A stretch of 57,433 bases of DNA from Rhizobiaceae bacterium (GTDB lineage Bacteria; Pseudomonadota; Alphaproteobacteria; Rhizobiales; Rhizobiaceae): contig JAHBYY010000021.1 in assembly GCA_019635715.1 (NCBI GenBank), positions 1-57,433 on the forward strand. Direction: 5' to 3'. Positions 1-57,433 of this stretch are shown here, one piece after another (within the stretch, counting starts at the first letter, position 1; each line of letters starts with the position of its first letter). Under the pieces are notes generated by a model. That model was not told the origin of the DNA. It saw nothing but the letters and a program-made list of their open reading frames with translations, and made no database searches. The position numbers and the translations under genes were made by a program.

Positions 1-104
1 TCCGCTGGAGGCTGGTTTTGTCCAGCGGTGGGTCAGAGTGTATCCAGATACTTCCGCCGAATTGAACATTGCCTCAGATGCGGCTACAAGCAACGTGAGA
101 ACGG

Positions 105-305
105 ATGATCTCTATGGAAAATGACCGTCAGTTCGAAAAGATTGTTGCCGTGGCACGCGATCGAATGACCATTTACGAGGTGGCGTTGTCTGTGCTGGGA
201 AGGGGTGAGGCTTCCCCGCACATGACCGAGGACTTCAGGTCCAAATTGACCGAAGCAAAGAAACGATTGCAGAGGTATAGAGTGAAGTCGGGCAAATCCG
301 TTTAG
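105..305 (+). CDS. small basic hypothetical protein
   Basis: This is a 66-residue open frame rich in Lys and Arg, especially towards the C-terminus (KLTEAKKRLQRYRVKSGK), with a predicted helical character. An alternative ATG lies at 114 (MENDRQFEK...). No strong ribosome binding site is visible. Base composition is less GC-rich than the following genes. It is tail-to-tail with the GreA/GreB-family gene and their stop codons overlap by four bases. I do not recognise a family and it has no membrane segment or signal peptide. It could be a small nucleic-acid-binding protein, but nothing specific supports that. It could also be a spurious frame. Confidence 0.45.
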   Translation: MISMENDRQFEKIVAVARDRMTIYEVALSVLGRGEASPHMTEDFRSKLTEAKKRLQRYRVKSGKSV

Positions 306-769
306 AATAGGCCCACAATCTCCCACTCCCTCCCCGCGACCGTCGCCACGTCGCCCACGCCCTTGCCGAACAGCGCGCGGGCCAGCGGCGAGACGTGGCT
401 GACGGAGCCCTTCGCCGCATCAGCCTCGTCCTCGCCGACGATCCTCCAGGTCTTGCGCTTGCCGTCCTCGCCTTCCAGCGTCACCGTCATGCCGAAGCGC
501 ACGACGTCCGAGCCGGGCTCGGGAACCGAGAGCTCGGCCGTCTCGCGGCGCGCCGTCCAGTAGCGCAGGTCGCGCAGGATGGTGGCCACCGCGACCCTCT
601 CCTGCCGCTTCTCGGCCCGCGTCAGCTCGTCGCGCAGCCGCGCCATCTCGGCCTCGATCTGCCGCAGCCCCTCGGCGGTCACGAGGTTGCGCTCGGCGCT
701 GACCGGCCGGTCGCCGATCATGGCGATCGCCTCGGTGTCGTCGTCTTCCTTGGTGAAGGCCCTGCTCAT
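302..769 (-). CDS. GreA/GreB-family transcription elongation factor
   Basis: This 155-residue protein has the layout of Gre factors. An N-terminal coiled-coil-like stretch (about residues 31-65, TAEGLRQIEAEMARLRDEL...) is followed by a C-terminal FKBP-like domain (about 80-155) with the family pattern VSHVSPLARALFGKGVGD. Gre factors bind the RNA polymerase secondary channel and stimulate transcript cleavage in backtracked complexes. Some alphaproteobacterial relatives (Rnk or GreAB-like) may have other regulatory roles. The frame stays open far upstream, but the sequence before MSRAFTKEDD is GC-rich repeat translation, so I take the ATG at 769. A shorter start at residue 17 is possible. The family is clear; greA versus greB is not. 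Confidence 0.85.
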   Translation of the reverse strand: MSRAFTKEDDDTEAIAMIGDRPVSAERNLVTAEGLRQIEAEMARLRDELTRAEKRQERVAVATILRDLRYWTARRETAELSVPEPGSDVVRFGMTVTLEGEDGKRKTWRIVGEDEADAAKGSVSHVSPLARALFGKGVGDVATVAGREWEIVGLF

Positions 770-827
770 GGCCCGAGGATAGGCGTCCTGCAACTGGCGC
801 TCAAGGCCGGATGGTCGGTGCGGCGGA

Positions 828-925
828 TACCCCCAACCTACCCCTCCCCCCAAGGGGGAGGGAGTCGTCGACGCCGGCGCCTCAGAACCCCCTCCCCCTT
901 GTGGGGAGGGGTAGGGGTGGGGGTA
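828..925. repeat. imperfect palindromic intergenic repeat (C/G-tract type)
   Basis: Two arms (about 829-871 and 881-925) are near-complementary. Each carries the pattern CTACCCCTCCCC...AAGGGGGAGGG or its reverse complement, and each arm also has its own small internal hairpin. It sits between the divergently oriented Gre-family gene and the Tat protein gene. Such GC-rich mosaic palindromes are common between genes in Mesorhizobium-like genomes (family knowledge). Any effect on mRNA or transcription is inference. Confidence 0.7.
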
Positions 926-983
926 GATTTCGCCAACGAGCCCCGTGCACTCGTCGGCACGATTTATGCTCACCCTCCCCGAC

Positions 984-2381
984 ATGAAGACATTTGTACC
1001 GAATCCGCACAGGCGCCGCTTTCTGACTGGCGCCGCCGGCCTGGCCGGCGCGGCGCTCGCTGTCCCTGTCGCCGCGCGCGCGACAAAACTGCCCGGCATC
1101 GAGACGGCCTCGCTGCGCGGCTCGATCACCGCCGCCGACGCCGGCATCGTGGCGGGCACGCTCGATGACCAGAGCCGCGCCTTCGCCCGGCTGATCGAGA
1201 AATCCGCCGAAAGCGACGCGCCGGTCTTCCTGCCGCCGGGCACCTATGTCGTTTCCAACATCAAGCTGCCGCCTCGCCTGCGGCTGACCGGCGTGCCGGG
1301 AGCCACCCGCATCCTCTATGGCGGCGACGGTCATCTGCTGATGGCGGAGAATGCCGAGCATATCGAGCTCACCGGCCTGGTGCTGGACGGCGGCAACCGC
1401 TGGCTGGCCGATTACGCACCGGGGCTCGGCGTGTTCCGCCGGGTGGCAAATCTGACGGTCGACAACTGCCAGGTGATCGGCAGCGGCGCCAACGGCCTCG
1501 TCCTCGAAAAAGTCTCCGGCCGCGTCGAGCGCTCCGCGATATCAGGCGCGGCGGATTCCGGCATCTATTCCGTCGAGGCCGGCCGCCTGCAGATCACCGG
1601 CAACAGCGTCACCGACTGCGCCAATGGCGGCATCCTGGTGCACCGCTGGAAGCAGGCCGACGACCACACGATGGTCATCGGCAACCGCGTCGAGCGGATC
1701 GCGGCGCGCAGCGGCGGCACCGGCCCGTTCGGCAACGGCATCAACGCCTTCCGCGCCGACCATGTGATGATCGCCAACAATTCGATCGCCGACTGCGCCT
1801 TCTCGGCGATCCGCGCCAACAGTTCGGGCGACATCCAGATCATGGGCAACAATTGCGCGCGCAGCGGCGAGACGGCGATCTATGCCGAGTTCGCCTTCCA
1901 GGGGGCGGTGATCAACGCCAACGTCGTCGACGGCGCCGCCAACGGCATCTCCGTGGTCAACTACAACGAGGGCGGCCGCATGGCGGTGGTCAGCGGCAAC
2001 GTCGTGCGCAACCTTTCGACGAAAGGTCCCTACCAGGCGGATCCGCCGGGGTTCGGCGTCGGCATCTCGGTGGAGGCCGACACGACGGTCACCGGCAATG
2101 TCGTGGAGGACGCACCGCTCTACGGCGTCCATATCGGCTGGGGGCCGTTCATGCGCAACGTCTCGGCCACCGGCAACGTGGTGCGCAAGGCCGGCACGGG
2201 ATTTGCCGTCACCGTCGTCGAGGGCTCGGGCGCCGCGGTGATCGCCGACAACGTCATCGAGGACGCGCCGAACGGCGGGGTGGTCGGCTATCGCTGGACG
2301 CAGCGCGCAACCGACGATCTGACGCGTCCCGGCGCGACGGCGGTCCCTAACCTGACGGTGGAACGCAACCAGGTCGGTTGA
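984..2381 (+). CDS. TIGR03808-like Tat-exported repetitive beta-helix protein
   Basis: The protein is 465 residues and begins with a twin-arginine signal (HRRRFLTGAAGLAGAALA, about residues 9-26), so export of a folded protein is expected. The body contains many repeats of the type NNSIADCAFSAI or GNVVEDAPLYGVHIG, with N/D-rich turns about every 20-25 residues. This is the pattern of a right-handed parallel beta-helix, as in pectate-lyase-like and TIGR03808 proteins. The start is ATG 984 because the Tat signal begins directly after it; upstream residues in frame are repeat-derived. The function of this alphaproteobacterial family is unknown; a polysaccharide-binding or lyase role is only suggested by the fold. 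It is convergent with the asparaginase gene. Confidence 0.85.
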   Translation: MKTFVPNPHRRRFLTGAAGLAGAALAVPVAARATKLPGIETASLRGSITAADAGIVAGTLDDQSRAFARLIEKSAESDAPVFLPPGTYVVSNIKLPPRLRLTGVPGATRILYGGDGHLLMAENAEHIELTGLVLDGGNRWLADYAPGLGVFRRVANLTVDNCQVIGSGANGLVLEKVSGRVERSAISGAADSGIYSVEAGRLQITGNSVTDCANGGILVHRWKQADDHTMVIGNRVERIAARSGGTGPFGNGINAFRADHVMIANNSIADCAFSAIRANSSGDIQIMGNNCARSGETAIYAEFAFQGAVINANVVDGAANGISVVNYNEGGRMAVVSGNVVRNLSTKGPYQADPPGFGVGISVEADTTVTGNVVEDAPLYGVHIGWGPFMRNVSATGNVVRKAGTGFAVTVVEGSGAAVIADNVIEDAPNGGVVGYRWTQRATDDLTRPGATAVPNLTVERNQVG

Positions 2382-2393
2382 ACGGCGCGCGGA

Positions 2394-3407
2394 TCAGGCC
2401 GCGCCGGCGATCGCCTGCGTCGGGCGAAGCCCGCCCACCACAAGGCCCCTACGGTTCTTCAATACAGGGCGTGCCATGTCGTCCAGGCCCGCCGCAAGCT
2501 GCTCGTCCGACCTCAGCAGGCGGGCCAGAACGGCGGCGACGATCACCTCGGCGGCGCGCTCGCCGCCGTCGTCGCATTTCAGCGCGATGCCGAGGCCGAG
2601 TTCCGGAAGGGCTGCGCAGAACACGCCCTCGGCGCCGATCTTGACGAAGATGCGCCCGGCGCCGGCCTGCATCAGCCGCGTGTCGGCCCGCTCCGATCCG
2701 GCGACGTAGAACGGCTCCTCCATGCAGGCCGTCAGCAGCCGTCGCGCCGCCCTGCCGCGCGCCGGCGACAGGCCGATGCCGGTCGCCATGCGTGCGAAGC
2801 CGCCCGCCAGGGTCTCCAGCGGCACGGCATAGGTCGGGATGGAGCATCCATCGATGCCGCGATTGTCCTTGCCGTGGCCGGTGCCGGTCACCGAGGCCAT
2901 CGCCTCGCAGACCATCTGCTGCGACGCGTGACCGGCGCCGACATAGCCCTGGTGGGCGATCCCCAGATGCCGGCAGGTGCAAAGGAAGCCCGAATGCTTG
3001 CCGGAGCAGTTGTTGTGGAGGTCGTTCGGGGTTCCGCCGGCGCGCGCGAGCGCGATCGCCGCCGGCTGGTGGCTCGGCCAGTGCGTGCCGCATTCGAGCG
3101 CGTCGCCGCCGAGCCCTGCCTTGGCCAGCATGGCGGCCGCCAGCGCGACATGCGCCTCCTCGCCATTGTGGGACGCGCAGGCCAATGCGAGTTCCCTGTC
3201 GCCGAAGCCATAGGCGTCGGCGGCGCCGCTTTCCACCAGCGGCAGCGCCTGGATCGCCTTGACCGCCGAGCGCGGGAAAACCGGCTGCAGGGGATCGCCG
3301 ATCGCCAGCCTCAGGCCGCCATCGGCATCGCAGACCGCCACCGCGCCGCGATGGCGGCTTTCGACGATGTCTCCGCGCAGCACCTCGACCAGGATGGGGT
3401 CGGTCAC
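2394..3407 (-). CDS. L-asparaginase II (rhizobial/thermolabile type)
   Basis: This is an L-asparaginase of the PF06089 family, first known from Rhizobium etli and unrelated to the E. coli enzymes; it hydrolyses L-asparagine to aspartate and ammonia. Family motifs are clear: ESRHRGAVAV near the start, FPRSAVKAIQALPL, CASHNGEEAHV, NNCSGKHSGFL (the CSGKH segment is the family hallmark) and DGCSIPTYAVPL. It has no signal peptide and is probably cytoplasmic. I chose the GTG at 3407 (VTDPILVEVLRGD) because homologues begin around PxLVEVxRG. An ATG at 3467 would add 20 non-family residues and overlap the divergent DUF3750 gene by two bases. Neither start has a convincing ribosome binding site. Confidence 0.85.
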   Translation of the reverse strand: MTDPILVEVLRGDIVESRHRGAVAVCDADGGLRLAIGDPLQPVFPRSAVKAIQALPLVESGAADAYGFGDRELALACASHNGEEAHVALAAAMLAKAGLGGDALECGTHWPSHQPAAIALARAGGTPNDLHNNCSGKHSGFLCTCRHLGIAHQGYVGAGHASQQMVCEAMASVTGTGHGKDNRGIDGCSIPTYAVPLETLAGGFARMATGIGLSPARGRAARRLLTACMEEPFYVAGSERADTRLMQAGAGRIFVKIGAEGVFCAALPELGLGIALKCDDGGERAAEVIVAAVLARLLRSDEQLAAGLDDMARPVLKNRRGLVVGGLRPTQAIAGAA

Positions 3408-3465
3408 GATATCACCATCTTGTTGAGACTGATTCGCCGGGCGTCCGACCGGGCGCGCCCATTTC

Positions 3466-4254
3466 ATGCCCGAATTGTCGGAGTTCCGCCAGATGCGGCT
3501 GATCGGCCATGTGCTGCTGTTCGTCGTCGCCGTGTTCGTCGTGCCCGCTTTGGCGGCCGCCGGATGGTGGGAGTTGCAGGAGCGGCCGCGCCGCTGGAGC
3601 GAGGCCGACTGGTCGTCGAGCGGGCTGCTGCCGCGGGCGGCGGCCTCCCCTGACGCCGCGATCTACGTCATGGCCGCCCGGACCGGCGGCTTCAAGGGGG
3701 CGTTTTCGGTGCATAGCTGGATCGTCACCAAGGCTGCCGGGGCAGACCGCTACGACCGCTACGACAAGGTCGGCTGGGGCGCGCCGATCCGCCACAACGG
3801 CTATCCCGCCGATGCGCGCTGGTATTCCAACGAGCCATGGGTCGTGCGCGGCATCCACGGCGCCGAGGCCGAGCGGCTGATCCCGGCGGTGGAAGCGGCG
3901 ATCCGCGCCTATCCGTTTGCCCGGCCCGGCGACTACCACATCTGGCCGGGGCCGAACTCCAACAGCTTCGTTTCGCACGTGCTGGCCTCGGTGCCGGAGC
4001 TCAACGCCGTGCTGCCCCCGCATGCGACCGGCCGGGATTTCGCGCCCGGGCTCGCCTCGCTGGTCTGGTCGCCGGGAACGCGCGACCTGCACGCGACGCT
4101 CGGCGGCTATGTGGGGATTTCGGCCGGAGCGACCAGCGGGCTGGAGCTTCACCTGCTCGGGCTTGTCGCCGGCATCGACTTCGCCGAGCCCGGCCTCAAG
4201 ATCCCGGCGTTCGGCACGCTGTCGCTCACGGCGCCGGCGGTCGCCTCGAACTGA
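3466..4254 (+). CDS. DUF3750 family membrane-anchored protein
   Basis: The protein is 262 residues. A single hydrophobic segment (about residues 11-33, LIGHVLLFVVAVFVVPALAAA) suggests an N-terminal anchor with the rest in the periplasm. The body shows the DUF3750 pattern: SVHSWIVTK, RYDKVGWG, NGYPADARWYSNEP, WPGPNSNSF and a C-terminal Gly-rich stretch. The biochemical role of DUF3750 is not known to me. The conserved H, N and S residues in WPGPNSNSFVSHVL could be a catalytic or binding site, but this is a guess. It is convergent with the next gene, with stops four bases apart. Confidence 0.8.
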   Translation: MPELSEFRQMRLIGHVLLFVVAVFVVPALAAAGWWELQERPRRWSEADWSSSGLLPRAAASPDAAIYVMAARTGGFKGAFSVHSWIVTKAAGADRYDRYDKVGWGAPIRHNGYPADARWYSNEPWVVRGIHGAEAERLIPAVEAAIRAYPFARPGDYHIWPGPNSNSFVSHVLASVPELNAVLPPHATGRDFAPGLASLVWSPGTRDLHATLGGYVGISAGATSGLELHLLGLVAGIDFAEPGLKIPAFGTLSLTAPAVASN

Positions 4255-4257
4255 CCA

Positions 4258-4767
4258 TCACTGATCGAAGGCGTTGAGCAGAATGGTGGTCAGGCTGGTC
4301 GGCTCGCCGCCGTCCGGCGGACCGTCGAAGAGGATGTCATCGACCAGATAGTCCATGCCGGCCCGCACCAGCATCAGCCTGTCGGTCCATCCGGCGGCCG
4401 GCGCATCCTTGAAGGCATAGCTCACCGGAACCTCGACGGCCGACGCCTTTTCGACCGGCTCCCCCGGCACACAGCTATCCGCCCTGTCGGGAAACCGCTG
4501 GTAGGGAATTCCATCGCCGAAGGGCGGCTTTTCGTCCGGAGCGGCCTCGGCGATCACCTGGTTGCGGTCCTGCGCCACCTTGATCGCCTCGCGCAGCGTC
4601 GGCGACAGCAGCGCCTGCGTGGCTGTCTCGTCGGCGGCGAGCCGCGCCTGGCAGAAGCCCTGCGCCAATTCTGTCGCCGCGCGGTCCGCGGCCAGCGCCG
4701 GGCCAGGGCTCGCGAGCATACCGACCGCCGAAAACACAAAGGTCCAGAACAGACCGGCCCTGCTCAT
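4258..4767 (-). CDS. hypothetical secreted protein
   Basis: The protein is 169 residues with a clear Sec signal peptide: MSRAGLFWTFVFSAVG followed by MLASPGPALAAD, with cleavage probably after ALA. The mature part is small, with two cysteines (FCQARLA and DSCVPGEP) that could form a disulfide, and the pattern MLVRAGMDYLVDDILFDGP near the end. This resembles DUF3828-type or lipoprotein-like secreted domains, but I do not assign a family. Its start overlaps the stop of the upstream thiolase gene by four bases, so the two are probably cotranscribed, although a functional link is not obvious. Confidence 0.75.
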   Translation of the reverse strand: MSRAGLFWTFVFSAVGMLASPGPALAADRAATELAQGFCQARLAADETATQALLSPTLREAIKVAQDRNQVIAEAAPDEKPPFGDGIPYQRFPDRADSCVPGEPVEKASAVEVPVSYAFKDAPAAGWTDRLMLVRAGMDYLVDDILFDGPPDGGEPTSLTTILLNAFDQ

Positions 4768-5930
4768 CTGATGCGGTCGAGGATCGAGACATAGTTGGCG
4801 ACGGCGGCGCCGCCCATGTTGAAGATGCCGCCGAGGCTGGCGCCCGGAACCTGGATGCCGCCGGCCTCGCCCGCGAGCTGCATGGCGGTCAGCACATGCA
4901 TGGAGACGCCGGTGGCGCCGATCGGGTGGCCCTTGGCCTTCAGCCCGCCGGACGGATTGACCGGCAGCCTGCCGCCTTTCTGCGTCTGCCCCTCCAAGGC
5001 AATCCTGCCGCCCTGCCCGCGCGGCGCCAGCCCCATCGCCTCGTATTCGATCAGTTCGGCAATGGTGAAGCAGTCATGCGTCTCGACGAAGGACAGATCG
5101 TCCAGAGCAACGCCCGCCGACTTCAGCGCCCGCGCCCAGGCTTGCTCGCAGCCCTCGAAAGCCAAGATGTCGCGCTTCGACATCGGCAGGAAATCCTGCA
5201 CATGCTCGTTGGCCCGGAAGGCGATGGCGCGGCGCATCGACAGCGCCGTCGTCGCGTCGGTCAGCACCAGCGCCGCCGCGCCGTCGGAAACCAGCGAGCA
5301 GTCGGTGCGCTTCAGCGGCCCCGCGACGAAAGGATTCTTCTCGCTTTCCTGCCGGCAGAATTCATAGCCGAAGTCGCGCCGCATCTGGGCATAGGGGTTG
5401 TCGACGCCGTTGCGGTGGTTCTTCGCCGCGATGGTCGCCAGCGCGTCGGACTGGTCGCCATACCGCTGGAAATAGGCCGAAGCGATCTTGCCGAAGACGC
5501 CGGCGAAGCCCGCCGGCGTGTCTCCCTCTTCCGGCAGGTAGGAGGCCTTGAGGAGGTTCCTGCCGATCTCGGCTGCCGGCGTCGTCGTCATCTGCTCGGC
5601 ACCGACCACCAGCACGAACTTCGCCGCGCCGGCACCAACGGCGCGGATGCCCTGGCGGACGGCGGCCGATCCGGTCGCGCAGGCGTTCTCGACCCGCGTC
5701 GCCGGCTTGAAGCGCAGCCGGTCGTCGGTCTGCAGGACCAGGCTGGCGGTGAAATCCTGCGCCGAGAAGCCGGCGTTGAAATGGCCCAGCACGATCTCGC
5801 CGACATCCTCCGGCCCAATGCCGGCATGAGCCAGCGCTTCGCCTGCAACCTGGGTGATCAGGCCTTCGAGGCTTTCCCCTTCGAGCTTGCCGAAGCGTGA
5901 ATGCGCCCAGCCGACGATACAGGCGGTCAT
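4764..5930 (-). CDS. thiolase family protein (SCP2-type acetyl-CoA acetyltransferase)
   Basis: This 388-residue thiolase carries the nucleophilic cysteine in VENACATGSAA (Cys84), the active-site histidine motif ETHDCFTIAE, and the Gly/His loop GGLKAKGHPIGATG. These are the features of SCP-x/SCP2-type thiolases, which cleave or condense acyl-CoA thioesters, often of branched or sterol side chains. The canonical C-terminal cysteine motif of degradative thiolases is replaced by GGIFNMGGAA, typical of this subgroup. The substrate is unknown. No acyl-CoA dehydrogenase or OB-fold DUF35 partner is adjacent. It is divergent from betI across 165 bp and overlaps the next gene by four bases. Confidence 0.88.
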   Translation of the reverse strand: MTACIVGWAHSRFGKLEGESLEGLITQVAGEALAHAGIGPEDVGEIVLGHFNAGFSAQDFTASLVLQTDDRLRFKPATRVENACATGSAAVRQGIRAVGAGAAKFVLVVGAEQMTTTPAAEIGRNLLKASYLPEEGDTPAGFAGVFGKIASAYFQRYGDQSDALATIAAKNHRNGVDNPYAQMRRDFGYEFCRQESEKNPFVAGPLKRTDCSLVSDGAAALVLTDATTALSMRRAIAFRANEHVQDFLPMSKRDILAFEGCEQAWARALKSAGVALDDLSFVETHDCFTIAELIEYEAMGLAPRGQGGRIALEGQTQKGGRLPVNPSGGLKAKGHPIGATGVSMHVLTAMQLAGEAGGIQVPGASLGGIFNMGGAAVANYVSILDRIR

Positions 5931-6043
5931 GCGGTCCTCCGTTTGGCGCCCGCCTTCCGGGGGTCGACGCCGCGGGCAGGATGGCCGACCGCGCGGTCGG
6001 CGTAAAGCCGCGGATTTCAGCAGCCGACCGGTTCGAATATGAT

Positions 6044-6065
6044 TGATTGATTGATCAATCAGTCA
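6044..6065. promoter_or_regulatory. probable BetI operator (palindrome)
   Basis: A perfect 14-bp palindrome, TGATTGATCAATCA, lies at 6048-6061. It extends to 22 bp (6044-6065) with a single mismatched pair. It sits 30 bp before the betI ATG, in the gap shared with the divergent thiolase gene. BetI repressors are known to bind TTGA/TCAA-type palindromes in their own promoter and release on choline (family knowledge). Placement and symmetry make this the likely autoregulatory site. Confidence 0.7.
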
Positions 6066-6095
6066 TACACAGTTCATCCTACGGGAGTGAAATCC

Positions 6096-6683
6096 ATGGC
6101 AAAGATCGGCGTTGAAACGGAACGCAGGCGGGCTCTGATCGATGCGACGATCGCAGCCATCGGCGAGCGCCGCTCGCTCGACGTGACGATGTCGGACATC
6201 GCCGGCCGCGCCGGCGTGTCGTCGGCGCTCGCCCACCACTATTTCGGCGGCAAGGGCGACCTGCTGGAAGCGACGATGCGCGCCCTGCTGGCCGACCTGT
6301 CGCGCGACACGGTGCTGGCGCTCCGGCGGGCGCAGACGCCGCGCGCCCGCATCTCGGCGGTCATCGCCGTCAACTTCTCCGTCAGCCAGTTCCGGCAGGA
6401 GACGGTGCATGCCTGGCTCGCCTTCTACCTCGAAGCGCAGCGGTCGGCCCCGCTGCGCCGGCTGCTGCGCATCTACGGCTACCGGCTCTACTCCAACCTG
6501 ATGAGCGGCCTGACGCCGCTGATGCCGCGTACCGAGGCCGAGCGCATGGCCGAGGGCATCGCCGCGATGATCGACGGGCTCTACATCCGGCGCGCGCTGC
6601 GCGACGGGCTTCCGCATCCCGGCAGCGCCACGGCGCTGGTCGAGGACTATGTCGAGACCAAGCTGCGCCAGGCTGCCGGCTGA
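6096..6683 (+). CDS. betI: TetR-family choline-responsive repressor BetI
   Basis: This 195-residue TetR protein starts at ATG 6096, preceded by GGGAG. The N-terminal helix-turn-helix reads [28 protein letters not shown] (shown by its segments [10 protein letters not shown] and [11 protein letters not shown]), which is the BetI signature. The C-terminal ligand domain contains WLAFYLEAQ and [13 protein letters not shown], also typical of BetI. BetI represses the choline to glycine betaine genes and is relieved by choline. The gene is first in a run with betC, a PLP-enzyme gene and betA, and an operator-like palindrome precedes it. An upstream in-frame TTG would overlap the palindrome and is unlikely. 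Confidence 0.92.
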
Positions 6684-6686
6684 AGC

Positions 6687-8213
6687 ATGACGCGCCGCCC
6701 CAACATCCTGGTCGTCATGGTCGACCAGCTCAACGGGACGCTGTTTCCGGACGGGCCCGCCGGGTTCCTGCATGCGCCCACCCTGAAGGCGCTCGCGGCG
6801 CGGTCGGCGCGCTTCCGCAACAACTATACCGCCTCGCCGCTGTGCGCCCCCGCCCGCGCCTCGTTCATGAGCGGCCAGTTGCCGTCGCGCACCGGCGTCT
6901 ACGACAATGCGGCCGAGTTCGCCTCGTCGATCCCGACCTTCGCGCATCACCTGCGCGCCGCCGGCTATCGTACCTGCCTGTCCGGCAAGATGCACTTCGT
7001 CGGTCCGGACCAGCTCCACGGCTTCGAGGAGCGGCTGACGACCGACATCTACCCCGCCGATTTCGGCTGGACGCCGGACTACCGCAAGCCCGGCGAGCGC
7101 ATCGACTGGTGGTATCACAATCTCGGCTCGGTCACCGGCGCCGGCGTCGCCGAGACCACCAACCAGCTCGAATATGACGACGAGGTCGGCTTCCTCGCCT
7201 GCCAGAAGCTCTTTCAGCTCGCCCGCGAGCGCGACGACGCCGAACGCCGCCCCTGGTGTCTCACCGTCTCGTTCAGCCATCCGCACGACCCGTTCGTGGC
7301 GCGCCGGCGGTATTGGGACCTTTACGAGAACTGCCCGGCGCTCGACCCCGAAATCGGCTTCATCCCGCGCGAAAGCCAGGATCCGCATTCGCAGCGCCTC
7401 TACGACGCCAGCGACTATGCCAGCTTCGACATAACGCCGGAGCAGGTCCGCCATTCGCGGCGCGGCTATTTCGCCAACATCTCCTACATCGACGACAAGG
7501 TCGCCGAGCTCCTTTCGGTGCTGGAGCGCACGCGCATGCTCGACGACACGCTGGTGCTGTTCTGCTCGGACCACGGCGACATGCTGGGCGAGCGCGGGCT
7601 GTGGTTCAAGATGTGCTTCTACGAGGGCTCGGCCCGCGTGCCGCTGATGATCGCCGGACCCGGCGTGGCGTCCGGCCTGATCGACGCGCCGGTCTCCAAT
7701 CTCGACATCAATCCGACGCTCTGCGACCTGGCCGGCATCGACATGTCGGCCATCGCGCCGTGGACCGACGGCCAGTCGCTGCTGCCGCTCATGCAGGGAG
7801 AGAGGCGTACCGCGCCGGTGCTGATGGAGTATGCCGCCGAAGGCTCGCAGGCGCCGCTGGTCGGCATCCGGGACGGAAAATACAAGTTCGTCCACTGCGA
7901 GATCGATCCGCCGCAACTCTTTGATCTGGAGTCGGATCCGCTGGAGCGCGTGAACCTCGCGGAGAATCCCGCGCATGCGCCGCTGGTCGCCGAGTTCATG
8001 GCCAGGGTTCGCGCCCGCTGGGACATGGCCGGCTTCGACGCCGCCGTGCGCGAGAGCCAGGCGCGCCGCTGGGTGGTCTATCCGGCGCTGCGCAACGGCG
8101 CCTATTTCCCGTGGGATTTCCAGCCGTTGCAGAAGGCGTCGGAGCGCTACATGCGCAACCACATGGACTTGAACGTGCTCGAAGAGAGCAAGCGTTATCC
8201 GCGGGGCGAATGA
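6687..8213 (+). CDS. betC: choline-sulfatase
   Basis: Choline-sulfatase hydrolyses choline-O-sulfate to choline and sulfate, feeding the betaine pathway. The 508-residue protein has the arylsulfatase layout: metal ligands in NILVVMVDQL, the formylglycine motif CAPAR with Cys53 as the residue to be oxidised, SGKMHFVGPDQ, and the second metal site in CSDHGDMLGERG. The C-terminal segment YFPWDFQPLQKASERYMRNH is characteristic of BetC. It begins four bases after the betI stop and its end overlaps the next gene. No signal peptide is present, so it acts in the cytoplasm. An anaerobic- or FGE-type maturase must be encoded elsewhere. Confidence 0.93.
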   Translation: MTRRPNILVVMVDQLNGTLFPDGPAGFLHAPTLKALAARSARFRNNYTASPLCAPARASFMSGQLPSRTGVYDNAAEFASSIPTFAHHLRAAGYRTCLSGKMHFVGPDQLHGFEERLTTDIYPADFGWTPDYRKPGERIDWWYHNLGSVTGAGVAETTNQLEYDDEVGFLACQKLFQLARERDDAERRPWCLTVSFSHPHDPFVARRRYWDLYENCPALDPEIGFIPRESQDPHSQRLYDASDYASFDITPEQVRHSRRGYFANISYIDDKVAELLSVLERTRMLDDTLVLFCSDHGDMLGERGLWFKMCFYEGSARVPLMIAGPGVASGLIDAPVSNLDINPTLCDLAGIDMSAIAPWTDGQSLLPLMQGERRTAPVLMEYAAEGSQAPLVGIRDGKYKFVHCEIDPPQLFDLESDPLERVNLAENPAHAPLVAEFMARVRARWDMAGFDAAVRESQARRWVVYPALRNGAYFPWDFQPLQKASERYMRNHMDLNVLEESKRYPRGE

Positions 8214-9202
8214 TGGTTCCCGATCTCGACCATCTGCGGCGCGCCTACGCCGTCACCGTCAGGGCCACGCAGCTCACGCCGCTGCTGGATTCGCCTGCGC
8301 TGGCGCGTCAGTCCGGTGCCGCGCGGCTGTTCCTCAAGGCGGAATCGCTGCAATGGGCGGGATCGTTCAAGGCGCGCGGCGCCTATTGGCGGCTGACGCA
8401 ACTTTCGCCGGATGCGGCCCGCAAGGGCGTCGTCGCCTATTCCTCCGGCAACTTCGCGCAGGGGCTGGCGGCGGCCGGCCAGGCGCTCGGCATCCCGGTC
8501 ACCATCGTCATGCCGGTCGATGCTCCGGCAGCCAAGCGCGAGGCGACCGCCGGCTATGGCGCGACGGTGGTGCTGACCGATCACGGCGACCGGCCACGCG
8601 AGGAGGTGGCGTCGGCGCGGGCGCGCGACATCGCTGGCGAGCAGGGCCTGACCCTGCTGCATCCCTTCGACGATCCGGAAATCGTCGCCGGCCAGGCGGG
8701 CGTCGGGCTGGAGACGCTGGAGCAGCTTGCGGCCAGGGAGTGCCATGCCGACCTCCTGTTCTGCCCGGTCGGCGGCGGCGGGCTGATCGCCGGCATCACG
8801 CTGGCCTTCCGCCATCTGTCGCCGGCGACCCGCATCGTCGCCGTCGAGCCGGCCGGCTATGACGGCATGGGAAGCTCGGTCCGCGCCGGGGAGCCGGTCA
8901 CCAAGCCGCATGCGTCGGGCACGATCTGCGACGGGCTGATGGCGCGACGGCCGGGCGACGCGCCGTTCGCCGCGATCGGCAGGGACGGCGTCGCGGCGGC
9001 AACCGTCGAGGATGCCGCGGTGCGCCGCGCCATGAAGCAGGCCGCCGAGCGCGCCAAGCTCTATCTCGAGCCTTCGGGCGCCGCGGCGCTGGCCGCGGTG
9101 CTGGAGGGCGGTTTCGACCTTTCCGGCAAGACCGTCGTCGTCATCGCCTCGGGCGGCAACGTCGCGCTCGCGGATTTCATGCGGCATGTCGGCGATGTTT
9201 GA
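8210..9202 (+). CDS. threonine dehydratase-like PLP enzyme
   Basis: This 330-residue fold-type II PLP enzyme has the lysine motif SFKARGAY (Lys54), the asparagine loop [10 protein letters not shown], the phosphate-binding tetraglycine VGGGGLIAG and the C-terminal SGGNV. Length and motifs match catabolic threonine/serine dehydratases or serine racemases without an ACT regulatory domain. Expected chemistry is alpha,beta-elimination of a hydroxy-amino acid to a 2-oxo acid and ammonia. The start overlaps the betC stop as ATGA, with a second ATG at 8213, so translation is probably coupled. Its place in a bet operon, where betB is normally found, is unusual. Consumption of serine made from glycine betaine-derived glycine is one possible reason, by inference. 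Confidence 0.85.
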
Positions 9203-9210
9203 ACGCGCCT

Positions 9211-9370
9211 TCACCCCCCTCTGGCCTGCCGGCCATCTCCCCCTCAAGGGGGGAGATCGGCTTTCTCGCCGGCCTTCGCCCGCCGTCGAAGGTGACAAGC
9301 GACCTCTCCCGCAGGCACTGCCGATCTCCCCCCTTGAGGGGGAGATGGCCGGCAGGCCAGAGGGGGGTGA
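9211..9370. repeat. perfect 50-bp inverted repeat element
   Basis: The arms 9211-9260 and 9321-9370 are exact reverse complements over all 50 bases, separated by a 60-base spacer. Each arm runs from TCACCCCCCTCTGG to GGGGGGAGATCGG and contains its own smaller palindromes (GCCTGCCGGC, CCCCCTCAAGGGGG). This pattern is familiar from Mesorhizobium-type intergenic repeats. It lies between the PLP-enzyme gene and betA in the same orientation, so a shared mRNA would carry a very long hairpin. Such a structure could protect or split the transcript; that is inference. Confidence 0.9.
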
Positions 9371-9405
9371 TTCAGCGAAGATCCCTTACACCAGGCGTGT
9401 CGCCG

Positions 9406-11058
9406 ATGCTTGAGGCGGATTACGTCATCGTCGGGTCGGGTTCGGCCGGATCCGCCCTCGCCTACCGCCTGTCGGAGGACGGCGGGCATTCGGTCATCGT
9501 CATCGAATATGGCGGCACCGATATGGGGCCGCTGATCCAGATGCCCTCGGCGCTGTCCATCCCGATGAACATGGCGCATTACGACTGGGGCTTTTCCAGC
9601 GAACCCGAGCCGCATCTCGGCGGCCGCGTGCTAGCCACGCCGCGCGGAAAGGTGCTCGGCGGCTCGTCGTCGATCAACGGCATGGTCTATGTCCGCGGCC
9701 ACGCCGGCGATTTCGACCATTGGGCCGAACAGGGCGCGACCGGCTGGTCCTATGCCGACGTGCTCCCCTACTTCAAGCGGATGGAGCATAGCCACGGCGG
9801 CGAGGAGGGATGGCGCGGCACGTCCGGCCCGCTGCATGTGCAGCGCGGCCCGCGCACCAATCCGCTCTACGCCGCCTTCATCGAGGCCGGCGCACAGGCC
9901 GGCTTCGAGCTGACGCCCGACTACAACGGCGCCAAGCAGGAAGGTTTCGGGCCGATGGAGCAGACGATCCATGGCGGTCGCCGCTGGTCGGCCGCCAACG
10001 CCTATCTGCGGCCTGCCCTGAAGCGAAAGAATGTGAGCGTGGTCAGGGGCTTCGCCCGCCGGGTGGTGATCGAGAACCAACGCGCGACCGGCGTCGAGAT
10101 CGAGGCCCGCAGGCAGATCCAGGTGGTCAAGGCCAGGCGCGAGGTGATCGTCGCCGCTTCGTCGATCAACTCGCCGAAGCTGCTCCTGCTCTCCGGCATC
10201 GGGCCGGCGGACGAGCTGCGCCGCCACGGCATCGACGTCGTCGCGAACCGCCCGGGCGTCGGCGCCAACCTGCAGGACCATCTGGAACTCTACATCCAGC
10301 AGGAAGCGACGCAGCCGATTACGCTCTATTCGGTGCTCAATCCCGTCTCGAAGGCGATGATCGGCGCGCAGTGGCTGTTCTTCAAGACCGGGCTCGGCGC
10401 CACCAATCACTTCGAGGCAGCGGCCTTCGTGCGATCGAAGGCCGGCGTCGACTATCCCGACATCCAGTACCACTTCCTGCCGGCCGCGGTGCGCTACGAC
10501 GGCAAGGCGGCGGCGAAGTCGCACGGCTTCCAGGCGCATGTCGGGCCGATGCGCTCCAAGTCGCGCGGCACGGTGACGCTGCGCTCGCCCGATCCCTCCG
10601 ACAAGCCGGTCATCCGCTTCAACTACATGTCGCACGCCGACGACTGGGCGGATTTCCGTCACTGCATCCGGCTGACGCGCGAAATCTTCGGCCAGCAGGC
10701 GTTCGATGCCTATCGGGGCGCCGAGATCTCGCCGGGCGCGCAGGTGCAGTCCGACGCCGAGCTGGATGCGTTCATCCGCGACCACGCCGAGAGCGCCTAT
10801 CATCCCTGCGGCACCTGCCGGATGGGCCGTGCCGACGACCTGCACGCGGTCGTCGACGCGCAGTGCCGCGTCATCGGCGTCGAGGGGCTGCGCGTCGCCG
10901 ATTCGTCGATCTTCCCGCGCGTCACCAACGGCAACCTCAACGCACCGTCGATCATGACCGGCGAGAAGGCCGCCGACCATATTCTCGGCAAGCCGATGCT
11001 CGCGCCGTCCAACCAGGAGCCGTGGGTCAATCCCCGGTGGCGCGAGAGCGATCGCTAG
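9406..11058 (+). CDS. betA: choline dehydrogenase (GMC oxidoreductase)
   Basis: The 550-residue protein is a GMC-family flavoprotein. The FAD-binding motif is [15 protein letters not shown] at the N-terminus, followed by the GMC signatures [18 protein letters not shown] and [16 protein letters not shown]. The C-terminal active-site motifs are [10 protein letters not shown] (catalytic His) and [15 protein letters not shown]. BetA oxidises choline to betaine aldehyde, and can go on to glycine betaine, feeding electrons to the respiratory chain. It starts at ATG 9406 just after the 160-bp palindromic element. Close alternatives are other alcohol or polyol GMC enzymes, but the bet context supports choline. 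No betaine aldehyde dehydrogenase gene is adjacent. Confidence 0.9.
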
Positions 11059-11079
11059 CAAACCTTCGCACCGGCACGC

Positions 11080-11095
11080 CGGCCCGCTCGGGCCG
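11080..11095. terminator. short GC hairpin after betA
   Basis: A 7-bp stem, CGGCCCG-CT-CGGGCCG, lies 22 bases after the betA stop. There is no following T-run, so it is at best a weak or Rho-assisted terminator for the bet operon. Confidence 0.3.
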
Positions 11096-11247
11096 AGCAC
11101 GGCATGGCGCGCGAAAATAGCGACCGCGTTTCAGCGGTTTAGCTCGCCGATTTCGGGTTCCCGGCATTTCGACATGCGAACTGGACAAAAGGTCATTTCC
11201 CGCTTGCGGGTCACCGAACCGGCGGCTATAAGCCCGCCGTCTGGTCA

Positions 11248-11324
11248 CGGAGTGTAGCGCAGCCTGGTAGCGCACATCGTTCGGGACGATGGGGTCGCAG
11301 GTTCAAATCCTGCCACTCCGACCA
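11248..11324 (+). tRNA. tRNA-Pro (anticodon CGG)
   Basis: The 77-base cloverleaf includes an encoded CCA end. The acceptor stem CGGAGTG pairs with CACTCCG, the D-arm holds AGCGCAGCCTGGTAGCGC, and the anticodon stem CATCG/CGATG encloses the loop TTCGGGA with anticodon CGG at 11282-11284. The T-arm is GCAGG TTCAAAT CCTGC. The discriminator base is A. It reads CCG proline codons, which are frequent in this GC-rich DNA. No integrase or repeated 3' end is seen nearby, so there is no sign that it serves as an attachment site here. Confidence 0.97.
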
Positions 11325-11562
11325 GAAAAATCAACAATTTCCCGCAAATCCAAGACAGTGCCGACTCGCCGGCGCACTGTTTGCGCACTGCTTGCATCCC
11401 AGAACGCTCGAAGAGCCCGCACCTTTCGGCAGCGGGGCGCTTACAAGTCGACGTCCCGCCGGTCCTCCCCGCGGAGGCCATCGGACTCCGGACGCGAATG
11501 TCCGTGTGGGCGTGCCGCATGCCCCTGGCGCGTGGCAGCCTCGGCTGGCGGCGCGCCCTGGT

Positions 11563-12102
11563 TCAAGCTTCGAGCGCCGCCAGGATATGCGCGACGATCG
11601 CGTCGGGAGGCTCGGCTATGTCGAGGACGATCGGGCTTTCGTCGGGCTGCGGCGGCTCCAGAGCCTCAATCTGGCTCTCCAGAAGCGACGCGGATGCGAA
11701 GTGGTTGCGACGCTCGCCCAGCCTCTCCGCGATAAGGTCGGTCGAGCCGTGCAGGAAAAGGATGCGCAGCCGCCCAAGCCGCAGCCGGAACAGGTCGCGA
11801 TAGCGCCGCTTGAGCACCGAGCAGGCGATGACGACCGGGCGGCGCTCGGCAAGGGCCGCGTCGCAGACGGCGTTGAGCCATGGCCAGCGGTCGTCGTCGG
11901 TGAGCCCGATGCCGTTGCGCATGCGCTCGACATTGGCCGCGCTGTGGAAGGTGTCGGCCTCGACGAAGGAAGCGTCGAGCGCCTCGGCCAGACGCCGGCC
12001 AATCTCGGTCTTGCCCGTTCCGGCGATGCCCATCACGACAAGAAAGTCAGGAATGCCGGGCGCAGCCCGCGCCGCGCGCGCCTCCCGGATCCGGCCGCTC
12101 AT
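11563..12102 (-). CDS. gluconokinase-type carbohydrate kinase
   Basis: This 179-residue P-loop kinase belongs to the GntK/shikimate-kinase-like group. The Walker A motif is GIAGTGKT (residues 25-32). The GntK-like segments EADTFHSAANVERMRNGIGL, TDDDRWPWLN and CSVLKRRYRDLFR follow in the expected order. Classical gluconokinase phosphorylates D-gluconate at O6. It follows the oxidoreductase gene by 61 bp on the same strand, so they probably form one transcription unit. The actual sugar acid may be something other than gluconate. An N-terminal extension of about 18 residues precedes the core, so the start could be further in. Confidence 0.85.
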   Translation of the reverse strand: MSGRIREARAARAAPGIPDFLVVMGIAGTGKTEIGRRLAEALDASFVEADTFHSAANVERMRNGIGLTDDDRWPWLNAVCDAALAERRPVVIACSVLKRRYRDLFRLRLGRLRILFLHGSTDLIAERLGERRNHFASASLLESQIEALEPPQPDESPIVLDIAEPPDAIVAHILAALEA

Positions 12103-12163
12103 CGGCAGGGCCCCATCAAGGCGGGCCGCGGCCCGGGCGTCGATCCGTTGGGCTCCATGCCGT

Positions 12164-13522
12164 TCAGGCGGCCGCGCTGGCGGTCGGCCGAAACCGCTCT
12201 TCCATCTCGCGGCGGATCTTCACGACATCGAGGTCGTTGACCAGTTCCACGTCGTCGAAGCTGACGATCTGGTCCTTCTTGATCGGGCGTTTGAGCTTGA
12301 CGTTGTGTGCGAGACCGATGGGCAGCGCGGCGCGCTCCAGGCTGATCGAGGCGGGGATGGCGTTCGCCCAGACCGCATAGCCGCCCTCGCCGTCCAGCAT
12401 CTCGCCCGGCTGCATGTCCTTCTTGGCCGTCGCCACGGCATCGCCGCGAAACTCCTTCGACGAGCCCGTCGGCTCGTTGCGGAGCGCCGCCGCGAGAACG
12501 CTGACCGAGGTCTCCAGGCCGATGATGTGGAACGGCCGCCACATCGACGCATACCAGCCCGACGGATCGGTCAGCAGCCCGTACTGCTTGAAACAAGCGC
12601 GCGCATATTCGTTGTGCGCCTTGAAGGTGACGAAGACGCCGTAGCGGATGTTGTTGAAGACCTCGCGGCCGTCCGGCTCCTGGCTGGCCGCGATGTCGAC
12701 GAGGCCGGAGCGGGCCATGCGGCCGCCGTCCGCCGCCGGACGGAAGACTTTGGCCAGGTCGTGCAGGCCGGCCGGCGGAAAGGCCAGACCGGCGTCGGGG
12801 CAGTCGAGGCCGGTACCGTTCGCGACGGCCGCCATCTCGATGGCGGCCTTGGTGCCGTCCGTGAAGGAATTGTACATCTTGGGATTGAAGTCGCCCTTTG
12901 CGACCTCCTCCTCGGACCATCCGAAGAAGCCCCACACCGTGTCCGGCGTGGAATAGCGGTAGCGGGGCTCGAAATTCATGCCCTTGCCCGCGGCGGTCAC
13001 CTCGAAGCCGGTGGCCCGCGCCCAGTCGACAAGTTCGCAGATCAGCGCCGGCTGATCGCCATAGGCCATCGAATAGATCACGCCCTTCTGCCGCGCCCTC
13101 TCGGCGAGGATCGGCCCGACCATGACGTCGGCCTCGACATTGACCATGACGACATGCTTGCCGGCCTCGATCGCCGCCAGCGCGTGACGCGTCCCGGCGA
13201 TCGGATGGCCGGTCGCCTCGATCACGCATTCGATTTCCTCGCAGGCGAGCAGCGCCGCCACGTCGTCGGTGACGAAGGTCGTGCCGTCCTTCACCGCGGC
13301 GCCGGCGTCCCTTGCCTGGTAGCGCTCGCTGGGCCAGCCGACGCGCTGCAGCGATTCCCGCGCCTTGGCGACGTTCAGGTCCGCGACCGCGACCATGTGG
13401 TATCCGGCGATGCGCTGTGCCTGCGACAGCACCATCGAGCCGAATTTTCCGGCGCCGATCAGACCGACCCGCACCGGGCGTCCACCTTCCGCACGCGCTG
13501 CCAGCAGGGAATACAGATTCAT
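12164..13522 (-). CDS. NAD(P)-dependent oxidoreductase with C-terminal SAF-like domain
   Basis: The 452-residue protein begins with a Rossmann fold (RVGLIGAGKFGSMVLSQA, about residues 18-35) of the Gfo/Idh/MocA or homoserine-dehydrogenase kind, with VVMVNVEADVMVGP and GDQPALICELVDWA in the middle. The C-terminal part (AHNVKLKRPIKKDQIVSFDDVEL) looks like a SAF/antifreeze-type domain, which often occurs in sugar-acid dehydratases. Proteins with this layout are often annotated as homoserine dehydrogenase or FlgA, but no experimental role is known to me. The start is ATG 13522, preceded by GAAGGA. Cotranscription with the gluconokinase-like gene suggests a role in sugar-acid catabolism. Confidence 0.8.
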   Translation of the reverse strand: MNLYSLLAARAEGGRPVRVGLIGAGKFGSMVLSQAQRIAGYHMVAVADLNVAKARESLQRVGWPSERYQARDAGAAVKDGTTFVTDDVAALLACEEIECVIEATGHPIAGTRHALAAIEAGKHVVMVNVEADVMVGPILAERARQKGVIYSMAYGDQPALICELVDWARATGFEVTAAGKGMNFEPRYRYSTPDTVWGFFGWSEEEVAKGDFNPKMYNSFTDGTKAAIEMAAVANGTGLDCPDAGLAFPPAGLHDLAKVFRPAADGGRMARSGLVDIAASQEPDGREVFNNIRYGVFVTFKAHNEYARACFKQYGLLTDPSGWYASMWRPFHIIGLETSVSVLAAALRNEPTGSSKEFRGDAVATAKKDMQPGEMLDGEGGYAVWANAIPASISLERAALPIGLAHNVKLKRPIKKDQIVSFDDVELVNDLDVVKIRREMEERFRPTASAAA

Positions 13523-14116
13523 GTCCAAAATCCTTCGCACAAGCGCAATTGGCGCGGCGTCAGCTTCGGCGAGGCGTACAAGGGCTCACGCACCCTGCTC
13601 CGGCCAGGACACGCGACGAAGGCGCGAGCGCCTCCTGCAATGACGTTGTCAACCTCCCCGGCCGGCTGCGCCGCCGTTGGCCCGACCACTGTCTTCCGGG
13701 CCCGCCCATTCGTATGGCCAGAAAGTTGTTAGTGCAATTTAGAAGGCGAGCTCGATCATTTAGTCAGACTTAAAGATGTACGGCACACCAGACGGAGTCG
13801 TGAATGGCGACGGCTTCCCCGGCCGGAATGACGGCGCGGTGACGGATTGCGCGACGCCGCTTGGCGGCTGCTGTGCCACAGCCCCCGGACATCGAAGCCG
13901 GCGGTCCCGCGGGCCTTGCCGGCGTCGGGCCACCGGAGCCGGAACGCCGGCACGAAGGCGTCCGGCCGGGTGGCGAACAGCGACGGCACAAGACGTTTCC
14001 GGGCCGGAGTTTTTCACATCGGCGCGGAAAACCGTGAAGTCCTGAAGTTTGCAGAGGGCGTCGTCGCGGCCCTGCCGTTTTCGCCTTGGCGCCCGATCCA
14101 CCGCTGTCCACTCCCC
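13523..14116. other. 594-bp intergenic region without a supported gene
   Basis: Short frames on both strands show no recognisable family and no consistent ribosome binding site. The stretch 13720-13790 is less GC-rich (AAGTTGTTAGTGCAATTTAG, then ATCATTTAGTCAGACTTAAA) and is a reasonable place for the promoter of the minus-strand oxidoreductase-kinase pair. A decayed gene fragment on the minus strand around 13776-14101 cannot be excluded. Confidence 0.4.
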
Positions 14117-15016
14117 CTAGCGCATTTGCGACTGCTCCCCAATCCCGTCGCGCTCGGTCCGCAGCCAATCCAGGAACAGCCGCACCTTCTTCTGCCTGAG
14201 ATGATCGCGCGGACACACGATCCATTGCGTGACGATGCGCAGCGAGGGAGGATCTGCGACCGGGCAGACGAGGCGGCCGTCGCGCAGTTCGCGCTCCATC
14301 ATCATGCTGCTTTCCAGAGCGATCCCCATCCCGTCCGCGGCGGCGTCGATCGCCATGTGGCTGCGGTCGAACAGGATGCGGCGCCAGCGCTCCGCCGGCT
14401 GCGTGCCGGCCAGCTTGAACCATGCCGGCCACTGCGCCTGCGACTTGACGGAATGGATCAGCCGGAACCGCGTCAGTTCCTCGGCCTCGACGCTGCCCGC
14501 CGCCGCCAGGGACGGCGCGCAGGCGGGAATGAAGGTTTCCTCGGCCAGGCCTTCGACAAACAGGCCGGGCCAGCGCCCGTCGCCATGGCGGATTTCCACG
14601 TCGACGATTTCGCGGTTGAAATCGGTCGGCTCGTTGGTCCCATCAAGGCGGATTTCCAGCCCCGGATTCCTGTCGAGGAACGACGAAAGGCGCGGCAGCA
14701 GCCATTTGTTGGAGAGCGTCGGCGTCGCCCGTACCGTCAGCATCGTCACCGAGCGATAGCCGCGGATCGTGCTGGTGGCCTCGGATATGCGCTCGATCTC
14801 GTCGGTGATGGTGGCGAAATAGCGCTCGCCCGCCTCGGTCAGCACGACGCGGCGTCCCATCTTGGTGAGCAGGCTGACGCCGAGCTGGACCTCCAGCGCC
14901 TGGATCTGCTGGGTCACCGCCGACGGCGTCACGCCGAACGCCTCGGCGGCCCGGGAAATGCTGCCGGCGCGGGCAGCGGCATGGAAGACCCAGATTGCCT
15001 TGACCGGTATCTGCAT
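14117..15016 (-). CDS. LysR-family transcriptional regulator (GcvA-like)
   Basis: The 299-residue protein has the LysR helix-turn-helix at residues 17-60 (SISRAAEAFGVTPSAVTQQI and QALEVQLGVSLLTKMGRRV), then a substrate-binding domain with the GcvA-like segments RATPTLSNKWLLPRLSSF and HGDGRWPGL. It is divergent from the ABC transporter operon across 244 bp and is the obvious candidate regulator of that operon. LysR proteins usually activate a divergent target in response to a pathway ligand (family knowledge). The ligand is unknown. Confidence 0.9.
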   Translation of the reverse strand: MQIPVKAIWVFHAAARAGSISRAAEAFGVTPSAVTQQIQALEVQLGVSLLTKMGRRVVLTEAGERYFATITDEIERISEATSTIRGYRSVTMLTVRATPTLSNKWLLPRLSSFLDRNPGLEIRLDGTNEPTDFNREIVDVEIRHGDGRWPGLFVEGLAEETFIPACAPSLAAAGSVEAEELTRFRLIHSVKSQAQWPAWFKLAGTQPAERWRRILFDRSHMAIDAAADGMGIALESSMMMERELRDGRLVCPVADPPSLRIVTQWIVCPRDHLRQKKVRLFLDWLRTERDGIGEQSQMR

Positions 15017-15260
15017 GTGTCGCTCCCCGGGCCCTCACCGGATCCGACCATATCACTTTTCATTAAGCCGAGCTAACAATTCGAGCAGATGTTCTAATTT
15101 GTGCCTAACAGATCGGTTGATCTAGTTTCCAACTTGCTGCAGCACAGTGAAGTCGTGTGTGTGCAGAGCGCTCGGAGGGGCGACAACGAGACCCGGGCTC
15201 GGGTCGGCAGAGAAGAGGACATACCGGGCTTGGTCCGGCATCCAACGGGAGGAGTTTTCG
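15017..15260. promoter_or_regulatory. divergent promoter region, LysR / ABC operon
   Basis: This 244-bp gap is locally AT-rich at 15050-15110 (ATCACTTTTCATTAAGCC, TTCTAATTTGTGCCTAA). It holds a small palindrome, AGATC-GGTT-GATCT, at 15110-15123 as a possible LysR-type site. The operon side has a strong GGGAGGAG ribosome binding site before ATG 15261. No exact promoter can be fixed by eye. Confidence 0.45.
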
Positions 15261-16286
15261 ATGACACACAGATTGCGCGGCCTTTTCGCCGCTTCGACGG
15301 CGCTTGTCCTTTTCAGCGGTGCCGCCGCGTCGGCGCAGGATAGCTGCTCCGCCTACCCCACGGCCAAGATGGACAAGATCGAATCGACGGCGGTCGAGGC
15401 GGAATTCGGCGCGGTGCCGGCGCCCGCGAAGGAGCTGCGCTTCGCCTACGTCACCAAAACGCTGATCAACGAGTTCTGGCAGGATGTCGCGGCCGGCGTA
15501 AAGGATGAAGCGGGCAAGTACAAAATCACCGTCGATGTCCAGGCCGCCAAGGATGAGAGCTCGATGATCGAGCAGCTCAACCTTGCCCAGACGGTGTTGT
15601 CGCAGAAGCCCGACGCGCTGCTGTTGTCGCCGCAGTCCGATTCCAACCTGGTGCCGGTCATCGAGGCGGCGCGGGCCGCCAACATCCCGACCATCATCAT
15701 CGACGATGCGCGCACCGAAGGCGCCAGCACCTATGTCGGCACCGACCAGGTCTCGATCGGCGCCAAGGCCGCGGCGTTCCTGCACGAGACCTATCCGGAC
15801 GGCGGCAAGGTCGCGCAGATCGAGGGCGCGGCCGGCTCGCCCAATGCGCGCCTGCGCATCCAGGGGTTCAAGGAAGAGCTCGCCAAATATTCGAATCTCG
15901 AACTGGTCGCCAGCCAGCCCGGCAACTGGGATCGCCTGACGGCGCTGAACGCCACCGCCAACATCCTGCGCCAGACGCCCGATCTCGTCGGCATCTATGC
16001 CAACAATGACGGCATGGCGCTCGGCGTGGTCGAAGCCGTCACCAGCGGCAGCAGCCTGGAGAAGGTCGCCGTCGTCGGCACGGACGGCATCCGCGAGGCG
16101 AAGAAATCGGTCGGCGCAGGCGAGATGCGGGCAACCGTCGCCGAATTCCCCTTCGAGGAAGGCCAGCTCGGCGTCCAGATGGCGCTCCGGCTGCTCGGCT
16201 GCCAGGCCATCCCGCAGTGGATCGTCTCGCCGCAGGCGGTTATCACAAAGGACAACGTCAAGGATTTTCCCGATCCGAAAGTCTAG
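15261..16286 (+). CDS. sugar-type ABC transporter periplasmic binding protein
   Basis: This 341-residue protein has a Sec signal peptide (MTHRLRGLFAASTALVLF, cleaved around ASAQD) and a periplasmic-binding type I fold (PF13407 group). Typical segments are LRFAYVTKTLINEFW, DALLLSPQSDSNLVPVIEAA, IPTIIIDDA, GIYANNDGMALGVVEAV and VAVVGTDGI. It begins at ATG 15261, 8 bases after a GGAGGAG-type site. A preceding in-frame start at 15147 lacks a signal peptide. It is the first gene of an operon with the ATPase and permease. The ligand is unknown; ribose/allose/xylose-like sugars or sugar derivatives are typical for the group. Confidence 0.92.
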   Translation: MTHRLRGLFAASTALVLFSGAAASAQDSCSAYPTAKMDKIESTAVEAEFGAVPAPAKELRFAYVTKTLINEFWQDVAAGVKDEAGKYKITVDVQAAKDESSMIEQLNLAQTVLSQKPDALLLSPQSDSNLVPVIEAARAANIPTIIIDDARTEGASTYVGTDQVSIGAKAAAFLHETYPDGGKVAQIEGAAGSPNARLRIQGFKEELAKYSNLELVASQPGNWDRLTALNATANILRQTPDLVGIYANNDGMALGVVEAVTSGSSLEKVAVVGTDGIREAKKSVGAGEMRATVAEFPFEEGQLGVQMALRLLGCQAIPQWIVSPQAVITKDNVKDFPDPKV

Positions 16287-16292
16287 CCTCCC

Positions 16293-17825
16293 ATGCAGAC
16301 CCAAGTGACTGCGGAGGACGGCGCTCGCCGTCCTCCGGCACTTCAGATGACCGGCATCGCCAAGCGTTTTGCCGGCGTCCATGCGCTGAAGGGCGTCGAT
16401 CTCAGCCTGCGCGGCGGCGAAGTTCACGCGCTTCTCGGTGAGAACGGCGCCGGCAAGTCCACCCTGATGAAGGTGATGTTCGGCATCGTGCAGCCGGACG
16501 AGGGCCGGATCTCGCTCGATCCGATCGGCGCCGTGCGCATCGACGGACCCCGCGATGCGCTGGCGATCGGCATCGGCCTGGTCAGCCAGGAACTCAGCCT
16601 GGTGCCGCAGCTCGACGTCGCCCAGAACATCTTTCTCGGCCGCACCCGCGGGCTGAAGCTGGTGCCGCGCCGCGACTTCCGCCGCCAGGCACGAGAAATC
16701 CTCGACGACCTCGCACCGCATCTTCAAATCGACACGCCGGTGTCGGCGCTCGGCATGGCCGACCGGCAACTGGTCGAGATCAGCCGCACGCTGGCGCGCG
16801 GCGGCCGCATCATCGCCTTCGACGAGCCGACCTCCAGCCTGACCCCGGCGGAGCAGGAAAGCCTGTTCGCAGTCATCCGGCGCCTCAAGGCGGCAGGCAA
16901 GGCCATCGTCTACATTTCGCACCGGATGAACGAGATCCGCGCCATTGCCGATCGCGTGACCATCCTGCGCGACGGCGAAGTCGTCGCCTCCGGGCCGATC
17001 GGCGACTATTCCGAAGCCCGGCTCAACGAGCTGATCGCCGGCCGCGAACTGTCGCGCGAGATGAGCACGGAGAAGCCTGCCCCGCTTCGGGCGATCCCCG
17101 TGCTCGAGCTGCGCAACATTTCGACCGCGCGCATCAGGAATGTCAGCCTCGCGGTCGGGGCCGGCGAGATCTTCGGCCTTTCCGGCCTTGTCGGCTCCGG
17201 CCGTTCGGCGATCCTGCGGGCCTGTTTCGGCATCGACCCGCTGCTCTCCGGCGAGATCACCGTCGGCGGCGCCGGCGTCGCGCTCGGCAAACCGGCCGAC
17301 GCGATGCGGGCGGGGATCGCCCTCATTCCCGAAGACCGCCGGGGTCATGCCATCGTTCCGATGACGGATGTCGAGCGCAATTTCGGTCTGGGCAACCATG
17401 ATCGCTTCGCGTCGTTCGGCGTGATCAAGGGCGCTGAACGGCGGCGCGCCGCCAGGCGCTATGTCGATGAGCTGCACATACGGCCACCGGCAATCGGCAC
17501 CGAGATGCGCAACCTTTCCGGCGGCAACCAGCAAAAGGTGGTCATCGCCCGCTGGCTGGCGACGGGCGCGCGCGTCTTCCTGTTCGACGAGCCGACGCGC
17601 GGCATCGACGTGGGCGCCAAGGCGGAGATCTATGCGCTGCTGCGCAGGCTTGCCGCCGACGGCGCGGCACTGCTCGTCGTGTCGTCGGAACTGCCGGAAC
17701 TCCTGCTGATCTGCCACCGCATCGGCATCATCAGCGGCGGACGCCTGCGCACGATCGTCGACAACGACGCCGGCCTGACCGAGGAGCGGCTCATCGCGCT
17801 CGCTGCCAGAGAGGACAATCCGTGA
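16293..17825 (+). CDS. sugar-type ABC transporter ATPase (double NBD, RbsA-like)
   Basis: The 510-residue protein contains two ABC domains. The first (about 17-235) has Walker A GENGAGKST, a degenerate signature MADRQLVEISR and Walker B RIIAFDEPTSSL. The second (about 265-500) has a Walker A that departs from consensus (GLVGSGRSA), but an intact signature LSGGNQQKVV and Walker B VFLFDEPTRGIDVG. Asymmetry of this type is normal for RbsA/MglA-class ATPases. It starts 6 bases after the binding-protein stop and overlaps the permease gene by four bases. Confidence 0.95.
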   Translation: MQTQVTAEDGARRPPALQMTGIAKRFAGVHALKGVDLSLRGGEVHALLGENGAGKSTLMKVMFGIVQPDEGRISLDPIGAVRIDGPRDALAIGIGLVSQELSLVPQLDVAQNIFLGRTRGLKLVPRRDFRRQAREILDDLAPHLQIDTPVSALGMADRQLVEISRTLARGGRIIAFDEPTSSLTPAEQESLFAVIRRLKAAGKAIVYISHRMNEIRAIADRVTILRDGEVVASGPIGDYSEARLNELIAGRELSREMSTEKPAPLRAIPVLELRNISTARIRNVSLAVGAGEIFGLSGLVGSGRSAILRACFGIDPLLSGEITVGGAGVALGKPADAMRAGIALIPEDRRGHAIVPMTDVERNFGLGNHDRFASFGVIKGAERRRAARRYVDELHIRPPAIGTEMRNLSGGNQQKVVIARWLATGARVFLFDEPTRGIDVGAKAEIYALLRRLAADGAALLVVSSELPELLLICHRIGIISGGRLRTIVDNDAGLTEERLIALAAREDNP

Positions 17826-18808
17826 CCGATCTCACCTCCCCGCCGCAGACGGACGCGCCCGACCAAAAGCCAGCCGCCACGCCGAGGCGCGGCGATGTTC
17901 TGCGCAAGGCAAGCGTGGCGATCGGCTGCGTGGCGCTGTTCCTTGTATTCTCCGTGCTGACCAGCACCTTCTACCAGCCGTCCAACCTGATCGACATCAT
18001 GCTGCAGTCGTCGATCAACGCGGTGATCGCCGTGGGCATGACGCTGGTCATCATGACCAAGGGCATCGATCTGTCGGTCGGCTCGATCGTCGGCCTGTCC
18101 AGCATGGTGGCGGCCGACATGCTGTCGCACGGGCTGCTGGCCGGGATCGGCGCCGGCCTGCTGGTCGGGCTGGTCTGCGGCCTGCTCAACGGCGTGCTGA
18201 TCGCCAGGCTGAAGCTGCCCGACTTCATCGTGACGCTGGGCACGCTCAGCATCTTCCGGGGCGCGGCGCTGATCTACACCGACGGCCAGCCGATCTACGG
18301 GCTGCCGAAGGAGTTCCGCGCCATATTCGCCGGTCGCCTGTTCGACATCCCGACGCCTGTGCTGCTTGCCTTGGCGGTGGCCGCTCTCGCCTACCTGCTG
18401 GTTCGCTACACTGCGCTGGGCGAGCAGATCGTCGCCATCGGCGGCAACGAGGAAGCGGCCAGGCTGTCCGGCGTCAACATCGAAAGGGTGAAGATCACCG
18501 TCTATACGATTTCGGGCGCGCTTTCGAGCCTCGCCGGCTTCGTGCTGATCGCCCGCATCGGCGCCGCCGAGCCGATCGGCGGCAACGGTTTTGAACTGCA
18601 GGCGATCGGCTCCGCGGTCATCGGCGGAGCGAGCCTGTTCGGCGGCGTCGGCAATCCGCTGGGGTCGCTGGTCGGCGCGCTGACGCTCGGCGGCTTGCAG
18701 AACGGCCTCACACTGATGAACGTCCCGTCCTTCTGGCAGTATGTCGCTTCGGGCACCGTCGTCATCCTCGCCGTCTTCGCCGACCAGTGGACACGCAAGC
18801 GCGGATGA
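17822..18808 (+). CDS. sugar-type ABC transporter permease (RbsC-like)
   Basis: This 328-residue membrane protein has about 8-10 hydrophobic segments and the RbsC family motifs VIAVGMTLVIMTKGIDLSVG, LKLPDFIVTLGTLSIFRGAA and ALGEQIVAIGGNEEAARLSG. The last resembles the cytoplasmic coupling loop that contacts the ATPase. It overlaps the ATPase gene before it and the amidohydrolase gene after it (ATGA), indicating tight translational coupling of all four genes. Confidence 0.94.
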   Translation: MTDLTSPPQTDAPDQKPAATPRRGDVLRKASVAIGCVALFLVFSVLTSTFYQPSNLIDIMLQSSINAVIAVGMTLVIMTKGIDLSVGSIVGLSSMVAADMLSHGLLAGIGAGLLVGLVCGLLNGVLIARLKLPDFIVTLGTLSIFRGAALIYTDGQPIYGLPKEFRAIFAGRLFDIPTPVLLALAVAALAYLLVRYTALGEQIVAIGGNEEAARLSGVNIERVKITVYTISGALSSLAGFVLIARIGAAEPIGGNGFELQAIGSAVIGGASLFGGVGNPLGSLVGALTLGGLQNGLTLMNVPSFWQYVASGTVVILAVFADQWTRKRG

Positions 18809-19713
18809 AGACGTTCGATGAAGACTGGGCGATCGTCGACACGCACCAGCATTTCCAGAGCCTTTCCGACGCCGCCTATCCGTGGCTTGACCCCGAAAGA
18901 CCGGAGCCGCTGGAAGGCGACCTTTCGCCGATCCGCCGCGACTATCTTCCCGCCGACTACCGCCGCGACATGGAAGGGCTCGGCATCGTCAAGACGGTGC
19001 ATGTGCAGAACGGACGCAACCCGCACGACCCGCTCGACGAGACGCGCTGGCTGAGTGCCCTTGCCGAGCGCGAAGGCATGCCCGACGCCATCGTCGCCCA
19101 TGCCGACCTGGCCATGCCGGAGGTCGGGCGCCTTCTGGAAGCCCATGCCGCCTTCCCGCGGGTGCGCGGCATCCGCCAGATTCTCAACTGGCACGACGAT
19201 CCGCGCCTGCGCAGCGCCCCCGCCCCTGACCTCATGGAGAACGCGAACTGGCGCGCCGGTTTTGCGCGGCTTGCGCCGCTCGGCCTGAGCTTCGACCTGC
19301 AGCTCTACTGGCCGCAATTCGACATGGCGCTGGCGCTGGCGCGTGCCTTTCCGGAGACCGCGATCGTGCTCGAACATTTCGGCATGGTCGCAGACCGCAG
19401 CCCTGAAGGCCTGGCGTCATGGCGGGCGGCGATGAAGCGCCTGGCCGGGTCAGCCAATGTCAGCGTCAAGCTCTCGGGCTTTGGACTGGGTGATCCCGCC
19501 TGGACGGCCGATTCCGTGCTGCCGCTGCTTCGCCATGCGATCGACGTCTTTGGACCGGCCCGCACGATGGTCGGGACCAACATGCCGGTCGACCTCATCT
19601 TTGCGCCGCCGTCGCGCATCGTGTCGGTCATTCGAGCTGCCGTCGCGGACCTGTCCGAAGACGAACGCGTGGCCGTGCTGCGGGCCAATGCGCAGCGCAT
19701 CTACAGGCTGTAG
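18805..19713 (+). CDS. amidohydrolase-2 family hydrolase (lactonase-like)
   Basis: The 302-residue protein is a TIM-barrel metal hydrolase of the COG3618/PF04909 type. It begins with the metal motif VDTHQHF, followed by HVQNGRNPHDPLDE, the barrel strands RGIRQILNWHDD and SFDLQLYWPQ, and VLEHFGM. Relatives hydrolyse sugar lactones (L-fucono- or L-rhamnono-lactone) or 2-pyrone-4,6-dicarboxylate. Coupling by ATGA overlap to a sugar transporter permease supports a lactonase that acts on the imported sugar's oxidation product. The specific substrate cannot be read from the sequence. Confidence 0.82.
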   Translation: MKTFDEDWAIVDTHQHFQSLSDAAYPWLDPERPEPLEGDLSPIRRDYLPADYRRDMEGLGIVKTVHVQNGRNPHDPLDETRWLSALAEREGMPDAIVAHADLAMPEVGRLLEAHAAFPRVRGIRQILNWHDDPRLRSAPAPDLMENANWRAGFARLAPLGLSFDLQLYWPQFDMALALARAFPETAIVLEHFGMVADRSPEGLASWRAAMKRLAGSANVSVKLSGFGLGDPAWTADSVLPLLRHAIDVFGPARTMVGTNMPVDLIFAPPSRIVSVIRAAVADLSEDERVAVLRANAQRIYRL

Positions 19714-19901
19714 GTCGCGCAACCCGCTGGACGCGCGCCTGCCGTCGCCCTGCCTGCGGGTGATGAACGGCTCCGTGTTTGCATCGAAGGGCCGGAATTG
19801 CCGGGTCATTGTCGGCCGACATTTTGCTTGCGACCGGGCTTGTCCTCCGTAGCCTGCTGGTTGAAGACGCCGGCAACGCGCCGCCGTGAGCCTGGAGCGA
19901 G

Positions 19902-20969
19902 ATGACGCCGGAACCTGCCCCCTATGTCGGAGCCATGTCGGCCTTCGCGCTGGCCGACCTCGGCGGGCACGACCGCGTCACGCTGGCGCAGAACGAGAGC
20001 GCCTTTCCGCCGAGTCCGCTTGCGATCGCGGCGGGTTGCGCGGCGGCGGCGCGCAGCCATCTCTATCCCGATCCGGACTGGACGCTGCTGCGCGACGCGC
20101 TGGCGCGCGCCTATTCGGTCGACCGCGATCTCATCCTGTGCGGCAACGGCTCGATGGACCTGATCGCCTGCACGATCCGCGCTTTCGCCCATGCGGGCAG
20201 CGAGGTGCTGGCGACCGACTATGCCTACAATTTCTCCGCCGCGGCGACCGCCCAGGCCGGCGCGGTCTTCGTCAAGGCCAGGGAAGCGGACTTCATCGTC
20301 TCGGTCGACGCGATGCTCGGCGCCGTCACACCCGCCACGCGCGTGGCCTTCGTCTGCAATCCCGGCAACCCGACCGGCACCCGCATCGCCAATTCCGAGA
20401 TCGTCCGGCTGAGGGCAGGCCTGCACCCCGACATCCTGCTGGTCGTCGACCAGGCCTATGGCGAGTTCGACGACCAGGATCCGCGGCCGATCTTCGACCT
20501 CGTGGCGCGCGGCGACACGGTGGTGCTGCGCACCCTGTCGAAGGCCTACGGGCTGGCCGGCGCACGCGTCGGCTGGGGCCTTTTTCCGCCTGCCATCGCG
20601 GCCGAGGTGCGGAAGATGCAGAATTCGAACGGCGTGACCACCGTAAGCCTTGCGATGGCGGTCGCGGCGGTCGACGACCAGGGCTATATGCGCCGTATCG
20701 TCTCGCAAACAGCGGCGATCCGGGATCGCTTCGCCGCTGGGCTGCGTCAGGCGGGCCTTGAGGTGATCCCGGGCAGCACAAACTTCTTGCTGGTACGCCT
20801 CTCGGACCCGGAGGCCGCCCGGGCTACCGAACGGTCGCTGCGCGAGGCGGGCGTCATCGTGCGCGGCGTCGGCGGCTACGGGCTGGCAGACTGCCTGCGT
20901 ATCACAATCGGGCCGGAGGAGGTGATGAGCCGTGTCCTCGGTCTGCTTGTCGGCAGCTTTGCTGCATAG
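19902..20969 (+). CDS. class I/II aminotransferase, HisC-like
   Basis: This 355-residue fold-type I PLP enzyme has the histidinol-phosphate aminotransferase pattern: LAQNESAFPPSP near the N-terminus, GNGSMDLI, the phosphate/PLP segment FVCNPGNPTGT, VDQAYGEFD and the lysine motif TLSKAYGLAGARVGWG. The C-terminal arginine region RITIGPEEVM fits carboxylate binding. HisC paralogues in accessory loci often act on aromatic or other amino acids or phosphonates, so a biosynthetic histidine role is uncertain. It follows the lactonase gene after 188 bp without a gene, so it may have its own promoter. Confidence 0.85.
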   Translation: MTPEPAPYVGAMSAFALADLGGHDRVTLAQNESAFPPSPLAIAAGCAAAARSHLYPDPDWTLLRDALARAYSVDRDLILCGNGSMDLIACTIRAFAHAGSEVLATDYAYNFSAAATAQAGAVFVKAREADFIVSVDAMLGAVTPATRVAFVCNPGNPTGTRIANSEIVRLRAGLHPDILLVVDQAYGEFDDQDPRPIFDLVARGDTVVLRTLSKAYGLAGARVGWGLFPPAIAAEVRKMQNSNGVTTVSLAMAVAAVDDQGYMRRIVSQTAAIRDRFAAGLRQAGLEVIPGSTNFLLVRLSDPEAARATERSLREAGVIVRGVGGYGLADCLRITIGPEEVMSRVLGLLVGSFAA

Positions 20970-21000
20970 CGCGCAAGTGATCGGATCGTCGGACCGTCGC

Positions 21001-21156
21001 GTCGGACTTGCGCCCCCTCCACCATTTCATGGTCGTCCTTCGGACCCCCCGCTTCGCAGGGGAGGATTGGCGGTGCCGCATGCACGCCCTCAATCCTCCC
21101 CCGTTTACGGGGAGAGGGGGACCGCCGAAGGCGGTGGAGGGGGCGCGTAAGTCCGA
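21001..21156. repeat. imperfect palindromic intergenic repeat
   Basis: Outer arms at about 21001-21023 (GTCGGACTTGCGCCCCCTCC...) and 21133-21156 are inverted copies with a two-base length difference. Inner arms GGGGAGGATTG (21059-21069) and CAATCCTCCCC (21091-21101) are exactly complementary. It lies between the convergent aminotransferase and dimethylglycine-dehydrogenase-type genes, where it could end transcription from both sides. Confidence 0.75.
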
Positions 21157-21200
21157 TCAAAGCCAACCGGTCGAGGTACGACCGCCGCAGGCCAGCCGAA

Positions 21201-23621
21201 TCAGGCGCGCAGGCGCTTTCCTTCCGGGTCGAAGGGCGGCTCCCTGAGCAGCACGGCTTCGTGCGGGCGGCCGAGGATCGCCACGGACACCGTATCGCCG
21301 GGCTTGGCCATGCCCGCCTTGATGTAGCCCAGCGCCAGCGACTTGCCGACGAAATAGCCATAGGCGCCTGACGAAACCTGGCCGATCGGCGTGCCGTCGG
21401 GGAGGAAGATCGGCTCGCCGCCGGTCGCATCGGCGTCCACCGCCTCGACCGAGAGCATGATGAACTCGTCGCGCGCCGGCTTGCCGGCGATGCCGGCATA
21501 GGCGTCGCGATTGAGGAAGTCGCCCTTGTCCATCTTGACCAGCCGGTCGAGATGCACCTCCTGCGGCCAGTATTCCGGCGAATATTCGCGGCTCCAACTG
21601 CCATAGCCCTTCTCGACGCGCAGCGACATCAGGGCGCGCGAGCCGACGGGCCCTGCCCCCAAATCCTTGCCGGCTTCGAGAAGCGCCGCGTAGAGCGCGA
21701 CCTGATCCTCGGCGGCGCAGTGCAGCTCCCAGCCGAGATCGCCGGTGAACGACACGCGCAGGGCCACCGCCTCCACTCCACCGACCGTGACGCGGCGCGA
21801 GCGCATGAACGGAAACGCCTCGGTCGACAGGTCGGCGTTGGTCAGCCGTTGCAGCAGTTCGCGAGATTGCGGGCCGGCGACGTTGAAGCCACACATCGCC
21901 TCCGTCACGGAGCGGAACGTCGTGCCCTGCGGCAGCGGCACCGCCTTGAAGAAGCGCTGGTGGAAGCGCTCGGCCATACCGGAGCCGATCACCATGAACG
22001 CGTCGTCCGCGAGCTTCGTCACCGTGAAATCGCCGGCGATGCCGCCGCGCTTGCCGATCAGCGGCGTCAGGCAGGAGCGGCCGACCTCGGTCGGCATGCG
22101 GTTGGCGAGCAGCGCGTTCAGCCAGGCCTCGGCGCCCGGACCCTTCACCTCGTATTTCGCGTAGTTGGAGATGTCGATGATGCCGGCGCGCTCGCGCAGC
22201 ATCCTGGCCTCGCGCCCGACCGGCTCCCACCAGTTCTGCCGCTTGAAGCCGATCGTCTCCTCGCGCGGCTCTCCCTCGGCCGCGAACCACAGCGGGTGCT
22301 CCCAGCCGAAATTGAGGCCGAACACGCCGCCCATCTCCTTCTGCATCGCATAGGCGGGACGCGTGCGCACCGGCCGGCCGGCGGCGCGCTCCTCATTGGG
22401 GAAATGGATCTTGAAACGGTGGCTGTACTGGTCGTGGACGCGCGCCTTGGTGAAGGCCTTGCCGGCCCAATGGCCGAAGCGGGCCATGTCCCAGCCGAAC
22501 ATGTCGAGCGTCGGCTCGCCCTCGATCATCCACTCGGCCGCCAGCTTGCCCATTCCGCCGGACTGCGAGAAGCCGGGGATGATGCCGTTGCAGCAGAAGT
22601 AGTTGGAGAGCTCCGGCACCGGGCCGAACAGCACGGCGCTGTCGGGCGACCAGATCATCGGGCCGTTGATGACCCGCTTGACGCCCGCCGTGCCGACCGC
22701 CGGCACGCGGGCGATGGCGCGCAGCATGTTCTCCTCGATGCGCTCGAGGTCGTCGGGAAAGAGTTCGTGGCCGAAGTCCTGCGGCGTTCCGTCCTCGGCC
22801 CAGAACTTCATGTTGCGCTCATAGGCGCCGATCAGCAGGCCGAGCCCTTCCTGACGGCAGTAATATTCGCCGTCGCGGTCGGCGACGGACGGCAGACGGC
22901 GCCCGAGCGCGGCGATCTCGGGAATCGTCTCGGTGACGAAATACTGGTGCTCGGTTGGGATGAGGGGCAGTTCGAGGCCGGCCATCCTCGCCACCTCGCG
23001 GCCCCACAGGCCGCCGGCATTGACCACCCATTTCGTGTGGATGTCGTCGTTCGGCGTGCGCACGATCCAACTGCCGTCGGCTTGCGCCTCCGTGGCGATC
23101 GCCGGCGTGAACCGGTGGATCTCCGCGCCGCGCTGCCGGGCGCCGGCGGCATAGGCCATGGTGACGCCGGACGGGTCGACATTGCCGCCCTCCGGCTCGT
23201 ACATGATGCAGCGTATGCCGTCGAAATCGACCAGCGGATGCAGGCGCTCCGCCTCGTCGCGGCCGATCTCGTAGAAATTCATCCTGTAGCGGCGCGCCTT
23301 GGCCTCCTGCAGGCGAAGCTGGTGCTCACGCGCCTCGGTCTGCGCGAGATAGAGCGAGCCGGGCTGGAAGATGCCGCAGCTCTGGCCGGTCTCCTTCTCC
23401 AGCTCCTTGTAGAGCCCCATCGTGTAGTGCTGCAGCCGGCTGATGTTGGTGACGTCGTGCAGGCCGTGGATGTTGGCGGCTGCGTGCCAGGTCGAGCCGG
23501 AGGTCAGCTCGTCGCGCTCCAGCAGGACGGACTCCGTCCAGCCAAGTTTGGCGAGATGGTAGAGGATCGAGCAGCCGATCAGACCGCCGCCGATCACTAC
23601 TGCCTGTGCATGGGTACGCAT
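21201..23621 (-). CDS. dimethylglycine dehydrogenase-type FAD/folate oxidoreductase
   Basis: The 806-residue protein has the full DMGDH/SarDH layout. An N-terminal FAD-binding fold (AVVIGGGLIGCSILYHLAKL) is followed by the motif SGSTWHAAAN, whose His46 matches the covalent FAD attachment site of this family. A middle FAO domain and C-terminal GcvT-like folate domains (about 420-800, with WLNALLANRMPTEVGR, FNVAGPQSRELLQRLT and FTGDLGWELH) follow. Such enzymes demethylate N,N-dimethylglycine or sarcosine and pass the one-carbon unit to tetrahydrofolate. It starts at ATG 23621, since preceding in-frame residues are not family-like. Its neighbours (bet genes, soxBDAG, MttB-type) support a glycine-betaine-related role. 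N-methylproline-type substrates are possible. Confidence 0.9.
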   Translation of the reverse strand: MRTHAQAVVIGGGLIGCSILYHLAKLGWTESVLLERDELTSGSTWHAAANIHGLHDVTNISRLQHYTMGLYKELEKETGQSCGIFQPGSLYLAQTEAREHQLRLQEAKARRYRMNFYEIGRDEAERLHPLVDFDGIRCIMYEPEGGNVDPSGVTMAYAAGARQRGAEIHRFTPAIATEAQADGSWIVRTPNDDIHTKWVVNAGGLWGREVARMAGLELPLIPTEHQYFVTETIPEIAALGRRLPSVADRDGEYYCRQEGLGLLIGAYERNMKFWAEDGTPQDFGHELFPDDLERIEENMLRAIARVPAVGTAGVKRVINGPMIWSPDSAVLFGPVPELSNYFCCNGIIPGFSQSGGMGKLAAEWMIEGEPTLDMFGWDMARFGHWAGKAFTKARVHDQYSHRFKIHFPNEERAAGRPVRTRPAYAMQKEMGGVFGLNFGWEHPLWFAAEGEPREETIGFKRQNWWEPVGREARMLRERAGIIDISNYAKYEVKGPGAEAWLNALLANRMPTEVGRSCLTPLIGKRGGIAGDFTVTKLADDAFMVIGSGMAERFHQRFFKAVPLPQGTTFRSVTEAMCGFNVAGPQSRELLQRLTNADLSTEAFPFMRSRRVTVGGVEAVALRVSFTGDLGWELHCAAEDQVALYAALLEAGKDLGAGPVGSRALMSLRVEKGYGSWSREYSPEYWPQEVHLDRLVKMDKGDFLNRDAYAGIAGKPARDEFIMLSVEAVDADATGGEPIFLPDGTPIGQVSSGAYGYFVGKSLALGYIKAGMAKPGDTVSVAILGRPHEAVLLREPPFDPEGKRLRA

Positions 23622-24024
23622 ATGTCGGCTTCTCTTTCTGTCTTCGCGTCGTCCCGCGACGACGGGCGCGGCCATGCGTCCATGCCCGGCCGATGCTCTG
23701 CGTCACGCGTTCGTAGGGTCGTCAACGGCTGCCGACGAACCTGTCGGCAGCATTCGGTCGCCGGTCGGCGGAAAAGATCCCTGTCAGTGCTCCGTTCCTC
23801 CCGGAGCCCGCGGGCGGCTGTTCCGTCGTCTGCCGATCATATTGGGGCCGGCTGCTCCAGGGAAGGCGGCGGGCGCTGCCGGCCACCCTCAAGCCGGCCT
23901 TGCGAGGCCAAATAATTCGGTGCCAATGACGAGCCGGCGCGGAGCCGTGCAGCCGGGTCGCTGCGTGCAGGCACCCTGCGGCCCCCGATGTCGCCGGGAG
24001 GCCGCAGGGCGATCGCGCCGCGCC
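23622..24024. other. 403-bp gap with a terminator-like hairpin
   Basis: No gene is supported here. At 23974-24009 a 10-bp stem (CCCTGCGGCC / GGCCGCAGGG, 16-base loop) lies 15 bases after the end of the minus-strand solute-binding-protein gene and is probably its terminator, though without a T-run. The rest, nearer the dehydrogenase gene, must contain that gene's promoter. No clear operator can be seen. Confidence 0.5.
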
Positions 24025-25680
24025 TTACTTGTCGAGCCAGACCTTCTCCATGTGCAGCTCGAAGGTCTGGTGCATCCTGAGGTTCTTCACATAGGGCGCG
24101 TGGTGGCGGTAGAGCGAGCGCCAGAACGGCTGGATGATCACGCCGGAGTCCTGCAGGATCGTCTCGAGGTCCTTCATGATCTCGCGGCGCTTCTCGACGT
24201 CGGCGATGGCCAGCGCCTGGGCGAGCTTGGCGTCGAACTCCGGGTTCGAGTAGGCGCTCTCGTTCCAGGCCTCGCCGCTCTTGTAGGCCAGCACCAGCAC
24301 CTGCACGCCGAGCGGGCGCATGCCCCACTCCGTCGTCGACCACGGGTACTTCGTCCAGTCGTTCCAGAAGGACGAGCCGGGGACGATCGTGCGCTTGATC
24401 TTGAAGCCGCATTCGCGCAGTTGCGCCGCGATGACGTCGGCCGGATCCTTCACATACTCGGCCTCGTAGGAGATCAGTTCGAACTCGTGGTCCTGCATCC
24501 CCGACTCGGCCAGCAGCGCCTTGGCCTTCTCGACGTCGCGCGGCACCTTCGGCAGTTCGTAATATTCCGGATGGATCGGGCAGACGTGGTGGTTCTCGCC
24601 GACCGTGCCGGCATCGTTGTAGCCCAGCTTGAGGATCGTCGCATTGTCGCAGCCGATCTGGATGGCGTTGCGGATGCGCTTGTCCTCGTAGGGCTTGTTG
24701 TTGATGTTGGTGCGGATGGTGATCGTGCCGGCGGTCACGACGTCCTCGGTCACCAGGCCCATGCTTTCCAGCAACTGAACCGCCTGGCCCGTCGTCTGGT
24801 AGTTGGCGTCGATCTCGCCGGATTCGAAGGCCGAGATGATGGCATTGCCGGCGGCTTCCGCGCCGTAGTCGGTGAAGTCGACGCCGTCGAGATAGGGCTC
24901 GCCGCCAAACCAGGTGAAATCCTTGCGGCGGCGCACCGACGCCGAGACGCCGGTCTGGTAGGAGGTGATCTCAAAGGGGCCGGTGCCGGGCGTGTTCAGC
25001 ATGTCGGCGCCGTTCTTCTCGAAATCGCGGTGCACGATGATCGCCGGATAGTCGGCGAAGCCGGGAACGATGGTGATGTCCGACTGGTTGCACTTCAGCT
25101 TCACCGTATGGTCGTCGACCTTGGTGATGGCGCCGGCCGCCGCCTTGTTGGTCGCAGGGTCGATCAGCGCGCCCATGCGGCCGGCCATCGAGTTGCCGTC
25201 GACCGCTTTGTCGCACCAGCGCTCGATGTTGTACATGACGTCCTCGGCGATGAAATCGTCGCCGTTCGACCATTTCACGCCCTTGCGCAGGTGCAGCGTG
25301 TACTCGGTCGCGTCGTCGTTGACGTCCCAGCTTTCCAGGAGCTGCGGTTCGAAGGTGAAATCGAGCGCGTAGCGGATCAGGTAGTCGTTGGCCTGCCGGC
25401 TGACGTTGGAGATCTCGTTCCAGTCCCAGGCACGCGGATCCTTCATGTCCTTGATGATCATCTGCATCTTGAGGATGCCGCCCTTCTTGGGCGTCTCCTG
25501 GGCGATCGCCTTGGTCGGCGCCGCCAGGCCGAGCATCGAGTAGGCGAGCGCCGTCGAGGCGCCCATCGCGCTGGCCATGGCAAGGAACTCGCGCCGGTCC
25601 ATGCGACCGCTTTTCGCCTCTTCGGCATATGCCTCGATGACCGCCGGGACGCGATCACCATTGCTTCTGAAAATCGTCAT
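24025..25680 (-). CDS. peptide/nickel-type ABC transporter substrate-binding protein, Tat-like signal
   Basis: The 551-residue protein is a family 5 (DppA/OppA-type) binding protein. The N-terminal [18 protein letters not shown] is a twin-arginine type signal preceded by 26 residues, and the mature protein begins near [12 protein letters not shown]. Body motifs are typical: [33 protein letters not shown] and [14 protein letters not shown]. It is preceded by GGGAG. No permease or ATPase genes are adjacent, so it is an orphan that must use a system encoded elsewhere. Its place between the dehydrogenase and the LysR gene suggests capture of a methylated amine, amino acid or peptide. Confidence 0.9.
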
Positions 25681-25904
25681 CGTGACACTCCCATTGGGGC
25701 TTTGCGCCCATTGTCGTAGCGGATGCTGCAACGCACATAGTACAGGGGAGTCGAAATCTCGGAAGGGTCCATGGGCCGTCGCGAGCCGCCCCATGCCCTA
25801 AAAAAACTGTGTCACTGCCGCGCCGATTCTTTCGGAAAGCCCGGTTCCCCGGTGCTGTAGGGCTCGAAAAGCCGAGTGCTCGGCGGGTGCGCAGACGCAT
25901 CCGC

Positions 25905-26792
25905 TCAGACACCGTCCGCGGCGGCCTTCTCGAGAATCCAGTCCTTGACGGTCCGGGCGATCTTGCCCTTCGAGAGCGGCTGCTCGGTGATGTAGTAGTT
26001 CCAGGGGCTCGAGCAGCGCACGCCGAACGGCTCGGCCAAGAGGCCGCGACGCATGTAGGTGTGGGCCAGCGAGCGCTGGGTCGCCACCAGACCGGCACCC
26101 ATCGCCGCCAGTTCGAGCGCGATGTTGGAAGCGTTCGTCGTCATGCCCTTGTCGGAATCGATCATGTCGACGCCCAGCGCATCCGCAATGCACTGCCAGT
26201 ATTCCTGCCGTCCATGGACGAAGATCCAGTCGACCGCAAAGATATCGGCCGGGTCGCGGAGCGCCCTGTCTCCCTCCATCAGCGAGGGCGCGCACAGCAG
26301 CACCAGTTCCTCGGCCCACAGCGCCGTCGCGCCCGGCGGACGGTCGTCGAAACGGCGGGTGACGATGGTCAGGTCGGCGATCTGCTCGCTCAGATCCTCC
26401 CAGATGGTGCCGTGGAGCACGATCTCGATATCGGGGTGGTTCCTGCGGAACTCCGCCATGCAGCCGGCGAGCCAGTTTTCCGCCAGGCTCATCGGGCAGG
26501 AGACCACCACCGTGCGCTTGCGCGCCGAGGTGACGATCGCCTCTGTCGCCTGGTCGATCTGGTCGAGCGCCTGGCGCAATGTCGGCAGGAAGGCCTCGCC
26601 CATCTCGGTCAGCTTCAGGCTTCGCGGATAGCGGATGAAGAGCTGCCGGCCGATGTGGTGCTCGAGGGCGCGCACATGGGTGCTCACCGCAGCCTGGGTG
26701 TAGCCGAGTTCCTTGGCCGCCGCGGTGAAGCTCAGATGTCGCGCCGAACATTCGAAGGAGCGGATGTAGTTCAAGGGGGCGGGAGGCTTCAT
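25905..26792 (-). CDS. LysR-family transcriptional regulator
   Basis: This 295-residue LysR protein starts at ATG 26792 after AGGAG. The winged helix (residues 5-60) contains FTAAAKELGYTQAAVSTHVR and ALEHHIGRQLFIRYPRSL, and the ligand domain has VVVSCPMSLAENWLAG and ASNIALELAAMGAGLVATQR. It resembles GcvA/AmpR-type regulators. It is divergent from the MmgE/PrpD-sox-mtt operon across 179 bp and probably controls it. The effector is unknown; a pathway amine or imino acid would fit. Confidence 0.9.
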   Translation of the reverse strand: MKPPAPLNYIRSFECSARHLSFTAAAKELGYTQAAVSTHVRALEHHIGRQLFIRYPRSLKLTEMGEAFLPTLRQALDQIDQATEAIVTSARKRTVVVSCPMSLAENWLAGCMAEFRRNHPDIEIVLHGTIWEDLSEQIADLTIVTRRFDDRPPGATALWAEELVLLCAPSLMEGDRALRDPADIFAVDWIFVHGRQEYWQCIADALGVDMIDSDKGMTTNASNIALELAAMGAGLVATQRSLAHTYMRRGLLAEPFGVRCSSPWNYYITEQPLSKGKIARTVKDWILEKAAADGV

Positions 26793-26971
26793 GCCTGGGC
26801 TCCTGGATTCGCGACGGGTGGTATTCAAGGTGGTCCTAGAGCAAGGCGCGCAGGCCATCCAACCGGATGGCGACGTGGCATAGCTATTTTTGGCCATTGC
26901 CACCGAACTAATCGCGTGATTGCACGATGGACCTAATTTAATGATGGCGTCGGGCTCCTGGGAGGTGTGTC
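26793..26971. promoter_or_regulatory. divergent promoter and operator candidate
   Basis: The 179-bp gap contains the palindrome CCATCC-AACC-GGATGG (26855-26870). It then has a locally AT-rich stretch (26880-26950: ATAGCTATTTTTGG, CTAATTTAATGATG) where promoter elements could lie, and GGGAGGTG just before the GTG start at 26972. The palindrome is a good candidate for the LysR site. Confidence 0.5.
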
Positions 26972-28369
26972 GTGGCGGTATCGCCCCAGCCGCGCGAAGC
27001 GGCCGAAACGGAATTCGATGCGGCAGGGTGCGTTGCCGACTTCGTGCTGCGGCGGCCGATTTCAGCATTTCCGTCCGACGTCCTGCGGCAGGCCGCCTAT
27101 CTCTTCCTCGACACGCTCGGCATCGCCATCGCCGCCGGCCCCATGCAGGCCGGACGCATCGCCCGCGACGCCGCCGCCGCGCTCTACGGTTCGTCGGATC
27201 CCGACAACAGCGCGCGCATGCTGTTCGACGGCCGCCGGGTCAGCATGGCCGGCGCCGCCTTCGCGGCGGCAACGCAGACCGACAATCTCGACGGGCACGA
27301 CGGCTACAGTCCGACCAAGGGACATATCGGCGTCGCCGTCATCCCGGCGCTGGCCGCGCTGGCGGAGGCCCTGCCCGAACTGACCGGCCCGCAGGCGCTC
27401 GCCGCGCTGGTCACCGGCTACGAGGTCGCCGGGCGGGCCGGCATCGCGCTGCATGCCACCGTGTCGGACTACCATACCTCGGGCGCCTGGAATGCGGTCG
27501 GCGTCGCGGCGGTGGCGGCGCGCCTGCGCGGCTTCGACGATGTCCTGCTGCGCGAGGCGCTCGGCATCGCCGAGTATCATGGGCCGCGCAGCCAGATGAT
27601 GCGCGAGATCGCCACGCCGACCATGCTGCACGACGGCTCGGGAATGGGAGCGCTGGTCGGCCTGTCGGCCGCGGTGCTGGCGCAGATGGGCTTCACCGGG
27701 GCTCCGGCGATCACCGTGGAGGCGCCGGATGTCGCCCGCCACTGGGCCGATCTCGGCACGTTCTGGCAGTCGCTCCACCAATATGTGAAGCCCTATCCGA
27801 TTTGCCGCTGGGCCCACGCCGCCATCGACGGCACCCGCTCGCTGATCATGGCGCATGGCCTGTCGGCAGAGGACATCGGGAAGGTCCACGTCAACAGCTT
27901 CGACCAGGCCGTGGCGCTCTATCCGGGCATGCCCGACACGACCTCGAAGGCGCAGTACAGCCTGCGCTTTTCCGTCGCCACCTACATCCTCAACGGGCGG
28001 ATCGGGCTGGAGCATATTTCCGGCGCCGGGCTGCGGAACGAGGCCGTCGCGGCGATGCTGGAGCGCATCAGCGTCGCGCAGTCCGACCGCCACAATGCCC
28101 GCTTTCCGGTCGGCCGCTGGGCCGATGTGGCGATCACCACGACAGACGGCCGGACGCTTCTATCCGGCGACGTGCATGCACGCGGCGGCCCGGAATCGCC
28201 GCTGTCGCGCTCCGATGTCGAGGCAAAATACATGGAGTTCGCGGTTCCGGTGCTGGGCGAGCCGCGCGCCGCCGCGATCAGGGATGCCATCCTGTCGCTG
28301 ACCGCGCCGCGAAGCCGCTTCGCCGATCTTGCCGCCCTGCTCTACGACCCGCCAGCGGCCGGCGGCTGA
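26972..28369 (+). CDS. MmgE/PrpD family protein
   Basis: The 465-residue protein has family landmarks: FLDTLGIAIAAGP, the conserved segment NLDGHDGYSPTKGHIG (with the active-site-type Asp and His), YHTSGAWNAVGVAA and KPYPICRWAHAAIDG. Members include 2-methylcitrate dehydratase (PrpD), cis-aconitate decarboxylase and iminodisuccinate epimerase from Agrobacterium. Beside amine-oxidising genes, an epimerase or dehydratase acting on an amino or imino dicarboxylate is more likely than methylcitrate metabolism, but this is inference. The start is GTG 26972 with a strong GGGAGG site. It ends one base before soxB and is first in the operon. Confidence 0.85.
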   Translation: MAVSPQPREAAETEFDAAGCVADFVLRRPISAFPSDVLRQAAYLFLDTLGIAIAAGPMQAGRIARDAAAALYGSSDPDNSARMLFDGRRVSMAGAAFAAATQTDNLDGHDGYSPTKGHIGVAVIPALAALAEALPELTGPQALAALVTGYEVAGRAGIALHATVSDYHTSGAWNAVGVAAVAARLRGFDDVLLREALGIAEYHGPRSQMMREIATPTMLHDGSGMGALVGLSAAVLAQMGFTGAPAITVEAPDVARHWADLGTFWQSLHQYVKPYPICRWAHAAIDGTRSLIMAHGLSAEDIGKVHVNSFDQAVALYPGMPDTTSKAQYSLRFSVATYILNGRIGLEHISGAGLRNEAVAAMLERISVAQSDRHNARFPVGRWADVAITTTDGRTLLSGDVHARGGPESPLSRSDVEAKYMEFAVPVLGEPRAAAIRDAILSLTAPRSRFADLAALLYDPPAAGG

Positions 28370-28370
28370 C

Positions 28371-29612
28371 ATGCCGCTGCGTCTGCTGAAATACGGCTTC
28401 AGCCGGGACTATCCGGTCAGCGGCGACATTCCGGAAACGCCGGAGCTGCGTCCGTCCTACGACGTGGTGATCGTCGGCGGCGGCGGGCATGGGCTGTCCT
28501 GCGCCCACCATCTGGCGAAGTATCACGGCATCAGCAGCGTCGCCGTGCTGGAGAAGGGCTATCTCGCCGGCGGCAACACCGCCCGCAACACCACCACGAT
28601 CCGGTCGAACTACATCACGCCGGAGGGCGTCGCCTTCTACAAGGAGGCGGTCGAGCTTTTCGAGCGCATGTCCGACGAGCTCGACTTCAACGTGATGTTC
28701 TCGCAGCGCGGCCAGCTCACGCTGGCGCACACCGAGGCGACCCTGCGCAGCTTCCATTTGCGCGCCGAGGTCGGCAAGCACATGGGCACGCGCACCGAGG
28801 TCGTCGACCAGAAGGGCGTCGAGGACCTCGTTCCGCAGCTCAACATGGACTATGGCGGCGCGCTGGAAATCCTCGGAGGGCTCTGGCACGCCGATGGCGG
28901 CACCGCCCGCCATGATGCGGTCGCCTGGGGCTATGCGGCCCAGGCCGGCAGACGCGGCGTCGAGATCCACCAGCGCACGGAAGTTCTGGGGTTCGAGCTT
29001 TCGGGAAATCGCGTCACCGCCGTCAAGACCGATCGCGGCACGGTTCGCTGCGGCCAGGTGCTGATCGCCACCGGCGGCATGAACTACGATGTCGCGCTGA
29101 TGGCCGGCGTCGAGCTGCCGATCCGCAGCTATCCCTTGCAGGCGATGGTGACGCAGCCGCTGAAACCTTGGCTGAACACGCTGGTGTCCTCGGTTTCGCT
29201 GCACACCTATCTGGTGCAGTCGTCGCGCGGCGAGATCGTCATCGGCGGCGGCTCCGACCCCTATCAGCTCTATTCGACGCGCTCGACGCTCGACATGAAG
29301 GAACATCTGGCCGAGGGCGCGGTGCATCTCTTCCCCTTCCTGCAAGGCGTGCGGCTGCTGCGCCAATGGGCCGGCATCACCGACATGACGCCCGACTACA
29401 GCCCGATCATGGGCGCCAGCCCGGTCGACAATCTGTGGCTCGACTGCGGCTGGGGCACCTGGGGCTTCAAGGCGACCGGCGTGGCCGGCAAGCGCATGGC
29501 CGAGACCATCGCGACCGGCCGCGTGCCCGACATCCTGAAACCATTCTCGCTGGAACGCTTCACGACGTTCCGGCTGCTCAACGAGATGGGTGCCACGGCG
29601 GCGAGCCACTAG
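28371..29612 (+). CDS. soxB: heterotetrameric sarcosine oxidase-like beta subunit
   Basis: The 413-residue flavoprotein has a dinucleotide fold (VVIVGGGGHGLSCAHHLAK), the family segments GNTARNTTTIRSNY and GGTARHDAVAWGYA, and the C-terminal DCGWGTWGFKATGVAGKRMA. The His at about position 181 in ARHD is the expected covalent FMN site of this subunit (family knowledge). In the heterotetramer it oxidises sarcosine to glycine, the iminium and methyl carbon going on to the alpha subunit. It starts one base after the MmgE/PrpD gene. Because the delta partner is atypical, the true substrate could be another N-methyl amino acid. Confidence 0.9.
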   Translation: MPLRLLKYGFSRDYPVSGDIPETPELRPSYDVVIVGGGGHGLSCAHHLAKYHGISSVAVLEKGYLAGGNTARNTTTIRSNYITPEGVAFYKEAVELFERMSDELDFNVMFSQRGQLTLAHTEATLRSFHLRAEVGKHMGTRTEVVDQKGVEDLVPQLNMDYGGALEILGGLWHADGGTARHDAVAWGYAAQAGRRGVEIHQRTEVLGFELSGNRVTAVKTDRGTVRCGQVLIATGGMNYDVALMAGVELPIRSYPLQAMVTQPLKPWLNTLVSSVSLHTYLVQSSRGEIVIGGGSDPYQLYSTRSTLDMKEHLAEGAVHLFPFLQGVRLLRQWAGITDMTPDYSPIMGASPVDNLWLDCGWGTWGFKATGVAGKRMAETIATGRVPDILKPFSLERFTTFRLLNEMGATAASH

Positions 29613-29880
29613 AGCCTGCTATGGACTTGGGATGGAGGCTGCGTTGATGAGCGAAGAGCCGAATGCCAGGAGGGGCGCGAGGCCGATACCAAATGGTATC
29701 GGTGAGTGGCCCGACGCCGCAGGCGGCCTTCGCTCATCAACCCGCAGGGCCGCGCCGCTTTTCGGCGGCCGGGGCGTCGCCGATCTTGCCGGTATTCCCG
29801 ATACCGGTCTGCGACCGGCTCCTGCCGGGCGCACGAAAATCGGCTGCGGCGCGGCCCCATCCGAAGTCCATAACAGGCTC
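29612..29880. repeat. 269-bp MITE-like element with terminal inverted repeats
   Basis: The ends 29612-29634 (GAGCCTGCTATGGACTTGGG...) and 29858-29880 are inverted copies over 23 bp with two mismatches. Inside are a perfect 14-bp inverted repeat, GTTGATGAGCGAAG (29643-29656) with CTTCGCTCATCAAC (29728-29741), a small hairpin GATACC-AAAT-GGTATC (29685-29700), and another, CCGGTAT-TCCCG-ATACCGG (29789-29807). It fills the gap between soxB and soxD almost exactly. It encodes no supported protein. It could be an inactive miniature transposable element or a folded RNA region. Confidence 0.75.
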
Positions 29881-29885
29881 CAGCC

Positions 29886-30152
29886 ATGAAGCTGCTCACC
29901 TGCCCGATGAACGGCCCGCGCAACATCGACGAGTTCCAGTCGTTCGGCCCGGTGCGCGATCTGATCGATCCGGACGCCACGCCGGATGCGGACTGGTCGC
30001 GCAGCCTGTTCCGCGCCGAGAACCGCAGAGGCGTCGTCGTCGAATGGTGGCGGCACGTGCCCAGCAACTATTTCTTCCTGGCCGAGCGCGACATCGTCAG
30101 CAACGTCGTCCTGCGTACCTACGCGCCGCCTGCACGCGACGGGAAGCCATGA
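29886..30152 (+). CDS. soxD: sarcosine oxidase-like delta subunit lacking zinc-site cysteines
   Basis: The protein is 88 residues, close to the usual SoxD size, and sits between soxB and soxA. In classical SoxD a zinc ion is held by a CPxCG motif, a His and a later Cys. Here the first motif reads TCPMNGPRNIDEF, with Cys6 kept but the second cysteine replaced by Asn9. The later region reads WWRHVPSNYFFLAERD, with His57 kept but no cysteine. It probably does not bind zinc in the usual way. I recall a CPxNGPRN-type SoxD subgroup in rhizobia, so this may mark a functional subfamily. The stop overlaps the soxA start as ATGA. Confidence 0.85.
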   Translation: MKLLTCPMNGPRNIDEFQSFGPVRDLIDPDATPDADWSRSLFRAENRRGVVVEWWRHVPSNYFFLAERDIVSNVVLRTYAPPARDGKP

Positions 30153-32890
30153 ACCGCCTGCCCGCACCCTTCGGCAGCCGGATCGACCGGAGCCGGCCCG
30201 TCCGCTTCACCTTCGAAGGCAAATCCTTCGAGGGCTTCGAGGGCGACTGCATCGCCAGCGCGCTCGCCGCGTCCGGCCAATGGGTTCTGTCGCGCTCGTT
30301 CAAATATCATCGGCGGCGCGGCGTCATGAGCATGACCGGCGCCGACGCCAACGCGCTCGTCCAGCTCCCCGCCGATCCGAACGCGCCGGCCGAGCTGACC
30401 CGGCTTCGGGAAGGCATGCGGGTCACCGCCCAGAACGTCAACGGCTCGCTGGAGCACGACCGCGACGCGATCATCGATCGCTTCGGTCGCTTCCTGCCGG
30501 TCGGCTTCTACTACCGCACCTTCATGGGACCGGGCAGCAATGGCTGGTATCGGCTCTGGGAGCCGATGATCCGCCGCAAGGCGGGCCTCGGCATCGTCGA
30601 CACGGCAGCCGAACATCGCGACTTCGACAAGGCCCATCTGCATTGCGACGTGCTGGTGGTCGGCGCCGGTCCGGCCGGTTTGGCCGCGGCGATCGACGCC
30701 GCGGAAGGCGGCGCGGACGTGGTGCTCTGCGACGAGAATCCGGAGATCGGCGGCTCGCTGACCTGGGGCCGCCACGACCCGAACATCCTCGCCGGTCTGG
30801 CGGGGCGCCTCGCCGCGCTGTCCAACGTCAAGGTGCTCACCGACACTGTGTGCAACGGCTGGTACGAGGACAACTGGCTGCCGCTGATCCAGGGCAACCG
30901 TCTTTATCGGACACGCGCGCGCGAAGTGGTGATCGCCACCGGCACGATCCGGCAGCCGGCGATCTTCCGCAACAACGACCTGCCCGGCATCATGCTCGGC
31001 AGCGCCGCGCAGCGGCTGATCCGCCACTACGGCGTGCGGCCGGGCGCCACCGCCGTCGTCCAGGCCGCAAGCGACGAGGGCTATGCCGTCGCGCTCGATC
31101 TTCTCGACGCAGGCGTCAGGCTGGCGCTGGTCGCCGATCCGCGCCCCACCGCCGAAGCCGGCCCGTTCGAACGCGAATTGCACGAGCGTGGCGTTCAAGT
31201 GGAACGCGGCGCAGGCGTTGCCGAGGCGGAGGGCACAGGCGGCAACCGGCATCTGGCGCGCGTCCGTGTCGGCCGGAGCTGGATCGATTGCGACCTGCTG
31301 GCGGTCTCCGCCGGCGAGGTTCCGGCCTGGCAACTGCCATGTCAGGCCGGCGGCAAGGTCGGCTACGACACAGCAAGCGCCGCGATGACGCTGACCATGC
31401 CCGATGCGCCGGTCAGGCTGGCCGGCGGCGTGGCCGGGCTCGACGCCCCGCAATACGCGCAACCCATCGTTGCCAATAAGAAGGGCCGCGATTTCGTCGA
31501 CTTCGACGAGGATCTGCAGGTCAAGGATCTGCAGAACGCGGTCAAGGAGGGCTATCGCGAGATCGAACTCGTCAAGCGCTTCACCACCGTCGGCATGGGT
31601 CCGAGCCAGGGGCGGCATTCGGCGCTGGCCACCGCCCGCATCGTCGCCGAAGCGACCAGCCGCACGGTCGCGGCCGTCGGCGTGACGACGGCGCGACCGC
31701 CGGTTGGCCCCGAAATCCTCGGCGTGCTTGCCGGCCATCACGAGCCGCCGGAGCGCCGCACCGCGCTTCATGCGCGCCACCTCGCGCTCGGGGCGGTGAT
31801 GAAGCCGGTCGGCGCCTGGTGGCGTCCCTATTCCTACGGGGCGGGGGATACGGCGGTGCGCGAGGAGATCCTGGCGGTGCGCGAAGGCGTCGGCCTGCTC
31901 GACGTCTCGACCCTCGGCAAGCTGGAGGTGCGCGGCCCCGACGCCGGCCAGTTCCTCGACCGCCTCTACACCATGGCGCACGCCAGCCAGCCGGTCGGAC
32001 GCGTCCGCTACTGCCTGATGCTCAACGAGATGGGCTCGGTCGTCGACGACGGCGTCGCCTACCGGCTTGCCGACGACCGCTTCTATGTGACCGCGACGAC
32101 CGGCGCGGTGGCGCGCGTCTATGCCGACATGCTGTTCTGGAACGCGCAGTGGCGGCTGAAAGTCGATGTGCTGAACCTCACCGGCGCCTTCTCCGGCCTC
32201 AACGTCACCGGACCGAACGCCCGGACGGTCCTTCAGCATCTCGCCAGCGACATCGATTTCGGCCGGGACGCCTTCCCCTATCTGCATGGCCGCGAGGGTG
32301 TGGTGGCCGGCATTCCGGTCCGCGTCATGCGCATCGGCTTCACCGGAGAGCTCAGCTTCGAGCTCCATTGCCCGTCCAGCTTCGCACCGGCACTCTGGGA
32401 TGCGGTGCTGGTGGCCGGCGGGCGGCACGGCCTGCGTCCCTACGGGCTTGAGGCATCGCGCATCCTGCGGCTGGAGAAGGGCCACATCCTGATCGGCCAG
32501 GACACCGACGCCATCACCACGCCGGACGAGCTCGGCTTCGGCTGGGCCGTGTCGAAGAAGAAGCCGTTCTTCGTCGGCAAGCGCTCGATCGAGATGCGGG
32601 CGCGGCTCGGCCAGACCCGTAAGCTGGTCGGGCTGCGTTTCCCTGCCGATGCGAGCGAAATCCCCGGAGAAAGCTGCCTCGTGCTCAAGGATGGCGCGCC
32701 GGCCGGGCAGATCACCTCCGTCGGCTTCTCGCCGACGCTCGGCTGCTCGATCGCGCTGGCCTATGTCCATATCGACGACGCCGCCGAAGGCAGCATGGTC
32801 ACGGTGAAGTGCCGCAGCGGGCAGCGCCTGCGGGTGCCGGTTGCCGGACACGCCTTCGTCGACCCCTCGAACGCGCGCCAGGAGTTGTGA
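30149..32890 (+). CDS. soxA: heterotetrameric sarcosine oxidase-like alpha subunit
   Basis: The 913-residue protein has the SoxA layout. An N-terminal ferredoxin-fold domain without cluster cysteines (FTFEGKSFEGFEGDCIASAL) is followed by a nucleotide-binding oxidoreductase domain (VVGAGPAGLAAAIDAAEGG, about residue 170) and C-terminal GcvT-type folate domains from about residue 560 (DVSTLGKLEVRGPDAGQFLD, RIGFTGELSFELHCP). It channels the iminium product to tetrahydrofolate to give 5,10-methylene-THF. The ATG at 30149 overlaps the soxD stop. The same frame stays open upstream through soxD and the repeat, but this is not coding. Confidence 0.92.
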   Translation: MNRLPAPFGSRIDRSRPVRFTFEGKSFEGFEGDCIASALAASGQWVLSRSFKYHRRRGVMSMTGADANALVQLPADPNAPAELTRLREGMRVTAQNVNGSLEHDRDAIIDRFGRFLPVGFYYRTFMGPGSNGWYRLWEPMIRRKAGLGIVDTAAEHRDFDKAHLHCDVLVVGAGPAGLAAAIDAAEGGADVVLCDENPEIGGSLTWGRHDPNILAGLAGRLAALSNVKVLTDTVCNGWYEDNWLPLIQGNRLYRTRAREVVIATGTIRQPAIFRNNDLPGIMLGSAAQRLIRHYGVRPGATAVVQAASDEGYAVALDLLDAGVRLALVADPRPTAEAGPFERELHERGVQVERGAGVAEAEGTGGNRHLARVRVGRSWIDCDLLAVSAGEVPAWQLPCQAGGKVGYDTASAAMTLTMPDAPVRLAGGVAGLDAPQYAQPIVANKKGRDFVDFDEDLQVKDLQNAVKEGYREIELVKRFTTVGMGPSQGRHSALATARIVAEATSRTVAAVGVTTARPPVGPEILGVLAGHHEPPERRTALHARHLALGAVMKPVGAWWRPYSYGAGDTAVREEILAVREGVGLLDVSTLGKLEVRGPDAGQFLDRLYTMAHASQPVGRVRYCLMLNEMGSVVDDGVAYRLADDRFYVTATTGAVARVYADMLFWNAQWRLKVDVLNLTGAFSGLNVTGPNARTVLQHLASDIDFGRDAFPYLHGREGVVAGIPVRVMRIGFTGELSFELHCPSSFAPALWDAVLVAGGRHGLRPYGLEASRILRLEKGHILIGQDTDAITTPDELGFGWAVSKKKPFFVGKRSIEMRARLGQTRKLVGLRFPADASEIPGESCLVLKDGAPAGQITSVGFSPTLGCSIALAYVHIDDAAEGSMVTVKCRSGQRLRVPVAGHAFVDPSNARQEL

Positions 32891-32892
32891 GC

Positions 32893-33462
32893 ATGGCGCC
32901 GGGCATTCGCACCTTCCCATTCGACCATGGCGGCGCAGCGAACGGCACCGTGCTGCCAACCGGCAGCGTGGCGCTTGCCGACCTCACGGCACAGCCACGA
33001 TTCGGCCTGAAGGGGCCGGGCAGCAGCGCCTGGCTCGAAGCGCACGGCGTGGCGCTGCCGCCGGTCAACCGTGTGGCCGTTCACCAGGGCATGCGGGTCC
33101 TGCGGCTCGGCGGCGAGGACATGCTGCTGACGGCAGAGAATGCCGCGCCGGCGCTTGCGGATCTGCAAGGAGCCTGGACTGCGGAAACGTCCGCGAAGGG
33201 CTATTCGTCATGGCGCGAGGAAGGCTGGGCGTGGATGCGCCTGTCCGGCCCGGCGCTGCAGCCGGCGCTCGCCCGCCTCTGCGCGCTCGACCTGCGCCCG
33301 ACGCGCTTCGCCACCGACGAGATCGCCCAGACACGCTTTGCCGGGGTCGAGGCTGTGCTGCTTCGCACCGGCCACGCCTTCGACGTGTTCTTCGACGTCA
33401 CAGCGTCGGCTTTCGTCGCTCGTGCGGTGGCGGCCGTCGAGAAACACTGCGCCAATTCGTAG
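32893..33462 (+). CDS. soxG: sarcosine oxidase-like gamma subunit
   Basis: This 189-residue protein matches SoxG in size and place (fourth in soxBDAG), and has a weak GcvT-like pattern: RFGLKGPGSSAWLEAHG at the start, GWAWMRLSGP, ARLCALDLRPTRFAT and a C-terminal LLRTGHAFDVFFDV. It lies two bases after the soxA stop. SoxG has no cofactor of its own and stabilises the tetramer. It is divergent in sequence, and the assignment relies partly on context. Confidence 0.82.
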   Translation: MAPGIRTFPFDHGGAANGTVLPTGSVALADLTAQPRFGLKGPGSSAWLEAHGVALPPVNRVAVHQGMRVLRLGGEDMLLTAENAAPALADLQGAWTAETSAKGYSSWREEGWAWMRLSGPALQPALARLCALDLRPTRFATDEIAQTRFAGVEAVLLRTGHAFDVFFDVTASAFVARAVAAVEKHCANS

Positions 33463-33478
33463 GAAGTGGAGACTGGAA

Positions 33479-34390
33479 ATGGACCGACCGCAGGGCATCG
33501 TCGCGCCGATCCTGACGCCGTTCGAGAATGACGGGCGCATCGCGCGCGACCTCTGGATTGCCCACGCCAAGTGGGTGCTGGCGCAGGGTGCGCACTATCT
33601 CTCGCCGTTCGGCACCACCGGGGAGGCGCTGTCCGTTTCCCTGCGCGAACGGATGGAAGCGCTGCAATGGCTGGTCGACGCCGGCATCCCGCCGTCGGTG
33701 ATGATGCCGGGCACGGGACTGACGGCACTGCCGGAGACCGCCGAACTGTCGTCGCATGCGGTCGGGCTGGGCTGCGCCGGCGTGATGGTGCTGCCATCGT
33801 TCTTCTACACCGCCGCCGGCGACAACGGGCAGTATCGCTACTACAGCGAACTCGTCGAACGCATCGCCAGCCCGGCGCTGCGTATGATCCTCTACCATAT
33901 TCCGCAGAATTCCGGCGTCCCGGTCAGCCCGGCCCTGACCCGCCGCCTGAGCGAGGCGTTTCCCGGCACGGTCGTCGCCTACAAGGACAGCGCCGGCGAT
34001 TTCGCCAACACCGCCGCGGTGATCGCCGCGGCGCCGAACGTCGCGGTATTCCCGAGTTCCGAAGGCCAGCTCGTGATGGGCCTCGCCGGCGGCGGCGCGG
34101 GCTGCATCTCGGCGACCGTCAACCTCAACGCGGCGGCGATCCGACAGCTCTATGAGGCGGCGAAGGCAGGCGCGGACCTTGCCGAGCCCGATGCGGCGGT
34201 CAAGGCGTTCCGGCTGACCGTCCAGAAGGCCGGCCTGATCGGTTCGATGAAGGCGGCGCTCGCCGTGCGTTCCGGCGACCGGCGCTGGCTCAACATGCGC
34301 GCGCCGCACGAGAACCCGACGCTCGCCGCCGGCGAGGCACTGCTCACCGACCTCGGCCCGCTTGCGGACCACATCAGGTTCGGCGGCTGA
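33479..34390 (+). CDS. dihydrodipicolinate synthase (DapA) family lyase
   Basis: The 303-residue TIM-barrel protein belongs to the class I aldolase/DapA family. It has the GTTGE motif (45-49), Tyr139 in MILYHIPQ and the Schiff-base lysine Lys169 in VVAYKDSAGDF. It is unlikely to be the lysine-pathway enzyme, because it is in a catabolic operon. Family members also include hydroxyproline-pathway pyrroline-4-hydroxy-2-carboxylate deaminase, keto-deoxy sugar acid dehydratases and N-acetylneuraminate lyase. With amine demethylation genes, an imino-acid or 2-oxo acid role is reasonable but unproved. It starts 17 bases after soxG. Confidence 0.88.
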   Translation: MDRPQGIVAPILTPFENDGRIARDLWIAHAKWVLAQGAHYLSPFGTTGEALSVSLRERMEALQWLVDAGIPPSVMMPGTGLTALPETAELSSHAVGLGCAGVMVLPSFFYTAAGDNGQYRYYSELVERIASPALRMILYHIPQNSGVPVSPALTRRLSEAFPGTVVAYKDSAGDFANTAAVIAAAPNVAVFPSSEGQLVMGLAGGGAGCISATVNLNAAAIRQLYEAAKAGADLAEPDAAVKAFRLTVQKAGLIGSMKAALAVRSGDRRWLNMRAPHENPTLAAGEALLTDLGPLADHIRFGG

Positions 34391-34397
34391 CGATTCC

Positions 34398-35369
34398 ATG
34401 TCGCGCGCGCCGACCGTCATTGTGAGTTGGGAAGCGCCCGCGCCGCTGGTCGCCGCGCTGGCGCAGCTTCATCCCGACCTGACGATTCATGGCTGCGACA
34501 GCTACACCGCCCTGCCCGGCCTCATCGCAGAGACGCGAGCCGACGTGATCTTCACCATCAGGTTCGGCGGCGGCGTGCCCTTTCCGCGCGCCGCGATCGT
34601 CGAGAGCCCGATCGTCAAATGGGTGTCGGTCGGCGGCTCGGGCACCGATCATCTGCGGCCCTGGATGCCGGACCATGTGACCGTCACCAATGCTGCGGGG
34701 GTCGCGGCGGACGTGATGGCCGAATACGCCATCGGCGCCATGCTGTCCTTCTCGCTGGACCTTCGGGGCTTTCGGCGCAAGCAGCAGGCGCGGCAGTGGG
34801 ATCTGGCCGGCAACGTCGAGCCGATCGAGGGCCGCACCCTGCTGATCGTCGGCCTCGGCAAGACGGGCGAGGCGGTGGCCCGGCGCGCCAAGGCCATGGG
34901 GCTGACGGTGCTCGGGGTCCGGGCCCGGCCAAGAGCCACGCCGAATGTCGACAACGTCTACGGCATGGAGGACCTGCCCCGGCTGTGGGGCCGCGCCGAC
35001 TTCATCGTCTGCGCCGTTCCACTGCTGCCGACGACGCGCGGCCTGATCGACCATGCCGCGTTCGCCGCCATGAAGCCGTCGGCCGTGCTGATCGACGTGT
35101 CGCGCGGCGGCGTGGTCGAGCAGTCGGCCCTTCTCTCGGCACTCGACGAGCGCCGGCTGAAGGGTGCGGCGCTGGACGTCTTCACGACCGAACCGCTGCC
35201 TGAAGACGATCCGCTGTGGGGCTACGACAACGTCATCATCACTCCGCACTGCTCCTCCGTCTATGACGGCTGGGACGTCAAGGCGGTGCGCATGTTCGCC
35301 GAGAACCTGTCGCGCTATCGCGCCGGAAAACAGCTCGCCAACATCGTCGATCCGCAGCGCGGCTATTGA
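34398..35369 (+). CDS. D-isomer-specific 2-hydroxyacid dehydrogenase
   Basis: The 323-residue protein has the NAD-binding motif LLIVGLGKTGEAVARRAKAM and the catalytic set of the family: Arg in DVSRGGVVEQSAL, Glu in TTEPLPEDDPLW and His in IITPHCSS. It reduces or oxidises a D-2-hydroxyacid/2-oxoacid pair, such as glyoxylate/glycolate or hydroxypyruvate/D-glycerate. In this operon it may process the oxo acid formed by the DapA-family lyase. It starts 7 bases after that gene. Substrate preference cannot be read from the sequence. Confidence 0.9.
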   Translation: MSRAPTVIVSWEAPAPLVAALAQLHPDLTIHGCDSYTALPGLIAETRADVIFTIRFGGGVPFPRAAIVESPIVKWVSVGGSGTDHLRPWMPDHVTVTNAAGVAADVMAEYAIGAMLSFSLDLRGFRRKQQARQWDLAGNVEPIEGRTLLIVGLGKTGEAVARRAKAMGLTVLGVRARPRATPNVDNVYGMEDLPRLWGRADFIVCAVPLLPTTRGLIDHAAFAAMKPSAVLIDVSRGGVVEQSALLSALDERRLKGAALDVFTTEPLPEDDPLWGYDNVIITPHCSSVYDGWDVKAVRMFAENLSRYRAGKQLANIVDPQRGY

Positions 35370-35391
35370 GACCGACAAGGAGACCTTTGCC

Positions 35392-36930
35392 ATGAGTCAG
35401 GACAGGCGCGGCGGCGGACGCAAGTCGAAGGTGGCGCGCGGCGGCGGCGGCATCGCCCAACTGCCGTGGGAGCATGTGCGCAATCCCTACCCGCCCATGC
35501 AGATGCTCGACGAGGAACGGATGGAGACGCTGCACCGCACCTCGATGCGCATCCTCTCCGAGCTCGGCATGCGGGTGATGAGCGACCGCGTCCTCGATCT
35601 GTTCGAAAGCGCCGGCGCCATCGTCGACCGGCAGGAGAAGACGATCCGCATCGACGAGAGCCTCGTCGCCGAAGCGCTCAGGACGGTGCCTTCGAGCTTC
35701 AACCTCAACAGCCGCAATCCGGCCAAGCAACTGCATTTCGGCGACAATTCGCTGGTCTTCGGCCTCGTCGCCGGTCCGCCCAACGTCCATGACAGGATCA
35801 ACGGCCGCCGCGCCGGCAATTTGCCCGACTACCAGAACTTCGTCCGGCTGGCCCACCACTTCAACGCCATCCACATGCTCGGCAACCAGGTCGTCGCGCC
35901 GATCGAGCTGCCGGCAGAGTCCCGCCACCTCGACACCTACAACGCCAACATCTCGCTCAGCGACCTCTGCTTCCACTGCAGCGCCATCGGCCGCGACCGC
36001 GCCATGGACGCGATCAACATGGCGGCGATCGCCCGCGGCATCAGCGTCGACGAGATGCGGGCGGCACCCGGCGTCACCACCATCATCTCGGTCAACTCGC
36101 CGCGCCTGTTCGACGACGCGATGGCGGAGGGGCTGATGGCGATGGCCGAGTTCGGCCAGCCGGTGACCGTGACGCCCTTCACGCTGATGGGCGCCATGAC
36201 GCCGGTGACGCTGGCGGCGGCGCTCTGCCAGCAGAACGCCGAGGCGCTGTTCGGCGTCGTGCTGACGCAACTGGTCAATCCGGGGACGCCGGTGATGTAC
36301 GGCGCCTTCACCTCGAATGTCGACATGAAGTCGGGGGCGCCGGCCTTCGGCACGCCGGAGAACGCCAAGGCGAACATCATCGCCGGCCAGTTGGCGCGCC
36401 GCTACAGCCTGCCCTACCGAACATCGAACGCCAACGCTTCCAACGTCGTCGACCTGCAGGCCGCCTACGAGACGGAGATGGCGACCTGGGGCGCCGTGCT
36501 CGGCGGCGCCAATCTGATCTATCACGCCGCCGGCTGGCTCGAAGGCGGGCTGACCGCGTCCTACGAAAAGCTGGTGCTCGACGTGGAGATCCTGCAGAAC
36601 ATGATGGAGTTCCTGCGGCCCCTGCCTTTCCAGGAAGACGATCTCGGCTTCGAGGCGATCAAGTCGGTGCCGGCCGGCGGCCATTTCTTCGGCTCCGAGC
36701 ACACAATGTCGCGCTACACGACCGCCTTCTACCAGCCGATGCTGTCGAACTGGCAGAATTACGGCGCCTGGCAGGAAGCCGGCGGCAAGGACGCGCTGGA
36801 GCGCTGCACCGAGCTCTGGCAGCAGGCGCTGCGCGACTACGAGGAGCCAGCAATGGACCCGGCGATCCGCGAGGAACTCGACGCCTACATGGCGCGGCGG
36901 CGCAAGGAACTCATCGGCTCGGGCATCTAG
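35392..36930 (+). CDS. MttB-family corrinoid methyltransferase (non-pyrrolysine)
   Basis: This 512-residue protein is a trimethylamine-methyltransferase (MttB, COG5598) superfamily member: LSELGMRVMSDRVLDLFESAG, then VFGLVAGPPNVHDRINGRR, and NASNVVDLQAAYETEMATWG with GGANLIYHAAGWLEGGL. No in-frame stop codon interrupts it, so it is the non-pyrrolysine kind. Characterised non-Pyl members demethylate glycine betaine, proline betaine, carnitine or related quaternary amines, passing the methyl group to a corrinoid protein (family knowledge). No corrinoid protein gene is in the window. A Gly/Arg/Lys-rich 20-residue N-terminal tail is unusual. Glycine betaine would fit with the dimethylglycine and sarcosine genes. 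Confidence 0.88.
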   Translation: MSQDRRGGGRKSKVARGGGGIAQLPWEHVRNPYPPMQMLDEERMETLHRTSMRILSELGMRVMSDRVLDLFESAGAIVDRQEKTIRIDESLVAEALRTVPSSFNLNSRNPAKQLHFGDNSLVFGLVAGPPNVHDRINGRRAGNLPDYQNFVRLAHHFNAIHMLGNQVVAPIELPAESRHLDTYNANISLSDLCFHCSAIGRDRAMDAINMAAIARGISVDEMRAAPGVTTIISVNSPRLFDDAMAEGLMAMAEFGQPVTVTPFTLMGAMTPVTLAAALCQQNAEALFGVVLTQLVNPGTPVMYGAFTSNVDMKSGAPAFGTPENAKANIIAGQLARRYSLPYRTSNANASNVVDLQAAYETEMATWGAVLGGANLIYHAAGWLEGGLTASYEKLVLDVEILQNMMEFLRPLPFQEDDLGFEAIKSVPAGGHFFGSEHTMSRYTTAFYQPMLSNWQNYGAWQEAGGKDALERCTELWQQALRDYEEPAMDPAIREELDAYMARRRKELIGSGI

Positions 36931-36936
36931 ACCGAC

Positions 36937-38421
36937 ATGCGGCACGATCTCGTCATTCGCAACGGCACGCTGATCTCGGGCGACGGGTCGGCTCGGTTCC
37001 GCGCCGACATCGCGGTCGACGGCGACGCCATCGCGGCCATCGGCGATCTCGCCGGACCGCGGGGGCGGCAGGAGATCGACGCCAGCGGGCGCATCGTCGC
37101 GCCCGGCTTCATCGACGTGCACACCCATGACGACGGGGCGCTACTCTCGCCGCAGGGCATGGATCCCAAGATCAGCCAGGGCGTCACCACGGTGATCGCC
37201 GGGCTGTGCGGCGTCAGCCTGGCGCCGCTGCTGCTCGGCACGACGCCGCCTCCGCCGTTCACGCTGGTCGGGCCGAAGGAGAATTTCCGCTTCGACCGCT
37301 TCGCCGACTACGTCGCAGAACTCGAACGGCTCGGCATCGCCACCAACGCGGCCCTGCTCGTCGGACACACGACGCTGCGCCAGCGGCTGATGTCGGCGAC
37401 CGACCGTCCCGCCGATCCGGCGGAGACCGAGGCGATGTGCGCGGCCGTGGCGCAGGCGATGGCGGAGGGCGCCTTCGGCCTCAGCACCGGGCTCGACTAT
37501 CCGCCGGCCGTCAACTCGTCCACGGAGGAAGTCAAGGCGCTCGCCGCGGTCGCCGCCCGGCTCGGCGGACCCTATGTCACGCATACGCGCAACTATTTCG
37601 AGCGGCTGGAAGAAGCCATCGAGGAAGCGATCGACATCGCCCGCGATGCCGACGCCAAGCTGATCATCTCGCATCACCAGGTCACGGGCAGGCCGAATTT
37701 CGGCAAGAGCGTGCCGACCATGAAGCGCATCGACGCGGCGCGCGCCGAGATCGACATCGGCATGGACGTCTATCCCTATGCCGCGAGTTCGACCGTGCTG
37801 CGGCTGGAGCGCTGCGACACCGGCGTGAAGATCCTCGTCACCTGGTCCGACCCGCACCCCGAAATGGCGCGCCGCGAGATCGCCGACATCGCGCGGGAGT
37901 GGAAGTGCAGCGAACGCGAGGCCGGACAGCGCCTGCTGCCGGCAGGTGCCGTCTACTTCCAGCTCGACGAGACCGACGTGCGCACCATCATGGCGCATCC
38001 GCGCACCTTGATCGGCTCGGACGGCCTGCCGCACGATGTGCACCCGCATCCACGCCTGTGGGGCACCTTTCCGCGCGTGCTCGGCCATTATGTCCGGGAT
38101 GTCGGCCTGTTCAGCCTGGAGGAGGCGGTGTTCCGCATGACTGGGCTGGCGGCGCGCGAATACGGCATGGAGCGGCGTGGCGAACTGCGGGTCGGTCACT
38201 TTGCCGACCTCGTCGTCTTCGATCCCGATACGGTCAACGACCGCGCCACCTTCGAGGAGCCCAGGCAGGCTTCCGCCGGCATCGACCACGTCATCGTCAA
38301 TGGCGTGCCGGTCTGGCAGGCGGGGCGGGCCACCGGCGCGCGGCCGGGCGGCGTGCTCAAGCCGACCCGCGGCTCCGCCGGCGTCCGGCTCACCGGCTGC
38401 GGCTGCGCCGTTTGCGGCTGA
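36937..38421 (+). CDS. N-acyl-D-amino-acid deacylase (D-aminoacylase family)
   Basis: The 494-residue amidohydrolase has the family features: GFIDVHTHDD (His62, His64), GVTTVIAGLCGVSLAPL with Cys91 (the metal-binding Cys of D-aminoacylases), GLSTGLDYPP, THTRNYFERLEEAI, LIISHHQVTG, and the C-terminal motif IGSDGLP followed by WGTFPRVLG. These zinc enzymes hydrolyse N-acyl-D-amino acids to D-amino acids, and some act on other N-acyl or cyclic amides. The C-terminal CGCAVCG cysteine pair is unusual. It is last in the plus-strand operon, facing the minus-strand hydantoinase operon, so both converge on D-amino acids. Confidence 0.88.
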   Translation: MRHDLVIRNGTLISGDGSARFRADIAVDGDAIAAIGDLAGPRGRQEIDASGRIVAPGFIDVHTHDDGALLSPQGMDPKISQGVTTVIAGLCGVSLAPLLLGTTPPPPFTLVGPKENFRFDRFADYVAELERLGIATNAALLVGHTTLRQRLMSATDRPADPAETEAMCAAVAQAMAEGAFGLSTGLDYPPAVNSSTEEVKALAAVAARLGGPYVTHTRNYFERLEEAIEEAIDIARDADAKLIISHHQVTGRPNFGKSVPTMKRIDAARAEIDIGMDVYPYAASSTVLRLERCDTGVKILVTWSDPHPEMARREIADIAREWKCSEREAGQRLLPAGAVYFQLDETDVRTIMAHPRTLIGSDGLPHDVHPHPRLWGTFPRVLGHYVRDVGLFSLEEAVFRMTGLAAREYGMERRGELRVGHFADLVVFDPDTVNDRATFEEPRQASAGIDHVIVNGVPVWQAGRATGARPGGVLKPTRGSAGVRLTGCGCAVCG

Positions 38422-38467
38422 CCCGCCGCCCTGAAGGTCGCAACGTTTGACGGGTCTGGCCGTCGCG

Positions 38468-38595
38468 GTGCGTCCTTCGAGGCTCGCTGCGCTCGCGCCT
38501 CAGGATGAGGATGGTGGAGCGCTGCTTCTCCGGAGAGGTGGGCACGAACGCCCCTCATCCTGAGGCGCGAGCGCAGCGAGCCTCGAAGGACGCAC
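38468..38595. repeat. perfect 43-bp inverted repeat between convergent operons
   Basis: Arms 38468-38510 and 38553-38595 are exact reverse complements (beginning GTGCGTCCTTCGAGGCTCGC) with a 42-base spacer. The arm sequence is of a type widely seen between genes of Rhizobiales. It sits between the 3' ends of the D-aminoacylase and isochorismatase-type genes and would act as a terminator-like structure for both. Confidence 0.9.
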
Positions 38596-38618
38596 AGAAG
38601 GTCGACTGCCGAAGCCCG

Positions 38619-39284
38619 TTACAGCGCCTCGTAGAGGCGGTCGATCGTGTCCGCCTCATAGACGAACTCAACCGGCCGCGTGCAACGCCAGGCCTGGTAG
38701 GCCTCGCCGCGCAGCGCCTTGACCGCCTCGCCGGTCGTCACGACGCCACCTCCGTAGAGGCGGTTGGCCATGTCCAGCGTCGCCGTGCGGTGCATCGCCT
38801 TCGACATGCTGCCCATCGCGTCCTTGACCAGCCATACCCGGAAGCCGGCGTAGACGGCATCGAACACCGTGGCGCGCACGCAGCTATCGGTCAGGATGCC
38901 GGTGACGATCAGGTTCTCGATGCCGAGCTCGGTCAGATCCTTCTGCAGGTTCGTATCGCGGAACGCCGTCGGCCATGTCTTGCGCACGACGATCTCGCCC
39001 GGCACCGGGGCGACCTCCTCGCAAATGTCAGACTCCGCGGTTCCGGCCACGGCGTAGCGGAATTCGTCGCCAACGTCGGCGTCCAGGCGGGCATAGTTCG
39101 ACCGCTTGTCCGGCTCGACCCAGGCCTGCACGTGGAATGCCTGAACGCCCGCCGCTCGTGCCGCGTCGAGGACCGCCCGCGTGTTGGCGAGCACGTCGTC
39201 ATAGTCCACGATCGGCCATGCCGCTCCGGGCCTGTACTCATTCTGCAGGTCGATCGGCAGGATCGCGGTCCTGGCGAGGTCCAT
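38619..39284 (-). CDS. isochorismatase-family cysteine amidohydrolase
   Basis: The 221-residue protein has the catalytic triad of the family: Asp12 (AILPIDLQNEY), Lys102 (VVRKTWPTAF) and Cys135 (GILTDSCVRATVFDA). Members that carry this triad include N-carbamoylsarcosine amidohydrolase, ureidoacrylate hydrolase (RutB) and nicotinamidase. Within a hydantoinase operon and close to sarcosine genes, N-carbamoyl hydrolysis is the most attractive role, but only by context. The start is ATG 39284, inside the end of the upstream M20 hydrolase gene (47-bp overlap). Last gene of the minus-strand operon. Confidence 0.87.
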   Translation of the reverse strand: MDLARTAILPIDLQNEYRPGAAWPIVDYDDVLANTRAVLDAARAAGVQAFHVQAWVEPDKRSNYARLDADVGDEFRYAVAGTAESDICEEVAPVPGEIVVRKTWPTAFRDTNLQKDLTELGIENLIVTGILTDSCVRATVFDAVYAGFRVWLVKDAMGSMSKAMHRTATLDMANRLYGGGVVTTGEAVKALRGEAYQAWRCTRPVEFVYEADTIDRLYEAL

Positions 39285-40578
39285 GGTTGTTGCCCTTTCC
39301 ATCGAAGCTGACGACGAACCGCAGGAGAACCCGGATCGCCTGATCGAGATCGGCGATCTCCATGCTCTCCTGCGGATTGTGGCTGCCGTTGCGGTTGCGC
39401 ACGAACAGCATGGCGCTCGGCACGCCTGCGCCGGCGAAGGCCGCGGCATCATGGCCGGCGCCGCTCGGCACGCGCGGAGCCGATATGCCCGTTTCCGCCG
39501 CCGCCGCTTCAAGCCGGGCAGCGAGATCGGGCGCCATGGCCGCGCACTCCCAGGCGAAGAGCGGCCCGAGTTCGAACCGGACGCCACGGCGGGCGGCAAT
39601 CTCGCCGATCATCTCCCGCAGCCGCGCCTCGATGCGGTCGAGCACCGCCTGCTCGGCGCTGCGGACGTCCAGCGTGAAACCGAGTTCGCCGAGGATGCGG
39701 CTGCCGCCGTGCTGCGTCGGATCGGACTCGACCCGGCCGAAGGTGATCGTCGCCTCGCGGCCGTCGCGCTCCAGCGCGTCCCATTCTTTCTCCAGTCCGG
39801 CGACCAGGTCGGCGAAGCCGAGCACCGCGTCGCGGCGCGCAAAGCGCGGCTCCGCGCCGGAGTGGCCGTAGGCGCCGAGACAGCGCGCCTTGACGTGGCG
39901 AAAGCCGCCGGCAATGCCGGTGACCACGCCGACCGGCGCACCGAGCGCGATCAGTCGCGGGCCCTGCTCGATGTGGACTTCGAGGAACGCCGCGATGCGC
40001 CCCGCGGCGATGCCCGCGACGCCACGCGCCACGGCCTCGGGGTGGAAACCCTCCTCGCGCATGTGGTCGGCCAGCGTGCGCCCGCTGTCGGAGCGGCGCG
40101 CGTCGAGCGCCTCCGGCGGCAGGCGGCCGAGCGCGGCCTCGCTGCCCGGATAGGAGAGCGGGAACCATGCCGCTTCCTCCGCACGCGTCGCCATCACGAC
40201 GAGATCGCGCTTCAGCGGGACACCCTGGCGGACGAGTTCCGCCATCACGGCCAGGCCGGCGGCGACGCCGGCCGCGCCGTCGAAATTGCCGCCATGCGGC
40301 ACACTGTCGAGATGCGAACCGACGACGATCGCCGGAAGCGTGGGGTCGGTTCCTGCCAATGTCAGGTAGAGGTTGCCGGCCGCGTCGGTACGCGCCGTCG
40401 CGCCCAGCGCTTCGGCCTCCTGCCGCACGAGTTCATGGGCGAAGCGCTCGCCCGGTCCATAGGCCGCTCGCGTGACGCCCGGCGGGTCGGCGGTTTGGCG
40501 CGCCAGCACCTCGAGCAGGCGCGCGGCGAGCCGCGTTCCGTCGATCAGGATCGGCCGGCTGTCGGACGGCTCAGACAT
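39238..40578 (-). CDS. M20 Zn-dependent hydantoinase/carbamoylase-family amidase
   Basis: The 446-residue protein is of the AllC/L-carbamoylase group (COG0624/TIGR01879). Metal ligands are visible in order: VVGSHLDSVPHGGNFDGAAGV (split here as GSHLDS and GGNFDGAAG; His and Asp), RAEEAAWF (Glu pair), EVHIEQGPRL (His) and the late GSHNPQESM (His). Known substrates are N-carbamoyl-L-amino acids, allantoate, ureidoglycolate and beta-ureidopropionate. Together with the D-carbamoylase it could handle the other enantiomer. It overlaps the FAD oxidoreductase gene by 8 bp and the next by 47 bp. Confidence 0.9.
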   Translation of the reverse strand: MSEPSDSRPILIDGTRLAARLLEVLARQTADPPGVTRAAYGPGERFAHELVRQEAEALGATARTDAAGNLYLTLAGTDPTLPAIVVGSHLDSVPHGGNFDGAAGVAAGLAVMAELVRQGVPLKRDLVVMATRAEEAAWFPLSYPGSEAALGRLPPEALDARRSDSGRTLADHMREEGFHPEAVARGVAGIAAGRIAAFLEVHIEQGPRLIALGAPVGVVTGIAGGFRHVKARCLGAYGHSGAEPRFARRDAVLGFADLVAGLEKEWDALERDGREATITFGRVESDPTQHGGSRILGELGFTLDVRSAEQAVLDRIEARLREMIGEIAARRGVRFELGPLFAWECAAMAPDLAARLEAAAAETGISAPRVPSGAGHDAAAFAGAGVPSAMLFVRNRNGSHNPQESMEIADLDQAIRVLLRFVVSFDGKGNNHGPRQDRDPADRPAE

Positions 40579-41719
40579 GCGGCGCCTGCGAGGCCGGCCG
40601 CAGCCGCGCCGGCCCGAGGTCGGCTTCCGTCACGCCGCGATCGAGGATGTCGCCGGGAATGCCCTCGCCCCGCACGAAGGCGGCGCAGATGCGCGACATC
40701 GCCGACGCGGTCTTGATGCCGTAGCCGCCCTGCCCGACCAGCCAGATGAAACCCGGTGCCGAACCGTCCGGCCCGACCACGGGCGAGCCGTCCGGGGCAA
40801 AGGTGCGCAGGCCGGCCCATGAGCGGGAGACGCGCTGCACTTCGATGGTCGTCGCCTGCCCGAGCCGGTCCGCGCCGATGGCGACGTCCATGTCGTCCGG
40901 CCAGGCATCCATCGGCTCGGAAGGCGTCGCATCGGCCGGTGAGACCAGCAACTGGCCGGCGTCCGGCTTGAAGTAGAACTCCGCCCCGACATCGTCGATC
41001 AGCGGCCAGCCGGAGATCGACATGCCGTCAGGTGCCGGAATGTTGAAGGCGGTGCGCCGCTTCGGCTGCAGGCCGATCGGCGCCACGCCGGCCATCGCCG
41101 CCACCACGTCGCCCCACGCGCCGGCGGCGTTGACAATGCGTGGCGCGGTGAAAATCCCGGCCGTCGTCTCGACCGTCCAGAGATCGCCGGCGCGGCGGAT
41201 TTCGCGAACCTCGGCGTTGGTGCGGATCGTCGCCCCCCGCGCCCGCGCGCCGCGCAGAAAGCCCTGATGCAGCCCGTCGACGTCGAGGTCCATGGAGTTC
41301 GGCTCGAAGAAACACGCCGCGAGATAGTCCGGCCGCAGCACCGGCACACGCGCGATCGCCTCGGCGGGGTCGAGCGGCACGATCGACGGCACCAGGCTTC
41401 TCGCCGTGTCGAGTGCCTTGGCCAGGCGCTCGCGCTGGTCGGCGCGGGCGATGGTGATCATGCCGCGCCGGCCCAGCAGCGGATGGTCGCAGAACCCTTT
41501 GGGCGGCTCGGCGAGGAAGCCGCGGCTCGCCAGAGCCAGCCGGCGGATCGTCGCCGTGCCGTAGTTCTCGGTAAAGCTCGCCGCCGAGCGGCCGGTGCTG
41601 TGGTAGCCGCACTGGGCTTCGCGCTCCAGCACGACGACCCGATGGCTGGCCGAGATCTCATAGGCGGCGCCGGCGCCGGCAATGCCGCCGCCGACCAGGA
41701 TGACGTCCGTCTCGACCAT
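40571..41719 (-). CDS. FAD-dependent D-amino-acid dehydrogenase-like oxidoreductase
   Basis: The 382-residue DAO-fold protein starts with the FAD motif ILVGGGIAGAGAAYEI and has YHSTGRSAASFTENYG, a motif close to that of D-arginine dehydrogenase (DauA-type), then GAWGDVVAAMAG, and the C-terminal GFIWLVGQGGYGIKTASAMSR that closes the FAD site. Such enzymes oxidise D-amino acids, or N-methyl/secondary amino acids, to imino acids. In this operon, it would take the D-amino acid released by the D-carbamoylase and pass an imine to RidA. It is in the middle of the operon, with 8-bp overlap to the M20 gene. Confidence 0.87.
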   Translation of the reverse strand: MVETDVILVGGGIAGAGAAYEISASHRVVVLEREAQCGYHSTGRSAASFTENYGTATIRRLALASRGFLAEPPKGFCDHPLLGRRGMITIARADQRERLAKALDTARSLVPSIVPLDPAEAIARVPVLRPDYLAACFFEPNSMDLDVDGLHQGFLRGARARGATIRTNAEVREIRRAGDLWTVETTAGIFTAPRIVNAAGAWGDVVAAMAGVAPIGLQPKRRTAFNIPAPDGMSISGWPLIDDVGAEFYFKPDAGQLLVSPADATPSEPMDAWPDDMDVAIGADRLGQATTIEVQRVSRSWAGLRTFAPDGSPVVGPDGSAPGFIWLVGQGGYGIKTASAMSRICAAFVRGEGIPGDILDRGVTEADLGPARLRPASQAPHV

Positions 41720-41746
41720 CGTCAGGCGCTCCCCGCGGACATCCCG

Positions 41747-42661
41747 TCACGCCATTCCGGCGATGCGGCGATACTGGTCGGGGCGCCGGTAGAGATCGAA
41801 GTCGAAATTCACCTTGCGGCAGACGCCGATCAGGTCGAGGTCGGCGCGGTGCACGATCACCTCGTCGTCGAGCGACATCGCCTGGGCGGCGATCTCGCCG
41901 GTCGGCGCGATGATGCAGGAGCCGCCGATCAGCGCCTGACCGTCCTCCAGCCCCGCCTTGGCCGCCGCGGCGACCCACAGCGTGTTCTGGTAGGCGCCGG
42001 CCTGCATCGGCAGATGGTTGTGGAACATCCTGAGATGCGCCAGCGCCGGCGCCTCGTCGAGCCGCAGCGGCGTGTTGTAGCCGATCAGGGCCACCTCCGC
42101 CCCGTTCAGGCAGAGCATGCGGTAGGTTTCCGGCCAGCGGCGATCGTTGCAGATCGCCATGCCGACCTTGACTCCGCGATAGTCGAACACCGGGAAGCCG
42201 AGATTGCCCGGCTCGAAGTAGCGGCGTTCCAGATGTGTCGTCACGCCTTCCTGCACGTCGCTGGCGCCCGGCACGTGCATCTTGCGGTAGCGGCCGATGA
42301 AGGCTCCATCGGGACCGACCAGATCCATCGTGTTGAAGCCGTGGCGGACGCCGTCTTCGTACACCAGTTCCGAATAGCCCAGCGCGAAGCCGATCTTCAA
42401 TTTGGCCGCGGCATCATAAAGTGATTGAGTATGCGGCCCCGGCATCGCCGTTTCGAAGAAGGCGTCGATCTCGGCCTGGTCGTCCATGCGCCAGCGCGGG
42501 AAGAAGGTGGTCAGCGCCATCTCCGGGAACACCGCCAGCTCCGCGCCCGCCGCCGCCGCGCGCTCCAGGAGATGGACGAGCCGCCCGACCGTCTCGGCCC
42601 GCGGCGCGGCGCGCTGGATGGGTCCGGTCTGGCAGACCGCGATGCTCAGGCATCGAGCCAT
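41747..42661 (-). CDS. N-carbamoyl-D-amino-acid hydrolase (nitrilase superfamily)
   Basis: The 304-residue protein is a carbon-nitrogen hydrolase with the catalytic triad at the positions known for D-carbamoylases: Glu47 (FPEMALTTFFPRW), Lys127 (IGRYRKMHVPG) and Cys171 (GMAICNDRRWPETYR). These segments are nearly diagnostic for N-carbamoyl-D-amino-acid amidohydrolase, which releases the D-amino acid, CO2 and ammonia. It overlaps the D-hydantoinase gene by 16 bp, so their products are made together and act in sequence. It is cytoplasmic; no signal peptide. Confidence 0.93.
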   Translation of the reverse strand: MARCLSIAVCQTGPIQRAAPRAETVGRLVHLLERAAAAGAELAVFPEMALTTFFPRWRMDDQAEIDAFFETAMPGPHTQSLYDAAAKLKIGFALGYSELVYEDGVRHGFNTMDLVGPDGAFIGRYRKMHVPGASDVQEGVTTHLERRYFEPGNLGFPVFDYRGVKVGMAICNDRRWPETYRMLCLNGAEVALIGYNTPLRLDEAPALAHLRMFHNHLPMQAGAYQNTLWVAAAAKAGLEDGQALIGGSCIIAPTGEIAAQAMSLDDEVIVHRADLDLIGVCRKVNFDFDLYRRPDQYRRIAGMA

Positions 42662-44073
42662 GGGGTCGTGTCCTCGATTCGTTTGCCGACGCGCGTCGGA
42701 TCGGCGCTGCGCGGCAGGAACTGCCCGAAGCCTGGCGCTGCGCGCAATTCGCCGTCTTCGATGACGGGTTCGCCGCGCACCAGCACGGTCACAGGCTTGC
42801 CGGTCACCTCGCGCCCCTCATAGGGCGTGAAATCGCAGCGCGAATGCAGCACCCGATGGCCGAGCGTCCATTTGAGGGACGGATCCCATACCGCCAGGTC
42901 GGCGTCCAGCCCGACGGAGATACGCCCCTTGCGATCGGCGAAGCCGTAAGTCCTGGCCGCATTGCGCGAGGTCAGGTCGAGATAGCGGTCGAGGCTGAGG
43001 CGGCCGGTCAGCAGGCCCTCGCAGAACAGCAGCGGCAGCCGCGTCTCCAACCCGGGAATGCCGCTCAGCGTCGTGTGGAAACCCGGCACCTCCGCCTTGC
43101 CGACCTTGTCGGCGAACCAGTAGGGCGAATGGTCGGACGACCAGAGGTCGATCCCGCCTTCCGCCAGTTCCTTCCACAGATGCGCATGGCTCTTCGGCGA
43201 GCGCGCCGGCGGCGAGAAGACGAAGCGCGCCGCGTCCGGTCCGGGCCGGGTCAGGTCGGAGGCGCCGACGAAGACGTATTGCGGACAGGTCTCGGCGACC
43301 ACGTCGACGCCGCGCGCCCGCGCCCGCTCGATCTCCTGCGCAGACTGCCACGACGACACGTGGACGATGGTCATCCGCGCGCCGGTCATCTCGGCGAGCG
43401 TCAGTGCGCGGTGCGTCGCCTCGCGCTCCATGATCTCGCTGTGCACCACATTGTGGTAGCGGATGTCGGTGCGGCCGAGGTCCAGCAGCCGCTTGCGGGT
43501 CCGCCGGATCATCGCGTCGTTCTCGGCATGGACCATGACGATCCAGCCGAGCCGCCGCGCCGCTTCCAGCGTCGTCAGGAACAGGTCGTCGTCGACCGCG
43601 AAACCCTCATAGGTCATGAACAGCTTTACCGACGCGATGCCGAGCGGCGCCAACGCCTCGAGTTGCGCGGCCACGTCGGCGCCGGTGCCCATCGTGACCA
43701 CCGCATGCAGGCCGAAATCGATCACCGCCCGGCCGGCGGCGCGATCCAGCGCCCGGTCGAGCGCGCCCACCGTGGTCAGACCGGGACCGGGCATGCCGAA
43801 GGGGACGATGCAGGTGGTGCCGCCGAAAGCCGCCGAGATCGTGCCGGACGCGAAATCGTCGGCGTTTCCGGCTCCGCCCCAGACCGGCTGGTCGAGATGG
43901 CAATGCGCGTCGATGCCGCCCGGCATCACCCATCTGCCATCGGCCCGGATCGTCCTGCGCCCGACGAGTCCCGTCCCGATCGCGGCGATGCGACCGGCTT
44001 CGACGGCGACGTCACAGTCCGCCCAGCCGGCGTCGAGCGCCACGCGTCCGCCTGAGACGACCAGATCGTGCAT
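42646..44073 (-). CDS. D-hydantoinase / dihydropyrimidinase
   Basis: The 475-residue cyclic amidohydrolase retains the complete binuclear metal site: His57 and His59 (GGIDAHCHLDQP), the carboxylated lysine Lys150 (ASVKLFMTYEG), His182 (VMVHAEND), His238 (TIVHVSS) and Asp314 (WSSDHSPYWF). Tyr154 in FMTYEG is the substrate-binding tyrosine of hydantoinases. It opens 5-substituted hydantoins (or dihydropyrimidines) to N-carbamoyl amino acids. The next gene, a D-carbamoylase overlapping by 16 bp, points to D-selective hydantoin turnover. No hydantoin racemase gene is found in the window. Confidence 0.93.
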   Translation of the reverse strand: MHDLVVSGGRVALDAGWADCDVAVEAGRIAAIGTGLVGRRTIRADGRWVMPGGIDAHCHLDQPVWGGAGNADDFASGTISAAFGGTTCIVPFGMPGPGLTTVGALDRALDRAAGRAVIDFGLHAVVTMGTGADVAAQLEALAPLGIASVKLFMTYEGFAVDDDLFLTTLEAARRLGWIVMVHAENDAMIRRTRKRLLDLGRTDIRYHNVVHSEIMEREATHRALTLAEMTGARMTIVHVSSWQSAQEIERARARGVDVVAETCPQYVFVGASDLTRPGPDAARFVFSPPARSPKSHAHLWKELAEGGIDLWSSDHSPYWFADKVGKAEVPGFHTTLSGIPGLETRLPLLFCEGLLTGRLSLDRYLDLTSRNAARTYGFADRKGRISVGLDADLAVWDPSLKWTLGHRVLHSRCDFTPYEGREVTGKPVTVLVRGEPVIEDGELRAAPGFGQFLPRSADPTRVGKRIEDTTPWLDA

Positions 44074-44094
44074 GGCGCGCTCCGGGCCGGTCGA

Positions 44095-44445
44095 TCAGCC
44101 GACCGCCGCCGTCACCATGATCTCGACGCGGTACTGGTCGCCGGCGAGCCGTGCCTCGACGGTGGCCCGCACCGGCATGGCGCCGCGGTCGATCCAGGCG
44201 TCCCATGCCGCGTTCATCATATCGAAATCGGCGATGTCGCGCAGCCAGATCTGGGCGCTGAGCAGTTTTGTCTTGTCGCTGCCCGCCTTGGCCAGCATGG
44301 CGTCGATCTTGTCGAGGATCTGCCTGGTCTGGTCGGTCGTGTCGCCGGAGAGATCGTCGGCGGTCAGTCCGGCCACGTAGACCGTGCCGTTGTGGCGCAG
44401 CACGCGGCAGAACCGCTGACCGTTCTCAAGACGTTCGATGCTCAT
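44095..44445 (-). CDS. RidA-family imine/enamine deaminase
   Basis: The 116-residue protein is of the RidA/YjgF/Rut C-like family: YVAGLTADDLSGDTTDQTRQ and the C-terminal PVRATVEARL with the family's substrate-binding Arg93. RidA hydrolyses reactive imines and enamines to oxo acids and ammonia. As first gene of the operon, 21 bases before the hydantoinase and upstream of a D-amino-acid oxidoreductase, a role in removing the imine product is natural. The start ATG 44445 has an AGGAG site. Confidence 0.9.
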   Translation of the reverse strand: MSIERLENGQRFCRVLRHNGTVYVAGLTADDLSGDTTDQTRQILDKIDAMLAKAGSDKTKLLSAQIWLRDIADFDMMNAAWDAWIDRGAMPVRATVEARLAGDQYRVEIMVTAAVG

Positions 44446-44770
44446 CTGCGGGCTCCTGTCGTGTGGAATGATCGGCGGGAGGCATGATCCGCGCCCTCCC
44501 GACCGTAGGAAGGGTGACGCTCGCCTGTAAAGACGAGACCGGCCGGCAACCGGCGTTTTCGACAGCGGCACAGGCCAAATAAAATCGTGGCATAGCCTCG
44601 CCAATCTTCGTTTGCAGGCGAAAGGGCCCGGTGTAGCGTCGGCAACCAGCAGCCGTGCGTCCGCGGCGGCGCCAATGGGAAAGCGATCGACAGATGAGCG
44701 CGCCGCCTCGGGAACCGAACGCGGATCGTCGCCCGGACGACAGGTGCATTGCCGATCGTCGCGCCGACAC
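44446..44770. promoter_or_regulatory. divergent promoter region, hydantoinase operon / MFS operon
   Basis: This gap of about 325 bp separates the two divergent operons. A less GC-rich part around 44570-44600 (GGCCAAATAAAATCGTGGC) is a likely promoter core. A partly symmetric CCGGCCGGCAACCGGCG (44550-44566) is seen. No regulator gene is adjacent; control may come from one of the LysR proteins or from elsewhere. Confidence 0.4.
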
Positions 44771-46048
44771 GTGCCGGCCCGTGCCTTGAGCCCGTTCGCC
44801 GCGGCCCTGCAACGCGTCTGGTACAACGCGGCGCGTTCGCGCGCCATCCTGCCGGTGCTCGCCGCCATCTGCCTCGGCTGCACGGGCAGCGCCATGCTGA
44901 TGACCGCCGTGTCGCTGCATCTCGGCCAACCCGGCACCGACCCGGATGTCGTACAGATCGTGCTCACCGCCTATCCGGTCGGCTTCCTCATCGGCTGTCT
45001 CGCCACCCGGCCGGTGGTCGCCCGACTGGGACACGAGAACACGTTCGGCCTGATCCTGGCGCTGGCGCTGGCCTCGACGCTCGGCTTCACCGTCTCCAGC
45101 CATCTGCCGCTCTGGTTCGGCTTCCGGCTGTTCGGCGGCATGGCGATGGCCGGCATGTTCGTTGTCTGCGAAAGCTGGATCAACCTCTATGCCGAGGAGC
45201 GCAGCCGCGGCGCGATGTTCGGCCTCTACATGCTGTCGACGGCGGTCGCCGTCCTGCTCGGCCAGGTGCTCGTCGGCCTCGTCGGCGCGCAGTCCCCGCA
45301 TCTCTTCACGGTCGCGGCGATCTTCGTCGCGCTCGCTTTCATGCCCCGCCTGTCCGGCCGGCGATGGCCAGCCCTGCCCGCACCGCAGCCCGACCGAGAC
45401 CTGCCCTCGGCGCCGGAGCAGCGGCTCGGCGTGCTGCAGTTGTTCCGCATCGCGCCGGTGACGGTGGTGAGCATCTTCCAGGGCGGCATCACCAATATGA
45501 ACGTCTTCGTACTCACCCCCATCTACGGCACGCAGATCGGCCTGTCGGCCGCCACGACGGTCGCTCTCGTGACGACGCTGTCGATCGCCGGCATGCTGGC
45601 GCAGACGCCGGTCGGCTGGCTCTCCGACCGCTACGACCGTCGCATCATCCTGCTCGTGCAGGGCCTTGTTTCCGTTGCGCTGTGCATCTCCATCGGGCTG
45701 CTCGGCAGCCGATCCGAGACGCTGCTGTTCATGCTGTTCTTCGCCTATGGCGCGACGGCGCTGACCATCTACCCGGTGGCGATCGCCTTCGCCAATGCGC
45801 GCCTGCCGGCCCGCCACATGGTCGCCGCCTCCGGCACGCTGCTGCTGCTCTACTCGATCGGCAACGTCGCGACGCCGGGGCTGGCGGCCGGGCTGATGGC
45901 GCACACAATCCCGCAGGCGATGTTCCTCATCCTCGGCGCCGGCGCCGTGCTGGTCGCCGCGACCGCCTGCTACAATCTGCTGCGCAAGGAGACCTTCGCG
46001 CTTCCGCCGCTGGCCGTGCAGCCGGTTGCCGAGGAGGCCAGGCCATGA
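44771..46048 (+). CDS. MFS transporter
   Basis: The protein (425 residues from GTG 44771) has about 12 hydrophobic segments in two halves with a central hydrophilic loop (about 190-215). MFS loop signatures are LATRPVVARLGHENTFGL between helices 2 and 3 and GWLSDRYDRRIILL in the second half. It resembles the YcaD/UPF0226 type, which lacks a well-known substrate. The start is uncertain: GTG at 44744 and ATG at 44675 are in frame and none has a strong ribosome binding site. Divergent placement from the hydantoinase operon suggests uptake or export of its substrate. It overlaps the following SDR gene by ATGA. Confidence 0.85.
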   Translation: MPARALSPFAAALQRVWYNAARSRAILPVLAAICLGCTGSAMLMTAVSLHLGQPGTDPDVVQIVLTAYPVGFLIGCLATRPVVARLGHENTFGLILALALASTLGFTVSSHLPLWFGFRLFGGMAMAGMFVVCESWINLYAEERSRGAMFGLYMLSTAVAVLLGQVLVGLVGAQSPHLFTVAAIFVALAFMPRLSGRRWPALPAPQPDRDLPSAPEQRLGVLQLFRIAPVTVVSIFQGGITNMNVFVLTPIYGTQIGLSAATTVALVTTLSIAGMLAQTPVGWLSDRYDRRIILLVQGLVSVALCISIGLLGSRSETLLFMLFFAYGATALTIYPVAIAFANARLPARHMVAASGTLLLLYSIGNVATPGLAAGLMAHTIPQAMFLILGAGAVLVAATACYNLLRKETFALPPLAVQPVAEEARP

Positions 46049-46815
46049 CTGCCACGCCAACCGCCTCCTCGCCTCGCCTGTCGGGCAAGGTCGTGCTGGT
46101 CGCCGGGGCGGCGAGCGGCATCGGCGCGGCAATCGCCCGGCGCTGTGCCGTCGAAGCAGCGCGCGTCGTCTGCGCCGATCTCGACGAGCCGGCAGCACGG
46201 ACCTTGGCAGCCGGGATCGGAAATGACGCAGCCGGCTGGCATTGCGACGTGACCTCGACCACCTCGGCGCAGGATCTCGTCCGGAATATCCGCGACCGCT
46301 TCGGCCGGCTCGACGGCTTCGTCTACAACGTCGCCGCGCCGTCCCACGACGGCACGGTGGTCGAATTCGACGAGGCGCGCTTCCGCTACGAACTCGATTG
46401 CGGGCTGACCGGCGCCTTCATCGTCAGCAAACATGCAATCCCGCTGATGGCGGCGAGCGGCGGCTCGATCGTCTTCATCGCCTCGCAGTTCGCGCATGTC
46501 GCGGTCGGCCGCTCGCCGGTCTACTGCGCCATGAAGGCAGGCCTGGTGCATCTCGCCAAGGCGATGGCCATCGACCATGCGCCCGACAACATCCGGGTCA
46601 ACAGCCTGTCGCCCGGCGCGATCGCCACGAACCGCCTGCTCGCCCGTCATGCCGATCTCGACGCCGCGAATGCGGCGCTCGGCCCCGCGCATCTCACCGG
46701 CCGCATCGGCCAGCCGGCCGAGGTCGCGGCCGCCGCCGCGTTCCTGCTCTCGGACGACGCGTCCTTCGTCACCGGCACCGACCTGCTCGTGGATGGCGGC
46801 TATGCGACGCGGTAG
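46045..46815 (+). CDS. short-chain dehydrogenase/reductase (SDR)
   Basis: The 256-residue SDR has the NAD(P) motif VLVAGAASGIGAAIARR, CADLDEP (Asp suggesting NAD preference), the NNAG-equivalent YNVAAPSH (altered from the consensus), and the catalytic Ser in IASQFAH with YCAMK (Tyr-x-x-x-Lys). The C-terminal DLLVDGGYATR is typical. It is coupled to the transporter gene by a 4-bp overlap. The substrate is not known. Confidence 0.9.
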   Translation: MTATPTASSPRLSGKVVLVAGAASGIGAAIARRCAVEAARVVCADLDEPAARTLAAGIGNDAAGWHCDVTSTTSAQDLVRNIRDRFGRLDGFVYNVAAPSHDGTVVEFDEARFRYELDCGLTGAFIVSKHAIPLMAASGGSIVFIASQFAHVAVGRSPVYCAMKAGLVHLAKAMAIDHAPDNIRVNSLSPGAIATNRLLARHADLDAANAALGPAHLTGRIGQPAEVAAAAAFLLSDDASFVTGTDLLVDGGYATR

Positions 46816-46848
46816 TTCCCACCTGCTCCCCGGCACGGAGTTCCTGCC

Positions 46849-47865
46849 ATGACCCTGCTCGTCACCGGCGGCACCGGCTTCGTCATGAGCGTCGTCGCCC
46901 GCGCCTGGCTCGACCGCGACGCCCAGGCCCGCGCGGTGATCCTCGACGCCTCCGGCCTCGACGCCATGGCGGAGACGTTCTTCGCTCCGGTGCGCGACCG
47001 GCTGACCGTCGTCACCGCCGACGTCACCGAGCCGTCCGGCTGGGCCGAGCGGCTGGATCGGTTCGGCATCTCGGCCATCGTGCACGGCGCGACGGTGACG
47101 CCGAACTCGCGGCCCGACGACCCGACGCGCCCGCCGGAATCCTTCGATCCGGCGAAAATCATCGACGTCAATCTCAGCGGCACGCTGCGCATGCTGGAAT
47201 GGGCGCGCGGCCGGCAGACCCTTCGGCGCTTCGTCTATGTCAGCTCAGGCTCGGTCTACCGCCACCACGGGCCGGACTGGCGCGGCGAACCGCTGCCCGA
47301 GGACGGCTATGTCGCGCCGCTCACCCTCTACGGCATCTCGAAATTCGCCGCCGAGATGATCACCAACCGCTATGCCGACCTGTTCGGAATGCCGGCGGTC
47401 TCGGTGCGGCTTTCGTCCGTCTATGGCCCGATGGACCGCGTCACCGGCAGCCGCAACGTCCGCCACGCCACCAACCGCATCGCGCACATGGCGCTGGCCG
47501 GCGAGACCATACGCCCCAACAGCCTGGAGCCGGTCGGAGACTACGTCAGCTCGACCGACGTGGCGCGCGCCATCCTGGCGCTGATCGATGCGGACCGCCT
47601 GCGCTACCGCCACTACAATATCGGCAGCGGCACGACAGCGACGATCGGCGACATCATCGGCTGGGCGCGTCAGCGGGTTCCCGGCCTGAAGGTCGAGGTA
47701 AGCCCGTCCGAGACCGCCAACGTCCGACTCGATCCGGCGCTCAGGACAGGCATGTGGGGCGAATACGACCTCGCCCGCATCGAGCGCGACACCGACTGGC
47801 GCCCGACGCCACCTGCCCGAGCGTTCCACGACTACATGGACTGGATCGCCGCAAACGAGACCTGA
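46849..47865 (+). CDS. NAD-dependent epimerase/dehydratase family protein
   Basis: The 338-residue extended SDR starts with LLVTGGTGFVMSVVAR, where the third glycine of the usual TGGTGFIG motif is replaced by Met. The catalytic set is present: VSSGSVY and YGISKFA (Tyr-x-x-x-Lys), followed by RLSSVYGPMD. In the COG0451 family members act on nucleotide sugars, but also on other hydroxy or keto acids (for example D-erythronate dehydrogenases). In this operon of small-molecule enzymes, a nucleotide-sugar role is not favoured. It starts 33 bases after the SDR gene. Confidence 0.86.
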   Translation: MTLLVTGGTGFVMSVVARAWLDRDAQARAVILDASGLDAMAETFFAPVRDRLTVVTADVTEPSGWAERLDRFGISAIVHGATVTPNSRPDDPTRPPESFDPAKIIDVNLSGTLRMLEWARGRQTLRRFVYVSSGSVYRHHGPDWRGEPLPEDGYVAPLTLYGISKFAAEMITNRYADLFGMPAVSVRLSSVYGPMDRVTGSRNVRHATNRIAHMALAGETIRPNSLEPVGDYVSSTDVARAILALIDADRLRYRHYNIGSGTTATIGDIIGWARQRVPGLKVEVSPSETANVRLDPALRTGMWGEYDLARIERDTDWRPTPPARAFHDYMDWIAANET

Positions 47866-47882
47866 ACCGGAGAGAACGCGCC

Positions 47883-48809
47883 ATGTCCTCAGCCCCGCAT
47901 AGCCCGCAGCCCCGCGATTTCGTCGGCTATGGCCGCCGGCCGCCCTACGTGACCTGGCCGGGCGGCGCCAAGCTCGCCATCAACCTGGTGCTGAACTACG
48001 AGGAGGGGTCCGAGTATCAGTGGCAGATCGACGGCCGCAACGACAATTGGGGCGAGTACAATCTGACCGAGAGCCCGCCGGTGCGCGACCTCGGCACGGA
48101 GACGCATTTCGAATATGGCAGCCGCGCCGGGGTGTGGCGGCTGGCGCGGATGTTCGACCGCTACGACGTGCCGATCACCGTCTCGGGCTGCGCCATGGCG
48201 CTGGAGAAGAACCCGGAGGTCGTGGCGTGGATCCAGGAGCGCGGCCACGACATCATGGGCCACGGGCTGCGCTGGCTCGACTATTCGATGATGGAGCGCG
48301 AGGAGGAGAAAAGGCACCTCTACGACGCCATCGCGCTGTTCAGGCAACTCACCGGCGACCGGCCGGTCGGCTGGAACTGCCGCACCATGCCGAGCGTCAA
48401 CACGCGCGACCTCCTCGTCGAGGAAGGCGGCTTCATCTACCACTCCGACCCCTGCAACGACGACCTGCCCTATTTCCTCGACCACCACGGCACGCGCGTT
48501 CTCGTCCTGCCCTATTCCAAGACGCTCAACGACAGCCGCTACCTGATCGCGCCCGGCTACAGCAATCCGCGCGACTTCGCCGAGGATGCCCGCTCGTCGA
48601 TCGACTATCTGCTCGGCGAAGCCGACGAGACCGGCGGGCGCATGCTGACCATCGGCATCCATGCCCGATGGATGGGCCAGCCGAACCGGGCCTCGGGGCT
48701 GCGCGACGTCATCGAGCACGTGAAGAAGACGCCCGGCGCCGTCTTCATGCGGCGCGAGGACATCGCGCGCTACTGGCTGGAAAACCACGACACTTTCGAG
48801 CGGCGCTGA
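47883..48809 (+). CDS. PuuE-type polysaccharide-deacetylase-fold allantoinase-like protein
   Basis: The 308-residue protein has the allantoinase PuuE pattern of the NodB/CE4 fold: INLVLNYEEGSEY (where classical deacetylases have Asp-Asp), HDIMGHGLRWLDYS, NCRTMPSVNTRDLL and DDLPYFLD. It lacks the usual export signal of polysaccharide deacetylases and is probably cytoplasmic. PuuE opens the hydantoin ring of allantoin without a metal. Relatives also act on other amides or cyclic ureides. Its neighbour, a dihydroorotase-like protein, strengthens a ring-opening context. Ribosome binding site GGAGAGAA precedes ATG 47883. Confidence 0.86.
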   Translation: MSSAPHSPQPRDFVGYGRRPPYVTWPGGAKLAINLVLNYEEGSEYQWQIDGRNDNWGEYNLTESPPVRDLGTETHFEYGSRAGVWRLARMFDRYDVPITVSGCAMALEKNPEVVAWIQERGHDIMGHGLRWLDYSMMEREEEKRHLYDAIALFRQLTGDRPVGWNCRTMPSVNTRDLLVEEGGFIYHSDPCNDDLPYFLDHHGTRVLVLPYSKTLNDSRYLIAPGYSNPRDFAEDARSSIDYLLGEADETGGRMLTIGIHARWMGQPNRASGLRDVIEHVKKTPGAVFMRREDIARYWLENHDTFERR

Positions 48810-48833
48810 GGCTTCGCGACACCGGGGGCGCCG

Positions 48834-50165
48834 ATGTTCGAGACGCTGGTCACCGGAGGCACGGTCGTCGATCGCGGCACGATGCGGCGCGCCGAGGTGG
48901 CGATCGACAAGGGCCGCATCGCCGCCCTCGTTGCGCCGGGCGAAACGGCGGAGGCCGGCGCCGTCTTCGACGCCGCCGGCTGCATTCTTCTGCCCGGCCT
49001 GATCGACGCGCATGCGCATCTGCGCGAGCCCGGCCTGACCCACAAGGAGGATTTTTCCACCGGCACGCACGCCGCCGCACTCGGCGGCGTCACCACCGTG
49101 CTCGACATGCCGACCGACGACCCCTGGACCGACACGGCCGAGCGCCTCACCGACAAGATGGCGATGGCGCAAGGGCGGCTGCATGTCGACGTCGGCTTCC
49201 AGGCGGTCGCCTCGCGCGACCTGTCGCTTCTCCCTGCCCTGCTCGAGCTCGCGCCGGTTTCGGTCGAACTCTTCACCGCCGACGTACCCGACGCCTTCCT
49301 GTTCGACACGCTCGACGCGGTCGGCCAGGCACTCGGCAGGCTCGCCGGCAGCGGGACGCTGGTCGGCATCTCGCCCGGCGACCAGTCGATCCTCGCCGGC
49401 AGCGGCGCGCGCGACCGCTCCGGCTCGATCGCGGCATTCCTGGCGAGCCGCCCGCCGCTGGCCGAAGCCGGCGGCATCGCCCGCGCGCTGGTCGCCGCGG
49501 CGGATGCCGGATCGCGCATCCATGTGCGGCAGATCAATTCCGCCGCGGGCGTGGAGGTCTGGCGGCGCCTGCGCGGCATCGCCGACGCGAGCGTCGAGAC
49601 GACGCCGCAGAACCTGTTTTTCACCGCCGCCGATTACGAGACCAAAGGTGCCGCGCTCAAGGCGTCTCCGCCGCTTCGCGCCCAGGCCGATGTCGAGGCA
49701 CTGCGCGCCGCCCTGAGGGACCGCGCCGTCGACATCATCGCCACCGACCACGCGCCGCACAGCCCAGCCGAAAAATCGGCCGCCTATGCCGCCTTCGCCG
49801 ACATTCCGGGTGGCCTTCCGGGACTCCAGACGCTGCTCCCCACCATGCTGAAGCTCGTCGACGAGGGTGTGATCGGTCTTCCCGACATCGCCCGCATATG
49901 CGCCGAGCAGCCGGCCGGGCGCTTCGGCCTGACGGCCAAGGGCCGCCTCGCACCGGGATACGACGCCGACCTGCTGATCCTCGACCCGCGCCGGCCGCAC
50001 ACCATCGCCAATGCCGAGCAGGCGAGCCGGGCCGGCCCTACGCCCTTCGCCGGCTGGACGGTGTCGTCCCGCCTGGCGCGCGTCATCCTGCGCGGCCGCG
50101 AAATCGTGCGCGACGGGGTGCTGGCGGCGCCGAGGCTCGGCCAGATCGTGCGGCGCGGTGCCTGA
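48834..50165 (+). CDS. dihydroorotase/allantoinase-like amidohydrolase with altered metal site
   Basis: This 443-residue protein is of the dihydroorotase-allantoinase family: GLIDAHAHLREPG (His60, His62), GVTTVLDMPT and IIATDHAPHS (Asp305). Against the D-hydantoinase in the same window, the lysine that is carboxylated becomes Glu145 (SVELF), the third ligand His becomes Ile179 (LVGISPGDQ) and the fourth His becomes Gln233 (VRQINS). Three of six ligands are thus changed. It may hold one metal (HxH, Glu, Asp) or have lost activity, as in some dihydroorotase-like partners. Dihydroorotase in pyrimidine synthesis is unlikely. Last in the operon, 24 bases after the PuuE-type gene. Confidence 0.85.
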   Translation: MFETLVTGGTVVDRGTMRRAEVAIDKGRIAALVAPGETAEAGAVFDAAGCILLPGLIDAHAHLREPGLTHKEDFSTGTHAAALGGVTTVLDMPTDDPWTDTAERLTDKMAMAQGRLHVDVGFQAVASRDLSLLPALLELAPVSVELFTADVPDAFLFDTLDAVGQALGRLAGSGTLVGISPGDQSILAGSGARDRSGSIAAFLASRPPLAEAGGIARALVAAADAGSRIHVRQINSAAGVEVWRRLRGIADASVETTPQNLFFTAADYETKGAALKASPPLRAQADVEALRAALRDRAVDIIATDHAPHSPAEKSAAYAAFADIPGGLPGLQTLLPTMLKLVDEGVIGLPDIARICAEQPAGRFGLTAKGRLAPGYDADLLILDPRRPHTIANAEQASRAGPTPFAGWTVSSRLARVILRGREIVRDGVLAAPRLGQIVRRGA

Positions 50166-50622
50166 CGGCATCGCCCGTTTCCCAACTCGAACGCAATTTA
50201 CCGTCTGCGCTGATCTTGCCCGTCCGATTGCCAGAACTTGCCGTTGCGTCAGCTTTGCTTTACGGTATGAAGTCGTCGCCACCTGAACCTCTTTCGCACA
50301 CATTCTCGAACGGACGGCGACAGGTGCAAAAAGCGTAGGCGGTCCGGCGTGTCGCCCGGACCAGCCTGCAGGAGCGTCGGCGGCCAGATCGTCGCCGGCC
50401 TCGTGCGAACGCGGTGCGATGCGGGTCCGGAGCGAGGGCGACGGATATGACGCATGTGGCAATGTCCGTCGGTCCGTGCTGGACGCAGCTCATCGAGCCG
50501 CGCAGCCGGCGGCCGGGTTCCCCTCCCTAGCTGCTCCCCCTTCGGCTTCCTGCGCCGATAACGTGACCAGGCGTCACGACGGCGGACATGTTCGGACCGT
50601 GATCATCTGAGGGGACCATCAC
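50166..50622. other. 457-bp intergenic region before RTX genes
   Basis: No gene is supported in this stretch. It contains a less GC-rich part at 50200-50280 (GCGTCAGCTTTGCTTTACGG) that might hold a promoter and ends with a good ribosome binding site (GAGGGG) 9 bases before ATG 50623. Short frames on both strands have no recognisable features. Confidence 0.4.
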
Positions 50623-53600
50623 ATGCCGCAGACACCGACCGTTTGGCGGGGCTCGACGCTCGTCAATCCGCTGACCAACGGCTTCCAGGGACAGTCGAAG
50701 ATCATCGGCCTGTCGAACGGCAACATTCTCGTCGTCTATGCCGACGACAGCGCCACCGCCCCGACCGCCGGCCGCGACGTCTCCGGCGTGATCTACGACG
50801 CAACGGGCGCCATCGTCCGCGCCGCGTTCCAGCTCAACACCATACATTTCGCCGATACCGAGGAACTCCCCAGCGTCGCCGCCACCAATGACGGCGGCTT
50901 CGTTATGGCCTATCTGGACACCAATGCGAGCGGAAGTTCGGTGCGGACCGAGCGCTACGACGCGGACGGCGACAGCATCGACGCCGGCGCCGCCTATGTC
51001 GACAACAGCGCGGCGATCGTCGGCAATCCGTCGATCGCGGTGAACACGGCCGACAATTCGTTCTTCGTCACCTACGAGCACAAGTCCGGCACCAACGAGA
51101 CGATCCGCGGCCGCAAGCTCGACGCAGCGCTCAACACGGTCGGCGAGGAGAAGATCGTTCGCGCGGATGATGATCCGGATACCGCTGGCGTCGGGAACTT
51201 CACCTCCGATACCGCGGTGCTGGCGAACGGAGCCTACGTCACCGTCTACGAGCGCGCGGCGGCGGGCTTCTTCGAATCCGTCAAGAATATCGACGTGACG
51301 CTGAGCACGACGGCGGGCACGACGGACGACACGATAGAGGTCGACGGCGAGAGCATCGACGACCATGTGTTCGCGCCGAAAATCGCCGCCCTGCCGGACG
51401 GCGGGTTCGTCGTCGTCTGGGTCAAGGCGGAGACCACCGAAGGCGAGAGCAACGACAACATCCTCTACAGGATCTACGATGCCGACGGCAAAGCCAGGAC
51501 GGGCGTTCTGACCGCCGTCGACAGCACCAGCGACCACGCGCTTCCGGACGTGATCGGCCTGAAGGACAACACCTTCTTCATCGCCTGGGACGACAAGACG
51601 GAAGGCGACATCGAGGGCAGGCTGTACAACGCCACGACCGGTGCGGCGATCGGCAGCGCCATCAACATCCAGACGACCGATGATCCGCGAAACCTCAACC
51701 TCGGCGCCACGACCGACGGTCGCATCCTGGTGACCTACCAGACGCTGACGCCGGGCGACGACGTCAAGTTCGAGATCTTCGACCCGCGCAGCGGCACGAT
51801 CACCGCCGAGCCCGGCGAGGGCCAGGTGACGGCCCGCACCGAGGGCTCGACCCTCATCGGCTCCACTTCCGCGGAACGCCTGATCGGCCGCAACGGCGAC
51901 GACACCTTCATCTATCCGCATGCCAGCGTCGGCGCGGGCAACATCGACAAGATCGAGGGCGGCGGCGGCACCAACACATTCTCGATCACCGCGCTCCCCG
52001 GCCAGATGATCGTCGACCTGAAGGCAGGCATCTTCGCCAGCGGCAATGCCGAGCAGGCGCTGACCGTGCGCGCGACGCTGAGCCAGATCCAAAACGTGAC
52101 GGTGGCCGGCGCCCAGGACGTGCGGGGCAGCGACGGCATCAATTTCATCACCGCGACCGGAGCCTTCAACAACACGCTGCTCGGCCTCGGCGGCGCCGAC
52201 ACGCTGAAGGGCGGCGGCGGCGACGATCACCTCGACGGCGGGACCGGCGTCGACACGCTCGAAGGCGGCGACGGCAGCGACACCTATGTGGTCGACGATC
52301 CGGACGAGGTTGTCGTCGAAGCCGCTGGCAAGGGTGCGCTCGACGTCGTCAGGACCTCGGGCAGCTATGCGCTGCCGGCGAATGCCGAGATCGAGCGGCT
52401 GGAGACGACGAACGCGCTGGGGATCGAGGCCATCACGCTGGTGGGCAACCAGTTCAAGCAGACGATCGTCGGCAACGACGGCGAGAACCAGATGCTCGGC
52501 GATGGCCCGAACGGCGGCGCCGACACACTGGAGGGCCGCGGCGGCAACGACACCTACTACATCACCAACGCCGCCATGGTCGTCATCGAAGAAGCCGGAA
52601 AGGGCGCGCTCGACAGGGTCGTTGCCCTCGTGGATTACGCGCTGTCGGCCGGCGCCCATGTCGAGCGCATGGAGGCGAATGCGCTGGTGATCCCGACTGC
52701 CCGCTCGTTGAAGGGTAACGCCCTCGCGCAAGAGCTGATCGGCCACGCCGGCAAGGATGTCCTCGACGATGGCGGCGCCGGCAAGGCCGACACGCTCAGT
52801 GGTTTGGGCGGCGACGACACCTATGTCGTCAACAACAGCGGCGACGTGATCGTGGAGGCTGCGGACCAGGGCCTCGACAGCGTGCTGACCAACGTCACCT
52901 TCGACCTGCTGGAAGGTGTGCATGTCGAACTGCTGCGGGCGGCCCATCCGGGCGCGACCACCGCGATCAACCTCTTCGGCAACACCCTCAAGCAGGAAGT
53001 CCACGGCAATGACGGCAGCAACATCATCAGCGACGGCGGCAAGGGCAGTGCCGACGTGCTGGTCGGCCGCGGCGGCAACGACACCTATCGAATCTACAAT
53101 TCCGGCGATCTGATCAAGGAATCGTCCACCCAGGGCGCGGCCGACACCGTGCTGGCGGCGGTCGACTACACGCTCGGCACCTCCGTTCACGTCGAGGTGC
53201 TCGCGACGCTCGATCCGGCCGGAGCCGCGCCGCTCGCGCTGTTCGGCAACGAGTTCGGCCAGACGATCACCGGCAACAAGGGCGCCAATGTGCTGCGCGG
53301 CTATGACGGCGACGATACGATCAACGGCGGCGACGGCGCCGACAAGATCTCCGGCGGTCTCGGCAACGACACGCTGGCCGGCAATGTCGGGGCCGACACC
53401 TATTACTTCAGCTATGCGCTGAACGGCACGACCAATGTCGACACGATCAAGGGTTTTTCGTCGATCGACCTGATCTCGCTCAACGCATCGATCTTTGCGC
53501 AGGCCGGCCCAGCCGGCGCGCTGGCCGCCTCGGCCTTCGCCGCCAGTGCCGACGGCAAGGCGACCACAGCGGCGCATCGCATCACCTACGAGACCGACAC

Positions 53601-53709
53601 CGGCATCCTGCGCTACGATTCCGACGGCACCGGCGCGGCGGCGGCGGTCGCCTTCGCCATCATGCAGGGCCTGCCATCGATGAATGCCGGGGATTTCGTC
53701 GTGGCGTGA
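50623..53709 (+). CDS. RTX calcium-binding protein with beta-propeller-like N-terminus (RTX 1)
   Basis: The 1028-residue acidic protein has no Sec signal, as expected for type I secretion. Residues about 1-390 hold repeats such as LPSVAATNDGGFVMAYLD and IAALPDGGFVVVWVKAE, a pattern of propeller blades. From residue about 400 it has RTX nonapeptides (GGADTLKGGGGDDHLDGG, GGDGADKISGGLGND) in modules of about 90 residues, each with GGNDTYxIxN and HVExL. The C-terminal 100 residues (TNVDTIKGFSSIDLISL, then TYETDTGILRYDSDG) likely hold the secretion signal. Expected to be exported and fold on binding Ca2+. No type I exporter gene is in the window. Confidence 0.9.
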   Translation: MPQTPTVWRGSTLVNPLTNGFQGQSKIIGLSNGNILVVYADDSATAPTAGRDVSGVIYDATGAIVRAAFQLNTIHFADTEELPSVAATNDGGFVMAYLDTNASGSSVRTERYDADGDSIDAGAAYVDNSAAIVGNPSIAVNTADNSFFVTYEHKSGTNETIRGRKLDAALNTVGEEKIVRADDDPDTAGVGNFTSDTAVLANGAYVTVYERAAAGFFESVKNIDVTLSTTAGTTDDTIEVDGESIDDHVFAPKIAALPDGGFVVVWVKAETTEGESNDNILYRIYDADGKARTGVLTAVDSTSDHALPDVIGLKDNTFFIAWDDKTEGDIEGRLYNATTGAAIGSAINIQTTDDPRNLNLGATTDGRILVTYQTLTPGDDVKFEIFDPRSGTITAEPGEGQVTARTEGSTLIGSTSAERLIGRNGDDTFIYPHASVGAGNIDKIEGGGGTNTFSITALPGQMIVDLKAGIFASGNAEQALTVRATLSQIQNVTVAGAQDVRGSDGINFITATGAFNNTLLGLGGADTLKGGGGDDHLDGGTGVDTLEGGDGSDTYVVDDPDEVVVEAAGKGALDVVRTSGSYALPANAEIERLETTNALGIEAITLVGNQFKQTIVGNDGENQMLGDGPNGGADTLEGRGGNDTYYITNAAMVVIEEAGKGALDRVVALVDYALSAGAHVERMEANALVIPTARSLKGNALAQELIGHAGKDVLDDGGAGKADTLSGLGGDDTYVVNNSGDVIVEAADQGLDSVLTNVTFDLLEGVHVELLRAAHPGATTAINLFGNTLKQEVHGNDGSNIISDGGKGSADVLVGRGGNDTYRIYNSGDLIKESSTQGAADTVLAAVDYTLGTSVHVEVLATLDPAGAAPLALFGNEFGQTITGNKGANVLRGYDGDDTINGGDGADKISGGLGNDTLAGNVGADTYYFSYALNGTTNVDTIKGFSSIDLISLNASIFAQAGPAGALAASAFAASADGKATTAAHRITYETDTGILRYDSDGTGAAAAVAFAIMQGLPSMNAGDFVVA
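52279..53400 (+). repeat. tandem coding modules of about 267 bp in RTX 1
   Basis: The codons for the DTY landmark recur at 52279, 52549, 52816, 53080 and 53395, giving steps of 270, 267, 264 and 315 bp. Each module has an RTX run, DTYxV/IxN, VVEAAxxG and HVExL. It is a protein-level tandem duplication, not a CRISPR or transposon repeat. The same module recurs in the third RTX gene at 57094 and 57361 (267 bp). Confidence 0.85.
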
Positions 53710-53800
53710 GCGGGTGCGGCTTCGGGCCCATCACCTGGCTTTCTCAAGATGCGTTGTCCGACGGGGCAAGGTGAAGGACCTGAACGCACCTCTGAATTCG

Positions 53801-53877
53801 ATGGAAGCAACCTTGTTGTTTCCATTGTGCGGTCACTACGAATATGTAAATACTACCGCCGTTTGGAAAAATTTTCC
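53801..53877. promoter_or_regulatory. AT-rich segment with two hairpins before RTX 2
   Basis: An 11-bp inverted repeat with one mismatch (ATGGAAGCAAC-CTT-GTTGTTTCCAT, 53801-53825) and the palindrome GGAAAA-A-TTTTCC (53865-53877) lie in the 262-bp gap between the first two RTX genes. The gap is clearly less GC-rich than its surroundings. They may be terminator, operator or leader elements; RTX 2 thus probably has its own promoter. Confidence 0.45.
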
Positions 53878-53971
53878 TCGCCCGATCGACGAATTTCCAT
53901 CCGGGAGATTTTTCCATCGTGTCGATAGGTTCTAGATTTTTGTTTCCCTCCAAGTATTGGGAGAATCCGGA

Positions 53972-55579
53972 ATGGCTACGTTGAAAACAACCGGCGGCGC
54001 ATTGCCGGGGGATGACTATGTATGGAGCCTCGGCGAACTCATCTTCTTCAAAGATGCCGACATCGTCGGGACGCCAACGACGAGCACGGTCCGCTACAAG
54101 CTGGACAATGGCTACGTCGTAAAGCTCTCGGGCACCGGTCTGGCGCTTGACGGCGCCGAACCGATCGGCGGCACCCTGACCGGGTTGCAGGTTCTGATGC
54201 CGGATGGAACGACGCCTATCCACACCCTGACCGGGCTCAGCCGCTCCTTCGCAGCCGTTGGCGACCAGGCGGATTTCTATGCGACGGATGCGTGGCAGCT
54301 AACGATGTGGCTGCTCAGCGGCAACGACACTCTCACCGGCTCCAACGACGGCTTCACCGACATGTTCGGCGGACACGGCACCAACACCTACAACGCCGGC
54401 ACCGCGGGATCGCACATGGGCGGCGGATCGGGGGTCGACACCTACAAGGGCAACACCGGCTACGACATCGTCTCCTTCACCGACAGCCACTACGACGCGA
54501 CGGTCCTGCAGGGCGTGACGGTGGACCTCAGTTCCAACACGGCGATTGATCCTTGGGGCAACAAGGAGTCGCTGACGCTGATCGACGAGGTCCGGGGTAC
54601 TCAGTTCGGAGACACCCTCAAGGGCTCCAACGCCGCCGAGACCTTTATGGGACTGGGTGGCCGCGACAACATAGACGGCGGCGGCGGCTTCGATGTCGTG
54701 CGGTACGACCGGGACGAGCGCAGGGGCGGCGATCTGGGCGTCACGGTCGACCTTGCCGCGGAGACCGCGACCGACGGCTTCGGCCGCAAGGATACGATCA
54801 AGAACATCGAGGGCGTGCGCGGCACCAACCAGATCGACAAGCTTTACGGCAGCGACGTCTACAACGATCTGCGCGGCCTCGCCGGCAATGACTGGCTCGA
54901 CGGACGCGGCGACGGCGATTCCATGGCGGGCGGCGAAGGCGACGACACCTATGTCGTCGACAGCGTCAACGACTTCGTCGAGGAGAACCGCGACAACGGC
55001 AACGGCGTCGATACGGTGCGGTCGACCATCACCATCGACCTCGCCGACACCGATCACTTCCGCGGCGAGGTCGAGAACGTCGTCCTTCTCGGCACCAAAG
55101 ACCTTGCGGTCGACGGCAACGCCCTGAAGAACGCCATCACCGGCAACAGCGGCGCCAACACGCTGCGCGGTGCCGACGGCGACGACACGATCAGCGGCGG
55201 CGACGGCGCCGACAAGATCAGCGGCGGGCGCGGCAACGACAAGCTGGCCGGCAATGCCGGTGCCGACAGCTACTACTTCGGCAATGCGCTCAGCGCCACG
55301 ACCAATGTCGACACGATCTCCGGCTTCTCGTCGATCGATTCGCTCTACCTTTCCAAGGCCATCTTCACGCAGGCCGGCCCGGTCGGGGAATTGGCTGCCG
55401 CCGCCTTCACGGCAAACGCCGACGGCGCGGCGAAGGACGCCAGCGACCGCATCATCTACGAAACCGATACGGGCATCGTGCGCTACGACGCCGACGGCAA
55501 CGGTTCGGGCGCGGCGATCGTCTTCGCGGTGCTGACCGGAAACCCGGCCCTGACCAGCGCCGACATCTTCATCTATTGA
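53972..55579 (+). CDS. RTX calcium-binding protein (RTX 2)
   Basis: The 535-residue protein starts at ATG 53972 after TTGGGAGA. The N-terminal 110 residues are unlike RTX 1. From about residue 110 there are calcium-binding nonapeptides (LLSGNDTLTGSNDGF, GLGGRDNIDGGGGFD, GGDGADKISGGRGND) with VDLAAETATDGFG segments. The C-terminal 110 residues (TNVDTISGFSSIDSLYL, YETDTGIVRYDADGNG) are closely related to those of RTX 1 and probably carry the secretion signal. No Sec signal or membrane segment is seen. A role in the extracellular matrix, adhesion or biofilm is usual for such proteins but not shown. Confidence 0.9.
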   Translation: MATLKTTGGALPGDDYVWSLGELIFFKDADIVGTPTTSTVRYKLDNGYVVKLSGTGLALDGAEPIGGTLTGLQVLMPDGTTPIHTLTGLSRSFAAVGDQADFYATDAWQLTMWLLSGNDTLTGSNDGFTDMFGGHGTNTYNAGTAGSHMGGGSGVDTYKGNTGYDIVSFTDSHYDATVLQGVTVDLSSNTAIDPWGNKESLTLIDEVRGTQFGDTLKGSNAAETFMGLGGRDNIDGGGGFDVVRYDRDERRGGDLGVTVDLAAETATDGFGRKDTIKNIEGVRGTNQIDKLYGSDVYNDLRGLAGNDWLDGRGDGDSMAGGEGDDTYVVDSVNDFVEENRDNGNGVDTVRSTITIDLADTDHFRGEVENVVLLGTKDLAVDGNALKNAITGNSGANTLRGADGDDTISGGDGADKISGGRGNDKLAGNAGADSYYFGNALSATTNVDTISGFSSIDSLYLSKAIFTQAGPVGELAAAAFTANADGAAKDASDRIIYETDTGIVRYDADGNGSGAAIVFAVLTGNPALTSADIFIY

Positions 55580-55586
55580 TCCCGCA

Positions 55587-55616
55587 CCGGGGCCGCCGGC
55601 ACGCCGGCGGCCCCGG
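55587..55616. terminator. strong GC hairpin after RTX 2
   Basis: A perfect 14-bp stem, CCGGGGCCGCCGGC with GCCGGCGGCCCCGG, has an AC spacer and lies 8 bases after the RTX 2 stop. It is followed by AAGCAAATCTTAAA, not a clear T-run. It is likely to stop or slow transcription between RTX 2 and RTX 3. Confidence 0.65.
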
Positions 55617-55713
55617 AAGCAAATCTTAAACGCCGCCAGGCTAGACTGCCCGCGCGGGTCGCGCTGCCATTCCTGAACGGAACGAGCGGCCGGCCGCATT
55701 GGGAGGAAAGCGT

Positions 55714-57433
55714 TTGGCGACAATCACCTACCAGGTCGAAAACTCGGTTCCCGAATTTTCGACCACCTATTCCGCGAAATTCGATGCGACTTCCGACGAG
55801 ACCCGGCCGATCGTCACGCCATTGGCCGACGGCGGCTTTGCCGTGGCGTTCCAGTGGGCCAAGCTGCCGCAGCCTGGCGACCAGACCATCGTGGTCGACA
55901 TCTACAACAGCGATGGCAGCCGGCGTTTCGGCGACACCTCCGTCCTGATCAACAAGGCGGTCGCGGGTTCGAGCACGGTCGACGCCGCGATGACGCAACT
56001 GACCGACGGGCGCCTGCTCGTGTCGTGGACCGACACCGACAATGCCGGCATCCATTACGGCATCATCAACCCGTCGACCGGCCTCGTGCTCGTCACCGAC
56101 AGGCTGATGGACTGGACCGACGAGAACGACCTCGCAAGCGACGTCGTGGCCATCGCCGGCGGCGGCTGGGCCCTCGTCAAGCAGGACGACGTCGCCCCGA
56201 CCGACCAGGATGCCGACCTGTTGATCTACAATTCGGCCGGTACCAACATCGCCGAGACCGCGCTCAACAACAATGCCGGCGAAGACGAGCAGGCACCCTC
56301 GGCGGCCGTGCTGAAGAGCGGGCCCTATGCCGGCCACATCGCCGTCGCCTATGAGCGCGAGACCTTCAACGACACCGACGAATTCTCGATCGTCGTCGAG
56401 CTGTTCACCCCGGCCGGTAAGAGGGTGCTCGGGCCAATCGTCCTCGACAGCGCCGGGCAGAACCGCCGGCCCGATATCGTCGCCCTCAACGACGGGGGAT
56501 TCGCGGTCGCCTATGAGGACGACACCTGGGGGCCGCCGGGAGCCTCCGTCGGCGTCTTCGACGCCGCCGGAAATCTGCGCGGCATCCTGCGCGTCGACAG
56601 CAACGCCAATGTCGACCGCGATCTGTCGATCGGCGTGCTGGCCAACGGCTTCATCTACGTCACCTGGACCGAGGCCGCCGCCTCCGAGGATATCCGCAGC
56701 GCCATCTTCGATCCGGCGACGCTGGCGCGGGTGATGTCCTACGGCGCGGTCGAGACCCAGGCGTTGCCGCAGGACCATTCCTCCGTCGCCATGCTGGCCA
56801 ACGGAAAGGTGGTCACCGCCTGGACGGATGCCAATCCGACGCTGGCCGACGGCAATACCGACCCCGGCGATGCGCATGTCTCGATCCAGATCGACGAGAT
56901 CGTCCGCGTCACGACCGGCGACGCCGCCGGAGAGACGTTGAGCGGCGATGCGCTGGTCGACAGGATCCACGGAAACGGCGGCGCCGATACGCTGAACGGC
57001 CTCGGCGGCAACGATTTCCTTTACGGAGACGCCGGCGAAGACACGCTCGACGGCGGGTCCGGTGACGACACGCTGGCCGGCGGAGCCGACAGCGACATCT
57101 ATCTCGTCGACAGCATGAGGGATGTCGTCGTCGAGAGCGCGACGGGCGGAGCCGCAGACTGGGTCAAGGCGGCATCGACCTATGACCTTCTCGAAGGCGT
57201 GCATGTCGAGATCCTGTCGACGACGAACGACAAGGGCACGGCGGCCATCAACCTCTACGGCAACACGCTGAAGCAGACGACGACCGGCAATGCCGGCAGG
57301 AACATCCTCTCCGACGGCGGCAAGGGGGCGGCCGATACGCTGATCGGGCTGGGCGGCAACGACACCTACAAGATCTACAATGCCGGCACGGTCGTCGTCG
57401 AAGGCGCCGGCGAGGGTTTGAAGGACACGGTCA
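55714..57433 (+). CDS. RTX calcium-binding protein, 3' end beyond window (RTX 3)
   Basis: The frame is open from TTG 55714 to the window end (573 codons and one base) with no stop. TTG is the best start: GGGAGGA at 55701-55707 is at ideal distance, and an in-frame stop lies at 55627. Residues about 1-390 contain propeller-like repeats (PLADGGFAVAFQW, LTDGRLLVSWTD, ALNDGGFAVAYEDD, VLANGFIYVTWTE, MLANGKVVTAWTD). From about residue 400 RTX nonapeptides (GNGGADTLNGLGGND, GDAGEDTLDGGSGDD) follow, then modules nearly the same as RTX 1 (INLYGNTLKQ, NILSDGGKGAADTL). The missing C-terminus should hold the secretion signal. It is a paralogue of RTX 1. Confidence 0.9.
   Translation, partial: MATITYQVENSVPEFSTTYSAKFDATSDETRPIVTPLADGGFAVAFQWAKLPQPGDQTIVVDIYNSDGSRRFGDTSVLINKAVAGSSTVDAAMTQLTDGRLLVSWTDTDNAGIHYGIINPSTGLVLVTDRLMDWTDENDLASDVVAIAGGGWALVKQDDVAPTDQDADLLIYNSAGTNIAETALNNNAGEDEQAPSAAVLKSGPYAGHIAVAYERETFNDTDEFSIVVELFTPAGKRVLGPIVLDSAGQNRRPDIVALNDGGFAVAYEDDTWGPPGASVGVFDAAGNLRGILRVDSNANVDRDLSIGVLANGFIYVTWTEAAASEDIRSAIFDPATLARVMSYGAVETQALPQDHSSVAMLANGKVVTAWTDANPTLADGNTDPGDAHVSIQIDEIVRVTTGDAAGETLSGDALVDRIHGNGGADTLNGLGGNDFLYGDAGEDTLDGGSGDDTLAGGADSDIYLVDSMRDVVVESATGGAADWVKAASTYDLLEGVHVEILSTTNDKGTAAINLYGNTLKQTTTGNAGRNILSDGGKGAADTLIGLGGNDTYKIYNAGTVVVEGAGEGLKDTV

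What the first reader, a model, noticed from the sequence alone, without database searches (positions are those of the whole stretch)
38619..44445. Six-gene operon coding for an apparently complete hydantoin to oxo-acid route
On the minus strand RidA, D-hydantoinase, D-carbamoylase, a D-amino-acid-dehydrogenase-like flavoprotein, an M20 carbamoylase/amidase and an isochorismatase-type amidohydrolase are separated by at most 27 bases or overlap (16, 8 and 47 bp). Catalytic residues of each are intact by eye. In order, the products would open a hydantoin, cut the N-carbamoyl-D-amino acid, oxidise the D-amino acid and hydrolyse the imine. Two further N-carbamoyl-type hydrolases could take the L-form or N-carbamoylsarcosine. 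I know of hydantoinase-carbamoylase clusters, but not of one that includes the downstream oxidase and RidA in one operon; this last statement is from memory.
Basis: partly seen in the sequence, partly recalled or inferred. Interest (0 to 1): 0.72.

Follow-up and report, generated by a model that had tools for sequence, protein, structure and literature searches.

The report
D-hydantoin breakdown operon with oxidative tail
Six neighbouring bacterial genes, kept together in many Mesorhizobium relatives, appear to open a hydantoin ring, release a right-handed (D-) amino acid and turn it into an ordinary keto acid, which suggests a testable natural job for D-hydantoinases.

Summary
In detail: six intact, tightly packed minus-strand genes (38619-44445) encode a Rid2-like imine deaminase, D-hydantoinase, D-carbamoylase, DauA-like D-amino acid dehydrogenase, M20 hydrolase and isochorismatase-fold hydrolase. 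Synteny supports the oxidative tail. Of 52 loci with a D-carbamoylase of at least 60% identity, 47 carry both dehydrogenase and Rid, 40 also a hydantoinase, 32 all six; of 41 more distant loci none has dehydrogenase or Rid. Most of the 52 are close relatives. In 249 genomes of the order, close homologues of the four core enzymes occur in the same three genomes only.

Corrections: the 'RidA' is Rid2-like, the class that speeds the DauA reaction in vitro. The flavoprotein lost a guanidinium-binding glutamate (48 of 49), so D-arginine is unlikely. The roles proposed for the M20 and isochorismatase-like proteins are not supported. Rid2 plus D-amino acid dehydrogenase in one operon is known (DadA/DadY); the union with hydantoinase and carbamoylase was in no paper I could find. 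Seven loci show no hydantoinase, so N-carbamoyl-D-amino acids may be the true entry point. The natural substrate is unknown.

The parts
44095..44445 (-). Rid2-like imine/enamine deaminase (116 aa), first gene of the operon
   Evidence: PF01042 83 bits; best PDB match PSPTO_0102 E 4.6e-30, a Rid2 protein in PMC5619798; Arg93, taken by eye as the equivalent of RidA Arg105, kept in 49 of 49 rows
42646..44073 (-). D-hydantoinase / dihydropyrimidinase (475 aa)
   Evidence: TIGR02033 426 bits over cut-off 393; PDB 1k1d D-hydantoinase E 6e-96; H57, H59, K150, H182, H238, D314 (metal-site roles recalled) kept in 43 of 43 rows
41747..42661 (-). [quoted passage not shown]
   Evidence: PDB 1fo6 E 3e-101 over residues 1-301; E47, K127, C171 (triad role recalled) kept in 54 of 54 rows
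40571..41719 (-). DauA-like FAD D-amino acid dehydrogenase (382 aa)
   Evidence: PDB 6p9d/3nyc DauA E 2e-108, ungapped 1-375; next family 3e-14; R222, Y249, R305 kept in 49 of 49 rows, Glu87 -> Met in 48 of 49
39238..40578 (-). M20-family metal-dependent hydrolase (446 aa), substrate uncertain
   Evidence: NF009527 472 bits over cut-off 461, TIGR01879 270 over 204, both subfamily models; PDB 3n5f E 3e-53
38619..39284 (-). isochorismatase-fold cysteine hydrolase (221 aa), substrate uncertain
   Evidence: PF00857 127 bits; Cys143 and Lys110 in 37 of 37 rows, Asp20 in 36 (one gap), numbered in the 229-aa reading used in the scripts; no equivalog cut-off reached
36937..38421 (+). D-aminoacylase-like protein (N-acyl-D-amino acid deacylase), convergent neighbour, probable functional partner
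   Evidence: PDB 1m7j D-aminoacylase E 2e-146; present in the held stretch of 29 of 52 near loci, in L118 and in the Neorhizobium plasmid locus L157

Best explanation
A catabolic operon for D-configured N-carbamoyl amino acids and their cyclic forms. The D-hydantoinase opens a 5-substituted hydantoin to the N-carbamoyl-D-amino acid; the D-carbamoylase removes CO2 and ammonia to give the D-amino acid; the DauA-like flavoprotein dehydrogenates it (electron acceptor unknown, probably not O2) to an alpha-imino acid; the Rid2-like protein hydrolyses the imine to the 2-oxo acid and ammonia. The most constant core is carbamoylase + dehydrogenase + Rid; the hydantoinase is a frequent but dispensable front end. 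The M20 and isochorismatase-like enzymes are accessory hydrolases of unassigned substrate. The neighbouring D-aminoacylase probably feeds the same D-amino acid pool. Shown here: gene identity, intact catalytic residues, conserved linkage. Inferred: every reaction, its order and the substrate class (likely non-basic D-amino acids).
For: Long matches to D-carbamoylase, D-hydantoinase and DauA. Dehydrogenase and Rid in 47 of 52 near loci against 0 of 41 distant ones. In 249 genomes of the order the four core enzymes at high similarity occur in the same 3 genomes and only there. All 23 rows with dehydrogenase and Rid in a 68-row carbamoylase tree fall in one starred set of 27. In all 15 near loci that have both genes but not the Mesorhizobium-type block, the two matches lie 12-239 bases apart on one strand. 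Rid2 proteins deaminate the imine released by DauA in vitro (PMC5619798). Arg222, Arg305 and Tyr249 kept, guanidinium-binding Glu87 replaced. D-aminoacylase neighbour.
Against: No activity data. 7 of 52 near loci show no hydantoinase, and L085, L086 and L088 show no close dehydrogenase or Rid within the held stretch (L085 has a 27% identical FAD protein). The Neorhizobium plasmid locus L157 has Rid, hydantoinase, carbamoylase, M20 and isochorismatase but no DauA homologue. The Asn of 1k1d (ring contact, recalled) is Ser in 38 of 43 hydantoinases. Glu246, the second guanidinium contact, is still Glu in 13 of 49 flavoproteins. The genome has 12 Rid-family matches, so this one need not be essential; in P. 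aeruginosa a dadY mutant grew like wild type and lost only in competition. No hydantoin racemase match on the window contig. The importer found in other clusters is not next to the operon; the window's only match is a 37% identical binding protein. 32 of the 52 loci are one block type from close relatives, so they are not independent events.
Confidence: 0.68

Rival explanations
1. A general salvage hub for N-blocked D-amino acids: D-carbamoylase and D-aminoacylase unblock N-carbamoyl- and N-acyl-D-amino acids, the DauA-like enzyme and Rid finish; the hydantoinase and hydantoins are incidental or rarely used. (It overlaps with the best explanation, so the confidences do not add to one.)
For: 7 of 52 near loci have carbamoylase, dehydrogenase and Rid without a hydantoinase match; a D-aminoacylase homologue lies in the held stretch of 29 of 52; 3 loci (L075, L078, L080) have only a 43-44% identical hydantoinase on the other strand; oligopeptide-type ABC transporters in several clusters.
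Against: 41 of 52 near loci have a hydantoinase; in 38 of these 41 it lies directly upstream of the carbamoylase on the same strand, as I read, and in the window the genes overlap by 16 bp.
Confidence: 0.4
2. A dihydropyrimidine (reductive uracil/thymine) or beta-ureido acid pathway: the hydantoinase is a dihydropyrimidinase and a carbamoylase acts on N-carbamoyl-beta-alanine.
For: TIGR02033 and NF009941 are both named dihydropyrimidinase; the deposit behind L157 calls its M20 protein N-carbamoyl-beta-alanine amidohydrolase.
Against: The CN-hydrolase is far closer to D-carbamoylase (E 3e-101) than to the entries named beta-ureidopropionase (3ivz E 5e-22, 8pt4 E 5e-12); an alpha-amino acid dehydrogenase has no role in that pathway; no dihydropyrimidine dehydrogenase domain appeared among the 22 window proteins scanned against Pfam, though the rest of the genome was not searched for it.
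Confidence: 0.08
3. A creatinine / N-methylhydantoin route: the isochorismatase-like enzyme is an N-carbamoylsarcosine amidase and the sarcosine-oxidase-like genes of the same contig (28329-33462) take the product.
For: A sarcosine oxidase alpha subunit (29663-32890) beside a DAO-domain protein, and a dimethylglycine-dehydrogenase-like protein, lie on the same contig; N-carbamoylsarcosine amidase 1nba matches at E 7e-17.
Against: The two better PDB matches are putative isochorismatases and no equivalog cut-off is met; D-carbamoylase and DauA-like dehydrogenase would be superfluous; the isochorismatase-like gene has no match in 17 of 52 near loci.
Confidence: 0.05
4. The M20 enzyme belongs functionally to the divergent PuuE-like/AllB-like/epimerase gene group rather than to the D-pathway, and sits in this operon by rearrangement.
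For: In L078, L086 and L088 an M20 relative (45-46% identical) precedes epimerase and PuuE-like genes, and in L083 one (61%) follows a PuuE-like gene; the divergent group is present in the 32 block loci.
Against: M20 lies between the carbamoylase and isochorismatase-like genes, with no PuuE match in the held stretch, in L084, L118 and L157.
Confidence: 0.3

Closest known systems
hyu hydantoin-utilisation clusters (e.g. Aminobacter sp. DSM24754, Bradyrhizobium, Arthrobacter crystallopoietes; PMC3546935)
   Same: D-hydantoinase and D-carbamoylase genes side by side
   Different: The clusters in the passages I read hold hydantoinase and carbamoylase, in some a racemase or (DSM24755) ABC-transporter genes; 'oxidoreductase' and 'amino acid oxidase' do not occur in that text. 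Here the D-amino acid is processed further and no racemase match is on the contig
Pseudomonas aeruginosa DauA (D-arginine dehydrogenase) with Rid2 proteins in vitro (PMC5619798)
   Same: DauA-family flavoprotein whose released imine is deaminated by Rid2 proteins
   Different: Here the two genes are linked in one cluster with hydantoinase and carbamoylase, and Glu87 for the guanidinium group is Met in 48 of 49 rows
Pseudomonas dadRAYX alanine catabolic operon (DadA + DadY, PMC9714295)
   Same: FAD D-amino acid dehydrogenase and Rid2 protein in one operon; the imine is released and deaminated in vitro
   Different: The window's flavoprotein is closest to DauA, not DadA; an alanine racemase rather than hydantoinase/carbamoylase supplies the D-amino acid
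[quoted passage not shown]
   Same: Homologue over nearly the full length; triad residues kept
   Different: Neighbouring genes differ in the more distant loci examined; the place of 1fo6 itself in the tree was not tested

Membership tests
D-hydantoin utilisation (hyu-type) cluster | D-hydantoinase gene next to D-carbamoylase gene | tested here: met
   16 bp overlap in the window; 41 of 52 near loci have both in the held stretch
D-hydantoin utilisation (hyu-type) cluster | hydantoin racemase and/or dedicated hydantoin permease nearby (common, not constant; recalled) | tested here: inconclusive
   PF01177 matches on contigs C1 and C141, none on the window contig; permease family not searched
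D-hydantoinase (TIGR02033) | score over curated cut-off | tested here: met
   426.4 over 393.25; the better-scoring NF009941 stays under its cut-off (505 under 647)
D-hydantoinase (TIGR02033) | hydrolysis of 5-substituted hydantoins with D preference | not testable with these tools
   needs assay
[quoted passage not shown]
   E 3e-101; 54 of 54 rows keep E47, K127, C171
DauA D-arginine dehydrogenase | family homology and carboxylate-binding residues | tested here: met
   E 2e-108 ungapped; R222, Y249, R305 in 49 of 49 rows
DauA D-arginine dehydrogenase | guanidinium-binding Glu87 (and Glu246) | tested here: not met
   position 87 Met in 48, Thr in 1; position 246 Ala in 34, Glu in 13, Asp in 2 of 49 rows; roles from PMC11193025 passages
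RidA subfamily (TIGR00004) | score over cut-off | tested here: not met
   46.6 against 106.25
Rid2 subfamily | catalytic Arg of deaminase-active Rid proteins | tested here: met
   Arg in 49 of 49 rows; equivalence to Arg105 judged by eye
Rid2 subfamily | placement among Rid2 and not Rid1 or Rid3 proteins | tested here: inconclusive
   best PDB match PSPTO_0102 E 4.6e-30, PA5083 fifth at E 1.6e-19 behind three uncharacterised proteins, E. coli YjgF E 3.6e-6; no subfamily tree made
N-carbamoyl-L-amino acid hydrolase (M20) | substrate-site Asn of the aligned L-carbamoylase 3n5f | tested here: not met
   Arg in 37 and Lys in 2 of 39 rows; metal-site residues kept in 38 or 39 of 39, one row gapped; role of that Asn recalled
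N-carbamoylsarcosine amidase | specific match rather than general isochorismatase fold | tested here: inconclusive
   1nba E 7e-17, behind two putative isochorismatases; no equivalog passed
Operon | co-transcription | not testable with these tools
   spacing -47 to +27 bp; no transcript data

The most novel reading that the evidence does not exclude
A dedicated D-selective ureido-acid salvage pathway, in some lineages with its own oligopeptide-type ABC importer, is the physiological reason why a whole clade of D-hydantoinases and D-carbamoylases exists; it also gives Rid2 proteins a genetically fixed DauA-type partner, with a specialised Rid lineage found so far only in these clusters.
Probability: 0.5. 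Interest if true: 0.65.

Novelty: new variant of a known kind. Interest (0 to 1): 0.48.

Why it matters
The natural function of hydantoinases was called unclear in a paper whose passages I read (PMC3546935), although the enzymes are used in industry. A conserved cluster that continues to the 2-oxo acid says that, in this clade, the D-amino acid is an intermediate to be burned, not an end product, and makes the question testable by single-gene deletions. It also turns the in-vitro coupling of Rid2 proteins with DauA into a genetically linked pair.

Tried and rejected
Rejected: beta-ureido/pyrimidine pathway and creatinine pathway as main readings (see rivals). Rejected: that any Rid relative marks the pathway; in 13 genomes with Rid relatives at 55-61% identity (12, 1) no DAO or carbamoylase hit over 55 bits lay in the fetched 7.5-13 kb. 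Rejected: that DauA relatives in general sit with hydantoin genes; the one plasmid neighbourhood I opened of 96 records (Azospirillum) has none, and all 96 are under 60% identical. Rejected: that the binding protein at 24025-25794 is the cluster's transporter; it is 37% identical and only the genome's third match. Led nowhere for novelty: of the eight paper searches bearing on the combination, three found no paper and the listings of the rest showed none that reports such a cluster. I judged by titles, abstract beginnings and term counts, and of the papers listed there opened passages of five (PMC3546935, PMC9714295, PMC5619798, PMC11193025, PMC10655190). The library holds only open-licence PMC papers, so older subscription papers on Agrobacterium hydantoin clusters, which I recall but could not check, may mention an oxidase-like ORF. 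Not done: structure prediction, RNA searches, viral or metagenome collections, Rid subfamily tree, promoter or regulator analysis.

L084 counts as lacking the dehydrogenase but its contig ends at the Rid gene; L077 counts as lacking both. One of 50 sequences with a qualifying Rid match (window, 48 near loci, L118) was not extracted, so Rid residues rest on 49 rows. Of 88 more distant carbamoylase places that I count in the list I fetched the surroundings of 38 (18, 20); with L090-L092 these make the 41.


Full report
What is there. Six ORFs on the minus strand, all ATG-started and without internal stops, lie within 5.8 kb: Rid protein 44095-44445, hydantoinase 42646-44073, D-carbamoylase 41747-42661, flavoprotein 40571-41719, M20 hydrolase 39238-40578, isochorismatase-like hydrolase 38619-39284. 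Junctions are +21, -16, +27, -8 and -47 bp. The window is contig C66 of a 4.57 Mb, 151-contig genome assembly; the closest carbamoylases in named records come from Mesorhizobium.

What the proteins are. [quoted passage not shown]). The hydantoinase passes the D-hydantoinase model TIGR02033 (426 over 393 bits) and matches 1k1d (E 6e-96). The flavoprotein matches DauA, the D-arginine dehydrogenase, without a gap over residues 1-375 (E 2e-108), the next family being at 3e-14. The Rid protein's best solved relative is PSPTO_0102 (E 4.6e-30); three uncharacterised proteins follow, then PA5083 (E 1.6e-19), while E. coli YjgF is at 3.6e-6; it fails the RidA model. PSPTO_0102 and PA5083 are the Rid2 representatives of PMC5619798. 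The M20 protein passes only subfamily-level models (NF009527, TIGR01879). The isochorismatase-like protein passes no NCBIfam cut-off.

Residues. Numbering of the flavoprotein equals that of DauA because the alignment has no gap. Across 49 rows (window plus 48 loci) Arg222, Tyr249, Arg305 and Tyr53 never vary; position 87 is Met in 48 and Thr in 1; His48 is Ser in 49; position 246 is Ala in 34, Glu in 13, Asp in 2; position 336 is Lys in 49 where the aligned DauA has Gln. [quoted passage not shown] So a D-amino acid dehydrogenase for non-basic substrates is likely; this is inference. The carbamoylase triad is kept in 54 of 54 rows, hydantoinase metal-site residues in 43 of 43, the Rid arginine in 49 of 49 (residue roles recalled). 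Against a textbook reading: the hydantoinase has Ser in 38 of 43 (Asn in 4, Ala in 1) for the aligned Asn of 1k1d, and the M20 protein has Arg (37) or Lys (2) of 39 for the Asn aligned in the L-carbamoylase 3n5f.

Synteny. A scan of one genome per species (84,980) with the carbamoylase returned 78 loci. Of the 52 with identity of at least 60% (L039-L089 and L093; the lowest is 67%), 47 carry DauA-like dehydrogenase and Rid, 46 of them on the carbamoylase strand; 40 of the 47 also a hydantoinase; 32 all six genes. These 32 are one block type, from records named Mesorhizobium or Hyphomicrobiales/Rhizobiales bacterium, in which most flanking genes are conserved too: MttB-like and usually D-aminoacylase genes on one side; MFS, SDR, epimerase, PuuE-like and AllB-like genes on the other. 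They are close relatives and not independent events. The other 15 loci with both genes are more telling: dehydrogenase and Rid matches lie 12-239 bases apart on one strand in all 15, in Mesorhizobium (L068-L074, no hydantoinase match; L072 and L074 are held only as 11.0 and 10.3 kb), Aureimonas, Lichenifustis, three Ancylobacter and three proteobacterial MAGs. G087, of another family of the order, has the same pair and all six genes (L118). The five near loci without the pair are L077 (3.1 kb contig), L084 (contig starts at the Rid gene), L085, L086 and L088; the last three are exceptions within the held stretch. Of 41 more distant loci (45-60%) none has a DAO or Rid match of 60 bits or more, 5 have a hydantoinase and 17 an M20.

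Second check. Among 249 genomes of the order, the Rid at E <= 1e-38 occurs in 3 (G000, G105, G087). The same 3, and no others, have the flavoprotein at 68% or more (next best 51%), the hydantoinase at 65% or more (next 47%) and the carbamoylase at 75% or more (next 60%). The flavoprotein and hydantoinase searches scored at most 7 and 6 candidates a genome. Eight other genomes of the window's family in that draw have none of them at these levels. A 68-row carbamoylase tree puts all 23 rows with dehydrogenase and Rid into one starred set of 27 (support 100), needing 3 label changes against a shuffled mean of 19.4 (quick method, block loci reduced to 6). More distant Rid relatives (55-61%) in 13 genomes stand in unrelated contexts.

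Variants. In L075, L078, L080, L084, L118 and the Neorhizobium plasmid locus L157 an oligopeptide-type ABC importer lies between Rid and the hydantoinase or carbamoylase; L076, L081 and L082 have parts of it. In the block loci and the window it is not there. On the Neorhizobium plasmid the gene deposited as cytochrome c2 is this Rid protein (71% identical), no DauA homologue was found, a PLP enzyme of the cystathionine gamma-lyase/synthase family stands in its place, and a gene annotated dadA lies about 4.8 kb beyond the isochorismatase gene on the other strand. G087 has a PLP protein, 67-72% identical to that one, beside its dehydrogenase. Enzymes of that family can release imines or enamines (recalled), which would fit Rid as the constant partner. 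In 31 of 32 block loci an FrhB/FdhB-like protein (PF04432) lies between carbamoylase and dehydrogenase; L061 has a 556-aa GMC-looking oxidoreductase there (named by eye), and the window has neither there, nor an FrhB-like match in its assembly (85% complete, and that search had no positive control).

Mechanism. Hydantoin -> N-carbamoyl-D-amino acid -> D-amino acid -> imino acid -> 2-oxo acid. The last two steps rest on the published finding that DauA releases its imine and that Rid2 and Rid3, but not RidA or Rid1, proteins deaminate it (PMC5619798, abstract and passages), and on DadA/DadY (PMC9714295, passages), where loss of DadY showed only in competition. The genome has 12 Rid-family matches, so redundancy is possible. 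Because 7 loci show no hydantoinase, the most constant core is N-carbamoyl-D-amino acid -> oxo acid. The D-aminoacylase-like neighbour (1m7j, E 2e-146) suggests a common D-amino acid pool. The M20 and isochorismatase-like proteins remain unassigned: M20 relatives also sit beside PuuE-like genes in L078, L083, L086 and L088.

Novelty. Hydantoinase/carbamoylase clusters are known (PMC3546935, passages), and so is a D-amino acid dehydrogenase/Rid2 operon. The union was not found in eight searches of the open library; that is weak evidence of absence. I file it as a new variant of a known kind.

Noticed in passing
L157 4260-4607 (CP030828.1, Neorhizobium sp. NCHU2750 plasmid): Gene deposited as 'cytochrome c2' is a Rid-family protein, 71% identical to the window's Rid: an annotation error.
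   Followed up: yes
L039 10923-12242 and the same place in 30 other block loci; L061 8773-10443: An FrhB/FdhB-like protein (PF04432/PF04422; cysteine motif by eye) sits between carbamoylase and dehydrogenase in 31 of 32 block loci; L061 has a 556-aa GMC-looking oxidoreductase instead; absent from that place in the window. A possible electron acceptor slot.
   Followed up: partly
window 44612-50165, + strand: Divergent MFS - SDR - NAD-epimerase - PuuE-like - AllB-like group, conserved beside the operon in the 32 block loci; M20 + epimerase + PuuE-like recur together in L078, L086, L088. Looks like a second, uncharacterised cyclic-amide pathway.
   Followed up: partly
window 21201-36930: Dimethylglycine-dehydrogenase-like protein, MmgE/PrpD protein, sarcosine oxidase alpha subunit, DHDPS-family protein, and by eye a 2-hydroxyacid dehydrogenase and an MttB-like protein: a methylated-amine catabolic neighbourhood.
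   Followed up: partly
L068-L071 and L073, downstream of the carbamoylase: An acetamidase/formamidase-family gene and oligopeptide-type ABC transporter genes lie on the opposite strand to the hydantoinase-free dehydrogenase-Rid-carbamoylase set in 5 loci.
   Followed up: no
L071 near 12062: A second carbamoylase-like stretch (91% identical match) about 1.2 kb after the first: a possible duplication remnant.
   Followed up: no
window 50623-57433: Three long plus-strand ORFs (1028, 540 and at least 578 aa) that look like repetitive secreted proteins by eye.
   Followed up: no
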